The notes: a model not told the origin generated them from the letters alone. A stretch of DNA of 64,000 nt from Prevotellaceae bacterium (GCA_029219385.1 JAQXTH010000034.1:1-64000), one strand, 5' to 3'; numbered from the stretch's first letter, positions 1-64,000 are shown. A program made the numbers and translations.

Positions 1-3000
1 GCTGCTCACGATTGAGAAGAAGAATGCGTCCTGACCGTGAGCTTCTGTTCCGGCAAATGCGGTGAGAGCGTGGGTCTTCTTCCAGCGTGCGCTTGCGTCA
101 TAAACGAAGTCTTCGTCATCTTCGCTGTAAACAACCTTGTCAGGACCCAAGCCACCGGGAAGTCTCACGTTACCCTCTACGGCAGTGATGTCGATAGAGT
201 TGCTCAGAGAGATGGTGAAAGGAATCTTGGTGAGGTCGTCGCTGCTGCCAATAGCGCAACTGATGATTGCATCTGTGTTATTATCCGGTTCAATAATTTC
301 AGAAGCCTCTACAACTTCTTCGCCCGGAAGTACAAACGAGGGAGCACCTGCACTGCTACCTGCAATGATATTGTAGACAGCCACAACGTCTGAAGAGTTG
401 ATTTCACCGTCACCGTTTACGTCGGCACCTTCACCGGCACCTTCGCCCGAAATAGCGTTGTAGATATAGACAACGTCTGAAGAGTTGATTTCGCCGTCAC
501 CGTTCACGTCACCGGTTTCACCACCCTCGGGCCAGTTAAGACCTTTCACTGTGAGGGTCATGGCAGTCTCGACACCTTCCACTTCACCCTGATAGAGCGT
601 TGCATCGATATAACCGGTATGGGCAGAGATTGAGGCCTCAGTATTGGTGATTTCCTTGCCGGTGAACCATGCTGCACCAAGAGGAATCTTTTCTGTGGTC
701 AAAAGACCCACAAGTCCGTTGGCGGGTTTCATCTCTTGTGCAATCTCCGTGGGAGTGGCAATCACGATGGTTGTTTCTTCAGAATCCTCAATTGTCGGGT
801 CGCCGGTCACGAGGATACAGGGTTCGCCTGCCGCAAACTCATTTTTCTCATACAACTCTATAGTAGTGATATCGGTCTCCTTGTCGAGAGTCATCTTCTT
901 GATAGCATAGGTCTTGGCATCTTCGTTGTTTTCTGCGATGTCGGCAAATGCGTAAGGCACGGCAAAGACATCAATGTTGTTAGTGTGGGTGGTGAGCGTT
1001 ATGCAGTCTACATAAGTATCATCTACCTCAACAATGTCCCAAGCAGAAGCAGTCTTGCCACCTGCGCTCCAACCTACAATTTCCTTGTTGGCAGTGGCAG
1101 CATGGAGCGAGTAGCCCGGATTGTCACCCTTGCGAGCGATGAGGCCCGGCTGTCCGCCATTGATATTGAGCTGATAGAGCACGGGGGTCTTGGATGTCTT
1201 CACACCCACCGAATATGTGGGATAGTCACCGATATAAAGTCCGGTGCCAAGGTTCTGCACATAGTATGTGAGCGAGTAGGTGTCGTCTTCAACAGGAATG
1301 AAGTGCCACATTGCCATAGGATTGTAACTGAGTTCTTCGCTTTCGTTGAGGTCCCAAGTGAGGGATTTGTCAGCACCATATTCCTTCACATATATCACTG
1401 CACCGTTGGTATAAAGGTCGGGATTATCGTTGCGCGACTCATCGAGACTTGAGATATAATACCACTTGTCGGCCTTTGGCAGATTGAGCGCGTAGAGGAA
1501 ATCGTGGCGAGCCTGTTTAAGCGCGTTGTAAGCATTATCTATAGCCTCTTTGTTGAGCGGGGTGGCGAATACACCTGCTTCGGTTGCAGTTTCTATTGCG
1601 TTAACGAAGTTGTCAACAATTCCCTGTTCGGGAGCCTGGCAGATAGATGTGCCTACCTCTATGCTCGAAGCAAGATTGGTGCAACTTGTGATGAGCGAAC
1701 GAAGAGAGGTTGTGTCGGCAAAAAGATTGTCTACAGCATCAAGAGCAGCCTGAAGATTGTCGATGTCAGCTTGAGTGGCAGTGTTGGCCTCAACAAGAGC
1801 GCGAGCATCGGCAACAGCCTGGAGAAGTTTGTCGGCTGCTTCTTTCATGCCGGCTATATAATAATATTGAGAAGTCTCCTTGTTGAGCACCACGGGATAG
1901 ATTTGGAACTCGGAAAGGTTGAAATAAGGATAGCCATTGAGATTGCGGCTCGGAGCGTTGGACTTTTCAATCACCTCGAAGCGAATGTAGCTTGCAGGTT
2001 CGGCAAGTTCTATGCCCGGTGTGAAGCATTCATAAACTTCCGAAGCAGTTTCAAGACCTGTCACAGTTTTGGCCAACTGCCATTTTGCGGTGCCGTTCCA
2101 CTGACCGGTGGTGTCGTTGGTCACATAAATATTGGCTGCAGTGGGGCGGTCGTAGTTGCCGTATGTTCCCTCGCGGCGGCGCAGATATATCTGGAAGGCC
2201 TTTTGAGGATTGTTTGAGATGTCGGCCTGGAGATAATGATATGTGCCGGGGTCGGCGGTAGCGTGATAGGTTGAATGCCAGAACGACTCGGGATCACCGT
2301 CGATAAGAGCATGGAAACTTAATCCCTCGGCAGGGTCTGAGGCATTAGAGGAAATCTGGCAGTCATCGGGGTCATCGTCGGTCACGTTGGTGAGAAGCGG
2401 TTGCTCAAGGTCGGTATTATAGACAAAGAGTTTGTTGTAGGCTATGTCGGCCGTGTTGCAAAGCGTCTTCAACTCAGCGGTGATGATGTTTTGTGCCTTC
2501 ACTGCATCGAGGCTGTCAATAAGGTTGGGATCGTTGATAGCCCTTACATACCATGTTGAAGAAGAGCCCTTGCCCGATGAGTTCCAAGTAACGAGTTTTC
2601 CACTCTTGCCCGAACCACCACCGTTGCTTTCCGGGTGATAGTGTTGGGTGCAGAATGTATTCCATATCTGCCACTGTCCACCACCGATAGCGTTAAACAC
2701 TTGTTTTTTATCGGGCTTGGTAGTGGTCTGAATAGCCTGCGAAGACTTATTTTCGTTAGGCGCACTCCAATAGCGGTCGGTATTATAGCTCTTCACATCA
2801 ACATAGCCGTCGGCATCCTTGGTAAGATAGAAAATAAACGCGGGATCGGTAGTGTTGAGAGCTTTCCACTGAATATAGTTGTTGGCATCGTTCATGAAGC
2901 AACCCATTTCAACCTTTTGAGAATTCATGAAGTCACTATATGCACTGACGATATAATAATATCCCTCGGTGATGTCTATATAGGCATTCTCTACCGCTTC

Positions 3001-3798
3001 TTTGGCGGCTTTAAGTTTTTCGGCATATTGTTTATATTCCTCATCAGAGAGTTCGCTTATTACTGCCCGGTTGGCCTCTTCGAGCGCGGTATTGTATGCA
3101 TCGGCCAACTCCTTGGGATAGAAGCCCGGGTCGGTGCCGGCAGTGAAATCGAGATTGAGGCTCGTATAATAATCAATAAGATCTTCAAGATCGCCAAGAG
3201 GATCGGAGGTTTCATAAACCTGATAGACATCCCAAGGGTTGGTGTCTTGATAACCCCACACCCAAATCTGCTCGGCAGCAAACCAGCCCCAGTTGCAAAG
3301 ATATGACCACGAGGGTTCACTTCCGTCTTCATAAGAGTAGCACATCACTACAGAAGTTGCATCAAAATTGCTTTGACCATTCCATGCAGCTGAAGAGTCT
3401 GCCGCACAATAAAAAGCAACATTGTAGGCACTGTCAGGCGTGCTCACAAGACGCACGTCACTGTTTGAAGCAGCCTGGCTACCTCTAAGACCATTTTTGC
3501 CCAGATATTTTCCCTGAGCCAACTGGCGCAAGAAGTAAGTAGGATCACCTGTGCGAAGATCCACCGGTCCTTCTTCCACTTCAAATACACAGTCTTCGGT
3601 AAAGACTGTTTGCAAAACGCCCGCTCCGATATAGCGATAACCATTGTTGGCATTGTCGGAAATGCCCTGAATGGCAATCGTATCGCCCGATTTAATCTCA
3701 TTGTATGCCTTGCGGCTGCCGAGATTGTAGCGTGCGTCAGCTTCATTACACAATGCACTGACAACAATCAGCGCAAAAAAGAGTAATAGCTTTTTCAT
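1..3798 (-). CDS. Secreted multidomain protein with F5/8 type C (discoidin)-like domain and two dockerin type I-like repeats; C-terminus runs off the left edge of the window
   Basis: Not in the supplied ORF track because no stop lies inside the window. Read by eye from ATG at 3798 (MKKLLLFFALIVVSALC signal peptide) in one frame to position 1. Contains ...FWHSTYHATADPGTYHYLQADIS... (F5/8C-like) and DVNGDGEINSSDVVYIYNAISG / DVNGDGEINSSDVVAVYNIIAG. Confidence 0.85.
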   Translation of the reverse strand, partial: MKKLLLFFALIVVSALCNEADARYNLGSRKAYNEIKSGDTIAIQGISDNANNGYRYIGAGVLQTVFTEDCVFEVEEGPVDLRTGDPTYFLRQLAQGKYLGKNGLRGSQAASNSDVRLVSTPDSAYNVAFYCAADSSAAWNGQSNFDATSVVMCYSYEDGSEPSWSYLCNWGWFAAEQIWVWGYQDTNPWDVYQVYETSDPLGDLEDLIDYYTSLNLDFTAGTDPGFYPKELADAYNTALEEANRAVISELSDEEYKQYAEKLKAAKEAVENAYIDITEGYYYIVSAYSDFMNSQKVEMGCFMNDANNYIQWKALNTTDPAFIFYLTKDADGYVDVKSYNTDRYWSAPNENKSSQAIQTTTKPDKKQVFNAIGGGQWQIWNTFCTQHYHPESNGGGSGKSGKLVTWNSSGKGSSSTWYVRAINDPNLIDSLDAVKAQNIITAELKTLCNTADIAYNKLFVYNTDLEQPLLTNVTDDDPDDCQISSNASDPAEGLSFHALIDGDPESFWHSTYHATADPGTYHYLQADISNNPQKAFQIYLRRREGTYGNYDRPTAANIYVTNDTTGQWNGTAKWQLAKTVTGLETASEVYECFTPGIELAEPASYIRFEVIEKSNAPSRNLNGYPYFNLSEFQIYPVVLNKETSQYYYIAGMKEAADKLLQAVADARALVEANTATQADIDNLQAALDAVDNLFADTTSLRSLITSCTNLASSIEVGTSICQAPEQGIVDNFVNAIETATEAGVFATPLNKEAIDNAYNALKQARHDFLYALNLPKADKWYYISSLDESRNDNPDLYTNGAVIYVKEYGADKSLTWDLNESEELSYNPMAMWHFIPVEDDTYSLTYYVQNLGTGLYIGDYPTYSVGVKTSKTPVLYQLNINGGQPGLIARKGDNPGYSLHAATANKEIVGWSAGGKTASAWDIVEVDDTYVDCITLTTHTNNIDVFAVPYAFADIAENNEDAKTYAIKKMTLDKETDITTIELYEKNEFAAGEPCILVTGDPTIEDSEETTIVIATPTEIAQEMKPANGLVGLLTTEKIPLGAAWFTGKEITNTEASISAHTGYIDATLYQGEVEGVETAMTLTVKGLNWPEGGETGDVNGDGEINSSDVVYIYNAISGEGAGEGADVNGDGEINSSDVVAVYNIIAGSSAGAPSFVLPGEEVVEASEIIEPDNNTDAIISCAIGSSDDLTKIPFTISLSNSIDITAVEGNVRLPGGLGPDKVVYSEDDEDFVYDASARWKKTHALTAFAGTEAHGQDAFFFSIVSS
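361..510 (-). repeat. Two tandem dockerin type I-like Ca-binding repeats within the CDS above
   Basis: Translated repeats DVNGDGEINSSDVVYIYNAISG and DVNGDGEINSSDVVAVYNIIAG are almost identical at protein level and highly similar in DNA. Confidence 0.8.
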
Positions 3799-3983
3799 AA
3801 TTTAAACGGTTTATAAAGTTTGTGTTAGTATATATATCGCTGCGAATTTATGATTATTTTTCTAATTTTCTACATACAATATGATAAATTCGGCTTTTTA
3901 AACATTTTTCTAATCATTTATTGCTCGCCACTCTCCGTTGCGCACTTTTATCATATAAAAACAATGTTATTGTACAAGCACAA

Positions 3984-4030
3984 AAAAAACCTTGAAACGA
4001 GCAGTAGATACTCCCGTTTCAAGGTTTTTT
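3984..4030. terminator. Bidirectional rho-independent terminator
   Basis: Perfect inverted repeat aaaaaaccttgaaacg ... cgtttcaaggtttttt with A/T-rich flanks. Confidence 0.8.
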
Positions 4031-4062
4031 GAGTTTGTGAAAAACTCACAACCATGTATCAA

Positions 4063-4593
4063 TTATTCTTCGTTGTCGGCTTCAAACTCGTCTAAGTCGT
4101 TATCATCGTTTGTGGAGGGGTTGGGCTCATTCCACGAAGCTTGTTTCACGAGTGTCCACTCGCCTTTGAGGTTTGGCACGCGAGCATAACTGCCACCAAT
4201 GGGGTGGCACTCCAAATTGAGGTCTTCGTCGCTGTCAAAACTGTCAACCACGTTGCCCTCGGCATCTTCCAACTCTATGATAATGGCTTTCTTGTAAGGG
4301 ATATGGGCTTTAAGGTCTTCCGTGTTGATTGTGTATATCTCACCGGGAGCAATAACAATATCGGGAAATTCATAGACCTTCTTCTCCAAGCCCTCGACAT
4401 CCATTTTGCGCACCTTGTAGCCTTTGAGGTTTACAGGCGCATTGGAAGTGTTGCCAACTTCTATCCATTCGAGAGCGTCGTTATCTTTGCCACAAATCTC
4501 ATTTAACACCACGCCACCCTTTGGCGACACATCGCAACCTGCAAGCAAGACCATGCCAAACATCGCAATTATCGAAAAACAAAAACTCTTCAT
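4063..4593 (-). CDS. Lamin tail domain (LTD)-containing lipoprotein
   Basis: Lipobox MVLLAGC; LTD-like VVLNEICGKDNDALEWIEVGNTSNAPVNLKGYKV. Confidence 0.75.
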   Translation of the reverse strand: MKSFCFSIIAMFGMVLLAGCDVSPKGGVVLNEICGKDNDALEWIEVGNTSNAPVNLKGYKVRKMDVEGLEKKVYEFPDIVIAPGEIYTINTEDLKAHIPYKKAIIIELEDAEGNVVDSFDSDEDLNLECHPIGGSYARVPNLKGEWTLVKQASWNEPNPSTNDDNDLDEFEADNEE

Positions 4594-4608
4594 AACATTA
4601 GCTTTTAT

Positions 4609-6909
4609 TTATTTCACTATCAATATCTTTGCCACAATACCATTCTTACCCTCGGCATCAGAGCCTATCACGTAATAAATGCCCGTTGCCACACGCTTGC
4701 CTTGACTGTCGCGGCCATTCCAAGTGAAAGTTCCACCCAGCGATGTGCCCTGCGCCACCACCTGACCCGAAACTGTGGTAATCTTCACATCTGAGTCAGA
4801 CGTGAAACCCGTGACACGAATCCTGCCCGTATATTCAGGTCTCACAGGATTGGGAAACACTTTTATGTTGTTCTCATTGAGTGTTTCGGCCGGAGTGGTG
4901 GCATCGCCACGATAAGAGAGCAATCCGAGGTCGGTGCCTATCATCACAAGTCCGTTGTCGGAATTTATGGCAAGCGAGAGAATGCAGTCTGAAATCAAGG
5001 GAGAGTTTTCCGTGGTATAGTGGGCGATAATCTCCAAACCATCGGCCGAGACAAGATAGAGGCCGTTGTTTGTGGTGCCAATCCACTTGCGATTTGCCCC
5101 ATCGACCACAATACATTTCACAGGAACTCCGTCGAGCAAGTAATCGGCATAATTGGTGCCGTCGTTGCGCGGAATAACAGGCTGGCGAAACACCACCGAG
5201 CCTGAAAATATCTTAGAGGGGTCTTCGAGCACAAAAACACCCTGGTCGGTGCCTATCCACAATTGTCCATTTTGGTCGAAAACGGCAGTATAGAGCAGAC
5301 TAATGGTGGCCGTGGTTCCGTTTTGGTTTGTGAATGTCTTGCAGAAAACAAACTTGTCGTCAGCCTTATTGTCAAGAGTTCCGTTATAATCAAGACAAGC
5401 AATGCCTGCGCTAAACGTGCCGGCCCAACGACGGTGTGTCATCCAAACGCAACCATTTTTTTCGAACACAAAATTGTCAAACGTGGGATAGCCGTCGATC
5501 TCATCAAAATAAAACCCTTTCCACTGCATATCGGGAGTAAGCACCCTCACAATGGTGTCTACCTGATTGTTGAACATCCACAGATTGCCCTTTTCGTCAT
5601 ACTTGGCTCCACAAACTCTGTTATAGCGCAGATAGTTGGTAGAATTGGGCAAAATACTTTTCAGAGGCGAGTTGTCGCAATTAAAGAGTTTGTGGAAACG
5701 ATAATTCCTAAATTCATACAGTCCGCCCTCAGACGAAGAAGCAAAATGGTGTGTGGGGTCTTGGGGGTCTTGAGCCACAGAGGTGACGTTAAGGAAGTTG
5801 ATGCCCGTCTTTATCTTAATGCTGTCTTCACTAAAGTTAATCCAATGTCCGTCTTCAAAAGCCATCACGGTGCCCTCGTATGATGTCTTGCCCGAATAGG
5901 CCAGCGCACCACCTGCCACAAGCAGTCGACCCGACGGTGTGAAACTTATTTCAGAGAAATAATTCCTTATGGGGCTGTCGGGAATAATGGGGTTACTCAC
6001 AGCCTTGAGGGTATCGCTATCTATCGTGAAAGCCTGCAAGCCATTGTTGTTGCGCGAAGCCCACAAACGTGTTCCTTCGCTACACAATGCGACAAAATCA
6101 TTGGCAATATCATATACAGTTGCTTGATCGTCGGCATCAACAAATGCAATCTTCGTCTTGCTCTGCAACACGAGTTTGTCGCCGTATGGATTGAAAGAAG
6201 AAAACGTTCCTTTGCACTTGAGAGAAATATTCAGCGTCTCAGTATCAAACGAATAAAGGCCGTCTCCATACATTGCATAATAGCGATTGTTAAAAGGAAT
6301 AAAATACTGTGGTTTTGAACTGCTTTTAAGCGTCCAGTTTGAACGGTCGAGCAGATTCTTGGTTCTATCGCCCACCATTATTCCATCGGTCACTCTCAAA
6401 ACAAAACGGTCGCCGTCGGTCACGGCGGCACGCACCATTGTGCCTATTTCATAAGCGTTTACAAACTCTGCCTTCTTCAGGTTTATCACCACCAGACCAA
6501 AATTGGTAGAGAGCAAAGCCTCGCTGTCTACTATGGTAAGATTATTGATTGTCTTGTCGGCAAACGACGAGTTCTTGTATTGGGGAATATTGATGATGCT
6601 GTCGTTGACACTGACAATATCAATGTTATAGTCCTCGTAGACCAAAACTATCTCTGCAAGTTCCTCGCAAAAGACAGCGTGAGTGATGTTTGTGCCGCTC
6701 AATCCGGAAAACTTGGAATAGGTCTTCACCGTTGTGTCACCCGGCTTGTATGAAAACAAAGCTCCCCCCGCAACAGCATAGATTTTGTCGCCCACAGGAA
6801 AACTGTATGTCACATTATGGTATGAAAGATAAAACTTCCAATCATTATCGACCGACCATATCGGCATTGCCATCAATAGAGAGGCAACCACACAGAGTAG
6901 TTTACGCAT
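4609..6909 (-). CDS. porZ: PorZ-like type IX secretion system beta-propeller protein with C-terminal sorting-like domain
   Basis: 766 aa; N-terminal signal and DWKFYLSYHNVTYSFPVGDKIYAVAGGALFSY; repeated propeller blades (LWIGTDQGVF, KWIGTTNNGLY); C-terminus VFPNPVRPEYTGRIRVTGF...GIYYVIGSDAEGKNGIVAKILIVK. Confidence 0.75.
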   Translation of the reverse strand: MRKLLCVVASLLMAMPIWSVDNDWKFYLSYHNVTYSFPVGDKIYAVAGGALFSYKPGDTTVKTYSKFSGLSGTNITHAVFCEELAEIVLVYEDYNIDIVSVNDSIINIPQYKNSSFADKTINNLTIVDSEALLSTNFGLVVINLKKAEFVNAYEIGTMVRAAVTDGDRFVLRVTDGIMVGDRTKNLLDRSNWTLKSSSKPQYFIPFNNRYYAMYGDGLYSFDTETLNISLKCKGTFSSFNPYGDKLVLQSKTKIAFVDADDQATVYDIANDFVALCSEGTRLWASRNNNGLQAFTIDSDTLKAVSNPIIPDSPIRNYFSEISFTPSGRLLVAGGALAYSGKTSYEGTVMAFEDGHWINFSEDSIKIKTGINFLNVTSVAQDPQDPTHHFASSSEGGLYEFRNYRFHKLFNCDNSPLKSILPNSTNYLRYNRVCGAKYDEKGNLWMFNNQVDTIVRVLTPDMQWKGFYFDEIDGYPTFDNFVFEKNGCVWMTHRRWAGTFSAGIACLDYNGTLDNKADDKFVFCKTFTNQNGTTATISLLYTAVFDQNGQLWIGTDQGVFVLEDPSKIFSGSVVFRQPVIPRNDGTNYADYLLDGVPVKCIVVDGANRKWIGTTNNGLYLVSADGLEIIAHYTTENSPLISDCILSLAINSDNGLVMIGTDLGLLSYRGDATTPAETLNENNIKVFPNPVRPEYTGRIRVTGFTSDSDVKITTVSGQVVAQGTSLGGTFTWNGRDSQGKRVATGIYYVIGSDAEGKNGIVAKILIVK

Positions 6910-6929
6910 TGTTGTCTGATTGTAAATAA

Positions 6930-7508
6930 TTATAGAGAATTAAGATATTCCATAAGTTTGTTGACGGCTCGCGCCCTATGGCTGATAGTGTTTTTAAACT
7001 CCTCGCCCAGTTGGGCAAAGGTCTTGCCGGTTTCTTCGGGAATGAAGACTGGGTCATAGCCAAAGCCTCTGTCGCCCAAAGGTTCTTCAGATATATATCC
7101 GTCCACACGGCCGCTGAACAAATGCTCCTCGCCATCTCTGATAAAGGCAATGGCAGTGCGGAAACATGCTTTGCGATTAGTCTTGCCTTTCATCTCGGCA
7201 AGCAGCTTGCGCATATTGGCCGAAGTGTCGTGGCCGTCGGTTGCATAGCGAGCGGTATGCACTCCCGGAGCACCACCCAATGCTTCAACCTCAAGCCCCG
7301 TGTCGTCGGCAAAACAATCGTAGCCATAATTCTCATAGACATAGCGTGCCTTGATGAGGGCATTACCTTCGAGCGTGTCGGCAGTTTCAGCAATATCAAC
7401 ATAACACCCTATGTCGGCAAGGCTCAAAACCTCGGCCTTTTCTTTGAGAATGTCTCTTATCTCTCGCAATTTATGCTCGTTGTTGGTTGCAAAAACTATT
7501 TTTTTCAT
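6930..7508 (-). CDS. rdgB: Non-canonical purine NTP pyrophosphatase (RdgB/HAM1 family)
   Basis: [60 protein letters not shown] track begins at 7529; ATG at 7508 fits the family better. Confidence 0.93.
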
Positions 7509-7544
7509 CGTTTTATAGTTTCTTTTCAAATTCCACGCTTCGTC

Positions 7545-8441
7545 TTATTTTCCTTTTATGCGATCAAAGCCGTTGCCAAACACGCCCACCACCTTGCTTT
7601 GAGAAACAAAGGCATTGGGATCGGCCTCCTTTATCACACGAAATATGAAAGGACTCTCGCGACGACGCGCCAACACGATGAGCACCTTGCGCTCTTCCTT
7701 GGTGTACCACCCTATGCCATTGACAATCGTCACACCACGCCCCGTAGAGGCTATCTCACGCGCTATCTCATCATATTTCTCGGAGAAAATAAAGAACTGC
7801 ACTGACTGACGGCGGTTGTTGACAACATAATCGAGCGTTACGGTAGTGATTATCAATGTGACATAACTGTAGATGAGCAGATTGATATCATGGAAAATCA
7901 AATAGCTGGTCGAAATGATACACACATCGGTGCATAGTATTATCTGACCGAGGCTCACATCGCGAAACTTGTTTACCACTGCTGCAATAATGTCTGTGCC
8001 ACCCGTCGAGCCGCTGTTAATGAACACAATGGCAAGACCAATGCCTTCAAACGCGGCACCAATCAAACACGACATAAACATATTGTCGAGCAATGGCACA
8101 AACTTGCCCACCTCGTTGATTGGAGCAAACACCTGCAAGAGTGCCATGAAACTACCAAGGCTGATTACGCCGCAAATTGTGTTCATCAAAAACTTAAATC
8201 CCAAAAACTTCAGTGCCACCATGAGCAATATCACGTTGAACGCCCAATAGGTGTATTGCACAGGTATCGCGGTGGCATAGAAAACCAACGCTGCCGCTCC
8301 CGCCGTGCCACCCGGCACAAGATGGTAGGGCAACTGGAAAAACACATATCCGCAAGCATAAATCAGAGTGCCGAGCATTATAAACAAGAAGTCGTGGATA
8401 ACATTCTTGAAGTTAAACTTAATGATGTTATAGTGTAGCAT
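7545..8441 (-). CDS. YitT family (DUF2179-type C-terminus) membrane protein
   Basis: Multiple TM segments, GGTAGAAALVFYAT, GSTGGTDIIAAVVNKF, C-terminal domain with RVIKEADPNAFVSQSKVVGVFGNGF. Confidence 0.85.
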   Translation of the reverse strand: MLHYNIIKFNFKNVIHDFLFIMLGTLIYACGYVFFQLPYHLVPGGTAGAAALVFYATAIPVQYTYWAFNVILLMVALKFLGFKFLMNTICGVISLGSFMALLQVFAPINEVGKFVPLLDNMFMSCLIGAAFEGIGLAIVFINSGSTGGTDIIAAVVNKFRDVSLGQIILCTDVCIISTSYLIFHDINLLIYSYVTLIITTVTLDYVVNNRRQSVQFFIFSEKYDEIAREIASTGRGVTIVNGIGWYTKEERKVLIVLARRRESPFIFRVIKEADPNAFVSQSKVVGVFGNGFDRIKGK

Positions 8442-8480
8442 CTTAAATAGTATTATTGTTTTGCGTTTATAGACTACATC

Positions 8481-11318
8481 TTATTTTACCACGATGTTCA
8501 CAATGCGATGAGGCACAACAATTATCTTGACCACCTGCTTTCCCTCCACATATTTGGCAGTCAACTCTGAAGCCATCACAGTCTTTTCTATGTCTTCTTT
8601 TGAGGCATCGGCGGCAAACTGCATGGTGAAGCGTGTCTTGCCGTTAAAGGAAATGCTGAGCGTCTCGGTGTCTTGTTTAAGATATTTTTCGTCTGCCTCG
8701 GGCCATGGAGCATCACAGACAGTGGTGTTGTGGCCCAATGTTTCCCAAAGTTCCTCACTGATATGAGGAGCAAACGGTGAGAGCAGTTTCACAAGCGACT
8801 CAAGCACTTCGCGCGATGTGCATTTCTGTTTTGCCAGCTCACCCACGCATATCATAAAGGCACTTATGGCGGTGTTGTAAGAATATATCTCAATGTCACG
8901 GCTCACTTTCTGTATCAACTTGTTTATGCTCTTGAGGCTGTCGTCAGAGGCATTGTCATCACTTACAAGGAATTGTCCGTCGCGGCCATAGAAGAGACCC
9001 CAAACCTTGCGCAAGAAACGCGAGCAACCGTCAATACCGTTGCTATCCCATGGTTTAGACTGATTGATTGGACCGAGGAACATTTCATAGAGACGCAACG
9101 TGTCGGCACCATAGTTTTCAACAATACTGTCGGGGTTAACCACATTATACATGCTCTTCGACATCTTTTCGATTGCCCAACCACAGATATACTTGCCGTC
9201 TTCCAACACAAATTGAGCGTCGGCATACTCCGGTCTCCACGCCTTGAAGGCCTCAATGTCGAGACGATCGTTGCTCACAATATTCACATCTACGTGTATC
9301 TCGGTGGTTTCGTATTGATCTTTCAGTCCGAGCGACACGAAAGTGTTGGTATCTTTAATGCGGTAAACAAAGTTTGAGCGTCCCTGAATCATGCCTTGGT
9401 TTACAAGTTTCTTAAACGGTTCTTCGCAGCAACTGTAACCATAGTCGTGGAGGAACTTGTTCCAGAAACGGCTATAAATAAGGTGGCCGGTGGCATGTTC
9501 CGACCCACCGATATAGAGGTCTACGCTCTGCCAATATTCGTCTACTTGCTTGTCTACGAGAGCCTTGTCGTTGTGAGGATCCATATAGCGCAGATAATAA
9601 GCCGACGAACCGGCAAAGCCGGGCATTGTGTTAAGCTCAAGTGGGAAAACGGTCTTGTTGTCAATCAAAGCCTTGTCGACAACCTGATGGTTTTGCTCAT
9701 CCCATGCCCATATACGAGCATTGCCAAGAGGCGGTTCGCCCGTCTCGGTGGGGAGGAAATTCTCAACTTTGGGCAACTTGACGGGCAAACATTCCGAAGG
9801 TATCATTTGGGGAATACCATTTTTATAATAAACAGGGAAAGGCTCGCCCCAATAACGCTGACGGCTGAAAATTGCATCGCGCAAACGATAGTTCACTTTC
9901 ACGCGACCAAGATTGTGTTCCTTCACATACACTTTTGTGGCGGCAATGGCCTCTTTCACCGTGAGTCCGTTGAGCGAAAAATCTATATATGGTTTTACAT
10001 CGGCACGAGGGGAGTTGGTCACAATACCTTCTTTGGCATCATAACTCTCTTCGCTCACATCGGCTCCCTCAATCAATGGCACAATAGGCAACCCGAAGTG
10101 TTTGGCAAAAGCATAGTCGCGACTATCGTGGGCAGGCACCGCCATGATCGCACCCGTGCCATAGCCTGCCAAAACATACTCACTAATCCAAATAGGATTT
10201 TTCTCGCCCGTGAAAGGATTGATGGCATACGAACCGCTGAAAACACCCGTCACCTTGTGGTCTATCTGGCGTTCACGCTCGGTGCGACCTTTCACATAAT
10301 CGAGATACTTTCCGACCTCAGCTTTTTGGGCTTGGGTAGTCACCTTGTCAACAAGCTCACTCTCGGGCGCAAGCACCATAAAGGTGACACCAAACATTGT
10401 GTCGGCACGGGTAGTAAAAATCGTGAACGTCACATCTGAGTCTGCCACACGAAACTCCACCTCGGTTCCCTCCGAACGGCCTATCCAATTGCGTTGTGTC
10501 TCTTTTATAGAGTCACTCCAATCGATAGTGTCGAGGCCGTCAAGCAAACGCTGTGCGTATGCACTGACCCTCAGACACCACTGGCGCATCTTCTTTTGCT
10601 CCACTGGATAACCGCCCCTCACGCTCACTCCGTCGACCACCTCATCGTTGGCCAACACCGTGCCAAGTTCCGGACACCAATTCACCATCGTCTCACCCAA
10701 GAAAGCAATGCGATAGTTCATCAAAACATCGCTCTTCTCCTTTTCGCTCATGGTCTGCCATTGGGCAGCGGTAAACGAAAGTTCCTCGGAGCAGGCAACG
10801 TCAAGTCCCTCGGTGCCTTGAGCCTCAAAATGGGCCACGAGCTTCTCTATGGGCTGTGCCTTTTGACATTTATTACAGAAAAAAGACTCAAACATTTTCT
10901 GAAATGCCCACTGTGTCCAGCGATAGTAGTCGGGTGTGCAGGTGCGCACCTCACGATCCCAGTCAAACGAGAAGCCAATCTTGTCTAACTGTCCGCGATA
11001 GCGGTCTATATTCTGAAAAGTGGTTTTCTCGGGATGCTGACCAGTCTGAATGGCATATTGCTCGGCAGGAAGACCGTAGGCATCATAGCCCATGGGGTTT
11101 AACACGTTGAAACCCTTCTGGCGTTTATAGCGCGCATAAATATCAGCGGCTATATATCCCAACGGATGCCCCACATGCAGTCCCGCCCCACTGGGATAGG
11201 GAAACATATTGAGCACATAATACTTCGGTTTGCTTTTGTCTTCGACAACATGATATGTTTTTTGTTGTTGCCAACGCTGTTGCCATTTCTTTTCAATCTC
11301 GTTAAAATTGTAATCCAT
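8481..11318 (-). CDS. leuS: Leucine--tRNA ligase
   Basis: [34 protein letters not shown] (HIGH), [13 protein letters not shown] (KMSKS), editing domain. Start set to ATG 11318; the track start at 11387 lies within a TAACTTTG -7-like element. Confidence 0.96.
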
Positions 11319-11384
11319 TATACTTTTTTTGTTTATAATTCGTTGTATAGCAACCATATCTGCACTATATGGCATTATAATTTG

Positions 11385-11392
11385 CAAAGTTA
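11385..11392 (-). promoter_or_regulatory. Bacteroidetes -7 (TAnnTTTG) element upstream of leuS
   Basis: TAACTTTG on the minus strand about 67 nt upstream of the leuS ATG; no clear -33 TTTG. Confidence 0.4.
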
Positions 11393-11549
11393 TGAAAAAG
11401 AAATGACATAGTGGCGTTTTCTTGCCTAATAAGATATAAACCTAAATCGACCGTCAAACCAATAAAGAAATTTTTCCAATTTAACCCAAATAAAAACAAC
11501 TGCCGACACACACTTATCGGCCACCCTCAGCATATTGCAACAAAAATCC

Positions 11550-12083
11550 TCAACCGCGGGCTATTCGCGACTTCCTGAAATACTCCCACATCACCATTGC
11601 CGCCGTACACGAAACATTAAACGAATGCTTGGTGCCAAACTGGGGTATCTCCAAACAATAGTCACACAAGTCGACCACCTCTTGGGAAACACCTTTCACC
11701 TCGTTGCCCAACACAATCGCAGTGGGGCGACACTCATTCCATTCTGTCATCGACACACTTCCCTCTACCTGCTCAACCGCCACAACGATATAACCTTCTG
11801 CTCTCAACTGCTCCACACAGTCGGCTGTTGATTTATAATATTGCCACTCTACAGAATCTTCTGCCCCGAGAGCAGTCTTGTGTATCTCGGCATGGGGTGG
11901 CCTGCCCGTTATGCCACACAGACAAACCTTGGCCATGCGAAACCCATCAGCCGTGCGCAACACCGACCCCACATTGTGCATACTCCTCACATTATCGAGC
12001 ACCACAACGAGCGGTGTCTTATCTGCCCTTCTGAACTCTTCGGGCGACATACGCTCCATTTCTATCACTGTCAACTTGCGCAT
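11550..12083 (-). CDS. TrmH/SpoU family RNA methyltransferase
   Basis: LVVVLDNVRSMHNVGSVLRTADGF, IVLGNEVKGVS, LEIPQFGTKHSFNVSCTAAMVMWEYFR. Confidence 0.92.
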   Translation of the reverse strand: MRKLTVIEMERMSPEEFRRADKTPLVVVLDNVRSMHNVGSVLRTADGFRMAKVCLCGITGRPPHAEIHKTALGAEDSVEWQYYKSTADCVEQLRAEGYIVVAVEQVEGSVSMTEWNECRPTAIVLGNEVKGVSQEVVDLCDYCLEIPQFGTKHSFNVSCTAAMVMWEYFRKSRIARG

Positions 12084-12273
12084 ACTATGAAAACTTTAAT
12101 AAAACCGAAAACAGAAAAACTGTCTCTCGCTTTTTCTGCCGAAGTGCTGTCTACCTTCGCTTTATTCAAAAGCAAAGATAACACATTCACATGACTAAAG
12201 AGATATAAATAAAACAAAAGAACAATAAAAATATTTCCCCATATACGATAATTCCATTATTTTTGCATTCATT

Positions 12274-12900
12274 ATGCAAATAATATCATCAAAATATATC
12301 TGTTGTTTAACAACTGCCACCCTTGCCTGCACCTTGGCATATTCACGCCCTCAATGCGACGACAACGACACCCTTAAAGTCGCCATGTATGTGAACATTG
12401 ACCGCACTTTCTACAAAGGTGACAGCATACCCAATGTCACCCTCCATGAGTTTTACAAGTTCCCACCCAAGAAATTCAAAAACGAACGGGAACGTATAAA
12501 GTACGACAAACTTGTGAGAAACGTGAGATATGTCTACCCCTACGCCAAACTCGTGCGCCAGATTTTGATTGAAACCTATGACTATCTCCAAACTATCGAC
12601 AACGAAAAAGAAAAAAAGGAACACATCAAAAACGTGGAGCGTGGCATTCGCAAACAATACGAGCCCACCGTGCGCAAAATTTCGCGCACCCAGGGCAAAC
12701 TGTTGGTAAAACTAATCGACCGCGAGTGTGGACAAACAAGCTTTGAAATGATAAAGGCTTTCCTGGGTCCCGCCAAAGCAAATATGTATAACGTGTTGAG
12801 TTCGCTATTCGGCAACAACCTGCGCAAACGCTACGACCCCAATGGCGATGACCGCGAAATAGAACGCATTGTGCTCTTGGTGGAAAGCGGACAACTTTAA
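12274..12900 (+). CDS. DUF4294-type secreted protein
   Basis: Signal peptide followed by KGDSIPNVTLHEFYKFPPKKFKNERERIKYDKLVRNVRYVYPYAK. Confidence 0.75.
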   Translation: MQIISSKYICCLTTATLACTLAYSRPQCDDNDTLKVAMYVNIDRTFYKGDSIPNVTLHEFYKFPPKKFKNERERIKYDKLVRNVRYVYPYAKLVRQILIETYDYLQTIDNEKEKKEHIKNVERGIRKQYEPTVRKISRTQGKLLVKLIDRECGQTSFEMIKAFLGPAKANMYNVLSSLFGNNLRKRYDPNGDDREIERIVLLVESGQL

Positions 12901-13001
12901 ATCATATCTTTTAACCAATATTGATTAAAACCAAAATGGTCATTAGATTTCTGTTATGATAATTTCTTTTGTGATCTAACGCCCGTTTTGGGTTAAAACA
13001 C

Positions 13002-13037
13002 AAAAATCCCGATTGCCACGCGGCAATCGGGATTTTT
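13002..13037. terminator. Bidirectional rho-independent terminator between convergent genes
   Basis: Perfect hairpin aaaaatcccgattgcc-acgc-ggcaatcgggattttt. Confidence 0.9.
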
Positions 13038-13064
13038 CTATGTCCAAAGGCTGTGTCGGAAAGT

Positions 13065-16000
13065 TTATTTCACCTGTATCTTTTCTCCATCAATTACATA
13101 AATGCCCGGAGCAAAAGGAATAACGTGTACACCCTCCACGAGTTGGTCAAACACCAGACTGCCGTCTACGGTGAACACTCTCATGCGGCGAGGCTCACGA
13201 TTGATCACGCGAATGGCGTTGCCCATCGGAGTGTAACGCTTCATGGAACCCGATTCAACGGCGTCGTAGACAGAGGTATCATCGTCGGGCTCAACAACCT
13301 TCACCGGTGTGCGCATCAACTTAAACTCAGCCACGTCTATCGCCGTCCAACCCGTGAGGTTGATAATCAAACCAAGCGTAACGGGCATTTCCTCGCCCAC
13401 GGTGAACGCAACAGTCTGATTTGCCAACGTCGTGTAGGCCAAAGAATTTTTCTCATAATTACTCATGTCGACAAACTCATCACCCTTTACAACGCACACG
13501 AAACTACTGTCGGTATTAAACGTGCCACCCTCGCTTGGAGAAACAGTCAGAGTATAATATCCGGCAGGCAGAGTGACGGTCTGATAGAGTTGATGGTTCT
13601 TCAACGTGTCGGCAAAGCCATAATAGCCTGTTCGGAAATTGATGTCATAATTCTGGCTCTTATAGACATGAGCACCTGTGGTTGCCTTGTCGGTCACCAC
13701 GGCATTGCCGATCACCCACTTAGAGTCGTCGGTGCCGGTCTTAAGTTCGAGCAGGTTAGAAGAGTTGCTGGTGCTCACCGAGTTATCGGTGTGGAGGAAC
13801 GGAGCCTTATAATTGGTGAGATAGTCGGCAGAGACATCACCCGGTTCATCGCCGTCGAAATCGAGTGTAAAGACACCGAGAGCCGTGGTCCAGGCATCAC
13901 CGTCGGGACCAAAGCCGAGACGCACACCCGTCATTTCATTACCCGTGGCATCAATAAGATTGCCCGAGTTTTGATTAAACTGATAATAAACTTTCAAACC
14001 ATTGGTTGTCTTGGCAGTCTCTATGTCGTCGCTGGAAATGGGCTGGTTGCAGAACGACTTGAGTTGGGTCTGCGACAAAGCCTTGCTCCAAATACGGAAT
14101 TCGTCGAAAATACCCTTAAACGAAGCAGTGTCTGAGCTGACGGTCAGCGAACCGCTCCATGCCGGGCAATTAAGACTGAGACGCAAACTCGGAGCTGTGA
14201 ACAACTCTGCGTCACGATAGAACTTCACATTGCCCGTGGAGAATGTAATTGCATAGTGATGCCACTCGTCTTTTATAATAAGTCCCGGGTCGGAAGTAAC
14301 AAATTTACCATTGACATATACACCCACCGAACCATCGTCGTTGGCCCATGTCTTAAACGCACCATCATCGGTGGCCATGGTGAGCGCACCCTTTATGGAA
14401 GCAGGATAAAGCCATGTATCGATAGTAAACGCACGAGTGGTCGATGTAAAGGGTGTGGGCACGGCAAAACGCTCACCGTTGCCACCCATAGACAATCCGT
14501 TGACGGGGTCGGCATTGCTCACAGCAAAGACTTTCTTCATTGTCTTGGAAGTCTCGCCTTGAGCATTTGAAGCCTTGAGTGTCACATTATAATAACCCGG
14601 AGCCTCGGGAGTAAATGCCGTGTTTTGGGCATGAATCACATAGTTGCGCTTTCCGCTCACATGGTTAATCTCCCATTGCCAACTTTCAGGGTCATAAATA
14701 GCCTTGTCTTCAAAGAACACCTTGTCGCCCAAAAGTATCGCCGTGGGCTGAACGTTGAAATCAACGTATGGAGCCGAGGCTATGGCGTTCACCTCTTTGG
14801 TGATTGACGACGAGCCGGCTGCATTGGTCACAGTTAGAGTAACAGGATAAGAACCCACCTCAAGGAAGCGTGCTGCAGCGTTGGTGGCATTGACCTCCTC
14901 AATATCGGCACCCGGCATAGTCCACTTATATGTGCAGTTCACACCGCTCGAACGGTTCACAAAATTAAAGTATTTGCTTGCCGGCAGATTGTTTTCGGTG
15001 ATTTCAAAATCAGCAATCGGCTTGGGCAACGCCTCTGCGGTAAATACTTGCGAAGCGGTAAGCACTTCTCCGTTTTTATTAGTGGCTGTCAGTTTGAGAG
15101 TATGCTCACCCTCGCTCGGGAAAGTGATATAAGGCGAATTGGTCGTGCCGATAACTTCATCTTGGTCATCCATTGTCCATGCCAAGGTTTTTGCCGAAGC
15201 GGATACCGTGGCCGAAATGCGCACCGGTGTATGAGCATAAATCTTTTCTGTAGGAATATTGATGCTGCCTGCTAACGTGTTTTCTGTGTCAAGGAAACTA
15301 TTGTCGACAATTGGCAACACCTTGCCGGCATCGCGGATAACTGCATGGTGGCCACGAGCATAGTCGCGCATTTTTATCACACCGTCTTCTTCAAATATGT
15401 CTCCCTTGAAATAAAGCACCAGACTGTCTTGTTGAGACGGGTTGGCAATCTCCTTTTTATAGTTCCGCATGATTTCTATCGCGCTGAGCGGACGGTTCCA
15501 CAGACGTATCTCGTCAACCAAAGCATTCATGAGACCTTTGTTTTCTACACGACCTATATAGAAGTTGTCGAAAGCCTTCACCTTGCTATAACTACTGTAA
15601 AGAGAACTCTTCTTCTGCACTCCGTTGACATATATCCTCAGATAATTACCGTCAATCACCACGGCAACATGGTTCCATGTGTCGAGTGACAATATATTTG
15701 AAGGACTGCTATAAGAAGCCGAAGTGCTCCAACCGCCCAGCACGCCACGGTTGTAATTCATGGCCGTAAAGAAATAAGACGGATTACCCATTTGGTTCAC
15801 ATAGTTGTCTGCAACATGGGGCTTTATCCAATATTCTATTGTTCCACCACGAGAGGCCTTAAAGTTCACTCCTTCAACGGCGGCCATTGTCTCCTGCATA
15901 TCCAAAACATTGTTGTCATCGCCCTCTGTCTCTATCGGACGAACCACAAGGTTTGACTGTTCTGAAACCACCATCTTGTTGCGATATTTATATACTGCTG

Positions 16001-17666
16001 CAACACCGTATGCCTTGTCGGTGGGGATAAGCGGTGTATATGAACGAGTGTCTACATCTACCGAGTCGATCACCCTATTGTCACAATATATATAATATTT
16101 CTCCATGGGCAACGATGTGGTGACAGGTTGGTGCCATGTCAGAGTTCCGTTGTCAATCATAAGGTTGGTAGGCGCATTGATTTGCTCGCCCGGCACGATT
16201 ACAGACACACGATACAATTTGCCCGAGCCGGTAATCTGCACATCTTCCACCTTAAAGGGAAATTCTATTCCCTCGCTGTCGAGTTCGTAGTCTATGATAG
16301 AAGCACTATAGAGACGACCGGTGCCACATTTCTCCAACGCCACGTTGGGATAGGTGTAGATGTTGAAGAAATATTTTATTGGTTTGCGGCGGTCGAAGTT
16401 CTCCGTCAGTTCGGTAATGTCATATCCAAACTCCATAGGCTCATAATGATAGCCATCTACCCACTTGCCGAGCATAGGAGTGAGCGGTGGGTCGGAGAAG
16501 TTGCGCGTTCCGTCGCCGGCATTCTTGAAATGATCGAGAGCCAGCGAGTCGGTCGACACGTCTGACGAAGTGTCTTGCGTGGCAGTGACGCTGAGCCAAA
16601 GCAGCGAACGCTTCGAGAAAGCAATCTTTGCCTTGAGTGTGCGCAAAGGCTCATAGTCCTTGCGTATAAAATGGCGAGTGCAAGTCCACGCCGAAGTGCG
16701 CTTGCTATTGGTAACGCTACGTCCGTAGGGGCAATAAACAAAGCCATTGTTTTCCCAACCGTTGCCCCACGAGTTGGCAATAATCCACGCACCGACCTCG
16801 TCTTTGTCTTTTTCGCCATAGACACCGTTGCTGTCGAGGTCAAACTCAATGCGGTCATCATAGCCCACAATGGTCTGGGCGTGGTCGTAAGACGGTCCCC
16901 ACTCACCGATATAGCGTTTGCCCACCACACCAAGCTGCTTGTTGGTGGGAGTGTCGGGAATTGGACCGGTTTTCATTCCCGTGGCGGCCATGCCAAACCA
17001 TGCCACACCTCCGGCATAAAAGTCAAAGTCGCCATTGTGGTTCCAAAGCCATTGCTTGAGAATTTCACGACCCTCTTCGGTCATCACGCTTTGCTCCACG
17101 TTAGTGGTCGTCCAGTCACGATTGTGGATAGTGTTATACCATTTATCATAGCCCTGCATCCAACCATAATCGGTGTCCTTACAGGTTTGGTTGCCAAAAT
17201 ATCTGGAGTAGGTCTGACCGCCATAATCAGCCACCGAGGGATTACCTACGTTTTGCAACATGGCTGCCTTTGATGTTCCCTGATAATTGTGGGCAAGCAA
17301 ATAGTTGAAATGAGAGGTAAAACGGTTTTCATCGAGCGAACCGTCATAGCCATAATAGCAGTTGCGCTCATAGGTCCACTGATAGCCAATATAGGCCGCA
17401 GCATCACACGAACCCTGATCCTGAGAAAAAATCGGTGGGAAATACTTCAACAGAGCATTGTTGAGATGATCGGGACGCTGTGTGTTTGTTCCATAGAGAA
17501 ATTTCGACCTCGCAGCTCCCGGAGCATTCTGTCTCTTGTTTTTCTGAAAGGTGAAATCTCCAATGTTGTGTTCTTCCTGAACACCGCCCGTCAGCTGTGC
17601 AGACGTGTCGACACTCATGCCGAGCATTATCACCGCTGCAAGCAAAATTTTGATTTTAGATTTCAT
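13065..17666 (-). CDS. Giant secreted papain-like (C1-type) cysteine peptidase with LamG and PKD domains and T9SS-like C-terminus (paralog 1)
   Basis: 1533 aa; signal peptide; FSQDQGSCDAAAY (Cys), YDHAQTIVGYDD (His), AWIIANSWGNGW (Asn); two LamG-like blocks (IEYWIKPHV..., FTIDTWLYPA...); PKD-like PVTLTVTNAAGSSSITK; C-terminus APGIYVIDGEKIQVK. Confidence 0.85.
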   Translation of the reverse strand: MKSKIKILLAAVIMLGMSVDTSAQLTGGVQEEHNIGDFTFQKNKRQNAPGAARSKFLYGTNTQRPDHLNNALLKYFPPIFSQDQGSCDAAAYIGYQWTYERNCYYGYDGSLDENRFTSHFNYLLAHNYQGTSKAAMLQNVGNPSVADYGGQTYSRYFGNQTCKDTDYGWMQGYDKWYNTIHNRDWTTTNVEQSVMTEEGREILKQWLWNHNGDFDFYAGGVAWFGMAATGMKTGPIPDTPTNKQLGVVGKRYIGEWGPSYDHAQTIVGYDDRIEFDLDSNGVYGEKDKDEVGAWIIANSWGNGWENNGFVYCPYGRSVTNSKRTSAWTCTRHFIRKDYEPLRTLKAKIAFSKRSLLWLSVTATQDTSSDVSTDSLALDHFKNAGDGTRNFSDPPLTPMLGKWVDGYHYEPMEFGYDITELTENFDRRKPIKYFFNIYTYPNVALEKCGTGRLYSASIIDYELDSEGIEFPFKVEDVQITGSGKLYRVSVIVPGEQINAPTNLMIDNGTLTWHQPVTTSLPMEKYYIYCDNRVIDSVDVDTRSYTPLIPTDKAYGVAAVYKYRNKMVVSEQSNLVVRPIETEGDDNNVLDMQETMAAVEGVNFKASRGGTIEYWIKPHVADNYVNQMGNPSYFFTAMNYNRGVLGGWSTSASYSSPSNILSLDTWNHVAVVIDGNYLRIYVNGVQKKSSLYSSYSKVKAFDNFYIGRVENKGLMNALVDEIRLWNRPLSAIEIMRNYKKEIANPSQQDSLVLYFKGDIFEEDGVIKMRDYARGHHAVIRDAGKVLPIVDNSFLDTENTLAGSINIPTEKIYAHTPVRISATVSASAKTLAWTMDDQDEVIGTTNSPYITFPSEGEHTLKLTATNKNGEVLTASQVFTAEALPKPIADFEITENNLPASKYFNFVNRSSGVNCTYKWTMPGADIEEVNATNAAARFLEVGSYPVTLTVTNAAGSSSITKEVNAIASAPYVDFNVQPTAILLGDKVFFEDKAIYDPESWQWEINHVSGKRNYVIHAQNTAFTPEAPGYYNVTLKASNAQGETSKTMKKVFAVSNADPVNGLSMGGNGERFAVPTPFTSTTRAFTIDTWLYPASIKGALTMATDDGAFKTWANDDGSVGVYVNGKFVTSDPGLIIKDEWHHYAITFSTGNVKFYRDAELFTAPSLRLSLNCPAWSGSLTVSSDTASFKGIFDEFRIWSKALSQTQLKSFCNQPISSDDIETAKTTNGLKVYYQFNQNSGNLIDATGNEMTGVRLGFGPDGDAWTTALGVFTLDFDGDEPGDVSADYLTNYKAPFLHTDNSVSTSNSSNLLELKTGTDDSKWVIGNAVVTDKATTGAHVYKSQNYDINFRTGYYGFADTLKNHQLYQTVTLPAGYYTLTVSPSEGGTFNTDSSFVCVVKGDEFVDMSNYEKNSLAYTTLANQTVAFTVGEEMPVTLGLIINLTGWTAIDVAEFKLMRTPVKVVEPDDDTSVYDAVESGSMKRYTPMGNAIRVINREPRRMRVFTVDGSLVFDQLVEGVHVIPFAPGIYVIDGEKIQVK

Positions 17667-17711
17667 ATCATTATGTTTTTAGTTGTTATTCTCCTTAATA
17701 TATTATATGAT

Positions 17712-20700
17712 TTATTTCACCACAACCTTATGCCCGTTGGCAAAATAAACACCGGGCGCAAGAGGAATGCGCTTGTTGCCCGAAACATATTCGTTAAACA
17801 CACACTGTCCGCCCACATTGTAGACCGCCACACTGATAGTCTCGTTGCTGACAATGCGCAACGCTCCCACCTCTCCGCTGAAAGTGCCAATGAGACCTTT
17901 GTCGAGAGCATCGTAGGCATCGCCCACACCATCGGCAATCTGAGTGGAAGAAGTGACGTTATACAAGGCAAACGACTTCACATACATCGTATATGAGTTG
18001 TCGCTCGACAGGTTGAGAATCATTCCGAGGCTTATGTTTGTATTGTCATCAATCACGTCAAACTCCAATTGCGACTTGTCGCTCAGCAGACAAGAAGCCA
18101 GAGCATCGTCAATGGTCTGATTGTTCACAATCGTATCGCCATAGCAAACCACCAACCGGCTGTTTTGAGGCGAGAATGTCGCACCCTTGTTTAATTTAAA
18201 GATATAATGACCTTGTGGCAATGTGACAGTCTGATAGAGACGCTTGTTGTAGATAGTGCCAAGGTCATATCTTGTGGTGGCACACAGCGTGTTGTCCATC
18301 AGCGAATCAACAAACACCGTGCTGATGGTATTGTCGTCAACTTGTCGCGGTGAGTCAAAAACCCATGTTGAGTTGTCGGTCTCGGTGAGCAGTTGCTTAG
18401 CTCCCTTGCGCGACGCAGTGACCGGAGTGCCGTCTGAAAGGAACGGAGCCTTATAGTTGGTGAGATAACTGTCTGAGACATCGGTCATCACTATATCATT
18501 TCCAAAATCGAGCGTAAACACACCGGGCGAAACAATCCATGCGTCACCATCGGGACCAAAGTTCACGCGCTTGGCATCGTAGCCATTGCCCGAACGGTCG
18601 ATCACGTCACCTCCGTTTTGGTTGAAGTCATAATACACGCAAAGATTGTCGTGCGAAACAGCGTTGTCGATTGGTTTGTTACATACGGCTTGGAATTTAG
18701 AAGCATCAAACGCTTCGCTCCACATACGCAACTCGTCAATGTAGCCGTTGAAAGGACTGTCGCTACGCCCGAAATTAAACACCTCGGGCCAAGTCGGCTT
18801 CGTATATACCGATGTGGCATTGAGCGTAGTCTTTAATTCCGCGTCGCGATAAATGCTGATTTTTCCTTTGTCAAACACAAGGGCATAGTGGTGCCACTGA
18901 TTGGTGACAGGTAAATAATAATTAAGATATTTTGTCTTATATGTGATTGTATAGTATCCTTTGTCTGTGCAATTAGTGGAAAGGTCGCCAAAAGTAAATG
19001 CACCGGCTCCGGCATAGACACTCGGGTTCATCCACCACTCTATGGTAAACGACTCTTGGTCGGCGGCAAACGGGCGGGGAATTTCCAGACTCTCATCGTT
19101 GCCTGCAAACACAAGTCCGTTTTTGGCATCGGCATTGCTCACACAAAGAGCACGGTTTTTGGTCACCATGTCAGACCCCGCATTGTTGAACGTCTGAAGA
19201 GTGACATCATAATAGCCCGGTGCAGGAGGCACAAGTGAGGAGAACTGTCCGTTTACCTGCAAATAGCGTTTGCCATTGGTCAATGTCCACATCCAGCCCG
19301 TGGGATTTCCTTTGCTCTTGTCTTCAAGATAGGTTGTCTCGCCAAGAATGATGTTGGCGGGCGCAACATTAAGTTTCGATGAAGGACGGGCCTCATAGAC
19401 CTCCACGCTCTTGGTCACAGAGGCCGTGCCGGCACTGTTGGTGGCATAGAGAGTAATGTCATAAACTCCGGGAGAATCAAATATTGTATTAACATTTGTG
19501 AGATAAACATCTTCGCGTGAACCAATTGACCAACGGTAACTGCAATTCACACCCGTCGTGCGGTTCACAAACGAACATGGAGTTGCAACGGCAACCCTCT
19601 CGGCCGACATCTCAAAATCGGGTGTCGGCAACACTCCTTCAATCACGCTAACCTCTTTTTCTGCCCTAAGTTGTTCACCATTTTTGTCGGTAGTAACAAG
19701 AGCAACCGTATAGGTGCCTGGCTTGCTATATGTGATATAAGGCGACTGGCTATTATAGTTCTGCTTTGTTGCTCCGGGAGTTTCCCACTTCCAGTCTGTG
19801 ATATTCACACTGCCAATGCCGGCAAACAAAGTCGGACGGTTCACATAGACCGAATCGGCAATCACAATCGAGGGGGTTATCTTAAACGTGCTGCCCTTCA
19901 CCACGTTGGTGTTGACCACACTCGCAATGTTGCCTTGTGCAAATATGCCATGGTTGCCACAAATAAATTCCTCAACCCTCTCTTCGCCATTGACATTTAT
20001 CAAATTCATTGGCAAATAGACCAAGAGGTCTGACTGTGAGGCAGGATTTGCCACGGGGAAATCTTTGCTTGAATACAGCTCGGCTTGAGTGCGGGCCTTG
20101 CGCCACACACGAAATTCGTCGATCTCTGCACTAAACGGTTTATCGGCCGTGCCAATCACAATGTCTTGCAATGCCGGAATGCCGCTGCTGCCAATAGAAG
20201 TGATACTGCCTTTTTTCATTGCGTTCACATAGAGCGTCATCACATTTTCGTTTACAACAATGGCAATATGCTGCCAAGTGTTGGCCTTCACAGATTTAGC
20301 AGATGTTGCAATCTTGTCGTTGTCGTTCCAACCGGCCACAGCCTGTCCGCTGGGTGTCACCTCGAAGAAGAAGTTGCTCTTGTTGCTGCCACAAATATAA
20401 TAATTGTTCTGGCCGACGTTGACGGGGTTGATCCAAAACTCAATTGTGCCCGAATTGAGTTTGCTCGTTATGGCGTTTGGTATCACAAGACTCCCTTCTT
20501 CGATTTTCAACGTCTTGTTGTCGCCACCGGGCAGAGAAGACGAAATGCCCACCGGATTGCTTTTTGCCGACTCAAGCAATCTGCTTTTATAGCCATATAC
20601 GGCCGACACGCAATAAGATGTCGTTTGCCCTGCGTCTCTTTCAACATTATATGTCATGGTGTTTGCCGAAACACTGTCTACAAGCACATTATTCTTATAT

Positions 20701-22304
20701 ATATAGTATTCCTGCAATTTCATGCTCGTGTTGCAGGGCTTGTCCCATTTCAACACCATTCCCTGGAGAGTGGCGTTGAGTGGAGGATTGATAGCCTCGC
20801 CCGGCACCACCACGCTAATCGTGACATTATAGCAATCGGCATCCTTGCCGATAAAAACCGTGTCGATGTCAAAGGGAATTTCTATACCATTTTCCGTTTC
20901 ATAACGATAGTCGATAATCGAAGCCTTATAGATATGTCCGTTACCCGCTCCGTTTGAAATCTTTGTAGTAAAGAAATATTTCAGTGGTTTGCCGGGGTCG
21001 TATGCACTGCTAAGATCCGTAAGGTCATATCCAAACTCCATGGGCTCATAGTGGAGACCGTCAACATACATTCCCAACATTGGAACCTCGGGATAGCCGC
21101 CCTCCTCCGAACCATTGCCGGCATTCTTAAAACTTGTCATATCAACCGAAACCAAAGGCTTCGTGGCAGATGTATCGGGATTTACTCCCACGCTGAGCCT
21201 CAACTCATTGCGGTGAGAATAGTCCATCAACAATTTAATCGTGCGGTTGGGGAATACATTTTTGCGAGCGTATGTCACGTATGGCTGCCAGAAATAATTA
21301 CCGCCCACGCTGCCCACCGGACCGGCAAAGCGATATGGCACATACGACCAACCACCGTTAGACCAGCCCGTGCCCCACGAGTTGGCAATAATCCATGCAC
21401 CTTTCTCGTCGGCCTCTGCCTCGCCATAAATACCGTCGCCGTCAAAGTCAAATTCAAGACGGTCGTCCCAACCGATAAGCGTCATGGCATGGTTAATTTC
21501 TGTGCCCCATTTTCTGATGTAGTATTTGTTTACGGCACCGGCCTCTCTGTTAGACGGGGTGTCTGCCACGCGCTCCGTGGTAATGCCCGTCATGGCAAGA
21601 GTGACATAACACAATCCGCCGCTATAAAAATCCGTGTCACCATTATGGTTGTAGAGCCAACGCTTGGTGGCCTGTCGGCCTTCTTCTTTGGCCAATGTTT
21701 GGGGGAATGTATAAAAACCCTCGGCGCGATTAAACATGGCGCGATGCCATTTGTCGTAGCCCTGCATCCAACCCGAGTTGGTGGCTCGCCAAGTGTAATA
21801 GCCTATGGTGTTTGAATTGGTGCGCCCATCATAGTCTACCGCATTGGGACAACCGTTGTCGCGCTCGATTTCTTCTTTTGAAGAGTTCATGTAGGTCTGC
21901 AACCAACCAAAAAACACAGCCATCTGGTTCTCGGGATTTTCACCCTCAAGATTTCTCAAACTATTGAGCTCGTGGGTGAATATATAGCCGGTAAACGAGG
22001 AACACATACACGAAGGACCCGCCTGATAAAAATAAGGCGGAAAGTGTTTGGTCAACGCATTGTTCCAGTGGTCGGGCAACTCCTCGGGAGTGGCAGAGGG
22101 ATTGGCATAACCCTTGCTCTTGGCTGCCCCGACTGTGTTAATGCGGTTTCCGCCGGCAACACCAAGTTCCTGCTTCACGGGGGGAACATAATCATAATCG
22201 GGCAACGCATTATAGTCTACTTTTATCTGCGCTCCACACAAACCCGCCACCGACAACAACATCAGTGTGATAAAGAATTTCGATTGGTTGTAAAATATAT
22301 TCAT
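17712..22304 (-). CDS. Giant secreted papain-like cysteine peptidase with LamG and PKD domains and T9SS-like C-terminus (paralog 2)
   Basis: FYQAGPSCMCSSF (Cys), INHAMTLIGWDD (His), AWIIANSWGTGW (Asn); IEFWINPVN..., FTIEWWMNPS... LamG-like; C-terminus APGVYFANGHKVVVK. Start moved from 22370 to ATG 22304 (MNIFYNQSKFF) because promoter elements lie at 22338-22367. Confidence 0.85.
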   Translation of the reverse strand: MNIFYNQSKFFITLMLLSVAGLCGAQIKVDYNALPDYDYVPPVKQELGVAGGNRINTVGAAKSKGYANPSATPEELPDHWNNALTKHFPPYFYQAGPSCMCSSFTGYIFTHELNSLRNLEGENPENQMAVFFGWLQTYMNSSKEEIERDNGCPNAVDYDGRTNSNTIGYYTWRATNSGWMQGYDKWHRAMFNRAEGFYTFPQTLAKEEGRQATKRWLYNHNGDTDFYSGGLCYVTLAMTGITTERVADTPSNREAGAVNKYYIRKWGTEINHAMTLIGWDDRLEFDFDGDGIYGEAEADEKGAWIIANSWGTGWSNGGWSYVPYRFAGPVGSVGGNYFWQPYVTYARKNVFPNRTIKLLMDYSHRNELRLSVGVNPDTSATKPLVSVDMTSFKNAGNGSEEGGYPEVPMLGMYVDGLHYEPMEFGYDLTDLSSAYDPGKPLKYFFTTKISNGAGNGHIYKASIIDYRYETENGIEIPFDIDTVFIGKDADCYNVTISVVVPGEAINPPLNATLQGMVLKWDKPCNTSMKLQEYYIYKNNVLVDSVSANTMTYNVERDAGQTTSYCVSAVYGYKSRLLESAKSNPVGISSSLPGGDNKTLKIEEGSLVIPNAITSKLNSGTIEFWINPVNVGQNNYYICGSNKSNFFFEVTPSGQAVAGWNDNDKIATSAKSVKANTWQHIAIVVNENVMTLYVNAMKKGSITSIGSSGIPALQDIVIGTADKPFSAEIDEFRVWRKARTQAELYSSKDFPVANPASQSDLLVYLPMNLINVNGEERVEEFICGNHGIFAQGNIASVVNTNVVKGSTFKITPSIVIADSVYVNRPTLFAGIGSVNITDWKWETPGATKQNYNSQSPYITYSKPGTYTVALVTTDKNGEQLRAEKEVSVIEGVLPTPDFEMSAERVAVATPCSFVNRTTGVNCSYRWSIGSREDVYLTNVNTIFDSPGVYDITLYATNSAGTASVTKSVEVYEARPSSKLNVAPANIILGETTYLEDKSKGNPTGWMWTLTNGKRYLQVNGQFSSLVPPAPGYYDVTLQTFNNAGSDMVTKNRALCVSNADAKNGLVFAGNDESLEIPRPFAADQESFTIEWWMNPSVYAGAGAFTFGDLSTNCTDKGYYTITYKTKYLNYYLPVTNQWHHYALVFDKGKISIYRDAELKTTLNATSVYTKPTWPEVFNFGRSDSPFNGYIDELRMWSEAFDASKFQAVCNKPIDNAVSHDNLCVYYDFNQNGGDVIDRSGNGYDAKRVNFGPDGDAWIVSPGVFTLDFGNDIVMTDVSDSYLTNYKAPFLSDGTPVTASRKGAKQLLTETDNSTWVFDSPRQVDDNTISTVFVDSLMDNTLCATTRYDLGTIYNKRLYQTVTLPQGHYIFKLNKGATFSPQNSRLVVCYGDTIVNNQTIDDALASCLLSDKSQLEFDVIDDNTNISLGMILNLSSDNSYTMYVKSFALYNVTSSTQIADGVGDAYDALDKGLIGTFSGEVGALRIVSNETISVAVYNVGGQCVFNEYVSGNKRIPLAPGVYFANGHKVVVK

Positions 22305-22337
22305 ATTGTCTGAGATTTTTATTATTGCATTAGGTAG

Positions 22338-22367
22338 CAAATATAACAGATATTTTTCTATCTCAAA
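22338..22367 (-). promoter_or_regulatory. Bacteroidetes-type promoter (-33 TTTG / -7 TATATTTG) for protease paralog 2
   Basis: Minus strand TTTG-N18-TATATTTG, matching TTTG/TAnnTTTG at the expected spacing, about 34 nt upstream of ATG 22304. Confidence 0.7.
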
Positions 22368-22541
22368 CAAAATATATTACCAAATCATTATATTTTTATC
22401 ACTAAAAACGCCTTTCTATTCAAACCTTAACCACAACCGAATAAAAATGCGCTCCAACGCTATTGCACTCACTTGATTTCCACCACTTTTTTGCCACGCT
22501 GTCAGTGACGCAAAATATGGTTAATCATGAATGTTACTCTT

Positions 22542-24005
22542 TTATTTCACAAGCGGAAAATCGTCGGTGCGAAACGGCACAACGGGCAAACCGTAGACCG
22601 ACTTGAGATTGCCCTTGGCAAAGGGTTTGTAGCAATATCTCACGGCAATGGGTTCTTTCACCTCCGATGCCTCCACGCTGACCCGACTGCCCGAAGTCCC
22701 GACGCGAGCCTTGTGGAACACACTATCGGGGCCACAAATCTCAAAGCCCTCAATCCTCACGTTGCGGTCAAAACCCTCGGCGGCATCATTAAAGTCTATC
22801 ATCGCCTTACTGCCCTCAATGGTCATCGACTTGAAAGTGGGATTTTTACATGCCACACCCTCTATGCCGTATGCTTCTGCCAATGCCCAATAACAAAGAC
22901 GGTCGCCCACCTCTTTTTTCATCGAGGGGTGAATCTGCCAATACTCATAATCGGCCACAAGGTCGTTGGTCGAAACCATGCCCATGTTGGGCAACATCGA
23001 CTGGGCCTTGAGTTGCTGCTCACGCAATAGGCACGACATAATCGGTGGTTTCACCCACCAATATTCAAACGGACAAATCTCTACATAATAAAACGGCAAA
23101 TCACCCATCGCCCAACGCTTGCGCCACTCACCGACCATGTTGACAAAACGCTCGGCATACCTCTCACACTGATATGAAACATTGGCCTCGCCTTGATACC
23201 AAAGGAAACCCTTTATGCCATAACCCACAAAAGGGTGAATCATGCCGTTATAAAACACCAACGGCAGATCGCGCTGTATGTTGTAGGCAGGCTTCACCTT
23301 GCCGACTTGGTCAAACACGGCTTCGCCAAGATCTATGTCTTTATAGCCCTCAAGCAACTCGCGAGGAGTCCAGCCCTCCACGCGCGTTGCCCCAAGCGAA
23401 CTGTTTATCAACCCCACGGGACAACCAAGAGCCTCCTGCAACCTTATGCCAAAGAAATAAGCCACCGCACAAAACGACGCTGCCGACTTGGGGTTGCAGT
23501 CTTCCCACCTCACCGTCACAGTGTCGGTGGGCACTTTTTGGGGCGAAGTCGGCACGGTGACAAACCTTATCTTGCCGGCATATCGACCCGACAAAGAGAT
23601 ATAATCGTTAGACCCTGCTGTGGGACAACCGGCAAAGCCCTTGAGAGGCATTTCCATGTTGCTCTGTCCCGAAGCAAACCAAACCTCACCTATCAAGACA
23701 TCGTTGATAACAATTTTTTCCTTGCCACAAGCAATCTCCACACTACCCGGCTCAAAGGTGGCACGCGGTGTCTTCAACTTTGTCTGCCAGCGTCCCGTGT
23801 TGTCTGCCACACACTTGGAGCGCACACCCCACGAAGCCTTGACCGTCACCGCCTGACGGGCCTCTGCCCATCCCCAGACATTCACCTCTTCTTGTTGCTG
23901 CAAAACCATACCGTCGCCAAACAACGGGCCCACCGACAAACGAGCTTCTGCCACACAAACCGACAACAATGCTACTGCACACGCCAAAATATTTTTCATA
24001 TTCAT
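22542..24005 (-). CDS. Sialate O-acetylesterase (SGNH/GDSL-like)
   Basis: GPLFGDGMVLQQQEEVNVWGWA, IGEVWFASGQSNMEMPL, GLINSSLGATRVEGWTP, GFLWYQGEANV. Confidence 0.92.
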   Translation of the reverse strand: MNMKNILACAVALLSVCVAEARLSVGPLFGDGMVLQQQEEVNVWGWAEARQAVTVKASWGVRSKCVADNTGRWQTKLKTPRATFEPGSVEIACGKEKIVINDVLIGEVWFASGQSNMEMPLKGFAGCPTAGSNDYISLSGRYAGKIRFVTVPTSPQKVPTDTVTVRWEDCNPKSAASFCAVAYFFGIRLQEALGCPVGLINSSLGATRVEGWTPRELLEGYKDIDLGEAVFDQVGKVKPAYNIQRDLPLVFYNGMIHPFVGYGIKGFLWYQGEANVSYQCERYAERFVNMVGEWRKRWAMGDLPFYYVEICPFEYWWVKPPIMSCLLREQQLKAQSMLPNMGMVSTNDLVADYEYWQIHPSMKKEVGDRLCYWALAEAYGIEGVACKNPTFKSMTIEGSKAMIDFNDAAEGFDRNVRIEGFEICGPDSVFHKARVGTSGSRVSVEASEVKEPIAVRYCYKPFAKGNLKSVYGLPVVPFRTDDFPLVK

Positions 24006-24061
24006 AGCACACTATCTTTAAGCTTAAATCATTATCTGCAAGAGCAATTTTTTCAGAGGTC

Positions 24062-27000
24062 TTATCTTACCTCCACTTTAGTTCCATTGATTACATACAA
24101 ACCTCTCACAAGCCTTATCAACCGCCCGGCCTCGGCATATCCGTTAAATACATCGGTGCCGTCGGTGGCTGTGATCCTCACTTCTGTGGGTTTGGTTATC
24201 CTGACCCCTCCGGCTTCAATTGCAAAGACAGCCGAAGTGTCAAACGTCTCAACATCATCAACGGCATCGGGATCGTCAGCCACAATGTATTCAAACGGCA
24301 AACACATCAGTTTGAAAGACTCGATTGCCACAACTCTACTATTTGTCATGTTGAAGATCACGCCCAACGAAACGGTGGAGGCATCTTCCATCACGTCGAA
24401 TGTCATTTCCTTGTCGTAGAGCAAACCATAGCCGAGCGCATCAGCCAAACGAGCATTGCCCACAAGCGTGTCGCCCTCGTTTGCCACTAAGTAACTGCCC
24501 GACTCAGAAAATGCCGCATTGGGTTCTATGCAAAGCCTGTAGCGTCCGGCTGGCAGGGTGACGGTCTGATAAACGCGGTGGTCGCTGATTGAATTGGCAA
24601 AGCCCATATCGCCCGTGGTGCAAATGAAATCACTGTTGAAATAGGTATCTACATGCACTCCGGTGGTCACCTCGTTTTCGGTCACTGCATTTTCCACCAC
24701 CCACGAAGATTTGCTTGTCTCTGTCTCCAACTCATAGTAGCGCGACACATAATTTGTTGAATTGATGCTGCGAGAAGTGTGTAGGAACGGAGCCTTATAG
24801 TTGGTGAGGTAATCGTCGGTCACATCTGCCTCGACAGCCTTTTCGCCAAAGTCGAGCGTGAAGACACCGAGCGAAGACATCCAAGCATCGCCGTCGGGAC
24901 CGAAGTCAAGACGTGTGGCCAAGTATTCCGCGTCGGTCTTTGACTCCACGTTGCCCGAAGTCTGGTTGAAATCATAATACATCACAAGCGAGCCGTGGGT
25001 TTTCATCGAGTCGGGATTAGCAACCGGTCGGTTGCAAGTCTCCTGCAACTCATCGAGAGAGAGAGACTTGCCCCAGAATTTAAACTCGTCTATCATGCCC
25101 TCAAACGGACTGTCGGCCGAACCCATGGTGATGTTGCCGCCCCACGCCGGCGACGTGAGCGACAAACGGCTCGACGGACGAGAAAAGACCTCTCCATCGC
25201 GATAGAACACCACCGTGCCCGACTTGCAGGTGACTGCATAATGATGCCATTCGTTTGAAATCACATAACCCTCGCCCGAAGCCACGCTCTTGTTGTTGAC
25301 CGACAAAGTAGTCTCACCATTGGCGGCAGTGGTCATGCTAAACACTCCATCGTCGCTATACATATTGGCCGCACCCTCGCATTTATATGGGAAAAGCCAA
25401 TAGTCTATGGTGTAGGCCTTGGAAGGAGCACCCATAGGACTTTTAAAGACAATTCGCTCACTGCCACCGCCAAAATGAAGACCATTGCCCGGGTCGGCAT
25501 TGCTCACCATAAAGGCACGCTTTTGCGTGGCTGTCGAAGTGCCGATGTTATTGGTAACAGTCAATGTCACATCATACACTCCGGGAGCCTTGGGAACATA
25601 AGCATAGTTCTTGCCGTTGATGGCCACGTTGTGGCGATCGTTGCTCACGGTCCACAACCATTTGGTCGGTTCATATTTTGAATTATCGGTAAGAGCGACC
25701 TTTTCTCCAAGTATTATTGAGGCGGGAGTTACGCTGAAGTCTACTATCGGCATGGCGTTTGTCACCCTCACATATTTGGTGACCGAGGCAGAGCCCGCTT
25801 CGTTTGTCACCGTCAGCGTAACAGGATGCATGCCCGTCTCAAGATACGAGGCCGAGGTATTGGTCGTTGTGGCCGTCTCTGTCTCGGTGCCCGGCATTGT
25901 CCAACGATAAGAGAGGTTGTCGCCCACCGAGCGATTTATGAGACTCACCTTGTCGCCTGCCACCACGCTGTCGACCGACAGTTCAAAGTCTGCCACCGGC
26001 ATGGGCTGTGGATTAACGGTCAACTGCTTGGAAACCTCAACCATATTGTCGCTTGCGTCATAAGCCTTGAGAGTAACAGTATAGGTGCCGGCCTTGTTAA
26101 ACATAAATTCGGGCACCACACCCTCGGGCGCAGAAACCACAGCCCCGGGGGCACTCCATGCTGTCTTTGTTGCGCCAAACGGAATTTCAACAACGGGAGT
26201 CACCGTCTCACCGACACAGACCTCTGCTTTTTCAAAAGCAAAGTTCAAACCTTCGAGTGATGTCGTGCCATCGTCAAACAGTGCAGCATCTTCCAACACC
26301 TTGCAACCTTCCAGCCCCGTTATGTCGACATCGCGACCGGCGGCACAATCGGGCAATATGGTCCGATCGCCACGAACAACGGAAGCCATGTTGAAACACG
26401 TCAAGAGATGAGGCTGAGTGGCAGGATTTTTCACACGCTTGTGCATTGTCGACTTGATCTCGTCAACCGTGCGACAACAATCCCAAATGCGAAACTCATC
26501 AATTTTACCATTAAATTTATAATAACTGTCGCCTATCATGAAATTTGAAATCGGGGCCAGACCCGAATAGGCAGAAGATGTGAGCACATTTTTCTTCACA
26601 CCATTCACATAGAGCGTCATCACATTGCTCTTGATTGTGACCGCCACATGGGTCCATGTGTTGACGGGCAATAAACCCGAAGTTGAAGTAATGCGGTCTG
26701 AGCCTGTGTTCCAGCCCACATAGATATTTCCACTGCTCGTGGTATGAAACAAGAATGTGCCCCACCCAAAGCCAATCTGCTGATTATAGTTGGTTGTGGA
26801 ATATGGGTTTATCCAAAATTCTATGGTTGCATCGTGCAATTCCTTGGGCACGGCATTATTGATTGTGATGCCATTGCCTACCAACTCCAATACTTTATTG
26901 TTGCCCTCATCCATAGGCTTGATGTTATAGACCTCATTGCTTCGGGCCGACTCGTTGATTTCTTCACCATATTTATATATCGCACTCACACTATATGGAC

Positions 27001-28621
27001 CTACCTCCATGTCGCTGACATCATAGGTCAATGTTGCAGCATCGAGTTCGGCAATCTTTTCTTTATCCTTATAAACAGCATATCCTTTGAGCGGCATGTT
27101 AGATTTTTTAGGAGACTGCCACGATAGAGTCTTGCCTGCCAACGACAGATTGAGAGGCTTGTATATCTGCTCGCCCGGCACGATAACACTTATCATCGTT
27201 GTTTTGCCCCTGTTGAGAACTGCCACCGTGTCTATTCTAAACGGTATCTCAATGCCGTCGCGCTCAAATTCATAGTCAAGAATAGAGGCCTTGTAGATAT
27301 TGCCCTTGCCCAAAGCCGAATATTTTGTGGTGATATAGAAGAAGTATTTCAGCGGTTTGGTGCGGTCGTATTGCTCGGTGAGGTCTGTGAGGTCATAACC
27401 CAACTCCATAGGTTCGTGGTGGTAGCCATCCACCCAACGACCCAACATGGGAATGTCATTGCTGCCCGTCTTGCCGGTACCCGTATAGTTGAAATGGGCA
27501 AACGAGGTGCCAAAATCGGGATTTGTGGCCGAGGTGTCTTGCGAAATGCCCGCCCACATGCAAATCTCGGGACGACGGTTGTAGTCCATCAACAATTTGA
27601 TTGTGCGCAACGGACGATAGTCTTTGCGAGGGTGATAAAACGCCGGATCCCATGTTGAGCCCGACAATCCCACACAATAGGTATTGGCATAGGGACAATA
27701 AATCAAGCCGGCATCACACCAGTTGCCCCACGAATTGGCGATAATCCATGCACCGGTCTCACCCTTTTCCTTTTCACCCACCACGCCGTTGCTGTCGAGG
27801 TCAAACTCCACACGGTCGTCATAGCCCACCACCGTCATGGCGTGGTTGTATTTCGGTCCCCATGTGGTCACATAATGACGGCCAATCACTCCGGCCTCTT
27901 CGTTGGCAGGAGTTTTTGGAAAAAGCGTATATTCCGGACCGGCCGCAACACCTATCACAAACACACCACCCGCTCCGAAACTCTCGTCGCCACAGTGATT
28001 CCACAGCCAGTCTTTTGCCATTTCAAAACCCTCGGGAGTGTCGAGAGGATACTGAAATTTTCCCATCGAGCGGGCACGATTAAACATCGCACTATACCAC
28101 TTGTCGTAGCCCTGCATCCAACCCACGTCTTTCTCTTCGGTGTCTTGAAGACCAAAATAGCGCGAATAGGTCTGCCCACCATAGACCGTGACGCTCGGAA
28201 TACCGTTTTTCTGAGCCATCACACTCTCGGGACAACTGTTGCTGCAGGTGAGCCAGGTGAAGTGGGAGGGCAGTTGATAGTCGGTGTTGTGCTTGCCATC
28301 GCGCTTGTAGTATGAATTTAATTCATAGCATAGCATATAGGCTACATTTGCCGACGAGCCACACGACCCACCGCTCTGATTGAATATAGGTGGAAAGAAA
28401 TCGGTCGCCTGGTTATTGACATGGTCGGGGCGCAAATCACGCGATGAGCCCGACTTGGCCACACCGTCTGCCCCTCGCCTTGCCCCAACAGAATAGTCTA
28501 TCGGGATATTCCTAAAAAACTCATACAAACCTCTGTCTTCAACCTCAAACGACTGAGACCAACCACCGTTGCACAAAAGCAACATTGCTGCCAAAATCAC
28601 ATAGAAATGCAAATGCTTCAT
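24062..28621 (-). CDS. Giant secreted papain-like cysteine peptidase with LamG and PKD domains and T9SS-like C-terminus (paralog 3)
   Basis: FNQSGGSCGSSAN (Cys), YNHAMTVVGYDD (His), AWIIANSWGNWC (Asn); IEFWINPYS..., YTIDYWLFPY...; C-terminus VRGLYVINGTKVEVR. Start moved from 28648 to ATG 28621 (MKHLHFYV) because a -7-like element overlaps 28648. Confidence 0.85.
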   Translation of the reverse strand: MKHLHFYVILAAMLLLCNGGWSQSFEVEDRGLYEFFRNIPIDYSVGARRGADGVAKSGSSRDLRPDHVNNQATDFFPPIFNQSGGSCGSSANVAYMLCYELNSYYKRDGKHNTDYQLPSHFTWLTCSNSCPESVMAQKNGIPSVTVYGGQTYSRYFGLQDTEEKDVGWMQGYDKWYSAMFNRARSMGKFQYPLDTPEGFEMAKDWLWNHCGDESFGAGGVFVIGVAAGPEYTLFPKTPANEEAGVIGRHYVTTWGPKYNHAMTVVGYDDRVEFDLDSNGVVGEKEKGETGAWIIANSWGNWCDAGLIYCPYANTYCVGLSGSTWDPAFYHPRKDYRPLRTIKLLMDYNRRPEICMWAGISQDTSATNPDFGTSFAHFNYTGTGKTGSNDIPMLGRWVDGYHHEPMELGYDLTDLTEQYDRTKPLKYFFYITTKYSALGKGNIYKASILDYEFERDGIEIPFRIDTVAVLNRGKTTMISVIVPGEQIYKPLNLSLAGKTLSWQSPKKSNMPLKGYAVYKDKEKIAELDAATLTYDVSDMEVGPYSVSAIYKYGEEINESARSNEVYNIKPMDEGNNKVLELVGNGITINNAVPKELHDATIEFWINPYSTTNYNQQIGFGWGTFLFHTTSSGNIYVGWNTGSDRITSTSGLLPVNTWTHVAVTIKSNVMTLYVNGVKKNVLTSSAYSGLAPISNFMIGDSYYKFNGKIDEFRIWDCCRTVDEIKSTMHKRVKNPATQPHLLTCFNMASVVRGDRTILPDCAAGRDVDITGLEGCKVLEDAALFDDGTTSLEGLNFAFEKAEVCVGETVTPVVEIPFGATKTAWSAPGAVVSAPEGVVPEFMFNKAGTYTVTLKAYDASDNMVEVSKQLTVNPQPMPVADFELSVDSVVAGDKVSLINRSVGDNLSYRWTMPGTETETATTTNTSASYLETGMHPVTLTVTNEAGSASVTKYVRVTNAMPIVDFSVTPASIILGEKVALTDNSKYEPTKWLWTVSNDRHNVAINGKNYAYVPKAPGVYDVTLTVTNNIGTSTATQKRAFMVSNADPGNGLHFGGGSERIVFKSPMGAPSKAYTIDYWLFPYKCEGAANMYSDDGVFSMTTAANGETTLSVNNKSVASGEGYVISNEWHHYAVTCKSGTVVFYRDGEVFSRPSSRLSLTSPAWGGNITMGSADSPFEGMIDEFKFWGKSLSLDELQETCNRPVANPDSMKTHGSLVMYYDFNQTSGNVESKTDAEYLATRLDFGPDGDAWMSSLGVFTLDFGEKAVEADVTDDYLTNYKAPFLHTSRSINSTNYVSRYYELETETSKSSWVVENAVTENEVTTGVHVDTYFNSDFICTTGDMGFANSISDHRVYQTVTLPAGRYRLCIEPNAAFSESGSYLVANEGDTLVGNARLADALGYGLLYDKEMTFDVMEDASTVSLGVIFNMTNSRVVAIESFKLMCLPFEYIVADDPDAVDDVETFDTSAVFAIEAGGVRITKPTEVRITATDGTDVFNGYAEAGRLIRLVRGLYVINGTKVEVR

Positions 28622-28645
28622 CTTTATATAGTTTTTATTTTGCCC

Positions 28646-28653
28646 CAAAGTTA
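28646..28653 (-). promoter_or_regulatory. Bacteroidetes -7 element (TAACTTTG) upstream of protease paralog 3
   Basis: TAACTTTG on the minus strand 25 nt upstream of ATG 28621; -33 element not obvious. Confidence 0.5.
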
Positions 28654-28815
28654 AACATTACTCATCATTCACACCACAAAAACACCCCCAAAAAAAGCTT
28701 TTCACACAAAAAGCCTCCCAACACGACCTTTCCTACCACCCTCCAAAAAAACAGCAAAACGTCACAAAAATCACGCAAACGGACTTAAAAAAATTTTGAA
28801 CGGACTTAAAGTTGT

Positions 28816-28903
28816 ATCTCCGGCCGGAGATACTAGTATTTTCGGGCGAAGATACTAAGATTTCCGGCCGGAAATACTAAGATTTTCGGCCGGGAATAAA
28901 TCG
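28816..28903. repeat. 4 x 22-bp tandem repeat with internal palindromes (consensus ATTTTCGGCCGGAAATACTAAG)
   Basis: Units atctccggccggagatactagt / attttcgggcgaagatactaag / atttccggccggaaatactaag / attttcggccgggaataaatcg in exact 22-bp register. Confidence 0.85.
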
Positions 28904-28954
28904 CCAAGTCAACTCGCACAAAAATAAGGGTGCGAAGAAACATAAAAACATTTG

Positions 28955-30400
28955 CTAAAAACCGGCAGCTTTGAGATATTTGCTCTGAGCCACAAGCAGT
29001 TGCGCACGGGCGTCTATCTCGTCGGCATGAGCAGACTGCCACAACGCCCGAGCCTCGAGGTGGTCACTCAGGGTCTCCACTCCCGATTTAAAGGCACTTT
29101 GCGACAATCGCAGGTTTTCTTCTGCCTGCTCAACCGACCGTTGGGCAATGGCAACAGCCTCGACCTGCTCTTTAAGCGTATTATAGGCACCAAACAATTC
29201 GAGCGTCATCTTTTCGCGACTGTCTGCAAGGTCTATTTCTGCCATAAGCACAGAGGTCTTGGCAGAACGTATCTTGCCCCTGCGCTCGCCAAAATGAAAC
29301 AGCGGCACCGAGAGCGTCACCCCAACTCCGGCAGAAAAACTCTCGGCCAGCGGATTATCATAAATCCTCTGAGTGCCATAGAGCGAACCGGTAGCTTCAA
29401 TTGTCATCTTTCCGCCATTGGTATAACCACCCGAAGCAAAGGCTGCCACGCTCGGCAAAAACTCCGAACGCGCAACGGTCAGTTTGCGACGCGCCAACTC
29501 AACATTGTTTTTCATCATGGAATATTCGGGACGCGACAACACTTGCAGACTATCGACCGAAAGGGTCGAAATATCCATTGCTTCCAACCGCGACAAATCG
29601 GGCGTGGCCAACAAGGGTTGAGCGTCGAGTGGTAAACCGACAAGTCTGCACAAATTCATCAAGGCAAGGCCGGAGGCATTTTCCGCCCGGGTTATAGACA
29701 AACGCGCCCTATTGAGATTTACCTCCACTTTCATCAAATCATTGCGCGTGCGCACTCCGTTGCGCACCGCTGACTCCACAATTCTTCTCAACTCAACCAA
29801 AGATGTTTCATACGACTTGGCAACAGCGACCATCTCGCGTGCCTTTAGAGCAAGGGCATAGGCCTCGTCGACCGCCACCCTCACCTCGCTCTCGGCAAGG
29901 CGCATGTTTTCATCTGCCATTTTGCCGGCAATCTGCGCCATGTCGCAACCGGCTGTTATCTTGCCACCCATATATATGGGTTGCACCACCGACATCGAAG
30001 CATTAAACATTTTATGAACATCATACTTCACCGACATGGCAGGAAACTCGGCATATTGTGACAAACCGACCACATTACCTCCACCGTCGGTGAGCAACAG
30101 GGGCACATATCCGCCCGTCGCGGCATTAAAGGAATAAATGGGTAATGGATTGGAGGGCAATCCTATTGTTCCTGAAAGATTGCTGACGGCACCTATTGCA
30201 TTAAGGTCAAACTTGGGCAGAAAATTGGCTTTTGCAGCCAAAAGCTCGTGAGCAGCTTTCTCTCTCTGCACTTTTGCAGACGCAAGCCTACGATTGTGTT
30301 GCAAAGCCATTGAGCGACAGCGATCGAGAGTGAGCGAATCTTGAGCAAAAGCACCGAGTTGCACCGAGGCAACCAGAAGGATTAACAAAATATGTTTCAT
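28955..30400 (-). CDS. TolC family outer membrane efflux protein
   Basis: Signal peptide, LTLDRCRSMALQHNRRL, coiled-coil repeats, VGVTLSVPLFHFGERRGKIRSAK. Confidence 0.9.
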   Translation of the reverse strand: MKHILLILLVASVQLGAFAQDSLTLDRCRSMALQHNRRLASAKVQREKAAHELLAAKANFLPKFDLNAIGAVSNLSGTIGLPSNPLPIYSFNAATGGYVPLLLTDGGGNVVGLSQYAEFPAMSVKYDVHKMFNASMSVVQPIYMGGKITAGCDMAQIAGKMADENMRLAESEVRVAVDEAYALALKAREMVAVAKSYETSLVELRRIVESAVRNGVRTRNDLMKVEVNLNRARLSITRAENASGLALMNLCRLVGLPLDAQPLLATPDLSRLEAMDISTLSVDSLQVLSRPEYSMMKNNVELARRKLTVARSEFLPSVAAFASGGYTNGGKMTIEATGSLYGTQRIYDNPLAESFSAGVGVTLSVPLFHFGERRGKIRSAKTSVLMAEIDLADSREKMTLELFGAYNTLKEQVEAVAIAQRSVEQAEENLRLSQSAFKSGVETLSDHLEARALWQSAHADEIDARAQLLVAQSKYLKAAGF

Positions 30401-33400
30401 TTGTCTGTGTTTTTATTTCTGTCGAACATCAAAGAATAAAGCACCGGGATAAACACCAACGTGATGAGCGTGCCTACAGCCAAGCCGCCCATGATGGTGA
30501 CCGCCAAAGAGCCAAACAGCGAGTCGGAAACAAGAGGCAGCATTCCGAGAATAGTTGTGAGCGAAGCCATTGCCACCGGAAGGAGGCGCGACTTGCTGCT
30601 CTCTATCAACGCCGCGTCGATTGCCTTGCCCGATGACCTCTGCAAGGAGATTTCATCTATCAGCACTATGCCGTTTTTAATCATCATGCCTATCAAACCC
30701 AAAATGCCCACTATAGCCACAAAACCAAACTCCTTGCCCGAGAGCAAAATAGAGGGAAAGACACCCACCACCACAAAGGGTATGCAACAAAAGATTATGG
30801 CAGGGCGACGGAAATCGTTGAACAACATTATCAATATAAGCAGCATTACCACTATCGAGAGCGGAAAGCCCTTGAAGAGATAGCGCGTTGACTGAGTGCT
30901 TGCCTTATATTCTCCCTCCCACGAGAGAGAATAGCCCTCGGGCAGGGATATTGACTCTATTTCTTTAGCGATCGAAGAGCGTGCCTTTTCGGTGGTCACA
31001 CCCGGCATGGGCGAACACTGCAACCGCTGACACCGCTCACCATTGTATCTCGCCACCACCGGCTCTTCCCACACAATGTCGATGCCGTGCGACACCTGCG
31101 AGAGAGGAGTGGAGCTTGTCACCCGGCGAATGATGTCGTCTTTATCCAACTGCCCCGACATGAGGCGACCGACCGTGGCGCGGTCGAAAAGTCCTGCCAC
31201 ATTTGGCACCATGCCAAACACATTGACATTGTCGAGCCGCTCTACCTCGCTCCCCTTGTCGTTGAGACACCTTATATATATATTCTCAGGATGAATGCCG
31301 TTGTAGAACGTGCCAACGGGAATGCCGTCGGTGTATGTCATGAGCGAGAGCGAGACATCCTTGCGCGACAAACCACTTACACGCGCCGCCGCCTGATTAT
31401 AGTCAACCTTGAGCACCGGCACGCGCGGTTCCCAATCGGAAGTGGGCAACCACACCTTGTCGCTGCGCTCCACAATGGCGTATGCCGAGTCGGTGAGCCG
31501 GTGAAGCACCTGCGGATCGGGACCCTTGAAACATATCTCTATGGGATATTTCTTGTACATCAGATTATATCGCTTAATCTTGACGTAGGCATCGGGGAAA
31601 CTGTCGTTGAGCATTCTTTGCAAAGAGTCCATGTCGGCCACAAGAGCATCGGGCGACTTGAAATCTACAATCAATTCACCATACGACAACGAGGGTGTGG
31701 CAACGGAGCGCACCAGATTGTAGCGCGAGGGCGTGCCACCGATTGAGGTGGTGATGTGGGTCACATCGGGGCAACGCCTCAAAATGCGATCCATTTTCTG
31801 CAAATCCTGCTCCACCCTGTCGCTCTTGTTGCTCTCGGGTAGTTTGTATTCGATATAGAGTTGGTCATACTCCATATCGGGAAAGAAGCTTTGCCCTATA
31901 AACGGATAACAGGCAAGTCCGCCGACGAGCAAAAGCAAGGCGACCACCACCACGGTTATTCTATGGGCAAGACAAACTTTCATCAACCTCTCCAAAAAAT
32001 CATAGGCTCTACCACCATACGACTTGCCCTTGCTCAACTTGGGGTGAAGCATTTTGTCGGCCAACAATGGCACATGAACCAATGCCAACAACCAACTCAA
32101 CAACAACGACACGGCTATCACTATAAACAAGTCGTGAACATAGACACCGGCCGTGTCGGGGCTCATGAAAATAGGAAGGAAAGCAAGAATGGCAATGAGC
32201 GTTGCGCCAAGCAGAGGCATGGCCGTCTTGCGACCTATGGCAGTGAGGGCTTCCCGGCGCGTTACTCCTCGCTTGAGGTCTACAAGAATGCCGTCGACAA
32301 TCACTATGGCATTATCCACGAGCATTCCCATGGCTAAAATAAAGGCAGCAAGGGAAACACGCTGAAGCGTGCCATCAAAACCGTTGAGCACCAAAAAAGA
32401 ACCAAACACCGTTACGACAAGAGACGTGCCCAAAATAACACCCGACTTGAAACCCATGAAAAATATCAACACCACCACAACTATCGCCACCGACTCTATC
32501 AGATTAACCAAAAAGGTATAAAGAGAGTCGCCCACGCGCTCAGGCTGAAAAAAGACCTTGTGACACTCCACCCCAATGGGCAGCCGCGAAGACAATTCCT
32601 GAAGTTTTGCCTCGACTTTTTTGCCTACCTTTATTATATCATAGCTGTTGGAACATGCAACGCTTATGCCCAAGGCCCTTTCGCCGTCACGAAACAAGGC
32701 ATTGCGCGTCACCTTTTCAAAGGCGCGCTCCACGTTGGCAATGTCGCCTATGCGCAAGCGGTCGTCGTCGTGGCCGGCAATGAGCATATCGGCAATATCG
32801 TCAACCGTCTTGAAGCGGTCGTCGACAACTACGCGCAACCGGCGCGAGCCATTGTCGAAATATCCGGCATAAGTGGTGGCATTCTGATTGTTGAGAGTCT
32901 GTATCACCTCTGTGGGCAACACTCCGAGGTTGGCCATTTTCTCTTCATCAAGGCTGATATTGATACACTCCGCCCGCTTGCCATAGATGTCAACACGGCT
33001 CACTCCCTCGACAGACAGCATCTCGCGCTTAACCATTTCGGCATAGTCGCTCAACCTGCGGTCGCCAAGCCCGTCACCCGTGAGGGCATAAAACATTCCA
33101 AACACATCGCCAAAATCATCAGACACCATAATAACCTGCGCCCCTGCGGGCAAAGACTGACGAGCATTGTTTATCTTGCGGCGCAAGAGATCCCACTGCT
33201 GCTCTATTTCAGAGTCTTTCACCGTGGGCAACAGTTCTACCGTGATAATGGCCATGTCGGCATACGACAACGATTCCACATGGTCGAGCCGGGGCATTTG
33301 GCGAATGGATTTCTCCAAAGGGTCGACCACCTCAAGTTCTACCCTGTGGGCCGACGCACCCGGATAGGTTGCCACCACCACTGCCTGCTTCACCCTGATT

Positions 33401-33516
33401 GCCGGGTCTTCAAACTTAGGCATCTCAAAAAACGCCCACAATCCTCCGACAATAAGAAACACCACAAAGGTATTCACAAGATTGCGTCGCGAAAGTGCCA
33501 AATTACTGATATTCAT
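30397..33516 (-). CDS. Efflux RND transporter permease subunit (AcrB/HAE1-like)
   Basis: 1039 aa, ~12 TM pattern, ALSRRNLVNTFVVFLIVGGLWAFFEMPKFEDPAI, GMLVDNAIVIVDGI, GMMIKNGIVLIDEI. Confidence 0.93.
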   Translation of the reverse strand: MNISNLALSRRNLVNTFVVFLIVGGLWAFFEMPKFEDPAIRVKQAVVVATYPGASAHRVELEVVDPLEKSIRQMPRLDHVESLSYADMAIITVELLPTVKDSEIEQQWDLLRRKINNARQSLPAGAQVIMVSDDFGDVFGMFYALTGDGLGDRRLSDYAEMVKREMLSVEGVSRVDIYGKRAECINISLDEEKMANLGVLPTEVIQTLNNQNATTYAGYFDNGSRRLRVVVDDRFKTVDDIADMLIAGHDDDRLRIGDIANVERAFEKVTRNALFRDGERALGISVACSNSYDIIKVGKKVEAKLQELSSRLPIGVECHKVFFQPERVGDSLYTFLVNLIESVAIVVVVLIFFMGFKSGVILGTSLVVTVFGSFLVLNGFDGTLQRVSLAAFILAMGMLVDNAIVIVDGILVDLKRGVTRREALTAIGRKTAMPLLGATLIAILAFLPIFMSPDTAGVYVHDLFIVIAVSLLLSWLLALVHVPLLADKMLHPKLSKGKSYGGRAYDFLERLMKVCLAHRITVVVVALLLLVGGLACYPFIGQSFFPDMEYDQLYIEYKLPESNKSDRVEQDLQKMDRILRRCPDVTHITTSIGGTPSRYNLVRSVATPSLSYGELIVDFKSPDALVADMDSLQRMLNDSFPDAYVKIKRYNLMYKKYPIEICFKGPDPQVLHRLTDSAYAIVERSDKVWLPTSDWEPRVPVLKVDYNQAAARVSGLSRKDVSLSLMTYTDGIPVGTFYNGIHPENIYIRCLNDKGSEVERLDNVNVFGMVPNVAGLFDRATVGRLMSGQLDKDDIIRRVTSSTPLSQVSHGIDIVWEEPVVARYNGERCQRLQCSPMPGVTTEKARSSIAKEIESISLPEGYSLSWEGEYKASTQSTRYLFKGFPLSIVVMLLILIMLFNDFRRPAIIFCCIPFVVVGVFPSILLSGKEFGFVAIVGILGLIGMMIKNGIVLIDEISLQRSSGKAIDAALIESSKSRLLPVAMASLTTILGMLPLVSDSLFGSLAVTIMGGLAVGTLITLVFIPVLYSLMFDRNKNTDK

Positions 33517-33537
33517 TGTTACCTCCGATAGTTTTTT

Positions 33538-34599
33538 CTATAACAAATCTCCCACATTACTCTCTGACGAGGGCTTGACCACATCGACCCGCTGACCATC
33601 GACAAGGTGGCGCACACCGGCACTCACCACCAATTCTCCTGCCGACAATCCCTCGACTGTGGCAGTTCCGTCACTATTCATTGTCTTGACACTTATCTCT
33701 CGCCTTGACACCGTTTTGCTCTCGGGAGAATAGAGAAACACGCCAATTTTCCCCTCCTTGTCCAACACGGCCGACGATGGCACACATACCTCCGGCGACC
33801 CCTTGTCCACAAGAGTGGCGTAGACAACAGCCGACATGCCCGGTGTCACCACACGACGGTCGTAACTACCCTTTATGGCAAAGCGCAGCGTGTATAATTG
33901 GGTGGCATTGGCCATGGCACTTGTGCGCACCAATTCGAGCGGCAGTTTCTTGTTGCCTAACACATCTATGCCACAACAGAAAGAGACAAACTGCGAAATG
34001 CGAGCATAGTCGCGCGCCGACACATTGATTTCGACCTCCACCCTATCGCCTGTCGACAGTGCCACCACAGGCATTCCTGCCCCAACGGTCTCACCGGCCT
34101 CATGAAACTTATCCTTCACATATCCTGCCACAGGGGCTGTGAGACGTGTGTCGGCGAGTTGGTTGCGATGATTATTAAGCTTTTGTGTGATTTGTTGCAA
34201 GCCATAGCGAGCGCGGTCGTAGTTTTGGGCAGTGGTTGTCCCTTCATTATACATGGCGGTCACTCGGTCGGCATCGGCCTTGATTTGGTCATATTCGGCT
34301 TGGGTGGCAGAGAGTTGTAATTGGTAGTCGCGACTGTCCATAACTGCAATCAACGCTCCTTTGGCGACATAGTCACCTTCTTTTACCATCATCTTCAGAA
34401 TAGGGCCGCCTATGCGAAACGAGACATTGACCTCTTCGGCCGACTTCGTTGTGGCAACAAATGAAACCGTGTCGGCTTCGCCTGTCGAAACAGCCTTGGC
34501 AATATTCACTTTGCGTATTTCTCTGTTCTCAGACGGTTTGCCTACGCAGCCCGCAAGCAACAACATACAGAAGCCATAAATATATATTTCTTTTTTCAT
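33538..34599 (-). CDS. RND efflux periplasmic adaptor (MFP), lipoprotein
   Basis: Lipobox MLLLAGC; FRIGGPILKMMVKEGDYVAKGALIAVMDSRDY, TRLTAPVAGYVKDKFHEAGETVGAGMPV. Confidence 0.92.
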   Translation of the reverse strand: MKKEIYIYGFCMLLLAGCVGKPSENREIRKVNIAKAVSTGEADTVSFVATTKSAEEVNVSFRIGGPILKMMVKEGDYVAKGALIAVMDSRDYQLQLSATQAEYDQIKADADRVTAMYNEGTTTAQNYDRARYGLQQITQKLNNHRNQLADTRLTAPVAGYVKDKFHEAGETVGAGMPVVALSTGDRVEVEINVSARDYARISQFVSFCCGIDVLGNKKLPLELVRTSAMANATQLYTLRFAIKGSYDRRVVTPGMSAVVYATLVDKGSPEVCVPSSAVLDKEGKIGVFLYSPESKTVSRREISVKTMNSDGTATVEGLSAGELVVSAGVRHLVDGQRVDVVKPSSESNVGDLL

Positions 34600-34624
34600 G
34601 ATTTTGGAACTTTAAATTTCTATG

Positions 34625-34632
34625 CAAAAGTA
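34625..34632 (-). promoter_or_regulatory. Bacteroidetes -7 element (TACTTTTG) upstream of the RND adaptor gene
   Basis: TACTTTTG on the minus strand about 26 nt upstream of the adaptor ATG. Confidence 0.5.
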
Positions 34633-34802
34633 AACAACAACGCGGCAATACAAGTGTTCAATTTTTCACATAAATTACTCGGTATCGCGCTATTCCGTTG
34701 AAATATATACCTTTTTGAACATAGAAAAAACTTACAAGATACTTCAAAAGACATACTAATCATGTTTTTTGTGTCCGTTAAAAATTTTTGAGTAAAAAAA
34801 AT

Positions 34803-34833
34803 AGGACTGATTCCCTTTAGAGGATTCAGTCCT
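34803..34833 (-). terminator. Rho-independent terminator of the dockerin-SusD-like gene
   Basis: Minus strand AGGACTGAATCC-TCTAAAG-GGAATCAGTCCT followed by ATTTTTTT. Confidence 0.8.
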
Positions 34834-34874
34834 GATACTGTTTCTTTAAGTGTGTTTGAGGCAATAATATAACT

Positions 34875-35903
34875 CTAAAAATATCCCGGATTTTGCGTTA
34901 AATTAGGATCTACTTTTAACTCCGTTATCGGATAGGGCATAAGAAGTTCGTGGGGCAAACAATTGGTTTGACTCTGCGCTACTCCAAGACGCTTATACGC
35001 TGCCCAAAGACCATAGGGAGATGTAAGTTCATTATAAAGTGCAAGAGCATAACTCTGTTGTGCTTCTGCACGAAGACAACAGATATACGCTGCTGAATAC
35101 AACGGCATGGGGACAGTGTAGTTTCCACTTTCCTTATCCAATCCATATATAATGAAAATATCCTTATCGGGCAATCCTTCTAAACACTTCAACGCATTTT
35201 CTCTCTCACCCTTGGTGAGCAAAACCTCAGCTTTCAAAACCTGCCACGACTGTCTGTTGAAACGATTGCTGCTTGGTTCGCTTTCCTCTCCTTCAAAATC
35301 AATCCAACTGCATTCTTTCAAACAATAATCATAAACCTCCTGGGCAGACATATAAACCATGTTGTTGTCAAAGACATCGGTCATTGCACCTTTCAACACA
35401 GGCACTCTTCCCCACAATGTTGCCAAATGATAGTATATGTAACTCTTGGCATGTAGCATCTCGTTGACGCGAAGTTTTGCCGTTGCGGTTAAATTTGAAC
35501 TGCTCAAATCTATCTTGCTCAACAATAATTCGATCTTATTTAAAGTGCCATAAGCCAACTGCCAACTATTCGACACCTCGCTACAATAAGGGGTTATTGG
35601 ATGATCTTCTTGTTTTTCGAGCCTTAGTTTTTCCAATGCTCTTCGAGCCTCTTCAAACTGACTTAAACAAGAATAAACACCTGCCACAGCTGCCTCCCAA
35701 TAAAATGTTTCATCAACTACCACGTCGGAAGGACCTACCACAAGCGTGTCGCCACCGCCCGAAGTGCCACCATTGCTAATATAATTATACAACAAAACAA
35801 CATCTGACGAGTTGACAGAGCCATCATCATTTAGGTCATAGTTCTGTGAATAAGTCACTGTTGAACAGACCAACAAGAGAAATAAGCAAAAAATATTTTT
35901 CAT
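34875..35903 (-). CDS. SusD/RagB-like protein with N-terminal dockerin-like motif
   Basis: N-terminal YDLNDDGSVNSSDVVLLYNYISNG; SusD-like EMLHAKSYIYYHLATLWGRVPVLKG and C-terminal LLMPYPITELKVDPNLTQNPGY. Confidence 0.75.
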   Translation of the reverse strand: MKNIFCLFLLLVCSTVTYSQNYDLNDDGSVNSSDVVLLYNYISNGGTSGGGDTLVVGPSDVVVDETFYWEAAVAGVYSCLSQFEEARRALEKLRLEKQEDHPITPYCSEVSNSWQLAYGTLNKIELLLSKIDLSSSNLTATAKLRVNEMLHAKSYIYYHLATLWGRVPVLKGAMTDVFDNNMVYMSAQEVYDYCLKECSWIDFEGEESEPSSNRFNRQSWQVLKAEVLLTKGERENALKCLEGLPDKDIFIIYGLDKESGNYTVPMPLYSAAYICCLRAEAQQSYALALYNELTSPYGLWAAYKRLGVAQSQTNCLPHELLMPYPITELKVDPNLTQNPGYF

Positions 35904-35931
35904 GAAGCAATAGAACTAAGCATCCAACAAA

Positions 35932-36837
35932 CTATTTGCGCACCTTAGCAGATACATACATTCCGGGACGGAACTCCGAATTGGATTTTGTCACCTTGGC
36001 ATAAACCTTTATGGAATAGTCCTCCTTATCGACCGACTGGTCGATGGATATAACCTTGGCGGAATAAACGTCTTTGCCCATGCCATTGACACGAAAATCT
36101 ATCAAGTCACCAAGGTTAATGATGTTGATGTCTTTTTCATAAACCGTGAGTTCTATCAACGGATTGGCCTTGTTCACAACCTGACAAATGGCCTCTCCCT
36201 TGTCTACATACTTGCCAATGTTGACACTGATATCGGTAACATAACCCGAAATGGGTGACTTGACAGGGAGATAGGTCATGATTTGTCCGATTTTCACATT
36301 GTCGGGATTTATGCCCAATGCCTTGAGTTGGGCAGCAGCGGCCTCTGCCTTACTCTTTACAGACAGATATTCAGCCTTGCTTTGCTGTACGCGTTTTTGC
36401 GATGCTGCCTCTTGAGACCCCAACGATTTTTGACGCTGATATTCCTTTTCAAGATATTCGAGTTGAACAGTGGCATCAATATAAGATTGCTGCAAGTCTA
36501 TGAACTCGGGATTGTCGAGAGTGGCAACAACACTGCCCGAAGACACCTTTGAACCTTGCATTACCTTGAGGCTATGCACCTTGCCGCCCATTGTGGTCGA
36601 CACCGTGGCATTGCCGGTGCTCGGTGAAACAGTTAATACTCCATTAAACACAGGAGCATTGGCCTTATAGGTAGCACTTGTGGTTGCGTCGGCAATCAAA
36701 GAGTCGTTGGAAACGCTGTCGCCGGCCACTTGTAAAGAATCACTCTCTTCGGAAACTTCGGTCTCTGTGGTTTTTGTGCCACACGAAAGACACAACAATG
36801 TGGCAACAAAAAAGATTTTAGAATATATTTTCATCAT
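35932..36837 (-). CDS. RND efflux periplasmic adaptor (CusB/HlyD-like), lipoprotein
   Basis: Lipobox ATLLCLSC; VSTTMGGKVHSLKVMQGSKVSSGSVVATLDNPEF, LPVKSPISGYVTDISVNIGKYVDKGEAICQV. Confidence 0.88.
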   Translation of the reverse strand: MMKIYSKIFFVATLLCLSCGTKTTETEVSEESDSLQVAGDSVSNDSLIADATTSATYKANAPVFNGVLTVSPSTGNATVSTTMGGKVHSLKVMQGSKVSSGSVVATLDNPEFIDLQQSYIDATVQLEYLEKEYQRQKSLGSQEAASQKRVQQSKAEYLSVKSKAEAAAAQLKALGINPDNVKIGQIMTYLPVKSPISGYVTDISVNIGKYVDKGEAICQVVNKANPLIELTVYEKDINIINLGDLIDFRVNGMGKDVYSAKVISIDQSVDKEDYSIKVYAKVTKSNSEFRPGMYVSAKVRK

Positions 36838-36883
36838 AACAATGTTTAGATAGTGACAAAAAATGTCGGTGTGTTTTATTTAA

Positions 36884-39800
36884 TTATTTAAAAAGCAAAC
36901 GCTTGAAAATCTTGAATTTTCTCACCATAGCAGGGAATGAGTTGACCAGGCGATAGAACACAGGGATGATAATCAACGTGAGCACCGTAGACACAATCAG
37001 TCCGCCAATCACCACCGTTGCAAGCGGTCGCTGTACCTCGGCACCTGCCGACTTGGCAATGGCCATGGGCACAAAACCAAGCGAAGCCACCAAACCGGTG
37101 AGAAACACAGGGCGCAGCAAATGATGACAACCGGCAAAAATAATCCTATCGGTGCACATCTTGTGGGGATTGAGCCGCTGCAAATCATTGAAATGGTTAA
37201 TCATGAGAATGCCGTTGAGAACCGCAACACCAAAGAGGGCAATAAACCCGACACCGGCCGATATGCTGAACGGCAGTCCACGCAACCACAATGCCGCTAT
37301 GCCACCAATGAGCGACAAAGGCACGGTGGAAAACACCACCAACGAATAAGTGACACTCTTAAAGGCAAAGAACAGCAACAGCAAAATCAACATCAGGGCT
37401 ATCGGAATGACCACCAAAAGTGTATTGATGGCATTTTGCAGGTTTTCAAACTGTCCGCCATATTCAAAATAATAACCGGGTTTCAACTTGACATTCTTTT
37501 CGAGCGAACGACTGATTTTTTCGACTACCTGCTGAATGTCGGCATTGCGCACATTGACACCAATCACTATGCGCCGCTTGGCCGCATCGCGATTGATTTG
37601 CAACGGACCATCGACAAGGTCAATCGTTGCAACCTCTGCCACGGGAATCTGCAATCCCTCACCGGTGCGCACAAACAATCTGTTGAGGTCGAGATCTTTC
37701 ACCTTTTCATTGTCAAGCCTTAAGACAAGGTCAAACCGCCGCTCGTTTTCAAAGACCACTCCGGCAGCCTCGCCCGCGTATGCGGTGCGTATAATGGCAT
37801 TGAGTTCGTTGATGTCGACGCCATAACGAGCGATCTTGGTGCGATTGTAGTGTACGACCAACTGTGGAAGTCCGACAGCCTGCTCTACTATCACATCAGA
37901 GGCTCCGGGGATTTTCTCCACATATTGGGCTGCCTCTTTTGCCTTGGCATAGAGTTCGTCCATATCCTCGCCATAAAGTTTTATGGCGATGTCGGCTTTA
38001 GCACCTGTCATCAATTCGTTGAAACGCAACTGAATGGGTTGACTGAAATTGAACTCTGCTCCCTTGATTTTTTCGAGAGCCTTTTTCATCTTCTCCACCA
38101 TCTCTTCGCGACTGTCGGCAGAGGTCCATTCCTTGAACGGTTTCATCACAATCATCACATCGGCATCTTCAACCGACATGGGGTCGGTGGGCACCTCGGC
38201 TGTACCAATTTTTGCTACGACATGCTTCACCTCGGGAAATTGGGATTTCAACACCTTTTCGGCCTGAAGAGAAACGTCTATGCTTCGAGTGAGCGAACTG
38301 CCGGCCGGCAAGGTCATCTGCATGGCAAAGTCGCCCTCGTCGAGGGTCGGAATAAACTCTGCTCCCAAACGAGTGAAGAGCAGGAGCGAAGCCGCCAACA
38401 TCGAAAAGGCAACGGCAATCGTGAGCCACAACCTGTGAATGCAAAATTTCAATGCCTTGTGATAATATTTGCCTATCCAACCAAAAAACTTATCGGCAAA
38501 TGTTGGTTTGAGTTCTATCTTGCGCTTTAAGAAGATAGAAGCCATCATCGGAACGTATGTCAAAGAGAGCAACAAAGCACCGATAATGCAGAAGACCAGC
38601 GTCTGGGCCATTGGGGTGAAATATTTGCCCTCTATGCCGTTGAGCGTCAATATAGGGAAAAACACTATCAGAATTATCAACACAGCAAATGTGGAACTGC
38701 GCACTACCCTCGATGCTCCCTCAATCACTTCGTCGCCCATTTGGTCGGCATCGAGAGTGGTGCCACGCAACCGCTTGGTATAAATATAGGCCATTATGCC
38801 CTCAATAATCACTATCGACCCATCAACAACAATGCCAAAGTCTATTGCACCAAGACTCATAAGATTGGCCGAGACACCAAACAGTCGCATCATGATGAAA
38901 CCAAACAACATGGCAAGCGGTATCACCGAAGCCACAATGACACTGGCTCTCAGATTGCCCAAAAACAACAGCAACACCACAAAGACAATCAACGCACCCT
39001 CAATAAGATTGTTTATGACGGTAGATATGTTGCGGTTTACCAATTCAGAGCGATTAAGATAGGGTTCTATCGTGACACCCTCGGGCAACATCTTCTGCAC
39101 CTTCTCTATGCGCCGCTCCAACTCTTGGGTCACAACATTTGCGTTGGCTCCTTTGAGCATCATCGCGATGCCACCAACACACTCTCCCTCGCCATCCATA
39201 GTCATTGCACCAAAACGCTTGGGCCAACCAAAGCCTACCCTGCCGATATTTCCGATGTGAACCGGCATTCCATTGCGGTTGGCAACAACAATCTTTTCGA
39301 TGTCGCTAATCTTGGAAATCATGCCCTCAGAACGAATATAATAGGCACGTCCTTTCTTTTCGATATAACTTGCGCCGGTGTTTTGATTGTTTTTGCCAAG
39401 GGCTTCAAAGACATCACCAATGGTGAGCCTCAACGCTGCCAAGACCTCGGGGTCAACAGCGATTTCATATTGCTTGAGATAACCGCCAAAACTGTTTATC
39501 TCGACAATGCCGGGTATGCCCGAGAGTTGACGACGAACAATCCAGTCTTGAATGGTGCGCAACTCCATCGCGTCGTAGTCCTTGAGATGTTTTTCGTCGA
39601 CTTTCAAAACATACTGATATATCTCGCCAAGGCCGGTGGTTATGGGCATCATTTCGGGTGTTCCCAATTCCTGTGGGATTTCTCCTGCCACCGCCTGAAT
39701 CTGTTCATTGATGAGTTGGCGAGCCTCGAGCGTGGGTACATTGTCTTTAAAAACTACCGTGACGAGCGACAAGCCGAAACGCGAAACCGAACGAATTTCC

Positions 39801-40039
39801 ACCACATTCATAATGTTGCTCATCGAAGTTTCAACCGGAATGGTGATGAGTTGCTCAACCTCCTGAGGAGCCAGAGTGGGTGACACCGTAACTATCTGCA
39901 CCTGATTGTTTGTGATGTCGGGCACAGCATCTATGGGCAAAGTCAACATCGCATATATTCCGCCTATCAACAGAAAGACCGACGTGAGCGCCACAAACAG
40001 TTTTTTCTTTACCGAAAAACGAACTATTGCATTAAACAT
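36884..40039 (-). CDS. CusA/CzcA family heavy-metal-type efflux RND transporter
   Basis: FNAIVRFSVKKKLFVALTSVFLLIGGIYAMLTLPIDAVPDITNNQVQIVT; GAIDFGIVVDGSIVIIEGI. Start set to ATG 40039; a TAAATTTG -7-like element overlaps the track start at 40075. Confidence 0.93.
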   Translation of the reverse strand: MFNAIVRFSVKKKLFVALTSVFLLIGGIYAMLTLPIDAVPDITNNQVQIVTVSPTLAPQEVEQLITIPVETSMSNIMNVVEIRSVSRFGLSLVTVVFKDNVPTLEARQLINEQIQAVAGEIPQELGTPEMMPITTGLGEIYQYVLKVDEKHLKDYDAMELRTIQDWIVRRQLSGIPGIVEINSFGGYLKQYEIAVDPEVLAALRLTIGDVFEALGKNNQNTGASYIEKKGRAYYIRSEGMISKISDIEKIVVANRNGMPVHIGNIGRVGFGWPKRFGAMTMDGEGECVGGIAMMLKGANANVVTQELERRIEKVQKMLPEGVTIEPYLNRSELVNRNISTVINNLIEGALIVFVVLLLFLGNLRASVIVASVIPLAMLFGFIMMRLFGVSANLMSLGAIDFGIVVDGSIVIIEGIMAYIYTKRLRGTTLDADQMGDEVIEGASRVVRSSTFAVLIILIVFFPILTLNGIEGKYFTPMAQTLVFCIIGALLLSLTYVPMMASIFLKRKIELKPTFADKFFGWIGKYYHKALKFCIHRLWLTIAVAFSMLAASLLLFTRLGAEFIPTLDEGDFAMQMTLPAGSSLTRSIDVSLQAEKVLKSQFPEVKHVVAKIGTAEVPTDPMSVEDADVMIVMKPFKEWTSADSREEMVEKMKKALEKIKGAEFNFSQPIQLRFNELMTGAKADIAIKLYGEDMDELYAKAKEAAQYVEKIPGASDVIVEQAVGLPQLVVHYNRTKIARYGVDINELNAIIRTAYAGEAAGVVFENERRFDLVLRLDNEKVKDLDLNRLFVRTGEGLQIPVAEVATIDLVDGPLQINRDAAKRRIVIGVNVRNADIQQVVEKISRSLEKNVKLKPGYYFEYGGQFENLQNAINTLLVVIPIALMLILLLLFFAFKSVTYSLVVFSTVPLSLIGGIAALWLRGLPFSISAGVGFIALFGVAVLNGILMINHFNDLQRLNPHKMCTDRIIFAGCHHLLRPVFLTGLVASLGFVPMAIAKSAGAEVQRPLATVVIGGLIVSTVLTLIIIPVFYRLVNSFPAMVRKFKIFKRLLFK

Positions 40040-40072
40040 AGAGCACGCAGTTTTTGTTATTATACAGCGTTG

Positions 40073-40080
40073 CAAATTTA
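40073..40080 (-). promoter_or_regulatory. Bacteroidetes -7 element (TAAATTTG) upstream of cusA-like gene
   Basis: TAAATTTG on the minus strand 34 nt upstream of ATG 40039; no clear -33. Confidence 0.45.
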
Positions 40081-40230
40081 TATAAAATCATACATTCACT
40101 AATCATATATACGCACTTATATACCAATATGAAATAAAAAAACGCTTTTCAATAGAGATTATGCCTGTTCTCCATGAAAAACGCAACAAAAAAAGTGAGC
40201 CAACCTGCAACGACAACCAGCTCTAAAAAA

Positions 40231-41121
40231 CTACCGCTGACCCGAAACCATTGGATTTTGGGGCAGACGACGCTTGTTTTTCTCCATAAATTCATTAAGA
40301 TGTTTTTCAAGCCTGTCATTGCTCATGTTGTGGACTTCTTTGCCCAACAGATAAAGGGCATAAGTGAGTTTGCCAACCGACACTTCTTGTTGACCATCGG
40401 TCTGGGAGCCTAAAATGACTTTCATTTCAGTGGACAACTGATAGGGGCGACAGGCACTGATGGTAAGCCAACGCTCTTCAATCGGTTCTTCTTGGATAAT
40501 GCCGGGTGTGCGAGGAATGTTAAACTTCACATCAACACCACGCACAAATTCATCGTCATCACCACGAGTGGCATCGCCACTGTGACAGGCATCGACCACC
40601 ACAACCAATTCGCCCGTAGAACCAATTTTGTCGCGCACCATGCTGAGATAGCGAGCCACCTCGTCGTCAACAAAATGTTTGCTGCCCAAATCTTCTTCAC
40701 ACGGCACCATATAGGCATCATAGGGAACCCACGATTCATCCCATTTGCCATGAACCGAATGCCACCTGAGAGACTCATCGCCGTTGAGATCAGTGATGTA
40801 CTGACCATGACCGGAATAGTGAACATAGACAATATCACCCTTATCACACCGAGCGACAAGCGACTTGAACGCAGCAACCATGTTGCGCTTTGTGGCTTTT
40901 TCGTTTTTAAGCGCGTGAATATCGGTATAACCCAAAGCAACAAGAGAGCGACATACGAAACGAACATCAACATCGCCATTTATCTTTGCCCAAGCAGGGT
41001 CTTTTTGCTTGCCCAAACCAAAGACCAAGGCACGACGGGTTGCACCACGCGACTCGACAACAAACAAAAATGTCATCATAACAACCGCTGCAAAAATTCC
41101 GAGAAACCTCCTTGTTGCCAT
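40231..41121 (-). CDS. Exported caspase-family (C14, metacaspase-like) peptidase
   Basis: Hydrophobic N-terminal export signal MATRRFLGIFAAVVMMTFLFVVESRGA; RRALVFGLG; catalytic His in VYVHYSGHGQY and catalytic Cys in LVVVVDACHSGDATR. ATG 41121 chosen over track start 41187. Confidence 0.88.
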   Translation of the reverse strand: MATRRFLGIFAAVVMMTFLFVVESRGATRRALVFGLGKQKDPAWAKINGDVDVRFVCRSLVALGYTDIHALKNEKATKRNMVAAFKSLVARCDKGDIVYVHYSGHGQYITDLNGDESLRWHSVHGKWDESWVPYDAYMVPCEEDLGSKHFVDDEVARYLSMVRDKIGSTGELVVVVDACHSGDATRGDDDEFVRGVDVKFNIPRTPGIIQEEPIEERWLTISACRPYQLSTEMKVILGSQTDGQQEVSVGKLTYALYLLGKEVHNMSNDRLEKHLNEFMEKNKRRLPQNPMVSGQR

Positions 41122-41200
41122 GTTTATATACACATTATATATCAATGGCGAGAATGTGTCGATAAACTCACGACACACCCTCGCCATATCTTAACTCTGA

Positions 41201-41845
41201 TTATTCTCCGCCTTGCTGGTCAAAGCCTTTCTTGACAAAATCGCTGATTTTGTCAGCCATTTTCTGCGCTGCCTCGCTCTCTCTCAAAGCATTGTTGTAT
41301 GCACGAATGCGAGCATTTGTGGCAGCCTCTTCGTCAACGATATAGAAAACCTGCATAGTTTTTTCGCCATTGCCAAGGTCTTTATAAACGGCATAGGACT
41401 GACGCAACTCTCCCTTGATTTCCTTTTCCACCAAACTTTCGTAGGCTGCATAGAAATGGTCAAACTCAGAAGAAGTGTCTACACCATCGGCTGCAAGATC
41501 GCTCACAAGACGTCCTTTGAGAGTGCTACCTGCCGTGCGTGCATACATCGTGGCGGCATTGTTGGCTGCCACTTGATAACCTACGTTGTCTGATTTGTAT
41601 TTTGCACAAATGCCAACAAGTTCATATCCCTTTTCGCCCAACTTGTTGAGTTTGTCATAGTGGGTGAGCAGAGAAACATCTATGCTGCGAGAAGAACCGA
41701 AGATTTTCCAACCCTCTTTTTTATACTCTTTCATTTTAGTCTTATACTCCTTTGCACGAGCCTTTTCGAGAGCCTTGTTGTTTTGAGCATAAACCACCGG
41801 TGCTGCAAGCAGCATTGCCATCATAAATACAAAAATCTTTTTCAT
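41201..41845 (-). CDS. Small secreted protein, LPP20/FlgT-like tendencies, unknown function
   Basis: Signal peptide MKKIFVFMMAMLLAAPVVYAQ; ELRQSYAVYKDLGNGEKTMQVFYIVDEEAATNARIRAYNNALRESEAAQKMADKISDFV. Confidence 0.6.
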   Translation of the reverse strand: MKKIFVFMMAMLLAAPVVYAQNNKALEKARAKEYKTKMKEYKKEGWKIFGSSRSIDVSLLTHYDKLNKLGEKGYELVGICAKYKSDNVGYQVAANNAATMYARTAGSTLKGRLVSDLAADGVDTSSEFDHFYAAYESLVEKEIKGELRQSYAVYKDLGNGEKTMQVFYIVDEEAATNARIRAYNNALRESEAAQKMADKISDFVKKGFDQQGGE

Positions 41846-41896
41846 AGTCTTAAATGTTTTTTATTGTTGTGAATAATTTTAATGTGTCTCTTTTGC

Positions 41897-41947
41897 TTAT
41901 TAAGGCAGAAATTTTGGAAAAGTAACCCTTGAAAACAAACTTTTTTT
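41897..41947 (-). promoter_or_regulatory. Candidate ECF-sigma-dependent promoter, copy A (upstream of the small secreted protein and caspase genes)
   Basis: Minus strand AAAAAAAGTTTGTTTTCAAGGGTTACTTTT-N8-TCTGCCTTAATAA; matches copy B (46634-46684) ungapped, 26/30 and 11/13 identical in two blocks at identical spacing. Confidence 0.7.
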
Positions 41948-41984
41948 CATCTTTTTTCGATCGAGGCTGTCTTTCACGGGAAAA

Positions 41985-43832
41985 CTAAAAATCACCTGCA
42001 CTATATAGGCCGAAATTGGGGTCTTTTTCGGGTTGCCAAGTGCGCACCTTGATAATAGGCTGCTCGGGGTTGTTGATGTCGACCATCAAGAAGAGGTAGC
42101 CTTTGTCACCATAGTTGGTGGAATAATAATCCTGGCCAATCTGTATGGAATAGACCTCACCCTCTGCGCCACACTTTATCACATCATTGTCAGAAAAGCG
42201 AATGTTCACAAACTCATTGTTGTTAAAACAACGCGCAAGGTTGCGAAGGTACTCATCTTTGGTCTGACGGTTATATCTGATAGTCTTTTGGCCTTTCACA
42301 CTCATAGACTTATTGCCGTCTTTAAGTGTCATCGGTGCCTTGTTGCTCACCACAGCAGTAATGATTACAGCATTATCATCAAAAAGCCCCCTGATATATT
42401 CCAATCGCTTGAGAGCGTATGCCGTTTTGTAGTTTTCAAGAAAATTCATAATGGCCATGCGAGTGTTTTCTTTCCACGGTCCTTTAAACAATATGTCGCT
42501 CTCAGCAGTATCGCCAAGCCCAAACGTCACGTTACATATTTTGCCATCGGTATCGAAAAGAAACACAAGGTCTTCAACAAACGACTTCTTCACTCCACGA
42601 GCAAACGAGAAAGCCATTTTCAAACCACGCGCCATTACATATTGTTCGTATTTATAAAACTTTATCTCAGGCGAATCAAGCACCTTGACCTTGCCATATT
42701 TCAACAAACCAGAAAAAGCCTCCCAACCGATTTCGGTGAAATATTTTCTCACCTCAACAATTTTTGAAGTCCTGACGGACTGACTGATGTTTTCGAAAAT
42801 GGTGATATATTTGTCGCTCGGCTCTGAGATGAGTGTCGGCTCCTTTATGATTTCTGTATCGTTTGAGGTGAATGTTGACCCAACATTGCGTGTGGTGACA
42901 CTGTTGACAATTTTAGGATCATTGGAAGAAGTTGCAGGCAAGGCATCGATGCTGACGTATGCGCTCTTCATGCTCGTGCCTTTCACAGCCTTCAAGACAG
43001 AAGCCAATTCGGGATCGCAGACTGCCTCGCCACGATATTCGTATTCAAATTTTATCTGATATTGCTTGCTGCTGTTGCCGGGCGAAAGTTCGAGCATTCC
43101 ACGACCATCTTTCGCACTATAAAGATTGCTCCATTGACGGCCGTCAAAAAAGGTATAGTCTACATTGCCCACCGGCTTGCCTTTATAAGTGATAGACAAT
43201 TCCACATCGTCTTCGCTGCGCTTCACTGTGTTTACTTTCAACTCAGCAAACACTCCCTCCATTTGCTCTTTCACCCAATTGGTGAGCACATGGCTGTTGC
43301 CCTCGCCATCGGTATATGTGACATCATTGGGGTATTGCAATGACTTGAGCAGTGCCAACGCCCAAGAATAATTGCGCAAAGCATTGCCGGCCTCTCCCTT
43401 TTGCTCAGCTCTCAAAGCTGTCTCTACCATATCCAAGATGCGACGTTGACGAGCCTCAAAAATCTTTGCAATCTCATTTCTCTTTATATAGAGACCCACA
43501 TGAGCATTGGGTTCGTTTTCTATAATAATCAACTCGGTGTTGTTGAGCGTGGCCTGAGAATATGTGTTTACCGACTGCGTGAACTGAGAAGTCTCGTCGA
43601 GTGCACCATTTGAAATGCGATGACTGTTTTGTGTGTTGTTTTCACTTGTGACATAAAGTGAGATTTTGCCTATAAGGTCGGCAACAGCCTGTTGCTTGGC
43701 CTCCTCTATCGAAGAACCGCGCCCCTCACCCCAAAGATATTGTTTGTCTGACTTGACGGTCTCCCATGTTTGTCCACATAATTGGACACTACATAGCAAG
43801 CAGAATAGAATTATCAGTGTATTACGTATCAT
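41985..43832 (-). CDS. Secreted LPP20/FlgT-N-like protein
   Basis: Signal peptide MIRNTLIILFCLLCSVQLCGQ; TWETVKSDKQYLWGEGRGSSIEEAKQQAVADLIGKISLYVTSEN. Start after residue 10 of the track ORF. Confidence 0.6.
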   Translation of the reverse strand: MIRNTLIILFCLLCSVQLCGQTWETVKSDKQYLWGEGRGSSIEEAKQQAVADLIGKISLYVTSENNTQNSHRISNGALDETSQFTQSVNTYSQATLNNTELIIIENEPNAHVGLYIKRNEIAKIFEARQRRILDMVETALRAEQKGEAGNALRNYSWALALLKSLQYPNDVTYTDGEGNSHVLTNWVKEQMEGVFAELKVNTVKRSEDDVELSITYKGKPVGNVDYTFFDGRQWSNLYSAKDGRGMLELSPGNSSKQYQIKFEYEYRGEAVCDPELASVLKAVKGTSMKSAYVSIDALPATSSNDPKIVNSVTTRNVGSTFTSNDTEIIKEPTLISEPSDKYITIFENISQSVRTSKIVEVRKYFTEIGWEAFSGLLKYGKVKVLDSPEIKFYKYEQYVMARGLKMAFSFARGVKKSFVEDLVFLFDTDGKICNVTFGLGDTAESDILFKGPWKENTRMAIMNFLENYKTAYALKRLEYIRGLFDDNAVIITAVVSNKAPMTLKDGNKSMSVKGQKTIRYNRQTKDEYLRNLARCFNNNEFVNIRFSDNDVIKCGAEGEVYSIQIGQDYYSTNYGDKGYLFLMVDINNPEQPIIKVRTWQPEKDPNFGLYSAGDF

Positions 43833-43851
43833 TTTTATTATATAATATGTA

Positions 43852-45327
43852 TTAGTTTTCAAGCATTATCACCTTGGCGGTGGAATTATCCATCTTCGGC
43901 ATAGTTGCACCGACCGGGGCATTGACGTATGTCGCATCGGCTATCACAAAACGTTTGCCTCCCAACTCAATATAGTCGCCTGCGACATGTTGGTTGAAGC
44001 ATACCGCCGAAGCAAGATGACCGGGATAATAAACCAAAATACACTTTAGGCCCAAAAGGTCGCGCACCAAACGAGTAAATAAAATGCTGCGGTCTTCGCA
44101 ATCACAATATGGATAAAACAGCGACTCTTCGGCAAAAAAAGCACGATCGTCGCCCCACACTTCATCGTCGTAGCCATATTCCAAACCGGTTTGAACCAAA
44201 TTTAGCAAACGGCCAACTGCCTCGGGCTCACTCAACCCTTGCAACTGAGCACGCAAAACAGGATAAATCTGTTTGCTCAGACGAGCGTCTAAAGGGGTGT
44301 TGGCGTAAAAAGCCCAACGGGTCATGATGTTATCGTTTATAAAGGAAGTGGGATATGTAGTATAAAAATCCATAAGGTTTTTGTTGATAGCAAAACTAAT
44401 ATGAATATCATTGTATGCTTCAGATTTCACCGTGCGCTGCACAGAAGCAACGTATGAGAGTTTTTGATTTTGATCGATAATGAGCGACAACTCTTTTTCT
44501 TTTGGAAACGCAGCATCGCAGATATAAAGATTTAAAGGCAACTCCTCTATGCCGTAGTATCTGACACCATCGATTTCAAAAAAGGTTTGATCATATATGT
44601 GGTGGCGCGTGGCATAGAGCAAATAAATTCTGTCGTCCTTTAGAGCCAAGCGCATTTTATAGCCCGACATCATATAGAGATAGGCCATCGTAAGCACGGC
44701 ATTGTTGTTTTTTCCACCACAAATTGTTTCAGACAATCGGTTGAGCATTATGAGATATGCCCAGTCAGACAATTGTAATTCGCTGCGCAAAGCCAAACAG
44801 TCAAACAACAGATTGTCGTAGGCTTTAGTGTCTATTTTCTCAAAAGCCACCGCCACTTGTTCACCACTGACTCCACTCAACTTGATTGACTTAGAGACAT
44901 CAAACCTCACTCGCGCCTCTGTGCCGAAAAAACTGAACGACACATATTTGGGAGTAACAACCGGCACCTCCTTCACCGGTTCTACCGGCTCAGGCCGCGG
45001 TTCTGTCTCAATGACAGGAGTCACAACTTCCTCAATCTCTATTTTCTTATCGTCGAGTGGTTTGTCGATTTCCTCAATAGGCATAACAACCGGTGGCACC
45101 GTTTGTTCTTGTGGCACACGCTCGGGCACTTCGCCCTTGACATCTGCCCACGCATTGCGGAGAAAAGCGATGTAGTCTTTCATACACTTGCTGCGAAAAT
45201 CATTGTAATTTTGGTGAATGCCACGCCTGAACTCTTCAAATGACTTCATAAAATCCTTTGAATCCTGCGCCTCTACTGTAGCAACGCTCACAAGCAACAC
45301 TGCTAAAAAGAAAAATATTTTTTTCAT
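43852..45327 (-). CDS. Secreted transglutaminase-like protein
   Basis: Signal peptide MKKIFFFLAVLLVSVATVEAQ; candidate triad YCDCEDRSILF (Cys), YYPGHLASAVCF (His), FVIADATYVNAPVG (Asp). Confidence 0.7.
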   Translation of the reverse strand: MKKIFFFLAVLLVSVATVEAQDSKDFMKSFEEFRRGIHQNYNDFRSKCMKDYIAFLRNAWADVKGEVPERVPQEQTVPPVVMPIEEIDKPLDDKKIEIEEVVTPVIETEPRPEPVEPVKEVPVVTPKYVSFSFFGTEARVRFDVSKSIKLSGVSGEQVAVAFEKIDTKAYDNLLFDCLALRSELQLSDWAYLIMLNRLSETICGGKNNNAVLTMAYLYMMSGYKMRLALKDDRIYLLYATRHHIYDQTFFEIDGVRYYGIEELPLNLYICDAAFPKEKELSLIIDQNQKLSYVASVQRTVKSEAYNDIHISFAINKNLMDFYTTYPTSFINDNIMTRWAFYANTPLDARLSKQIYPVLRAQLQGLSEPEAVGRLLNLVQTGLEYGYDDEVWGDDRAFFAEESLFYPYCDCEDRSILFTRLVRDLLGLKCILVYYPGHLASAVCFNQHVAGDYIELGGKRFVIADATYVNAPVGATMPKMDNSTAKVIMLEN

Positions 45328-45334
45328 ATCTGTA

Positions 45335-45925
45335 TCAATCATTTAGTTTTTCCAACAAGGCTTTTGCCTCTGTTTCGTGTTCACAATAGACCTTGTTCTT
45401 CAAATAACGCTTCAATTCTTTGCGCGCCTGTTTAAATTCGTCGACTTTCACCAACAAACATATATAAGTCCAACGCAATTCGCTATTGTAGACCCGTTCT
45501 GCCTCTTCCTCATATTCGGCATCGACACTGCCATGAATGGTAGACTGGTAATGAAGATCTTCTATCTCTGTTTCGGAATATGCTATCTCGTCTTTTATCA
45601 TGATTATTGCCTCGTCATAGAGACCTTTATCAATAAGGCGGTCTATGTCGCCCATAGACGGTGACGCACTTCTAAACGTGCTTACCGAAGGCACTATACC
45701 TAACTCGTTGAGCATTTTGTCTCCGCTCATGCCAAAAGGCACAAATACTATCAATATAGCCACACAAGCAGCAGCCATCAATGATAGTCCGCCATACAAC
45801 GCCACACGTTTCTGACGGCGACGCTCAAAGAAATTTATCAACTCTACCTTGCGATTGCGCTCACCCAAACGCTCTGTGATGAGTTGCATTGTTTTGTTTT
45901 CGTTAATTTGGATAGTGTTTTCCAT
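45335..45925 (-). CDS. Single-pass membrane protein with extracytoplasmic TPR-like tail; candidate anti-sigma factor
   Basis: One TM (VALYGGLSLMAAACVAILIVFVPF) after a charged ~40-aa cytoplasmic N-terminus; directly follows the ECF sigma gene and overlaps the next gene by 8 bp in ORF-track coordinates. Confidence 0.55.
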   Translation of the reverse strand: MENTIQINENKTMQLITERLGERNRKVELINFFERRRQKRVALYGGLSLMAAACVAILIVFVPFGMSGDKMLNELGIVPSVSTFRSASPSMGDIDRLIDKGLYDEAIIMIKDEIAYSETEIEDLHYQSTIHGSVDAEYEEEAERVYNSELRWTYICLLVKVDEFKQARKELKRYLKNKVYCEHETEAKALLEKLND

Positions 45926-45941
45926 AGTCTCTTGCTTTAAT

Positions 45942-46616
45942 TTAAATCAGGTTAAAACGGCGAAACTGCTCCTCGACACGATTTTTGAGTGTTTCCAGAC
46001 ACTTGGTCTTTGCACTCTTGAGACCATTCTTGCTCGAATTTTTGTCTTTTCGCAGTTCCATAATTTCATCCAAGCTCTTACCTTTATAATAAAACAAGAT
46101 CAATATCTCTCTGCAACCCGAAGGCAAAGCCTCTATTGCCTCATCAACCACTCTGGCTCTGCTCTCTGCCACTTCGTCGGGCGAGTCATACACAGCATAC
46201 GTCGGTTGGCAATCGTCGGTCATATTGTCGTAGACATCGGCTTCGTATTCCTCTTTTATATTACGCACAATCTCGCGATAAACATTGCGGGCAATCGAAA
46301 AAAGAAATGTCATGAGATTGCACGACATCGGTTTATATTTTCCGTTTGCCTGCTGTCTCACCACTGTGTCATGGTCGAGAGTGATTTTTCTATTCTCTAT
46401 CTCGGTCCACAGACACACGACAGCCTCTTGAAACACTTCCTGTTTGCGGTCTTTGTCGAAAAACACTTCGTTGTAGTGTTTATTGAAATATCTTCTCGAT
46501 GTTTCATAAAACCACTCCTCAATGTTTCGGTTGCGCGCCTGCAACCCCGCCACCACCTCAGCATCACAATATGTTTTGCTCTTAAAGTTGAGAAAGCCTG
46601 TTCCTTGTAAAATCAT
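45942..46616 (-). CDS. ECF-type RNA polymerase sigma-70 factor
   Basis: Region 2-like HYNEVFFDKDRKQEVFQEAVVCLWTEIENRK and region 4-like EAIEALPSGCREILILFYYKGKSLDEIMELR. Confidence 0.85.
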   Translation of the reverse strand: MILQGTGFLNFKSKTYCDAEVVAGLQARNRNIEEWFYETSRRYFNKHYNEVFFDKDRKQEVFQEAVVCLWTEIENRKITLDHDTVVRQQANGKYKPMSCNLMTFLFSIARNVYREIVRNIKEEYEADVYDNMTDDCQPTYAVYDSPDEVAESRARVVDEAIEALPSGCREILILFYYKGKSLDEIMELRKDKNSSKNGLKSAKTKCLETLKNRVEEQFRRFNLI

Positions 46617-46633
46617 AAGGTTTCGCGCTCTAT

Positions 46634-46684
46634 TTATTAAAGTAGATTTATAGAAAAAGTAACCCTCAAAAAGAAAGTTTTTTT
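46634..46684 (-). promoter_or_regulatory. Candidate ECF-sigma-dependent promoter, copy B (upstream of the sigma factor gene)
   Basis: Minus strand AAAAAAACTTTCTTTTTGAGGGTTACTTTT-N8-TCTACTTTAATAA, 18 nt upstream of the sigma ATG; pairs with copy A. Confidence 0.7.
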
Positions 46685-46813
46685 ATTCTCTATTGAAAAA
46701 TGAGTTGTTTGTAAATGCAAAAATAAGAAAATTTGTTAAAATAGTCGACACTTAAAACCTAAAAACTCCCTATAGACAAACATCAAATCTGTTTCTACAC
46801 ACTTTCAACCGGT

Positions 46814-47779
46814 TCAACCTATCACCGTGTAACTAACATAAGCAACGTAGATGGCAAGCAACAATGCACCCTCCCATCTTTCAAGCAATCGCTTTGTATG
46901 CATAAAAAACCACAATAAAATCGCGAGCAATGTCATCAAAAGATAATCAACAAAAAAACCCTTGTCGCTGCCCACAATAGGACAAATCACAGATGTTAAT
47001 CCTATGCCACACAATATATTAAAAGTGACCGAGCCAATCACATTGCCAACGGCCATATCTGCCCTGCCCTTGCGCGCTGCAATGACCGAAGCAAACAGTT
47101 CAGGAAGACTTGTGCCGACTGCCACAATGGTGAGACCGATGATACGCTCAAGTTCGCGCGGATCTATCCCTATTTGACTTCCTATTTCACGCGCAACATC
47201 ACACGCTCCTTTTATCAACACATTTGCACCCACAACCAACAATCCAAACGAAAACACAACAAGCAGCAAAGACTTCCAAAGAGCCATGATATGCTTTTCT
47301 TCACCACCAACCGCAATTTCAACAGATACAAATCTGCGCGAATGTCTTATTTCCAAAAAAGTAAACACCAATAACGACAACAAAGCAACTATTCCGGCTA
47401 AACGGCTCACAACGCCCGACATGCCCACCATAGTCAACGCCACGCAAGAACATATCATAAACGGCAAGTCGACACGCAAAGTGCGTCGTTTGCTCGTGCA
47501 AGGTATTATAATCGCTGTCGCACCCAATATCAAAGCAATATTGGCAATATTCGAACCTACCACATTGCCTATGCTCAAACCCGGACTTTGGGCCAGAGCC
47601 GCCTTGAGACTCACAAACAACTCGGGAGCCGAAGTGCCAAATCCTATCACTGTAATTCCTATAACCATGGGACTCAACTTGGCTCGACGCGCAATACAAA
47701 CCGAACCATCCACCAACCAATCGCCCCCCTTGATAAGCAACACAAATCCCAAAACAATAAACAAAACATCAAGTATCAT
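46814..47779 (-). CDS. Calcium/sodium antiporter (CaCA family)
   Basis: Two alpha-repeat motifs: GFGTSAPELFVSLKAAL...GNVVGSNIANIALILG and AVGTSLPELFASVIAARKGRADMAVGNVIGSVTFNILCGIG. Confidence 0.9.
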   Translation of the reverse strand: MILDVLFIVLGFVLLIKGGDWLVDGSVCIARRAKLSPMVIGITVIGFGTSAPELFVSLKAALAQSPGLSIGNVVGSNIANIALILGATAIIIPCTSKRRTLRVDLPFMICSCVALTMVGMSGVVSRLAGIVALLSLLVFTFLEIRHSRRFVSVEIAVGGEEKHIMALWKSLLLVVFSFGLLVVGANVLIKGACDVAREIGSQIGIDPRELERIIGLTIVAVGTSLPELFASVIAARKGRADMAVGNVIGSVTFNILCGIGLTSVICPIVGSDKGFFVDYLLMTLLAILLWFFMHTKRLLERWEGALLLAIYVAYVSYTVIG

Positions 47780-47812
47780 TTTTCCTTATATTTTTTATAA
47801 ACATAACTCTGC

Positions 47813-49048
47813 TCAATCGGCAAAAAACAAATAACATATAAATATTGCAGCCACAATGCCCACAAGGTCGGCCAACAAACCACAAACTACGGCATGACGG
47901 GTCTTTGTAACACCCACCGCTCCAAAATAGACAGCCAAGATATAGAATGTAGTGTCGGTGCTGCCCTGGAATATGCAACTCAAACGTCCCACAAAAGAAT
48001 CGGCACCATAGTTAGTCATTGTGTCAACCATCATGCCACGCGCACCACTGCCGGATAGAGGCTTCATCAAAGCCGTGGGCAACGCACCCACCCATTCGGC
48101 AGCCACACCAAAACTCTCAAACATACTGCGCAGACCTTCAACCAACCAATCCAATGCTCCCGAAGCCCTGAAAACACCAATGGCAACAAGCATGGCAACA
48201 AGATAGGGAATAATTCTCACTGCCGTCTGGAAACCTTCTTTTGCTCCTTCCACAAAGGCATCATAGGCATTTATGCGCTTCCTCAAACCTGAAATGATAA
48301 ACAACATTACTATCAGCAACAACAACACATTGGCGAAATTGGCAGCCACCGTGTCCATTGTCTCTCGATCAAGTCGCGAAAATCCCCACACCAATGCCGC
48401 CACAGCCAAACATGCACCACCAAGCGTCAATATTAGTGTGCGATTAAACAAATTGATTTTCTGATAAACAGAGGTTATCACAATGCCACCAAGCGTGGCT
48501 GCAAAAGTTGCCAACAAAATAGGTAAAAAGACATCGGTTGGTTGAGCCGCACCCATTTGGGCACGATAAACCAAAATAGAAACCGGCACGATGGTTAATC
48601 CACTCGTGTTGAGCACAAGAAACATTATCATCGGATTTGTGGCCGTGTCTTTTTGACTATTGAGTTGTTGCAGCCCTTCCATTGTTTTCAACCCCAACGG
48701 AGTGGCAGCATTGTCAAGACCAAGCATATTTGCCGAGATATTCATAAACATATTGCCAAATACAGGATGATTTTTCGGAATGTCGGGAAACAATTTGGTC
48801 ATCACGGGACTCAACACCCGGGCAAGAGCATTTATCAGCCCCCCACGCTCGCCTATCTTCATAATTCCCAGCCATAGAGACAATACGCCGGTTAATCCCA
48901 AACTTATCTCAAAAGCTGTCTTGGCCGTGTCGAACGTTGAGTCCATGATGGCAGGAAAAACCTCTGTGTCACCAAAAAAACACAATTTTATCGTGGCAAT
49001 CACAAACGCAATACAGAAAAATGAAATCCAAATATAATTCAATACCAT
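47813..49048 (-). CDS. Nucleoside recognition / spore maturation (SpmA-SpmB fusion-like) membrane protein
   Basis: GVLSLWLGIMKIGERGGLINALARVLSPVMTKLFPDIPKNHPVFGNMFMNISANMLGLDNAATPLG and ALPTALMKPLSGSGARGMMVDTMTNYGADSFVGRLSCIFQGSTDTTFYILAVYFG. Confidence 0.88.
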   Translation of the reverse strand: MVLNYIWISFFCIAFVIATIKLCFFGDTEVFPAIMDSTFDTAKTAFEISLGLTGVLSLWLGIMKIGERGGLINALARVLSPVMTKLFPDIPKNHPVFGNMFMNISANMLGLDNAATPLGLKTMEGLQQLNSQKDTATNPMIMFLVLNTSGLTIVPVSILVYRAQMGAAQPTDVFLPILLATFAATLGGIVITSVYQKINLFNRTLILTLGGACLAVAALVWGFSRLDRETMDTVAANFANVLLLLIVMLFIISGLRKRINAYDAFVEGAKEGFQTAVRIIPYLVAMLVAIGVFRASGALDWLVEGLRSMFESFGVAAEWVGALPTALMKPLSGSGARGMMVDTMTNYGADSFVGRLSCIFQGSTDTTFYILAVYFGAVGVTKTRHAVVCGLLADLVGIVAAIFICYLFFAD

Positions 49049-49062
49049 AGCACTATTTTTTT

Positions 49063-49578
49063 TTAAAGCGATTTACAATCAAGTTTCTCAAGTAAAGCGG
49101 CTATCTTTTTCTTCAACAAAGGATGAACGAAATCGGGCGCAATCTCTGCCAAGGGAGCCAACACAAATCGACGTTGCTCCATAAGCGGATGAGGAATAAT
49201 GAGCGAAGGAAGCGACATCACCACATTATCGTAAAACAAAATATCTATATCTATAATACGGTCGGAATACTGCCTACTATTACTTTTTTCTGTGCGTCCC
49301 ATTTGTCGCTCCACTTCACAAAGAGTCTGCAACAAATCTAAAGGCGACAACTCTGTCTCAACCTTTGCCGCTGCATTGATAAATCCATTAGGGGAATCAA
49401 ATCCCCACGGTTCTGTCTCAAAAAAAGAAGAGCACTTGAGAAGCGTGACACCACGCTCCCCAAGTGCTCTTAAAGCATTGTCTATATTGCATGAAAGTCT
49501 ATCATGGCGCGAAACCGCAACAACATCGGGATTACACAAATTAGATCCCAACGACAAATAAGCGATATGACGCGACAT
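49063..49578 (-). CDS. folK: 2-amino-4-hydroxy-6-hydroxymethyldihydropteridine diphosphokinase
   Basis: YLSLGSNL, SSFFETEPWGFDSPNGFINAAAKVET, RIIDIDILFYDNVV, IPHPLMEQRRFVLAPLAEIAP. Confidence 0.93.
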   Translation of the reverse strand: MSRHIAYLSLGSNLCNPDVVAVSRHDRLSCNIDNALRALGERGVTLLKCSSFFETEPWGFDSPNGFINAAAKVETELSPLDLLQTLCEVERQMGRTEKSNSRQYSDRIIDIDILFYDNVVMSLPSLIIPHPLMEQRRFVLAPLAEIAPDFVHPLLKKKIAALLEKLDCKSL

Positions 49579-49593
49579 CAGAACAAATCTTTA

Positions 49594-50646
49594 TCAGTCT
49601 ACAATAAGCATTACATCACCATATATGCCAAATTTATAACCCTCTTTCACTGCGGCCTTATAAGCTGCCATTGTTTCGTTATAACCGCCAAAAGCAGCGG
49701 TAAGCATCAACAAAGTGCTCTCGGGCATATAAAGGTTGGCAAGCATAGATGTGGCTACCGAAAAATTATATTGAGGGAAAATAAACTTATTGGTCCAACC
49801 CTCAAAAGGCTTGATGTGATGAAGTGTGTCACACGCGCTCTCAACGGCACGCTGCACAGTAGTGCCTACGGCCAAGACCTGTTTGTTGTCGTCTTTGGCC
49901 TTGTTGACAATCTTGCAACACTCCTCATCAATAATCATCTCCTCAGAATCCATTTTGTGCTTAGTTAGATCTTCTACATCGGTCTTGTTGAAATTGCTCT
50001 GACCGCAATGAAGAGTGAGATAAGCCGCATTTATGCCAAGAATCTCCATCTTCTTGAGCGTAATACGCGAGAAATGAAGACCCGTGGCGGGCGCGGTGGT
50101 AGCCCCTTCGTTTTTGGCAAACACACACTGAAAATCTTCAAGGTCTTGCTCGGTGGCTGCACGCTTTATATAGGGAGGCAACGGAGCTGCACCCAGCGCA
50201 TAAAGATCGTGTTTGAACTCTTCATGAGACCCATCATACAGAAAACGCAAGGTTCGACCGCGACTGGTGGTGTTGTCAATCACCTCTGCAACCAACGAGT
50301 CGTCTTCTCCAAAATATAGTTTATTGCCAATACGTATTTTGCGAGCCGGGTCGACCGTCACATCCCATAGGCGGTCATCCTTGTTCAACTCTCTGCGCAA
50401 AAAAACCTCAATGCGCGCACCTGTGCGCTCTTTGTTTCCATAAAGCAGGGCGGGAATAACTTTACTGTCGTTGAACAAAAAGACATCACCTTCACCAAAA
50501 TATGTGAGAATATCGTTAAACATCTTGTGTTCAATCTTGCCACTCTTGCGGTGTAACACAATCATGCGACACCCGTCGCGAAAAGGATCGGGCTCTTGCG
50601 AGATGAGTTCTTCGGGCAGTTTAAACTTGAATTGTGATAATTTCAT
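49594..50646 (-). CDS. queA: tRNA preQ1(34) S-adenosylmethionine ribosyltransferase-isomerase
   Basis: [59 protein letters not shown]. Confidence 0.93.
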
Positions 50647-50710
50647 ATCTTAATTGTTATTTGTTTTAAAAAGTGAATGGCACAAGTGCTGCCATAAAAT
50701 ACATTGTTCT

Positions 50711-51409
50711 CTATGTCTCTGTCTCAATATCTATATTGTCAAGCCACAATGCAAAATCATCAAGAGCAATGCTGTCTTCTACTCGATAATCACCTATGCG
50801 AGTGCGCCTCAACGAAGTGAGATATGCACCGCTACCAAGAGCCTTGCCTATATCGCGAGCCAAGGCCCTGATATATGTACCTTTACTGCAAACCACTCTT
50901 ATCGTGAGCATGGGATTGTCGAAAGACAACACCTCTATCTCGTCTATCACAAGTGTTTTGGGCTTTAACTTCACGTCCTCTCCTCTTCGCGCAAGGTCAA
51001 AAGCACGCGTACCTTTTATCTTACAAGCCGAATAAGCCGGGGGAATTTGCTCTATTCTGCCAACAAAGCGACCCATAACCTCGTCAACCAATTCGGGTGT
51101 AATGTGATCTGTGGGATAAGTAGCATCTTCCGGATGCTCCATATCAAAACTTGCTGTTGTGGCTCCAAGTTTAAGCGTAGCAATGTATTCCTTTGTGTGA
51201 TTTTGAAGTTCTTCAATACGCTTGGTGGCTTTACCCGTGCACAAGAGCAGAACACCGGTGGCCAAAGGGTCGAGAGTGCCGGCATGACCTATTTTGATTT
51301 TTGTACCAAGTTTCTCAGAAATCAATCGACGCACACGCGCTACCAACCCAAAAGAGGTCCATTCGATGGGCTTGTCAAAAGATATTATTTCACCGGTGTA
51401 GAAATTCAT
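50711..51409 (-). CDS. truB: tRNA pseudouridine(55) synthase
   Basis: FDKPIEWTSFGLVARVRR, IGHAGTLDPLATGVLLLCTGKATK, SKGTYIRALARDIGKALGSGAYLTSLRRTRIGDY. Confidence 0.94.
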   Translation of the reverse strand: MNFYTGEIISFDKPIEWTSFGLVARVRRLISEKLGTKIKIGHAGTLDPLATGVLLLCTGKATKRIEELQNHTKEYIATLKLGATTASFDMEHPEDATYPTDHITPELVDEVMGRFVGRIEQIPPAYSACKIKGTRAFDLARRGEDVKLKPKTLVIDEIEVLSFDNPMLTIRVVCSKGTYIRALARDIGKALGSGAYLTSLRRTRIGDYRVEDSIALDDFALWLDNIDIETET

Positions 51410-51418
51410 CTGGCGTTA

Positions 51419-52225
51419 TTATAAAAAATTAAAAGCCAATACTGCAACTCCCACAACGGCACAATATAACGCAAAATATATCAATTTGCACCTCTTAACC
51501 AATGCTATCATACACTTGCAGGCAAAACAACCCGACACAAATGCAGCCAAAAATCCCACAATAAGCGACATCATAGGAATGTCTGCCGAAGAACCGGCAG
51601 CTGAACCCACAATATCCTTAAAATCAATCAACGCCTCGCCCAAAATGGGTGGTATCACCATAAGAAACGAAAACTGGGCCATATTTCTACGACTGTTGCC
51701 CAACAACAGACCGGTGGCAATGGTCGAACCACTGCGCGACAAACCGGGCAACACCGCAGCAGCCTGAGCCAAGCCGATGACAAACGCGTTTGACGATGAA
51801 ATGGTCTCTTTTTCCTTGGGACGATAATAATGGGTAAAAGCAAGCAACACTGCTGTAACCAACAAGCAAAAACCAGTCACCAACAACCCGTGACCCTCAT
51901 ATAGAGCCTCAATGTGTTCTTTGAAAAACAATCCTACAATTCCAACCGGTATCATGGAGATTATGATATTGATTACATATCGCGTCTCACTGTTTAGCTT
52001 AAACTTAAACAAACCTTCAAAAATCCAAACAATCTCACGCCAGAGTATAACAACTGTCGATAAAACGGTGGCCACATGAACCACGATATCAAACGTCAGC
52101 CCCCCGTCGTCGGCAGATCCACCAAGAATAGCCTTGCCTATTTCAAGATGTCCGCTACTGCTCACCGGCAGATATTCCGTGAGCCCCTGCACCAATCCAA
52201 GTATCAAGGCATGAATAGTATCCAT
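51419..52225 (-). CDS. uppP: Undecaprenyl-diphosphatase (BacA/UppP)
   Basis: [51 protein letters not shown]. Confidence 0.94.
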
Positions 52226-52255
52226 AGAAAGAAATGTTTTATGTGAAACACATTA

Positions 52256-52567
52256 TTAACAACCATCATTTGTCTTGCGAGGCTGTCTATGAAAAATAAT
52301 CGCCACCACAATAAACAAAAAACCAAACAAACATACCAATGGTGCCACCTTGATACGCAACGGGCTGAAAATCTCCGGATTGTAAGCCTCTGTAGTTGTC
52401 GAGCCACCCGACATAAGCAAAAATCCCAAAATTACAACAGCCATGCCGATAGCCAGAAGAATATAGTTTGTCTTGGAGAATGCCAAAGAGTTGTCACCCC
52501 CAGATGTGACAACAGGTTTTTGAACCGTGATATTGTCTGTTTTTTTAATAATAGTATTGTCTGCCAT
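52256..52567 (-). CDS. DUF3098-type small membrane protein
   Basis: FSKTNYILLAIGMAVVILGFLLMSGG...FSPLRIKVAPLVCLFGFLFIVVAI; sits between ftsX and uppP as is common in Bacteroidetes. Confidence 0.8.
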   Translation of the reverse strand: MADNTIIKKTDNITVQKPVVTSGGDNSLAFSKTNYILLAIGMAVVILGFLLMSGGSTTTEAYNPEIFSPLRIKVAPLVCLFGFLFIVVAIIFHRQPRKTNDGC

Positions 52568-52598
52568 AACTATATATGAATTAAGGTATAATAATTTA

Positions 52599-53471
52599 TT
52601 AGGAACGGAAAATGCGATTGCGTGTCATCTTTAGATAGCGCGTCACAGAAATATAAGCGGCAATCCAAGTGAGACTCAATCCACACACAACAATCGCACC
52701 GGCAGTATATGCAATCACCTCAGTAGTGACAAGCGCAATGAGTTGTGGCTCATATTTCACCATATAATACACACCACCAAACACCACACACATCGCACAC
52801 ACCGCCGATATAACACCTATCAGCAAAGCCTTGCCAACAAACGGACGACGTATGAACGAATAACTTGCACCGACAAGTCTCATAGTTCGTATGGTAAGCC
52901 GACGAGCATAGACACTAAGTCGGATTGTATTGGTGATAAGCACAAACGACACTATGGTAAGCAACAATGCCACGATAAGCATCACAGTACTGATATGGCG
53001 TATATTTTTGTTGAGACTATCCATAAGATTTTGGGGCGCAGTGACATCAACAATCAATGAGTCGGCACGCAGAGGCGGCAAAATCTTGTCGAGCGAGTCG
53101 CTGATGGCATAGTCGGCCTTAAGCCTCATCTCAAAAGAAGCCGGCATAGGATTGTAACCCAAAAATTCAGTGGGATCCGTACCAAGAGCCTCAGATTGCT
53201 CCTTAAGTGCTTTTTCCTTTGAAATATAGTTAAGCGAGCGAGTGCAGGGCAAGGCCCTTAAGCGCGTTTGTATATCATAGGCCTGTCGTTGAGTAATATC
53301 CTCATCAAGCATAAGAGTTACAATAAAATTTTCTTTGAGACTGTTTGAGAACTCACGTGCGAATGTAACGAAAAAAACCACCATGCCAAGCAATATCAAC
53401 ATCAAGGATGTGCTGATACAGGCGGTAATCATATTCATGCTTGTTCCTTCGGATTTCTTTTGTTTTGACAT
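52599..53471 (-). CDS. ftsX: Cell division protein FtsX-like permease
   Basis: Four-TM pattern, FSNSLKENFIVTLMLDEDITQRQAYDIQTRLRALPCTRSLNYISKEKALKEQSEALG. Confidence 0.88.
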   Translation of the reverse strand: MSKQKKSEGTSMNMITACISTSLMLILLGMVVFFVTFAREFSNSLKENFIVTLMLDEDITQRQAYDIQTRLRALPCTRSLNYISKEKALKEQSEALGTDPTEFLGYNPMPASFEMRLKADYAISDSLDKILPPLRADSLIVDVTAPQNLMDSLNKNIRHISTVMLIVALLLTIVSFVLITNTIRLSVYARRLTIRTMRLVGASYSFIRRPFVGKALLIGVISAVCAMCVVFGGVYYMVKYEPQLIALVTTEVIAYTAGAIVVCGLSLTWIAAYISVTRYLKMTRNRIFRS

Positions 53472-53665
53472 AACGTTTAGAATGTGTTTTACGACTCATC
53501 TCCGAGATTATCAGACCATATATCCCGACAATAAGCCTAATGTTTTGCAAAATTACGGTTTATTATGCAATAGAACGAAAAAATACAAACTTTTTTCATT
53601 CTATTATGCCATTTCAAAAAAAACGGAGCTAAATCACGACAAAAGAGATCGCAACAGCCACAACT

Positions 53666-54991
53666 TTATCTGCCAACAATTTCTTCGCCAAACAATGTGG
53701 CACTCGTGGCATCGGTCACAACAATATCGACAAGTTCACCCGGGCGATGATTGTTGCGGTCAAACACAACCACTTTGTTTTGGGAAGTGCGCCCATAAAG
53801 TCGGTCGGCCGAACGCTTGCTACGACCCTCGACAAGTATTTGAAACGTCTTTCCTATGTCTGCCATATTTTGCGATCGGCTCAACTCATTTTGCAAAGCA
53901 ATCATCTCATTAAGGCGACGTATCTTAGTCTCCTCCGAAACATCATCTTTGAAATGGCGTGCTGCAAAAGTGCCGGGACGCTGACTGTATTTGAAGAGGA
54001 ACGAGGAATCAAAACGACACTCCTTCATAAGTTCAAGCGAAAGTTGATGATCTTCTTCCGTCTCTGAGCAATAACCACAAAACATATCGGTGGTCAGAGC
54101 ACAGTCAGGTACAATCTCCCTAATGGCAGCCACACGCTCCAAATACCACTCACGTGTATATTTTCTGTTCATGAGACTCAAAATGCGATTACTGCCACTC
54201 TGCACCGGCAAATGTATGTGATGGCAAACATTGGGCATTCGAGCAATAACCCTCAGAGTTTCATCACTCATGTCCTTTGGGTGAGATGTGGTAAAACGTA
54301 TCCTCATGTCGGGCACAGTTTCCGCCACTGTGGCCAACAAGGTCGGAAAATCAACAGTCTCTCCATCTTTGTGCCACATATACGAGTTGACATTCTGACC
54401 AAGTAAAGTCACCTCGCGATATTGCTTTTGTTGCAAATCTTTCACCTCATTGACAATGCTCTCGACATCACGGCTACGCTCCCTGCCACGAGTATACGGC
54501 ACAATACAATAATGGCAGAAATTATTACACCCACGTGTGATGCTCACAAAGCCTGAAATTCTGTTGCCTCCCAGACGATGTGGCATTACCTGAGCATAGG
54601 TCTCTGTAAGCGAAAGTTGTGTATCGCTCGATTTTTCACCCATTTCGGCCGCAGCCACAAGATGAGGCAACTTCATATACGAATCCGGGCCTGCCGTAAG
54701 GTCAACATGATGATGTTTTATAAGTTCATCCTTAGTACGCTCGGCCATACAGCCCAACACACCGATAATGAATTTACGCCCACCCCTACGCCGGGCATTG
54801 AGAGCCTCAAGTCGGTGAATGATTTTCTGCTCGGCATTGTCACGCACCGAGCAAGTGTTGAGAAACACAGCATCGGCTTCTTCCTCGCGTTCACATACCT
54901 CATAGCCTGCCATCTGCATTATGGCAGCCACAGTCTCACTATCGGCCACATTCATCTGGCAGCCATAGGTTTCGATATATAATTTTTTCAT
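53666..54991 (-). CDS. miaB: tRNA (N6-isopentenyladenosine(37)-C2)-methylthiotransferase
   Basis: YIETYGCQMNVADSE, radical SAM CNNFCHYCIVPYTRGRERSR, C-terminal TRAM-like domain. Confidence 0.95.
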   Translation of the reverse strand: MKKLYIETYGCQMNVADSETVAAIMQMAGYEVCEREEEADAVFLNTCSVRDNAEQKIIHRLEALNARRRGGRKFIIGVLGCMAERTKDELIKHHHVDLTAGPDSYMKLPHLVAAAEMGEKSSDTQLSLTETYAQVMPHRLGGNRISGFVSITRGCNNFCHYCIVPYTRGRERSRDVESIVNEVKDLQQKQYREVTLLGQNVNSYMWHKDGETVDFPTLLATVAETVPDMRIRFTTSHPKDMSDETLRVIARMPNVCHHIHLPVQSGSNRILSLMNRKYTREWYLERVAAIREIVPDCALTTDMFCGYCSETEEDHQLSLELMKECRFDSSFLFKYSQRPGTFAARHFKDDVSEETKIRRLNEMIALQNELSRSQNMADIGKTFQILVEGRSKRSADRLYGRTSQNKVVVFDRNNHRPGELVDIVVTDATSATLFGEEIVGR

Positions 54992-55091
54992 TATGACTTA
55001 CGAAACAGACAATTACACATAAATTTCGCGCAAAATTACACAAAAAGTCGTAACTTGCGCCCCGTTTTTTTATTAAACATCAGAAAAAATC

Positions 55092-55532
55092 ATGAAAAAA
55101 CAGAATCACGACAATCTACCCTCGCCAAATATTGACGAAATCAACGCCACGAGCCACGACACAATGGTAGAACAACTTGGAATAAGATATACCCTTGTGA
55201 GCAAAACACGGGTAGAGGCAACCATGCCGGTAGACAACCATACCTGCCAACCTTTCGGGCTTCTCCACGGTGGTGCCTCGCTCGCACTCGCTGAGACATT
55301 GGCCGGAGTAGGCACTATAATCGACATAAATGAAGACGAACGTGCAGTAGGCCAACAAGTCTGCGGAAACCACATTGCGGCAGCACAAAAAGGTGACCTT
55401 ATGAGAGCCGAAGCCATCTTAATACACCGGGGACGCACTAGTCGACTGTGGAATGTTGACATCTATTCAACCAACGAAAACAAACTTGTGTCGACAGCAA
55501 GAGTGCTTTATTGCATAATCAAGAAAAAATAA
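55092..55532 (+). CDS. Hotdog-fold thioesterase (PaaI/MenI-like)
   Basis: MPVDNHTCQPFGLLHGGASLALAETLAGVGTI, GNHIAAAQKGDLMRAEAILIHRGRTSRLWNVDIY. Confidence 0.88.
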   Translation: MKKQNHDNLPSPNIDEINATSHDTMVEQLGIRYTLVSKTRVEATMPVDNHTCQPFGLLHGGASLALAETLAGVGTIIDINEDERAVGQQVCGNHIAAAQKGDLMRAEAILIHRGRTSRLWNVDIYSTNENKLVSTARVLYCIIKKK

Positions 55533-55633
55533 TTCTACTCCTACCTCATAGCGATTATTTATTATAATGACCTGTTTGTGCAAAAATTAAACTTACAGAC
55601 CTTTCTATCTTGGGAATATAAATAGATTTCTGT

Positions 55634-55641
55634 AATTTTGC
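55634..55641 (+). promoter_or_regulatory. Bacteroidetes -7 element (TAATTTTG) upstream of ychF
   Basis: TAATTTTG with a TTG about 21 bp upstream; ~27 nt before the ychF ATG. Confidence 0.5.
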
Positions 55642-55667
55642 GCAAAATTAAAAAACAACATCTTACT

Positions 55668-56771
55668 ATGAGTTTACAATGCGGTATCGTAGGATTGCCC
55701 AATGTTGGCAAATCCACTCTTTTCAACTGTCTCAGCAATGCCAAAGCACAAGCTGCCAACTTTCCCTTTTGCACAATAGAACCCAATGTGGGCGTTATCA
55801 CTGTGCCTGACGAAAGGCTCACAAAACTTGCCGAACTCGTACACCCCGGACGCATTGTACCAACCACTGTTGAAATCGTTGACATAGCCGGACTTGTGAA
55901 AGGAGCAAGCAAGGGTGAAGGACTTGGCAACCAGTTTCTGGCCAACATTCGCGAAACTGATGCAATACTGCATGTATTAAGATGTTTCGACAATGACAAC
56001 GTTGTTCATGTTGACGGCAGCGTTGACCCTGTAAGAGACAAAGAAATCATTGACACCGAATTGCAGATAAAAGACCTTGAAACAATCGAAAACCGCATTA
56101 AGCGTGTAGAGAAAATTGCACAAGTCGGTGGCGACAAAAATGCAAAAATTGAATATGAGGTACTGTTGGCTTATAAAGACGCACTTAGTCGTGGCAAATC
56201 TGCACGCAGCGTTACTTTTGAAACAAAAGAACAACAGCAAGCAGCCAAAAACCTTTTCTTGCTTACAGCAAAGCCGGTGCTTTATGTATGCAACGTTGAC
56301 GAAGCCGGTGCTGCCACCGGCAACCATTATGTAGAAAAAGTAAAAGAAGCTGTTGCCGATGAACACGCTGATGTGATTATACTGGCAGCCAAAACCGAAG
56401 CAGACATCGCAGAACTTGAGACATACGAAGAAAGACAAATGTTTCTCGAAGATGCCGGACTTACGGAGTCGGGTTGCAACCGCCTTGTCAAGGCTGCCTA
56501 TGCTCTGCTCAACCTTGAAACTTTTATCACAGCCGGTGAGATGGAAGTAAAAGCATGGACCTATCGCAAAGGTTGGAAAGCACCTCAATGTGCCGGAGTG
56601 ATACACACTGACTTTGAAAAAGGTTTTATACGCGCAGAAGTGATAAAATACGAAGACTACATTAAATATGGTAGCGAAGCTGCAGTGCGCGAAGCCGGAA
56701 AACTCGGCATCGAAGGAAAAGAATATGTCGTTCAAGATGGCGATATAATGCACTTCCGCTTTAATGTCTGA
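55668..56771 (+). CDS. ychF: Redox-regulated ATPase/GTPase YchF
   Basis: MSLQCGIVGLPNVGKSTLFNCLSNAKAQAANFPFCTIEPNVGV; C-terminal TGS-like domain. ATG 55668 preferred over track start 55638. Confidence 0.95.
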   Translation: MSLQCGIVGLPNVGKSTLFNCLSNAKAQAANFPFCTIEPNVGVITVPDERLTKLAELVHPGRIVPTTVEIVDIAGLVKGASKGEGLGNQFLANIRETDAILHVLRCFDNDNVVHVDGSVDPVRDKEIIDTELQIKDLETIENRIKRVEKIAQVGGDKNAKIEYEVLLAYKDALSRGKSARSVTFETKEQQQAAKNLFLLTAKPVLYVCNVDEAGAATGNHYVEKVKEAVADEHADVIILAAKTEADIAELETYEERQMFLEDAGLTESGCNRLVKAAYALLNLETFITAGEMEVKAWTYRKGWKAPQCAGVIHTDFEKGFIRAEVIKYEDYIKYGSEAAVREAGKLGIEGKEYVVQDGDIMHFRFNV

Positions 56772-56813
56772 GAAACGAAAAACACACATTTCAACACATA
56801 ATACCCAACTCCC

Positions 56814-57653
56814 ATGACGCTCACAATTTTTTGGCAACCCGACCCTTTGGCTTTTTCACTGTTTGGATTAGACATAAGATGGTACTCCTTGTTTTGGTGT
56901 TTAGCCTTAGTGTCCGGTTATCTCATCATGGCACGCCTATATCGGCAGCAAGGCCTTGAAAAAGAAAAGTTTGAACCGCTGTTCATCTATATCTTTGTGG
57001 GCGTATTGGCCGGTGCACGTTTAGGGCACTGCTTGTTTTATGAGCCGACATATTATCTTAGCCATTTCATCGAAATGTTTCTGCCAATCAAGCAAGACCT
57101 TCTCGGCCAATGGCATTTGGTAGGTTACGAGGGGTTGGCAAGCCACGGAGGAGTGATTGGTATGATTGTGGCCATAATCCTTTATTCGCGCAAATATAAG
57201 ATAAACATCATAAGAGTGTTAGACAACATGGGCATCGTGGCTGCACTCCCCGCAGCTTTCATTCGCCTTGGAAATCTCTTCAACTCTGAGATCGTAGGCA
57301 ATCCTACAGATTTACCTTGGGGTTTTATTTTTGCCCATAATGGAGAGGATTTCCCACGCCACCCTTCCCAACTTTATGAAGCTCTTTGCTATTTAGCCAT
57401 TTTCGCTATTATTTTCACAATCCACCGCAAAAAATCCGAAAAAATCGGCAGTGGTTTCTACTTTGGCCTCTGCCTCACCCTCATCTTCACCACCCGCATA
57501 ATGATAGAGTTTTTAAAAGAAAGCCAGGTTGCCTTTGAAAACTCTATGCTACTCAACATGGGCCAATTGCTCAGCCTTCCTCTTGTTGCAATAGGCATCT
57601 ACTGCATGGCTGGAGGGAAATATTGCAAGAAACTAAGCGAAAAACAAAACTAA
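56814..57653 (+). CDS. lgt: Prolipoprotein diacylglyceryl transferase
   Basis: GARLGHCLFYEPTYYLSH, GLASHGGVIGMIVAI, RLGNLFNSEIVGNPTDLPWGFIF, RHPSQLYEAL. Confidence 0.95.
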   Translation: MTLTIFWQPDPLAFSLFGLDIRWYSLFWCLALVSGYLIMARLYRQQGLEKEKFEPLFIYIFVGVLAGARLGHCLFYEPTYYLSHFIEMFLPIKQDLLGQWHLVGYEGLASHGGVIGMIVAIILYSRKYKINIIRVLDNMGIVAALPAAFIRLGNLFNSEIVGNPTDLPWGFIFAHNGEDFPRHPSQLYEALCYLAIFAIIFTIHRKKSEKIGSGFYFGLCLTLIFTTRIMIEFLKESQVAFENSMLLNMGQLLSLPLVAIGIYCMAGGKYCKKLSEKQN

Positions 57654-57656
57654 AAT

Positions 57657-59528
57657 ATGCGTTTTAATTTTGATATTATAGTAGTCGGAGCCGGTCATGC
57701 AGGCTGCGAGGCATCACGCATAGCCGCCATCAAAGGCCACAACGTATGCCTTATCACAATGGACCTCGAGAAAATAGCACAAATGAGTTGTAACCCCGCC
57801 ATTGGCGGAATAGCAAAAGGACAAATAGTGCGCGAAATAGATGCCCTGGGAGGAATGACAGGACAAATCACCGATGCCACAGCTATACAATTTAGAATGT
57901 TAAATATGTCTAAGGGACCGGCCATGTGGAGTCCAAGAGCGCAATGCGACCGGTTTAAATTCAGCACCCTGTGGCGCAAAACACTTGAACAAACACCCAA
58001 TCTCACCCTGTGGCAAGACCAAGTAGAAGAACTTGTTGTCGAAAACCAAACTGCTGTCGGCGTCAACACGATATGGGGGCACCAATTCAGGGCAAAATAT
58101 GTGATAATAACGGCAGGAACTTTCCTCAATGGCCTCATGCACATAGGCCACAACAAACTAAGCGGAGGAAGGATATCCGAACCTGCCAGTCTGAAACTAT
58201 CCGAATCCATCGCAAAACATGGCGTTAGTGTTGGACGTATGAAGACCGGCACTCCTTTGCGCATCAACTCTGCCAGCGTAGATTTCAGCAAACTAACCCG
58301 ACAAGACGGAGATACAGACTTTCACCATTTCTCGTTTGTCGGCCCAACTCGACATTTACCACAAATTCCGTGTTGGATTTGCAATACAAACCAAAAGGCT
58401 CACGACATTCTTCGCGCATCTCTCAACGACTCCCCACTCTACAACGGGCAAATACAAAGCATCGGGCCACGCTATTGCCCAAGCATAGAAACAAAACTCC
58501 ACACCTTCCCGGACAAAGACCATCACCCTTTATTCTTGGAACCCGAGGGACTTGACACCAATCAAATGTATCTTAACGGTTTTTCTTCAAGCCTCCCCAC
58601 CGAAGTGCAACTTTCAGCACTTAAAGCCCTCGAAGGCTTTGAAAACGTAGAAATATATCGCTCCGGTTATGCCATAGAATACGATTTCTTTGATCCAACG
58701 GAACTAAACCATTCGTTAGAATCAAATATTATTAAAAACCTTTTCCTCGCCGGCCAGGTAAACGGAACCACCGGTTACGAAGAAGCAGCCGGACAAGGCC
58801 TTGTTGCCGGCATAAATGCAGCGTTGAAATGTGAAGATAAAGAACCTCTCGTAATGAAACGAGACGAAAGTTACATTGGTGTTTTAATCGACGATCTTGT
58901 CACCAAAGGCGTTGACGAACCCTACCGCATGTTTACCTCTCGCGCAGAATATCGCATCCTTTTAAGACAAGACAACGCAGACGCGCGCCTCACTCCTATC
59001 GCAAGAAGTTTAGGTCTCATCGATGAAAATCGTTACAGTTTATTCAAAGAAAAACAGAAAGCCATTGCACGCATTACAGACTATTGCGAGCAATACACTG
59101 TCAAACCGGGCGAACTCGACAACCTTCTTGCCTCTGTTGGCAGCAGCCCACTTTCCACGGCCACAAAACTCAACACGCTGATAAGTCGCCCCAATGTCAA
59201 AATAAGCACACTTGTAGACAGTCTGCCACACCTCAAAAAAATCTGCGAAAGCATCGAGACTTCACGCGAAGAAATCATTGAAACCGCAGAAATTGGCATC
59301 AAGTACAAAGGATATATTATTCGGGAACAACAAGAAGCCGCTAAAATGCACCGGCTTGAATCGATTCGCATTAAAAACGTATTCGACTATGAAAAAATAA
59401 CACAACTGTCAACAGAGGCCCGGCAAAAACTTTCTCGGCAAAACCCCGATACTCTCGGACAAGCATCTAGAATACCCGGCGTTAGCCCCAGCGACATAAA
59501 CGTGTTGCTGGTTCTAATGCATCGCTAA
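57657..59528 (+). CDS. mnmG: tRNA uridine-5-carboxymethylaminomethyl(34) synthesis enzyme MnmG
   Basis: FDIIVVGAGHAGCEASRIAAIKG, CNPAIGGIAKGQIVREIDALGG, GQVNGTTGYEEAAGQGLVAGINAA. Confidence 0.97.
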   Translation: MRFNFDIIVVGAGHAGCEASRIAAIKGHNVCLITMDLEKIAQMSCNPAIGGIAKGQIVREIDALGGMTGQITDATAIQFRMLNMSKGPAMWSPRAQCDRFKFSTLWRKTLEQTPNLTLWQDQVEELVVENQTAVGVNTIWGHQFRAKYVIITAGTFLNGLMHIGHNKLSGGRISEPASLKLSESIAKHGVSVGRMKTGTPLRINSASVDFSKLTRQDGDTDFHHFSFVGPTRHLPQIPCWICNTNQKAHDILRASLNDSPLYNGQIQSIGPRYCPSIETKLHTFPDKDHHPLFLEPEGLDTNQMYLNGFSSSLPTEVQLSALKALEGFENVEIYRSGYAIEYDFFDPTELNHSLESNIIKNLFLAGQVNGTTGYEEAAGQGLVAGINAALKCEDKEPLVMKRDESYIGVLIDDLVTKGVDEPYRMFTSRAEYRILLRQDNADARLTPIARSLGLIDENRYSLFKEKQKAIARITDYCEQYTVKPGELDNLLASVGSSPLSTATKLNTLISRPNVKISTLVDSLPHLKKICESIETSREEIIETAEIGIKYKGYIIREQQEAAKMHRLESIRIKNVFDYEKITQLSTEARQKLSRQNPDTLGQASRIPGVSPSDINVLLVLMHR

Positions 59529-59536
59529 GTTTGCAT

Positions 59537-59552
59537 TGTTTCACGTGAAACA
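59537..59552. promoter_or_regulatory. parS: parS centromere-like ParB binding site
   Basis: Perfect 16-bp palindrome TGTTTCACGTGAAACA, identical to the canonical chromosomal parS consensus TGTTNCACGTGAAACA, in the mnmG-uvrC intergenic gap. Confidence 0.92.
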
Positions 59553-59586
59553 CAACTCTTCGATTTCCAAACACAACACTCTGAAA

Positions 59587-61437
59587 ATGACTTCTGAAGA
59601 AAAAAAGCGACTGCACGACAAACTAAAAAACATTATTGCCAACATGCCCGAAGGCCCCGGCAGTTATCAATACTATAACGATGTCGGGGAAATTATTTAT
59701 GTAGGCAAAGCAAAAAACCTTAAGCGACGTGTGGCGAGTTACTTTCTCAAAGAACAGAATCACAAAACGGCCATGCTCGTGTCGAAGATAAGGGATATTA
59801 AATATATCAACGTCGCAACAGAACACGATGCCCTTTTACTTGAAAACTCTCTCATCAAACGATTTCAGCCTCGCTATAATATCCTTCTAAAAGACGACAA
59901 GAGTTATCCTTATATCTGTGTAACACACGAAGACTATCCTCGCATTTTCAACACCTACAACAAAACACCTAAGGGAGGCGATTATTACGGGCCCTACAGC
60001 TACGCCCCCGCCATGTATAACCTGCTCGACCTTTTAAGAAGTATCTACAAAATAAGAAACTGCAAAACCATTTTACAAGAAAACAAAGTAAGAGAAAACA
60101 AATACAAAGTATGCCTCAGTTATCACATAAAAAAATGTAGTGGTTGTTGCATAGGAAAACTATCACGCGAAGATTATCAAAAAAACATTGCAGAATGTCG
60201 CCAAATACTCAAAGGCTACACCAAAGATGTAAAAGAACGCCTGAAACAAGAGATGATCTCACTCGCAGCCGAACAACGCTTTGAAGAAGCACAGCAACTT
60301 AAACAAAAATACGACCTGCTTAACCAATACCAAGCAAAAAGCGAAGTGGTAAGTAATACGATAGGGAATGTTGATGTGTTTAATCTCGTCTCTGACGAAA
60401 AAAAAGCAATGGTAAACTACCTGCACGTTGTAAACGGAGCAACAGTTACAGCCTACAACTTTGAAATTGAAAAGAAGCTCGACGAAAGCGACGAAGACAT
60501 TCTGCGCTTTGCGATTATAGAAATGAGCCGAAAGTTCAATATAATCTACAAGGAAGTTGTTACGCCTTTTGAACTTGAAATTCCTTTAGAGGGAATTAAA
60601 ATCACAGTGCCCCAAAAAGGAGATAAAAAAACTCTTCTCGACCTTTCACTAAGAAACGCCCGACAATATAAATTAGACAAACTAAAGCGCAACGAATACC
60701 TTAATCCCGAACAACGCCAAACACGCCTTATGAAAGAGTTGCAAGACGCTCTCCATCTTCCAAAACTACCTCTCACAATAGAGTTGTTTGACAATTCCAA
60801 TCTGCAAGGCACTGATGCTGTGGCCGGCTGCGTGGTCTTCAAACAAATGCGCCCTTCCAAAAAAGACTATCGCAAATACAACATAAAGAGCGTCGAAGGA
60901 GCAGACGACTATGCCTCAATGCAAGAAGTGGTGAGACGGCGTTACACCCGACTTATCGAAGAACAATCTCCCCTACCCGACCTTATAATCACAGATGGGG
61001 GCAAAGGTCAAATGGAATGCGTAAGAAAAGTTGTGGAAGACGAATTAAACCTTACTATTCCCATTGCCGGCCTCGCAAAAGATGACCGCCACCACACCAA
61101 CGAGCTTCTCTTTGGTTTTCCGCCAATTGTAATTGGTTTAAAACATAGTTCCGAACTCTTCAAAATCCTCACCCAAATGCAAGACGAGGTACACCGTTTC
61201 GCCATTAGTTTTCATAAAGCAAAGCGTGCCAAAAGACAAACGAAATCCCAACTTGATTTAATCCCCGGCATAGGCAAAACAACCAAAGAGCTGCTACTCA
61301 AGAAGTTCAAGTCGCTAAAACGCATTAAAGACGCTGATATTTATGAATTACAAAATCTGCTGGGCAACAAAAAAGGCGAGAAATTATGGCATTCGCTTCA
61401 CTCAACGCAACAACAAACATCTGATTATCAACCATAA
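59587..61437 (+). CDS. uvrC: Excinuclease ABC subunit UvrC
   Basis: MPEGPGSYQYYNDVGEIIYVGKAKNLKRRVASYF, UVR motif EERFEEAQQLK-like (EQRFEEAQQLKQKYDLL), C-terminal HhH LIPGIGKTTKELLLKKF. ATG 59587 preferred; track start 59536 is a TTG within the parS site. Confidence 0.95.
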   Translation: MTSEEKKRLHDKLKNIIANMPEGPGSYQYYNDVGEIIYVGKAKNLKRRVASYFLKEQNHKTAMLVSKIRDIKYINVATEHDALLLENSLIKRFQPRYNILLKDDKSYPYICVTHEDYPRIFNTYNKTPKGGDYYGPYSYAPAMYNLLDLLRSIYKIRNCKTILQENKVRENKYKVCLSYHIKKCSGCCIGKLSREDYQKNIAECRQILKGYTKDVKERLKQEMISLAAEQRFEEAQQLKQKYDLLNQYQAKSEVVSNTIGNVDVFNLVSDEKKAMVNYLHVVNGATVTAYNFEIEKKLDESDEDILRFAIIEMSRKFNIIYKEVVTPFELEIPLEGIKITVPQKGDKKTLLDLSLRNARQYKLDKLKRNEYLNPEQRQTRLMKELQDALHLPKLPLTIELFDNSNLQGTDAVAGCVVFKQMRPSKKDYRKYNIKSVEGADDYASMQEVVRRRYTRLIEEQSPLPDLIITDGGKGQMECVRKVVEDELNLTIPIAGLAKDDRHHTNELLFGFPPIVIGLKHSSELFKILTQMQDEVHRFAISFHKAKRAKRQTKSQLDLIPGIGKTTKELLLKKFKSLKRIKDADIYELQNLLGNKKGEKLWHSLHSTQQQTSDYQP

Positions 61438-61454
61438 AACATACTAAATCAAAA

Positions 61455-61907
61455 ATGAGAGTTGTAATACAACGTGTAGCCGAAGCCTCGGTCACCATAA
61501 ACAATCAAACAAAGTCTGAAATAGGCCACGGTTTGCTCATACTATTAGGTATAGAAGAGAAAGACAGTAGGGAAGATATTGAATGGCTCGTGAAGAAAAT
61601 CGTTGCCCTGCGCATTTTTGACGACGAAAAAGGAGTGATGAACAAGTCTGTAATAGACACAAACGGAGACATCATTGTTGTAAGCCAATTCACCCTAATG
61701 GCTTCATACAAAAAAGGCAACCGCCCCTCGTACATCAAAGCCGCTAAACATGAGATCTCCATACCTCTCTACGAAGAATTTTGCAAATCCCTCTCTCTTG
61801 CATTGGGCAAAGAAGTGGGCACAGGCGAGTTTGGAGCCGACATGAAAGTAAAACTGCTTAACGACGGTCCTGTTACAATCTGCATGGACACTCACAATAA
61901 GGAATAA
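61455..61907 (+). CDS. dtd: D-aminoacyl-tRNA deacylase
   Basis: MRVVIQRVAEASVTI, VVSQFTLMASYKKGNRPSYIKAAK, TGEFGADMKVKLLNDGPVTI. Confidence 0.95.
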   Translation: MRVVIQRVAEASVTINNQTKSEIGHGLLILLGIEEKDSREDIEWLVKKIVALRIFDDEKGVMNKSVIDTNGDIIVVSQFTLMASYKKGNRPSYIKAAKHEISIPLYEEFCKSLSLALGKEVGTGEFGADMKVKLLNDGPVTICMDTHNKE

Positions 61908-61952
61908 TCTCTTATGCGCATTTGAAATAAAAACTTTAATTTTGCACCCTAA

Positions 61953-62321
61953 ATGACTATCAACGAAGCACAACAAATGGTCGACGAGTGGATTAAAAAC
62001 CACGGAGTGCGTTATTTCAACGAACTCACCAACATGGCCTGCCTCACCGAAGAAGTAGGCGAACTCGCACGAATTATAGCCCGCAAATATGGAGAGCAGT
62101 CGTTTAAAGATGGAGAAAAACACGACCTCTCCGAAGAAATGGCCGACGTGCTATGGGTCTTGATTTGCCTCGCCAACCAAACCGGTGTAGACCTTGACAA
62201 GGCACTCAACAAATCATTTGCCAAAAAGACCGCAAGAGACTCGCAAAGACATAAAAACAACCCTAAATTAAACACTATAAAAAATGACACCACATCTTCA
62301 CCAGCACAGCCATCATTGTGA
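61953..62321 (+). CDS. MazG-like nucleotide pyrophosphohydrolase
   Basis: NMACLTEEVGELARIIARKYGEQ, LSEEMADVLWVLICLANQTGVDLDKAL. Confidence 0.88.
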   Translation: MTINEAQQMVDEWIKNHGVRYFNELTNMACLTEEVGELARIIARKYGEQSFKDGEKHDLSEEMADVLWVLICLANQTGVDLDKALNKSFAKKTARDSQRHKNNPKLNTIKNDTTSSPAQPSL

Positions 62322-63225
62322 ACACGAACACCCTGAATTACAATCAAAATACTCACAGGCTTTTGCCAAATTCAATCTCCACCTACACGATGAAATAGTG
62401 CAGGAAGAGACAAAGAAAATTATTGATAACCATTTTGAGGAAAACAAAACCACCGATGTAATGGAATTTCTGCTCGGCACAATAGAAATCACTTCTCTCA
62501 AAGTAACCGACAACGAAGACTCCATTCTGCAATTAGTGGAAAAAATCAACCATTTCACCAACGACAATCCTGCCCTGCCCCACCCTGCCGGCATTTGCGT
62601 CTATCCACGTTTTGTAAGCATCGTGAGCAACAGTCTTGAGGCAGACGATATGGAAATAAGCACTGTGTGTGGCGGCTTTCCCTCTGCCCAAACTTTCCCC
62701 GAAATAAAAACAATCGAAACCGCCTTGGCAATCAAAGACGGTGCAACAGAGATTGACACCGTTATGCCCGTGGGCTTTTTTTTGGCAGAAGACTACGACA
62801 CTGTCTACAACGAAATAGACGAAATTAAGCTCTCCTGTGGCCAAGAAACCCCTCTCAAGGTGATATTGGAGGTCGGAGCCCTGCAAACGGCTGTAAACGT
62901 GAAAAAAGCGGCAATTTTGGCAATCTACAGTGGGGCCGACTATATCAAAACCTCCACAGGCAAGATAGAACCGGGTGCTACTCCGGCCGCAGTCTACGTG
63001 ATGTGTGAAACAATCAAAGAATACTACAACCTCACCGGAACCCGGATAGGCATTAAAATTGCAGGTGGAGTACGCACCACCGACGACGCAATTAAATACT
63101 ATACAATAGTAAAAGAAGTTTTGGGCATGGAATGGCTTGACAAAAATCTATTTCGCATCGGGGCAAGCGGCCTCGCAAACAACCTGCTATCTGATATTTG
63201 TGGCAAAAAGATAAATCTTTTCTGA
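62284..63225 (+). CDS. deoC: Deoxyribose-phosphate aldolase
   Basis: ICVYPRFV, GATEIDTVMPVGFFLAEDYD, LKVILEVGALQ, GADYIKTSTGKIEPGATPAAVYVM, RIGIKIAGGVRTTDDAIKYY. Confidence 0.93.
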   Translation: MTPHLHQHSHHCEHEHPELQSKYSQAFAKFNLHLHDEIVQEETKKIIDNHFEENKTTDVMEFLLGTIEITSLKVTDNEDSILQLVEKINHFTNDNPALPHPAGICVYPRFVSIVSNSLEADDMEISTVCGGFPSAQTFPEIKTIETALAIKDGATEIDTVMPVGFFLAEDYDTVYNEIDEIKLSCGQETPLKVILEVGALQTAVNVKKAAILAIYSGADYIKTSTGKIEPGATPAAVYVMCETIKEYYNLTGTRIGIKIAGGVRTTDDAIKYYTIVKEVLGMEWLDKNLFRIGASGLANNLLSDICGKKINLF

Positions 63226-63250
63226 AGCCCCACCCCGTCAACGCAACACA

Positions 63251-63293
63251 AAGAGGAACTGAGTTTTAAACCAATTCAGTTCCTCTTTTTTTT
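63251..63293. terminator. Rho-independent terminator between convergent deoC and polA
   Basis: aagaggaactga ... tcagttcctctt hairpin followed by T-run (A-rich on the other side). Confidence 0.85.
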
Positions 63294-63314
63294 GTGGTTT
63301 ATCCTTTTATCTTG

Positions 63315-64000
63315 TCAATGGGCCTCAAGCCAATTATCGCCCCAACCACAATCAGCTTTCAAGGGCACTCTGAGGGAATAAGAATGCTCCATTTCAAATC
63401 TCACAATCTCCTCTACCCTCTCTCTTTCCTCGGGCAATACGCTGAAATTCAATTCGTCGTGCACCTGCAATATCATCTTCGACCTTAATCCCTCATTTCT
63501 GAACCGATTGTATATATTAACCATTGCTATTTTAATAATGTCAGAAGCCGAACCCTGAATAGGCGCATTGACAGCGTTTCGTTCTGCATATCCGCGCACA
63601 ACAGCATTATGAGAATTTATATCGGGCAAATATCTGCGACGCCTGAAAATCGTCTCCACATAGCCGTCGCGCTTTGCCTTTTCCTTGCAATTTTCTATAT
63701 AATCGCGTATCTGCGGATAAGTCCTGAAATATCCCTCTATCAAGTCCTTAGCCTCACTTCTACTCACTCCCATGCGTTGTGAAAGACCAAAGGCAGAGAT
63801 GCCATAAATAATACCAAAATTAGCCGTTTTTGCCTTTCGTCGTTCGTCTGTTGTGACATCAGCGATGTTCTTATGATATATTTTGGCGGCAGTAGCAGCA
63901 TGAATATCGTCACCCTCAAGAAACGCCTCAATCATATTCTTATCGCCGGATAGATGAGCCATTAACCTCAACTCTATCTGAGAATAATCAGCCGAGAAAA
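63315..64000 (-). CDS. polA: DNA polymerase I, C-terminal part (5' end beyond window)
   Basis: FSADYSQIELRLMAHLSGD, RRKAKTANFGIIYGISAFGLSQRMGVSR, VRGYAERNAVNAPIQGSASDIIKIAM, LQVHDELNFSV; frame continues to the last base of the window. Confidence 0.95.
   Translation of the reverse strand, partial: FSADYSQIELRLMAHLSGDKNMIEAFLEGDDIHAATAAKIYHKNIADVTTDERRKAKTANFGIIYGISAFGLSQRMGVSRSEAKDLIEGYFRTYPQIRDYIENCKEKAKRDGYVETIFRRRRYLPDINSHNAVVRGYAERNAVNAPIQGSASDIIKIAMVNIYNRFRNEGLRSKMILQVHDELNFSVLPEERERVEEIVRFEMEHSYSLRVPLKADCGWGDNWLEAH

Follow-up and report, generated by a model that had tools for sequence, protein, structure and literature searches.

Does the array of three giant proteases around a carbohydrate esterase in this Prevotellaceae genome reflect a recent local duplication serving the degradation of sialylated glycoproteins, as an earlier note on this DNA had proposed, or does it have another origin and role? 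We analysed a stretch of 64,000 nucleotides (GCA_029219385.1 JAQXTH010000034.1:1-64000; hereafter the window), in which the array is laid out as follows.

13002-13037, minus strand: terminator-like hairpin of 16 pairs with a T run, 3' of P1
13065-17666, minus strand: P1, C1A-type protease of 1533 aa (open reading frame and Pfam)
17712-22304, minus strand: P2, 1530 aa, domain order as in P1 (open reading frame and Pfam)
22542-24005, minus strand: CE20/SASA-type carbohydrate esterase of 487 aa, between P2 and P3
24062-28621, minus strand: P3, 1519 aa, domain order as in P1 and P2 (open reading frame and Pfam)

P1, P2 and P3 share one order of signal peptide, papain-like domain, linker, Fn3-like segment, LamG, PKD repeats, second LamG, DUF5013 and a tail resembling the T9SS sorting signal. 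The open reading frames and the Pfam scan, which gave each protein two Laminin_G_3 domains, three PKD stretches and DUF5013, confirmed the architecture that the earlier note had described for the three proteins, except that the C-terminal DUF5013 had been overlooked; all three are on the minus strand and about 1,520-1,533 aa long. The SASA-type esterase also lies between paralogs 2 and 3 as described, at the open reading frame listed above. The most likely start of P2 is the ATG at 22304. Homology among the proteases is far above chance (P3 against P1, 1166 bits; P3 against P2, 1025 bits). The count of three paralogs holds for the window, but the genome has six papain-type members in total. 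Two family members (L058:9923-16729 and L060:9800-16582) are longer, at about 2,260 aa, and extend further at the C-terminus. Elsewhere in the window, a caspase-type protein (Peptidase_C14, 57 bits; 40231-41187, minus strand) is encoded close to an RND efflux gene.

The catalytic nature of the N-terminal domain was examined mainly in P3.

27620-28456, minus strand: papain-like catalytic region of P3 (aa 56-334), with Q82, C87, H260 and N296

Profile matches and structural modelling support the assignment of this domain in P1-P3 to the papain fold and to the C1-type peptidases. Pfam Peptidase_C1 (cut-off 20.7 bits) matched P1 (21.6 bits) and P2 (21.1 bits) above the cut-off, and 53 of 56 family members were matched; P3 scored 15.7 bits, which is under the cut-off. 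The AlphaFold2 model of P3 aa 56-575 (pLDDT 89.9, pTM 0.85), in which a helix begins at the Cys, retrieved cathepsin S in Foldseek (E 5.9e-7, prob 1.00, TM 0.67 by target length), in agreement with the papain-like domain of the earlier note. The four residues Q82, C87, H260 and N296 (P3 numbering) are invariant in the six paralogs and kept in the 56-row alignment. They are likewise kept in essentially all of 101 open reading frames, where the His motif was found in 100 and the Asn motif in 98.

The spacing of the first two residues deviates from that of papain. Papain has Gln19 and Cys25, namely an x5 spacing. Gln-x4-Cys was found in all 101 open reading frames (94 by pattern and 7 by eye), one residue shorter than the papain-type Gln-x5-Cys. 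We judged this to be a variant rather than an exclusion from peptidase family C1A, because the x5 spacing is typical of C1A but not definitive. The P3 orthologs read GSCGSC at the catalytic Cys, and we considered whether the invariant Cys corresponds to Cys22 of papain, a dead enzyme, rather than to Cys25; this is unlikely because the invariant Cys opens the helix in the AlphaFold2 model. The shorter loop, the sub-threshold score of P3 and the LamG and PKD domains that make up most of the chain would fit a protein that is mainly an adhesin with a weak or inactive papain-like domain. On the other hand, an inactive enzyme is not expected to keep the four catalytic residues essentially invariant over 101 diverged open reading frames, and the modelled Cys is located at the helix N-terminus as in papain, so that we regard the adhesin reading as improbable.

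An active C1A-type enzyme, our preferred reading, would share with papain and the cathepsins the fold and the order of the catalytic residues. It differs from them in the short Gln-Cys loop, in the giant C-terminal chassis and in a DxDxNGxxGE-type loop between the His and Asn, which may bind calcium. The best solved-structure match of the family profile was Cwp84 of Clostridioides difficile (E 1.5e-6; PDB 4ci7, 4d59), which is likewise secreted and joins a C1A peptidase to a beta-sandwich of comparable length, with surface-attachment repeats thereafter (PMC4089489). However, Cwp84 has the Gln-x5-Cys spacing (Gln110, Cys116; PMC4089489), and it attaches by cell-wall repeats without LamG, PKD or DUF5013, whereas the present proteins end in a T9SS-like tail. 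Its beta-sandwich is lectin-like, and the linker module of the present family has no significant PDB fold match.

16182-16658, minus strand: linker module of P1
20790-21260, minus strand: linker module of P2
27164-27619, minus strand: linker module of P3 (aa 335-486), modelled as a beta-sandwich

This linker of about 150 aa was modelled with confidence as a beta-sandwich (AlphaFold2, pLDDT 90.2), and the shared linker motifs pointed out in the earlier note were confirmed and are conserved in the family at large. No Pfam family was found for it in the scans of P1-P3 and family members, and no PDB fold matched below E 0.05; a Cwp84-type lectin domain was considered and rejected for lack of a significant fold match. 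In the same genome, this linker follows a GH2 enzyme in two further proteins; that of contig C10 has the whole LamG-PKD-LamG-DUF5013-tail chassis, and that of contig C54 the linker and tail only. C10-like forms also occur in sister genomes, as does a third arrangement, GH2-linker-dockerin, encoded beside T9SS genes. These arrangements tentatively suggest that the linker is an undescribed beta-sandwich that couples either C1A protease or GH2 heads to the common chassis, forming a plug-in platform for surface enzymes in gut Bacteroidales, an idea that we hold with less than even confidence. GH2 enzymes with the protease-family linker were observed at L020:8882-14668 (with the full LamG-PKD-LamG-DUF5013 chassis) and L021:3392-8590, and the GH2-linker-dockerin form in three sister genomes at L172:3928-7575, L173:4280-7954 and L175:2911-6558.

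The tails raise the question of the export route, for which the same contig supplies candidate machinery.

4609-6909, minus strand: PorZ, full-length T9SS A-LPS delivery protein (NF052228, 724.5 bits; cut-off 260)

We assign PorZ to the proposed export route and not to the protease array. Other T9SS genes on the contig encode PorP (197 bits), PorK (500 bits), PorL (120 bits), PorM (519 bits) and PorN (209 bits), and the presence of this machinery in the genome supports the secreted multi-domain architecture of the earlier note. At their ends, the tails show motifs such as VYxxxGxxVF...GIYIxNGxKxxVK. The T9SS-like C-terminus in that note is right as to resemblance, but the tails miss the cut-off of TIGR04183, the type A sorting domain (23 bits): P2 scored 11.5 bits and P1 and P3 gave no match. 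Nine of 24 family members matched the model weakly, and a related copy on contig C35 reached 20.7 bits. T9SS export of P1-P3 is only likely because the tails in the window stay under this cut-off. Gingipains belong to family C25 and are not papain-like. As a concept, a surface cysteine protease borne by T9SS is known from the gingipains of Porphyromonas (PMC7463736), although the window tails fall under the type A cut-off.

With regard to ancestry, the six papain-type copies of the genome share 35-46% full-length identity; a fourth copy lies some 46 kb off on this contig and the others on contigs C17 and C35. The nearest relatives of each window copy are orthologs in other species. P3 orthologs show 74-76% identity over the catalytic region. 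P1 has orthologs with 65-66% full-length identity in three sister species, always paired there with a P2 ortholog, and P2 orthologs show 56% over the full length. On a 100-row tree, six separate changes are required for the six copies of the genome, which is not below the number for shuffled labels. The AU test rejected P1+P2+P3 as a clade (p = 1.75e-7), as well as one clade of the P1, P2 and P3 ortholog groups (p = 1.2e-4). By identity and phylogeny, P1, P2 and P3 are anciently diverged paralogs and not a freshly duplicated cluster; the identity matrix and the AU tests rule out a recent local duplication, and the claim to that effect falls, since the three genes are not each other's closest relatives. 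The rejection of the P1 and P2 ortholog groups alone as a clade (p = 0.004) is weaker in meaning. An older P1/P2 duplication is possible, because both groups join with two proteins of genome G010 in a supported clade (95/95).

Gene order in sister species gives a similar picture of separate histories. There, P1 is paired with P2 and P3 with the esterase, and the two pairs have different surroundings. The esterase adjoins all seven distinct P3 orthologs for which flanking sequence was at hand, either overlapping or within about 20 bp by open-frame coordinates. Judged from this gene order, the window contains two separate conserved units, P2-P1 and P3-esterase, that happen to meet. The description of proteases wrapped around an esterase is correct for the adjacency here, but this is a juxtaposition of units that are apart in sister species. 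The esterase as a partner of all three proteases is ruled out, as only P3 orthologs carry a neighbouring esterase. The gaps in the window (P3-esterase, 56 bp; esterase-P2, about 237 bp; P2-P1, 45 bp) and the hairpin 3' of P1 would fit two transcription units. Where the sequence of sister species runs on, a dockerin protein comes after P3-esterase, and its ortholog is present in the window.

331-3798, minus strand: dockerin protein, 58% ortholog of the gene lying after P3-esterase in sister species

This protein has a weak F5/8-type match and belongs to a large paralogous set in the genome.

The esterase bears most directly on the substrate. It matches Pfam SASA (54.8 bits) and has the GQSNM and QIHP motifs. 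Among solved proteins, it is closest to Fl8CE20_II (9H4U), XacXaeA (7KMM) and PpCE20_II (9EGA), all CE20 enzymes, with 219-230 bits. Chains of sialic acid acetylesterase, of which 8F9O is from dog, reach 80-99 bits, with 99 bits for the mammalian sialate esterase. Although 7kmm and 9ega are titled as sialate esterases in the PDB, the corresponding papers present CE20 enzymes of xyloglucan and xylan breakdown. The SGNH core, the GQSN Ser and the catalytic His of CE20 are all present. On the other hand, the Asp of the CE20 DxH is replaced by Gln (QIHP) in the window esterase and its orthologs, and the inserted ancillary domain is absent, as the query is continuous at 222/214 where the Fl8CE20_II chain has 215-371. 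This domain marks one CE20 subgroup only, and CE20 members without it are known. On sequence grounds, the enzyme is CE20-like and nearer to bacterial CE20 than to the mammalian sialate esterase. Since both it and its orthologs have a Sec signal peptide without a T9SS-like tail, the esterase may reside in the periplasm, with the protease outside.

Specificity for sialic acid or sialoglycoproteins, as the earlier note suggested, is not supported by these scores. The proposal in full would be a locally duplicated, co-secreted set combining de-O-acetylation of sialic acid with proteolysis of mucin-like sialoglycoproteins. It is compatible with the adjacency of the genes on one strand, with the SASA Pfam family and with the QIHP site and missing ancillary domain, which recall the dyad arrangement reported for the mammalian sialate esterase (PMC12313940). 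Moreover, a sialic-acid role is conceivable, since a sialidase-like open reading frame on another contig matches a solved exo-alpha-sialidase with 225 bits; a supposed absence of sialidase from the genome, taken from a weak BNR_2 match, was dropped for this reason. This frame (L139:241-3591, minus strand) shows YRIP and Asp-box motifs and matches Pfam BNR_2 weakly. Nevertheless, P1-P3 are not closest relatives in the AU tests, the two gene pairs are separate units in other species, and the esterase is closest to enzymes on xylan-type and xyloglucan substrates. The nanA matches are also under the cut-off, though this is a weak point since the model also matches other DHDPS-family genes. We consider this proposal unlikely.

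We rather think it probable that P1-P3 belong to a family of large C1A endopeptidases exported by Sec and then T9SS in uncultured gut and rumen Bacteroidales. The C-terminal tail would direct the protein via T9SS to the cell surface, and the stalk of PKD, LamG and DUF5013 would keep the catalytic head off the cell and bind a glycoprotein or a polysaccharide-associated protein. The protease would then cut the bound protein to peptides, and the CE20-type esterase linked to P3 would take acetyl groups off the freed glycans, probably within the periplasm. Differences in substrate among the six paralogs are more probable than one dosage-amplified enzyme. As for the substrate, protein from the diet or from plant cell walls in the rumen is a serious candidate, in which case the esterase would act on acetylated polysaccharide of plants; we put this reading slightly short of an even judgement. 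The relatives are mostly from Bacteroidaceae and Prevotellaceae genomes of the rumen and ruminant hindgut, the closest enzymes to the esterase are CE20 members active on plant polysaccharides, and the GH2 proteins share the linker and chassis. In rumen Prevotella, extracellular peptidase activity is also lowered by a cysteine-peptidase inhibitor (PMC9045265). Against this, no SusC/SusD-type genes were recognised beside the array, and the habitat of the window is inferred from relatives.

Rumen Prevotella are reported to carry out cysteine-type proteolysis outside the cell (PMC9045265), and our literature searches found no paper on this architecture or on these large enzymes of uncultured Bacteroidales. 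The analysis corrects the story of local duplication and sialoglycoprotein specificity, and the locus is a new branch of a known kind of enzyme. The linker, common to proteases and glycosidases alike, is its strongest new element. Genomes from the ruminant gut widely encode members of this family, in some cases as many as six diverged copies, which provides a defined candidate set.
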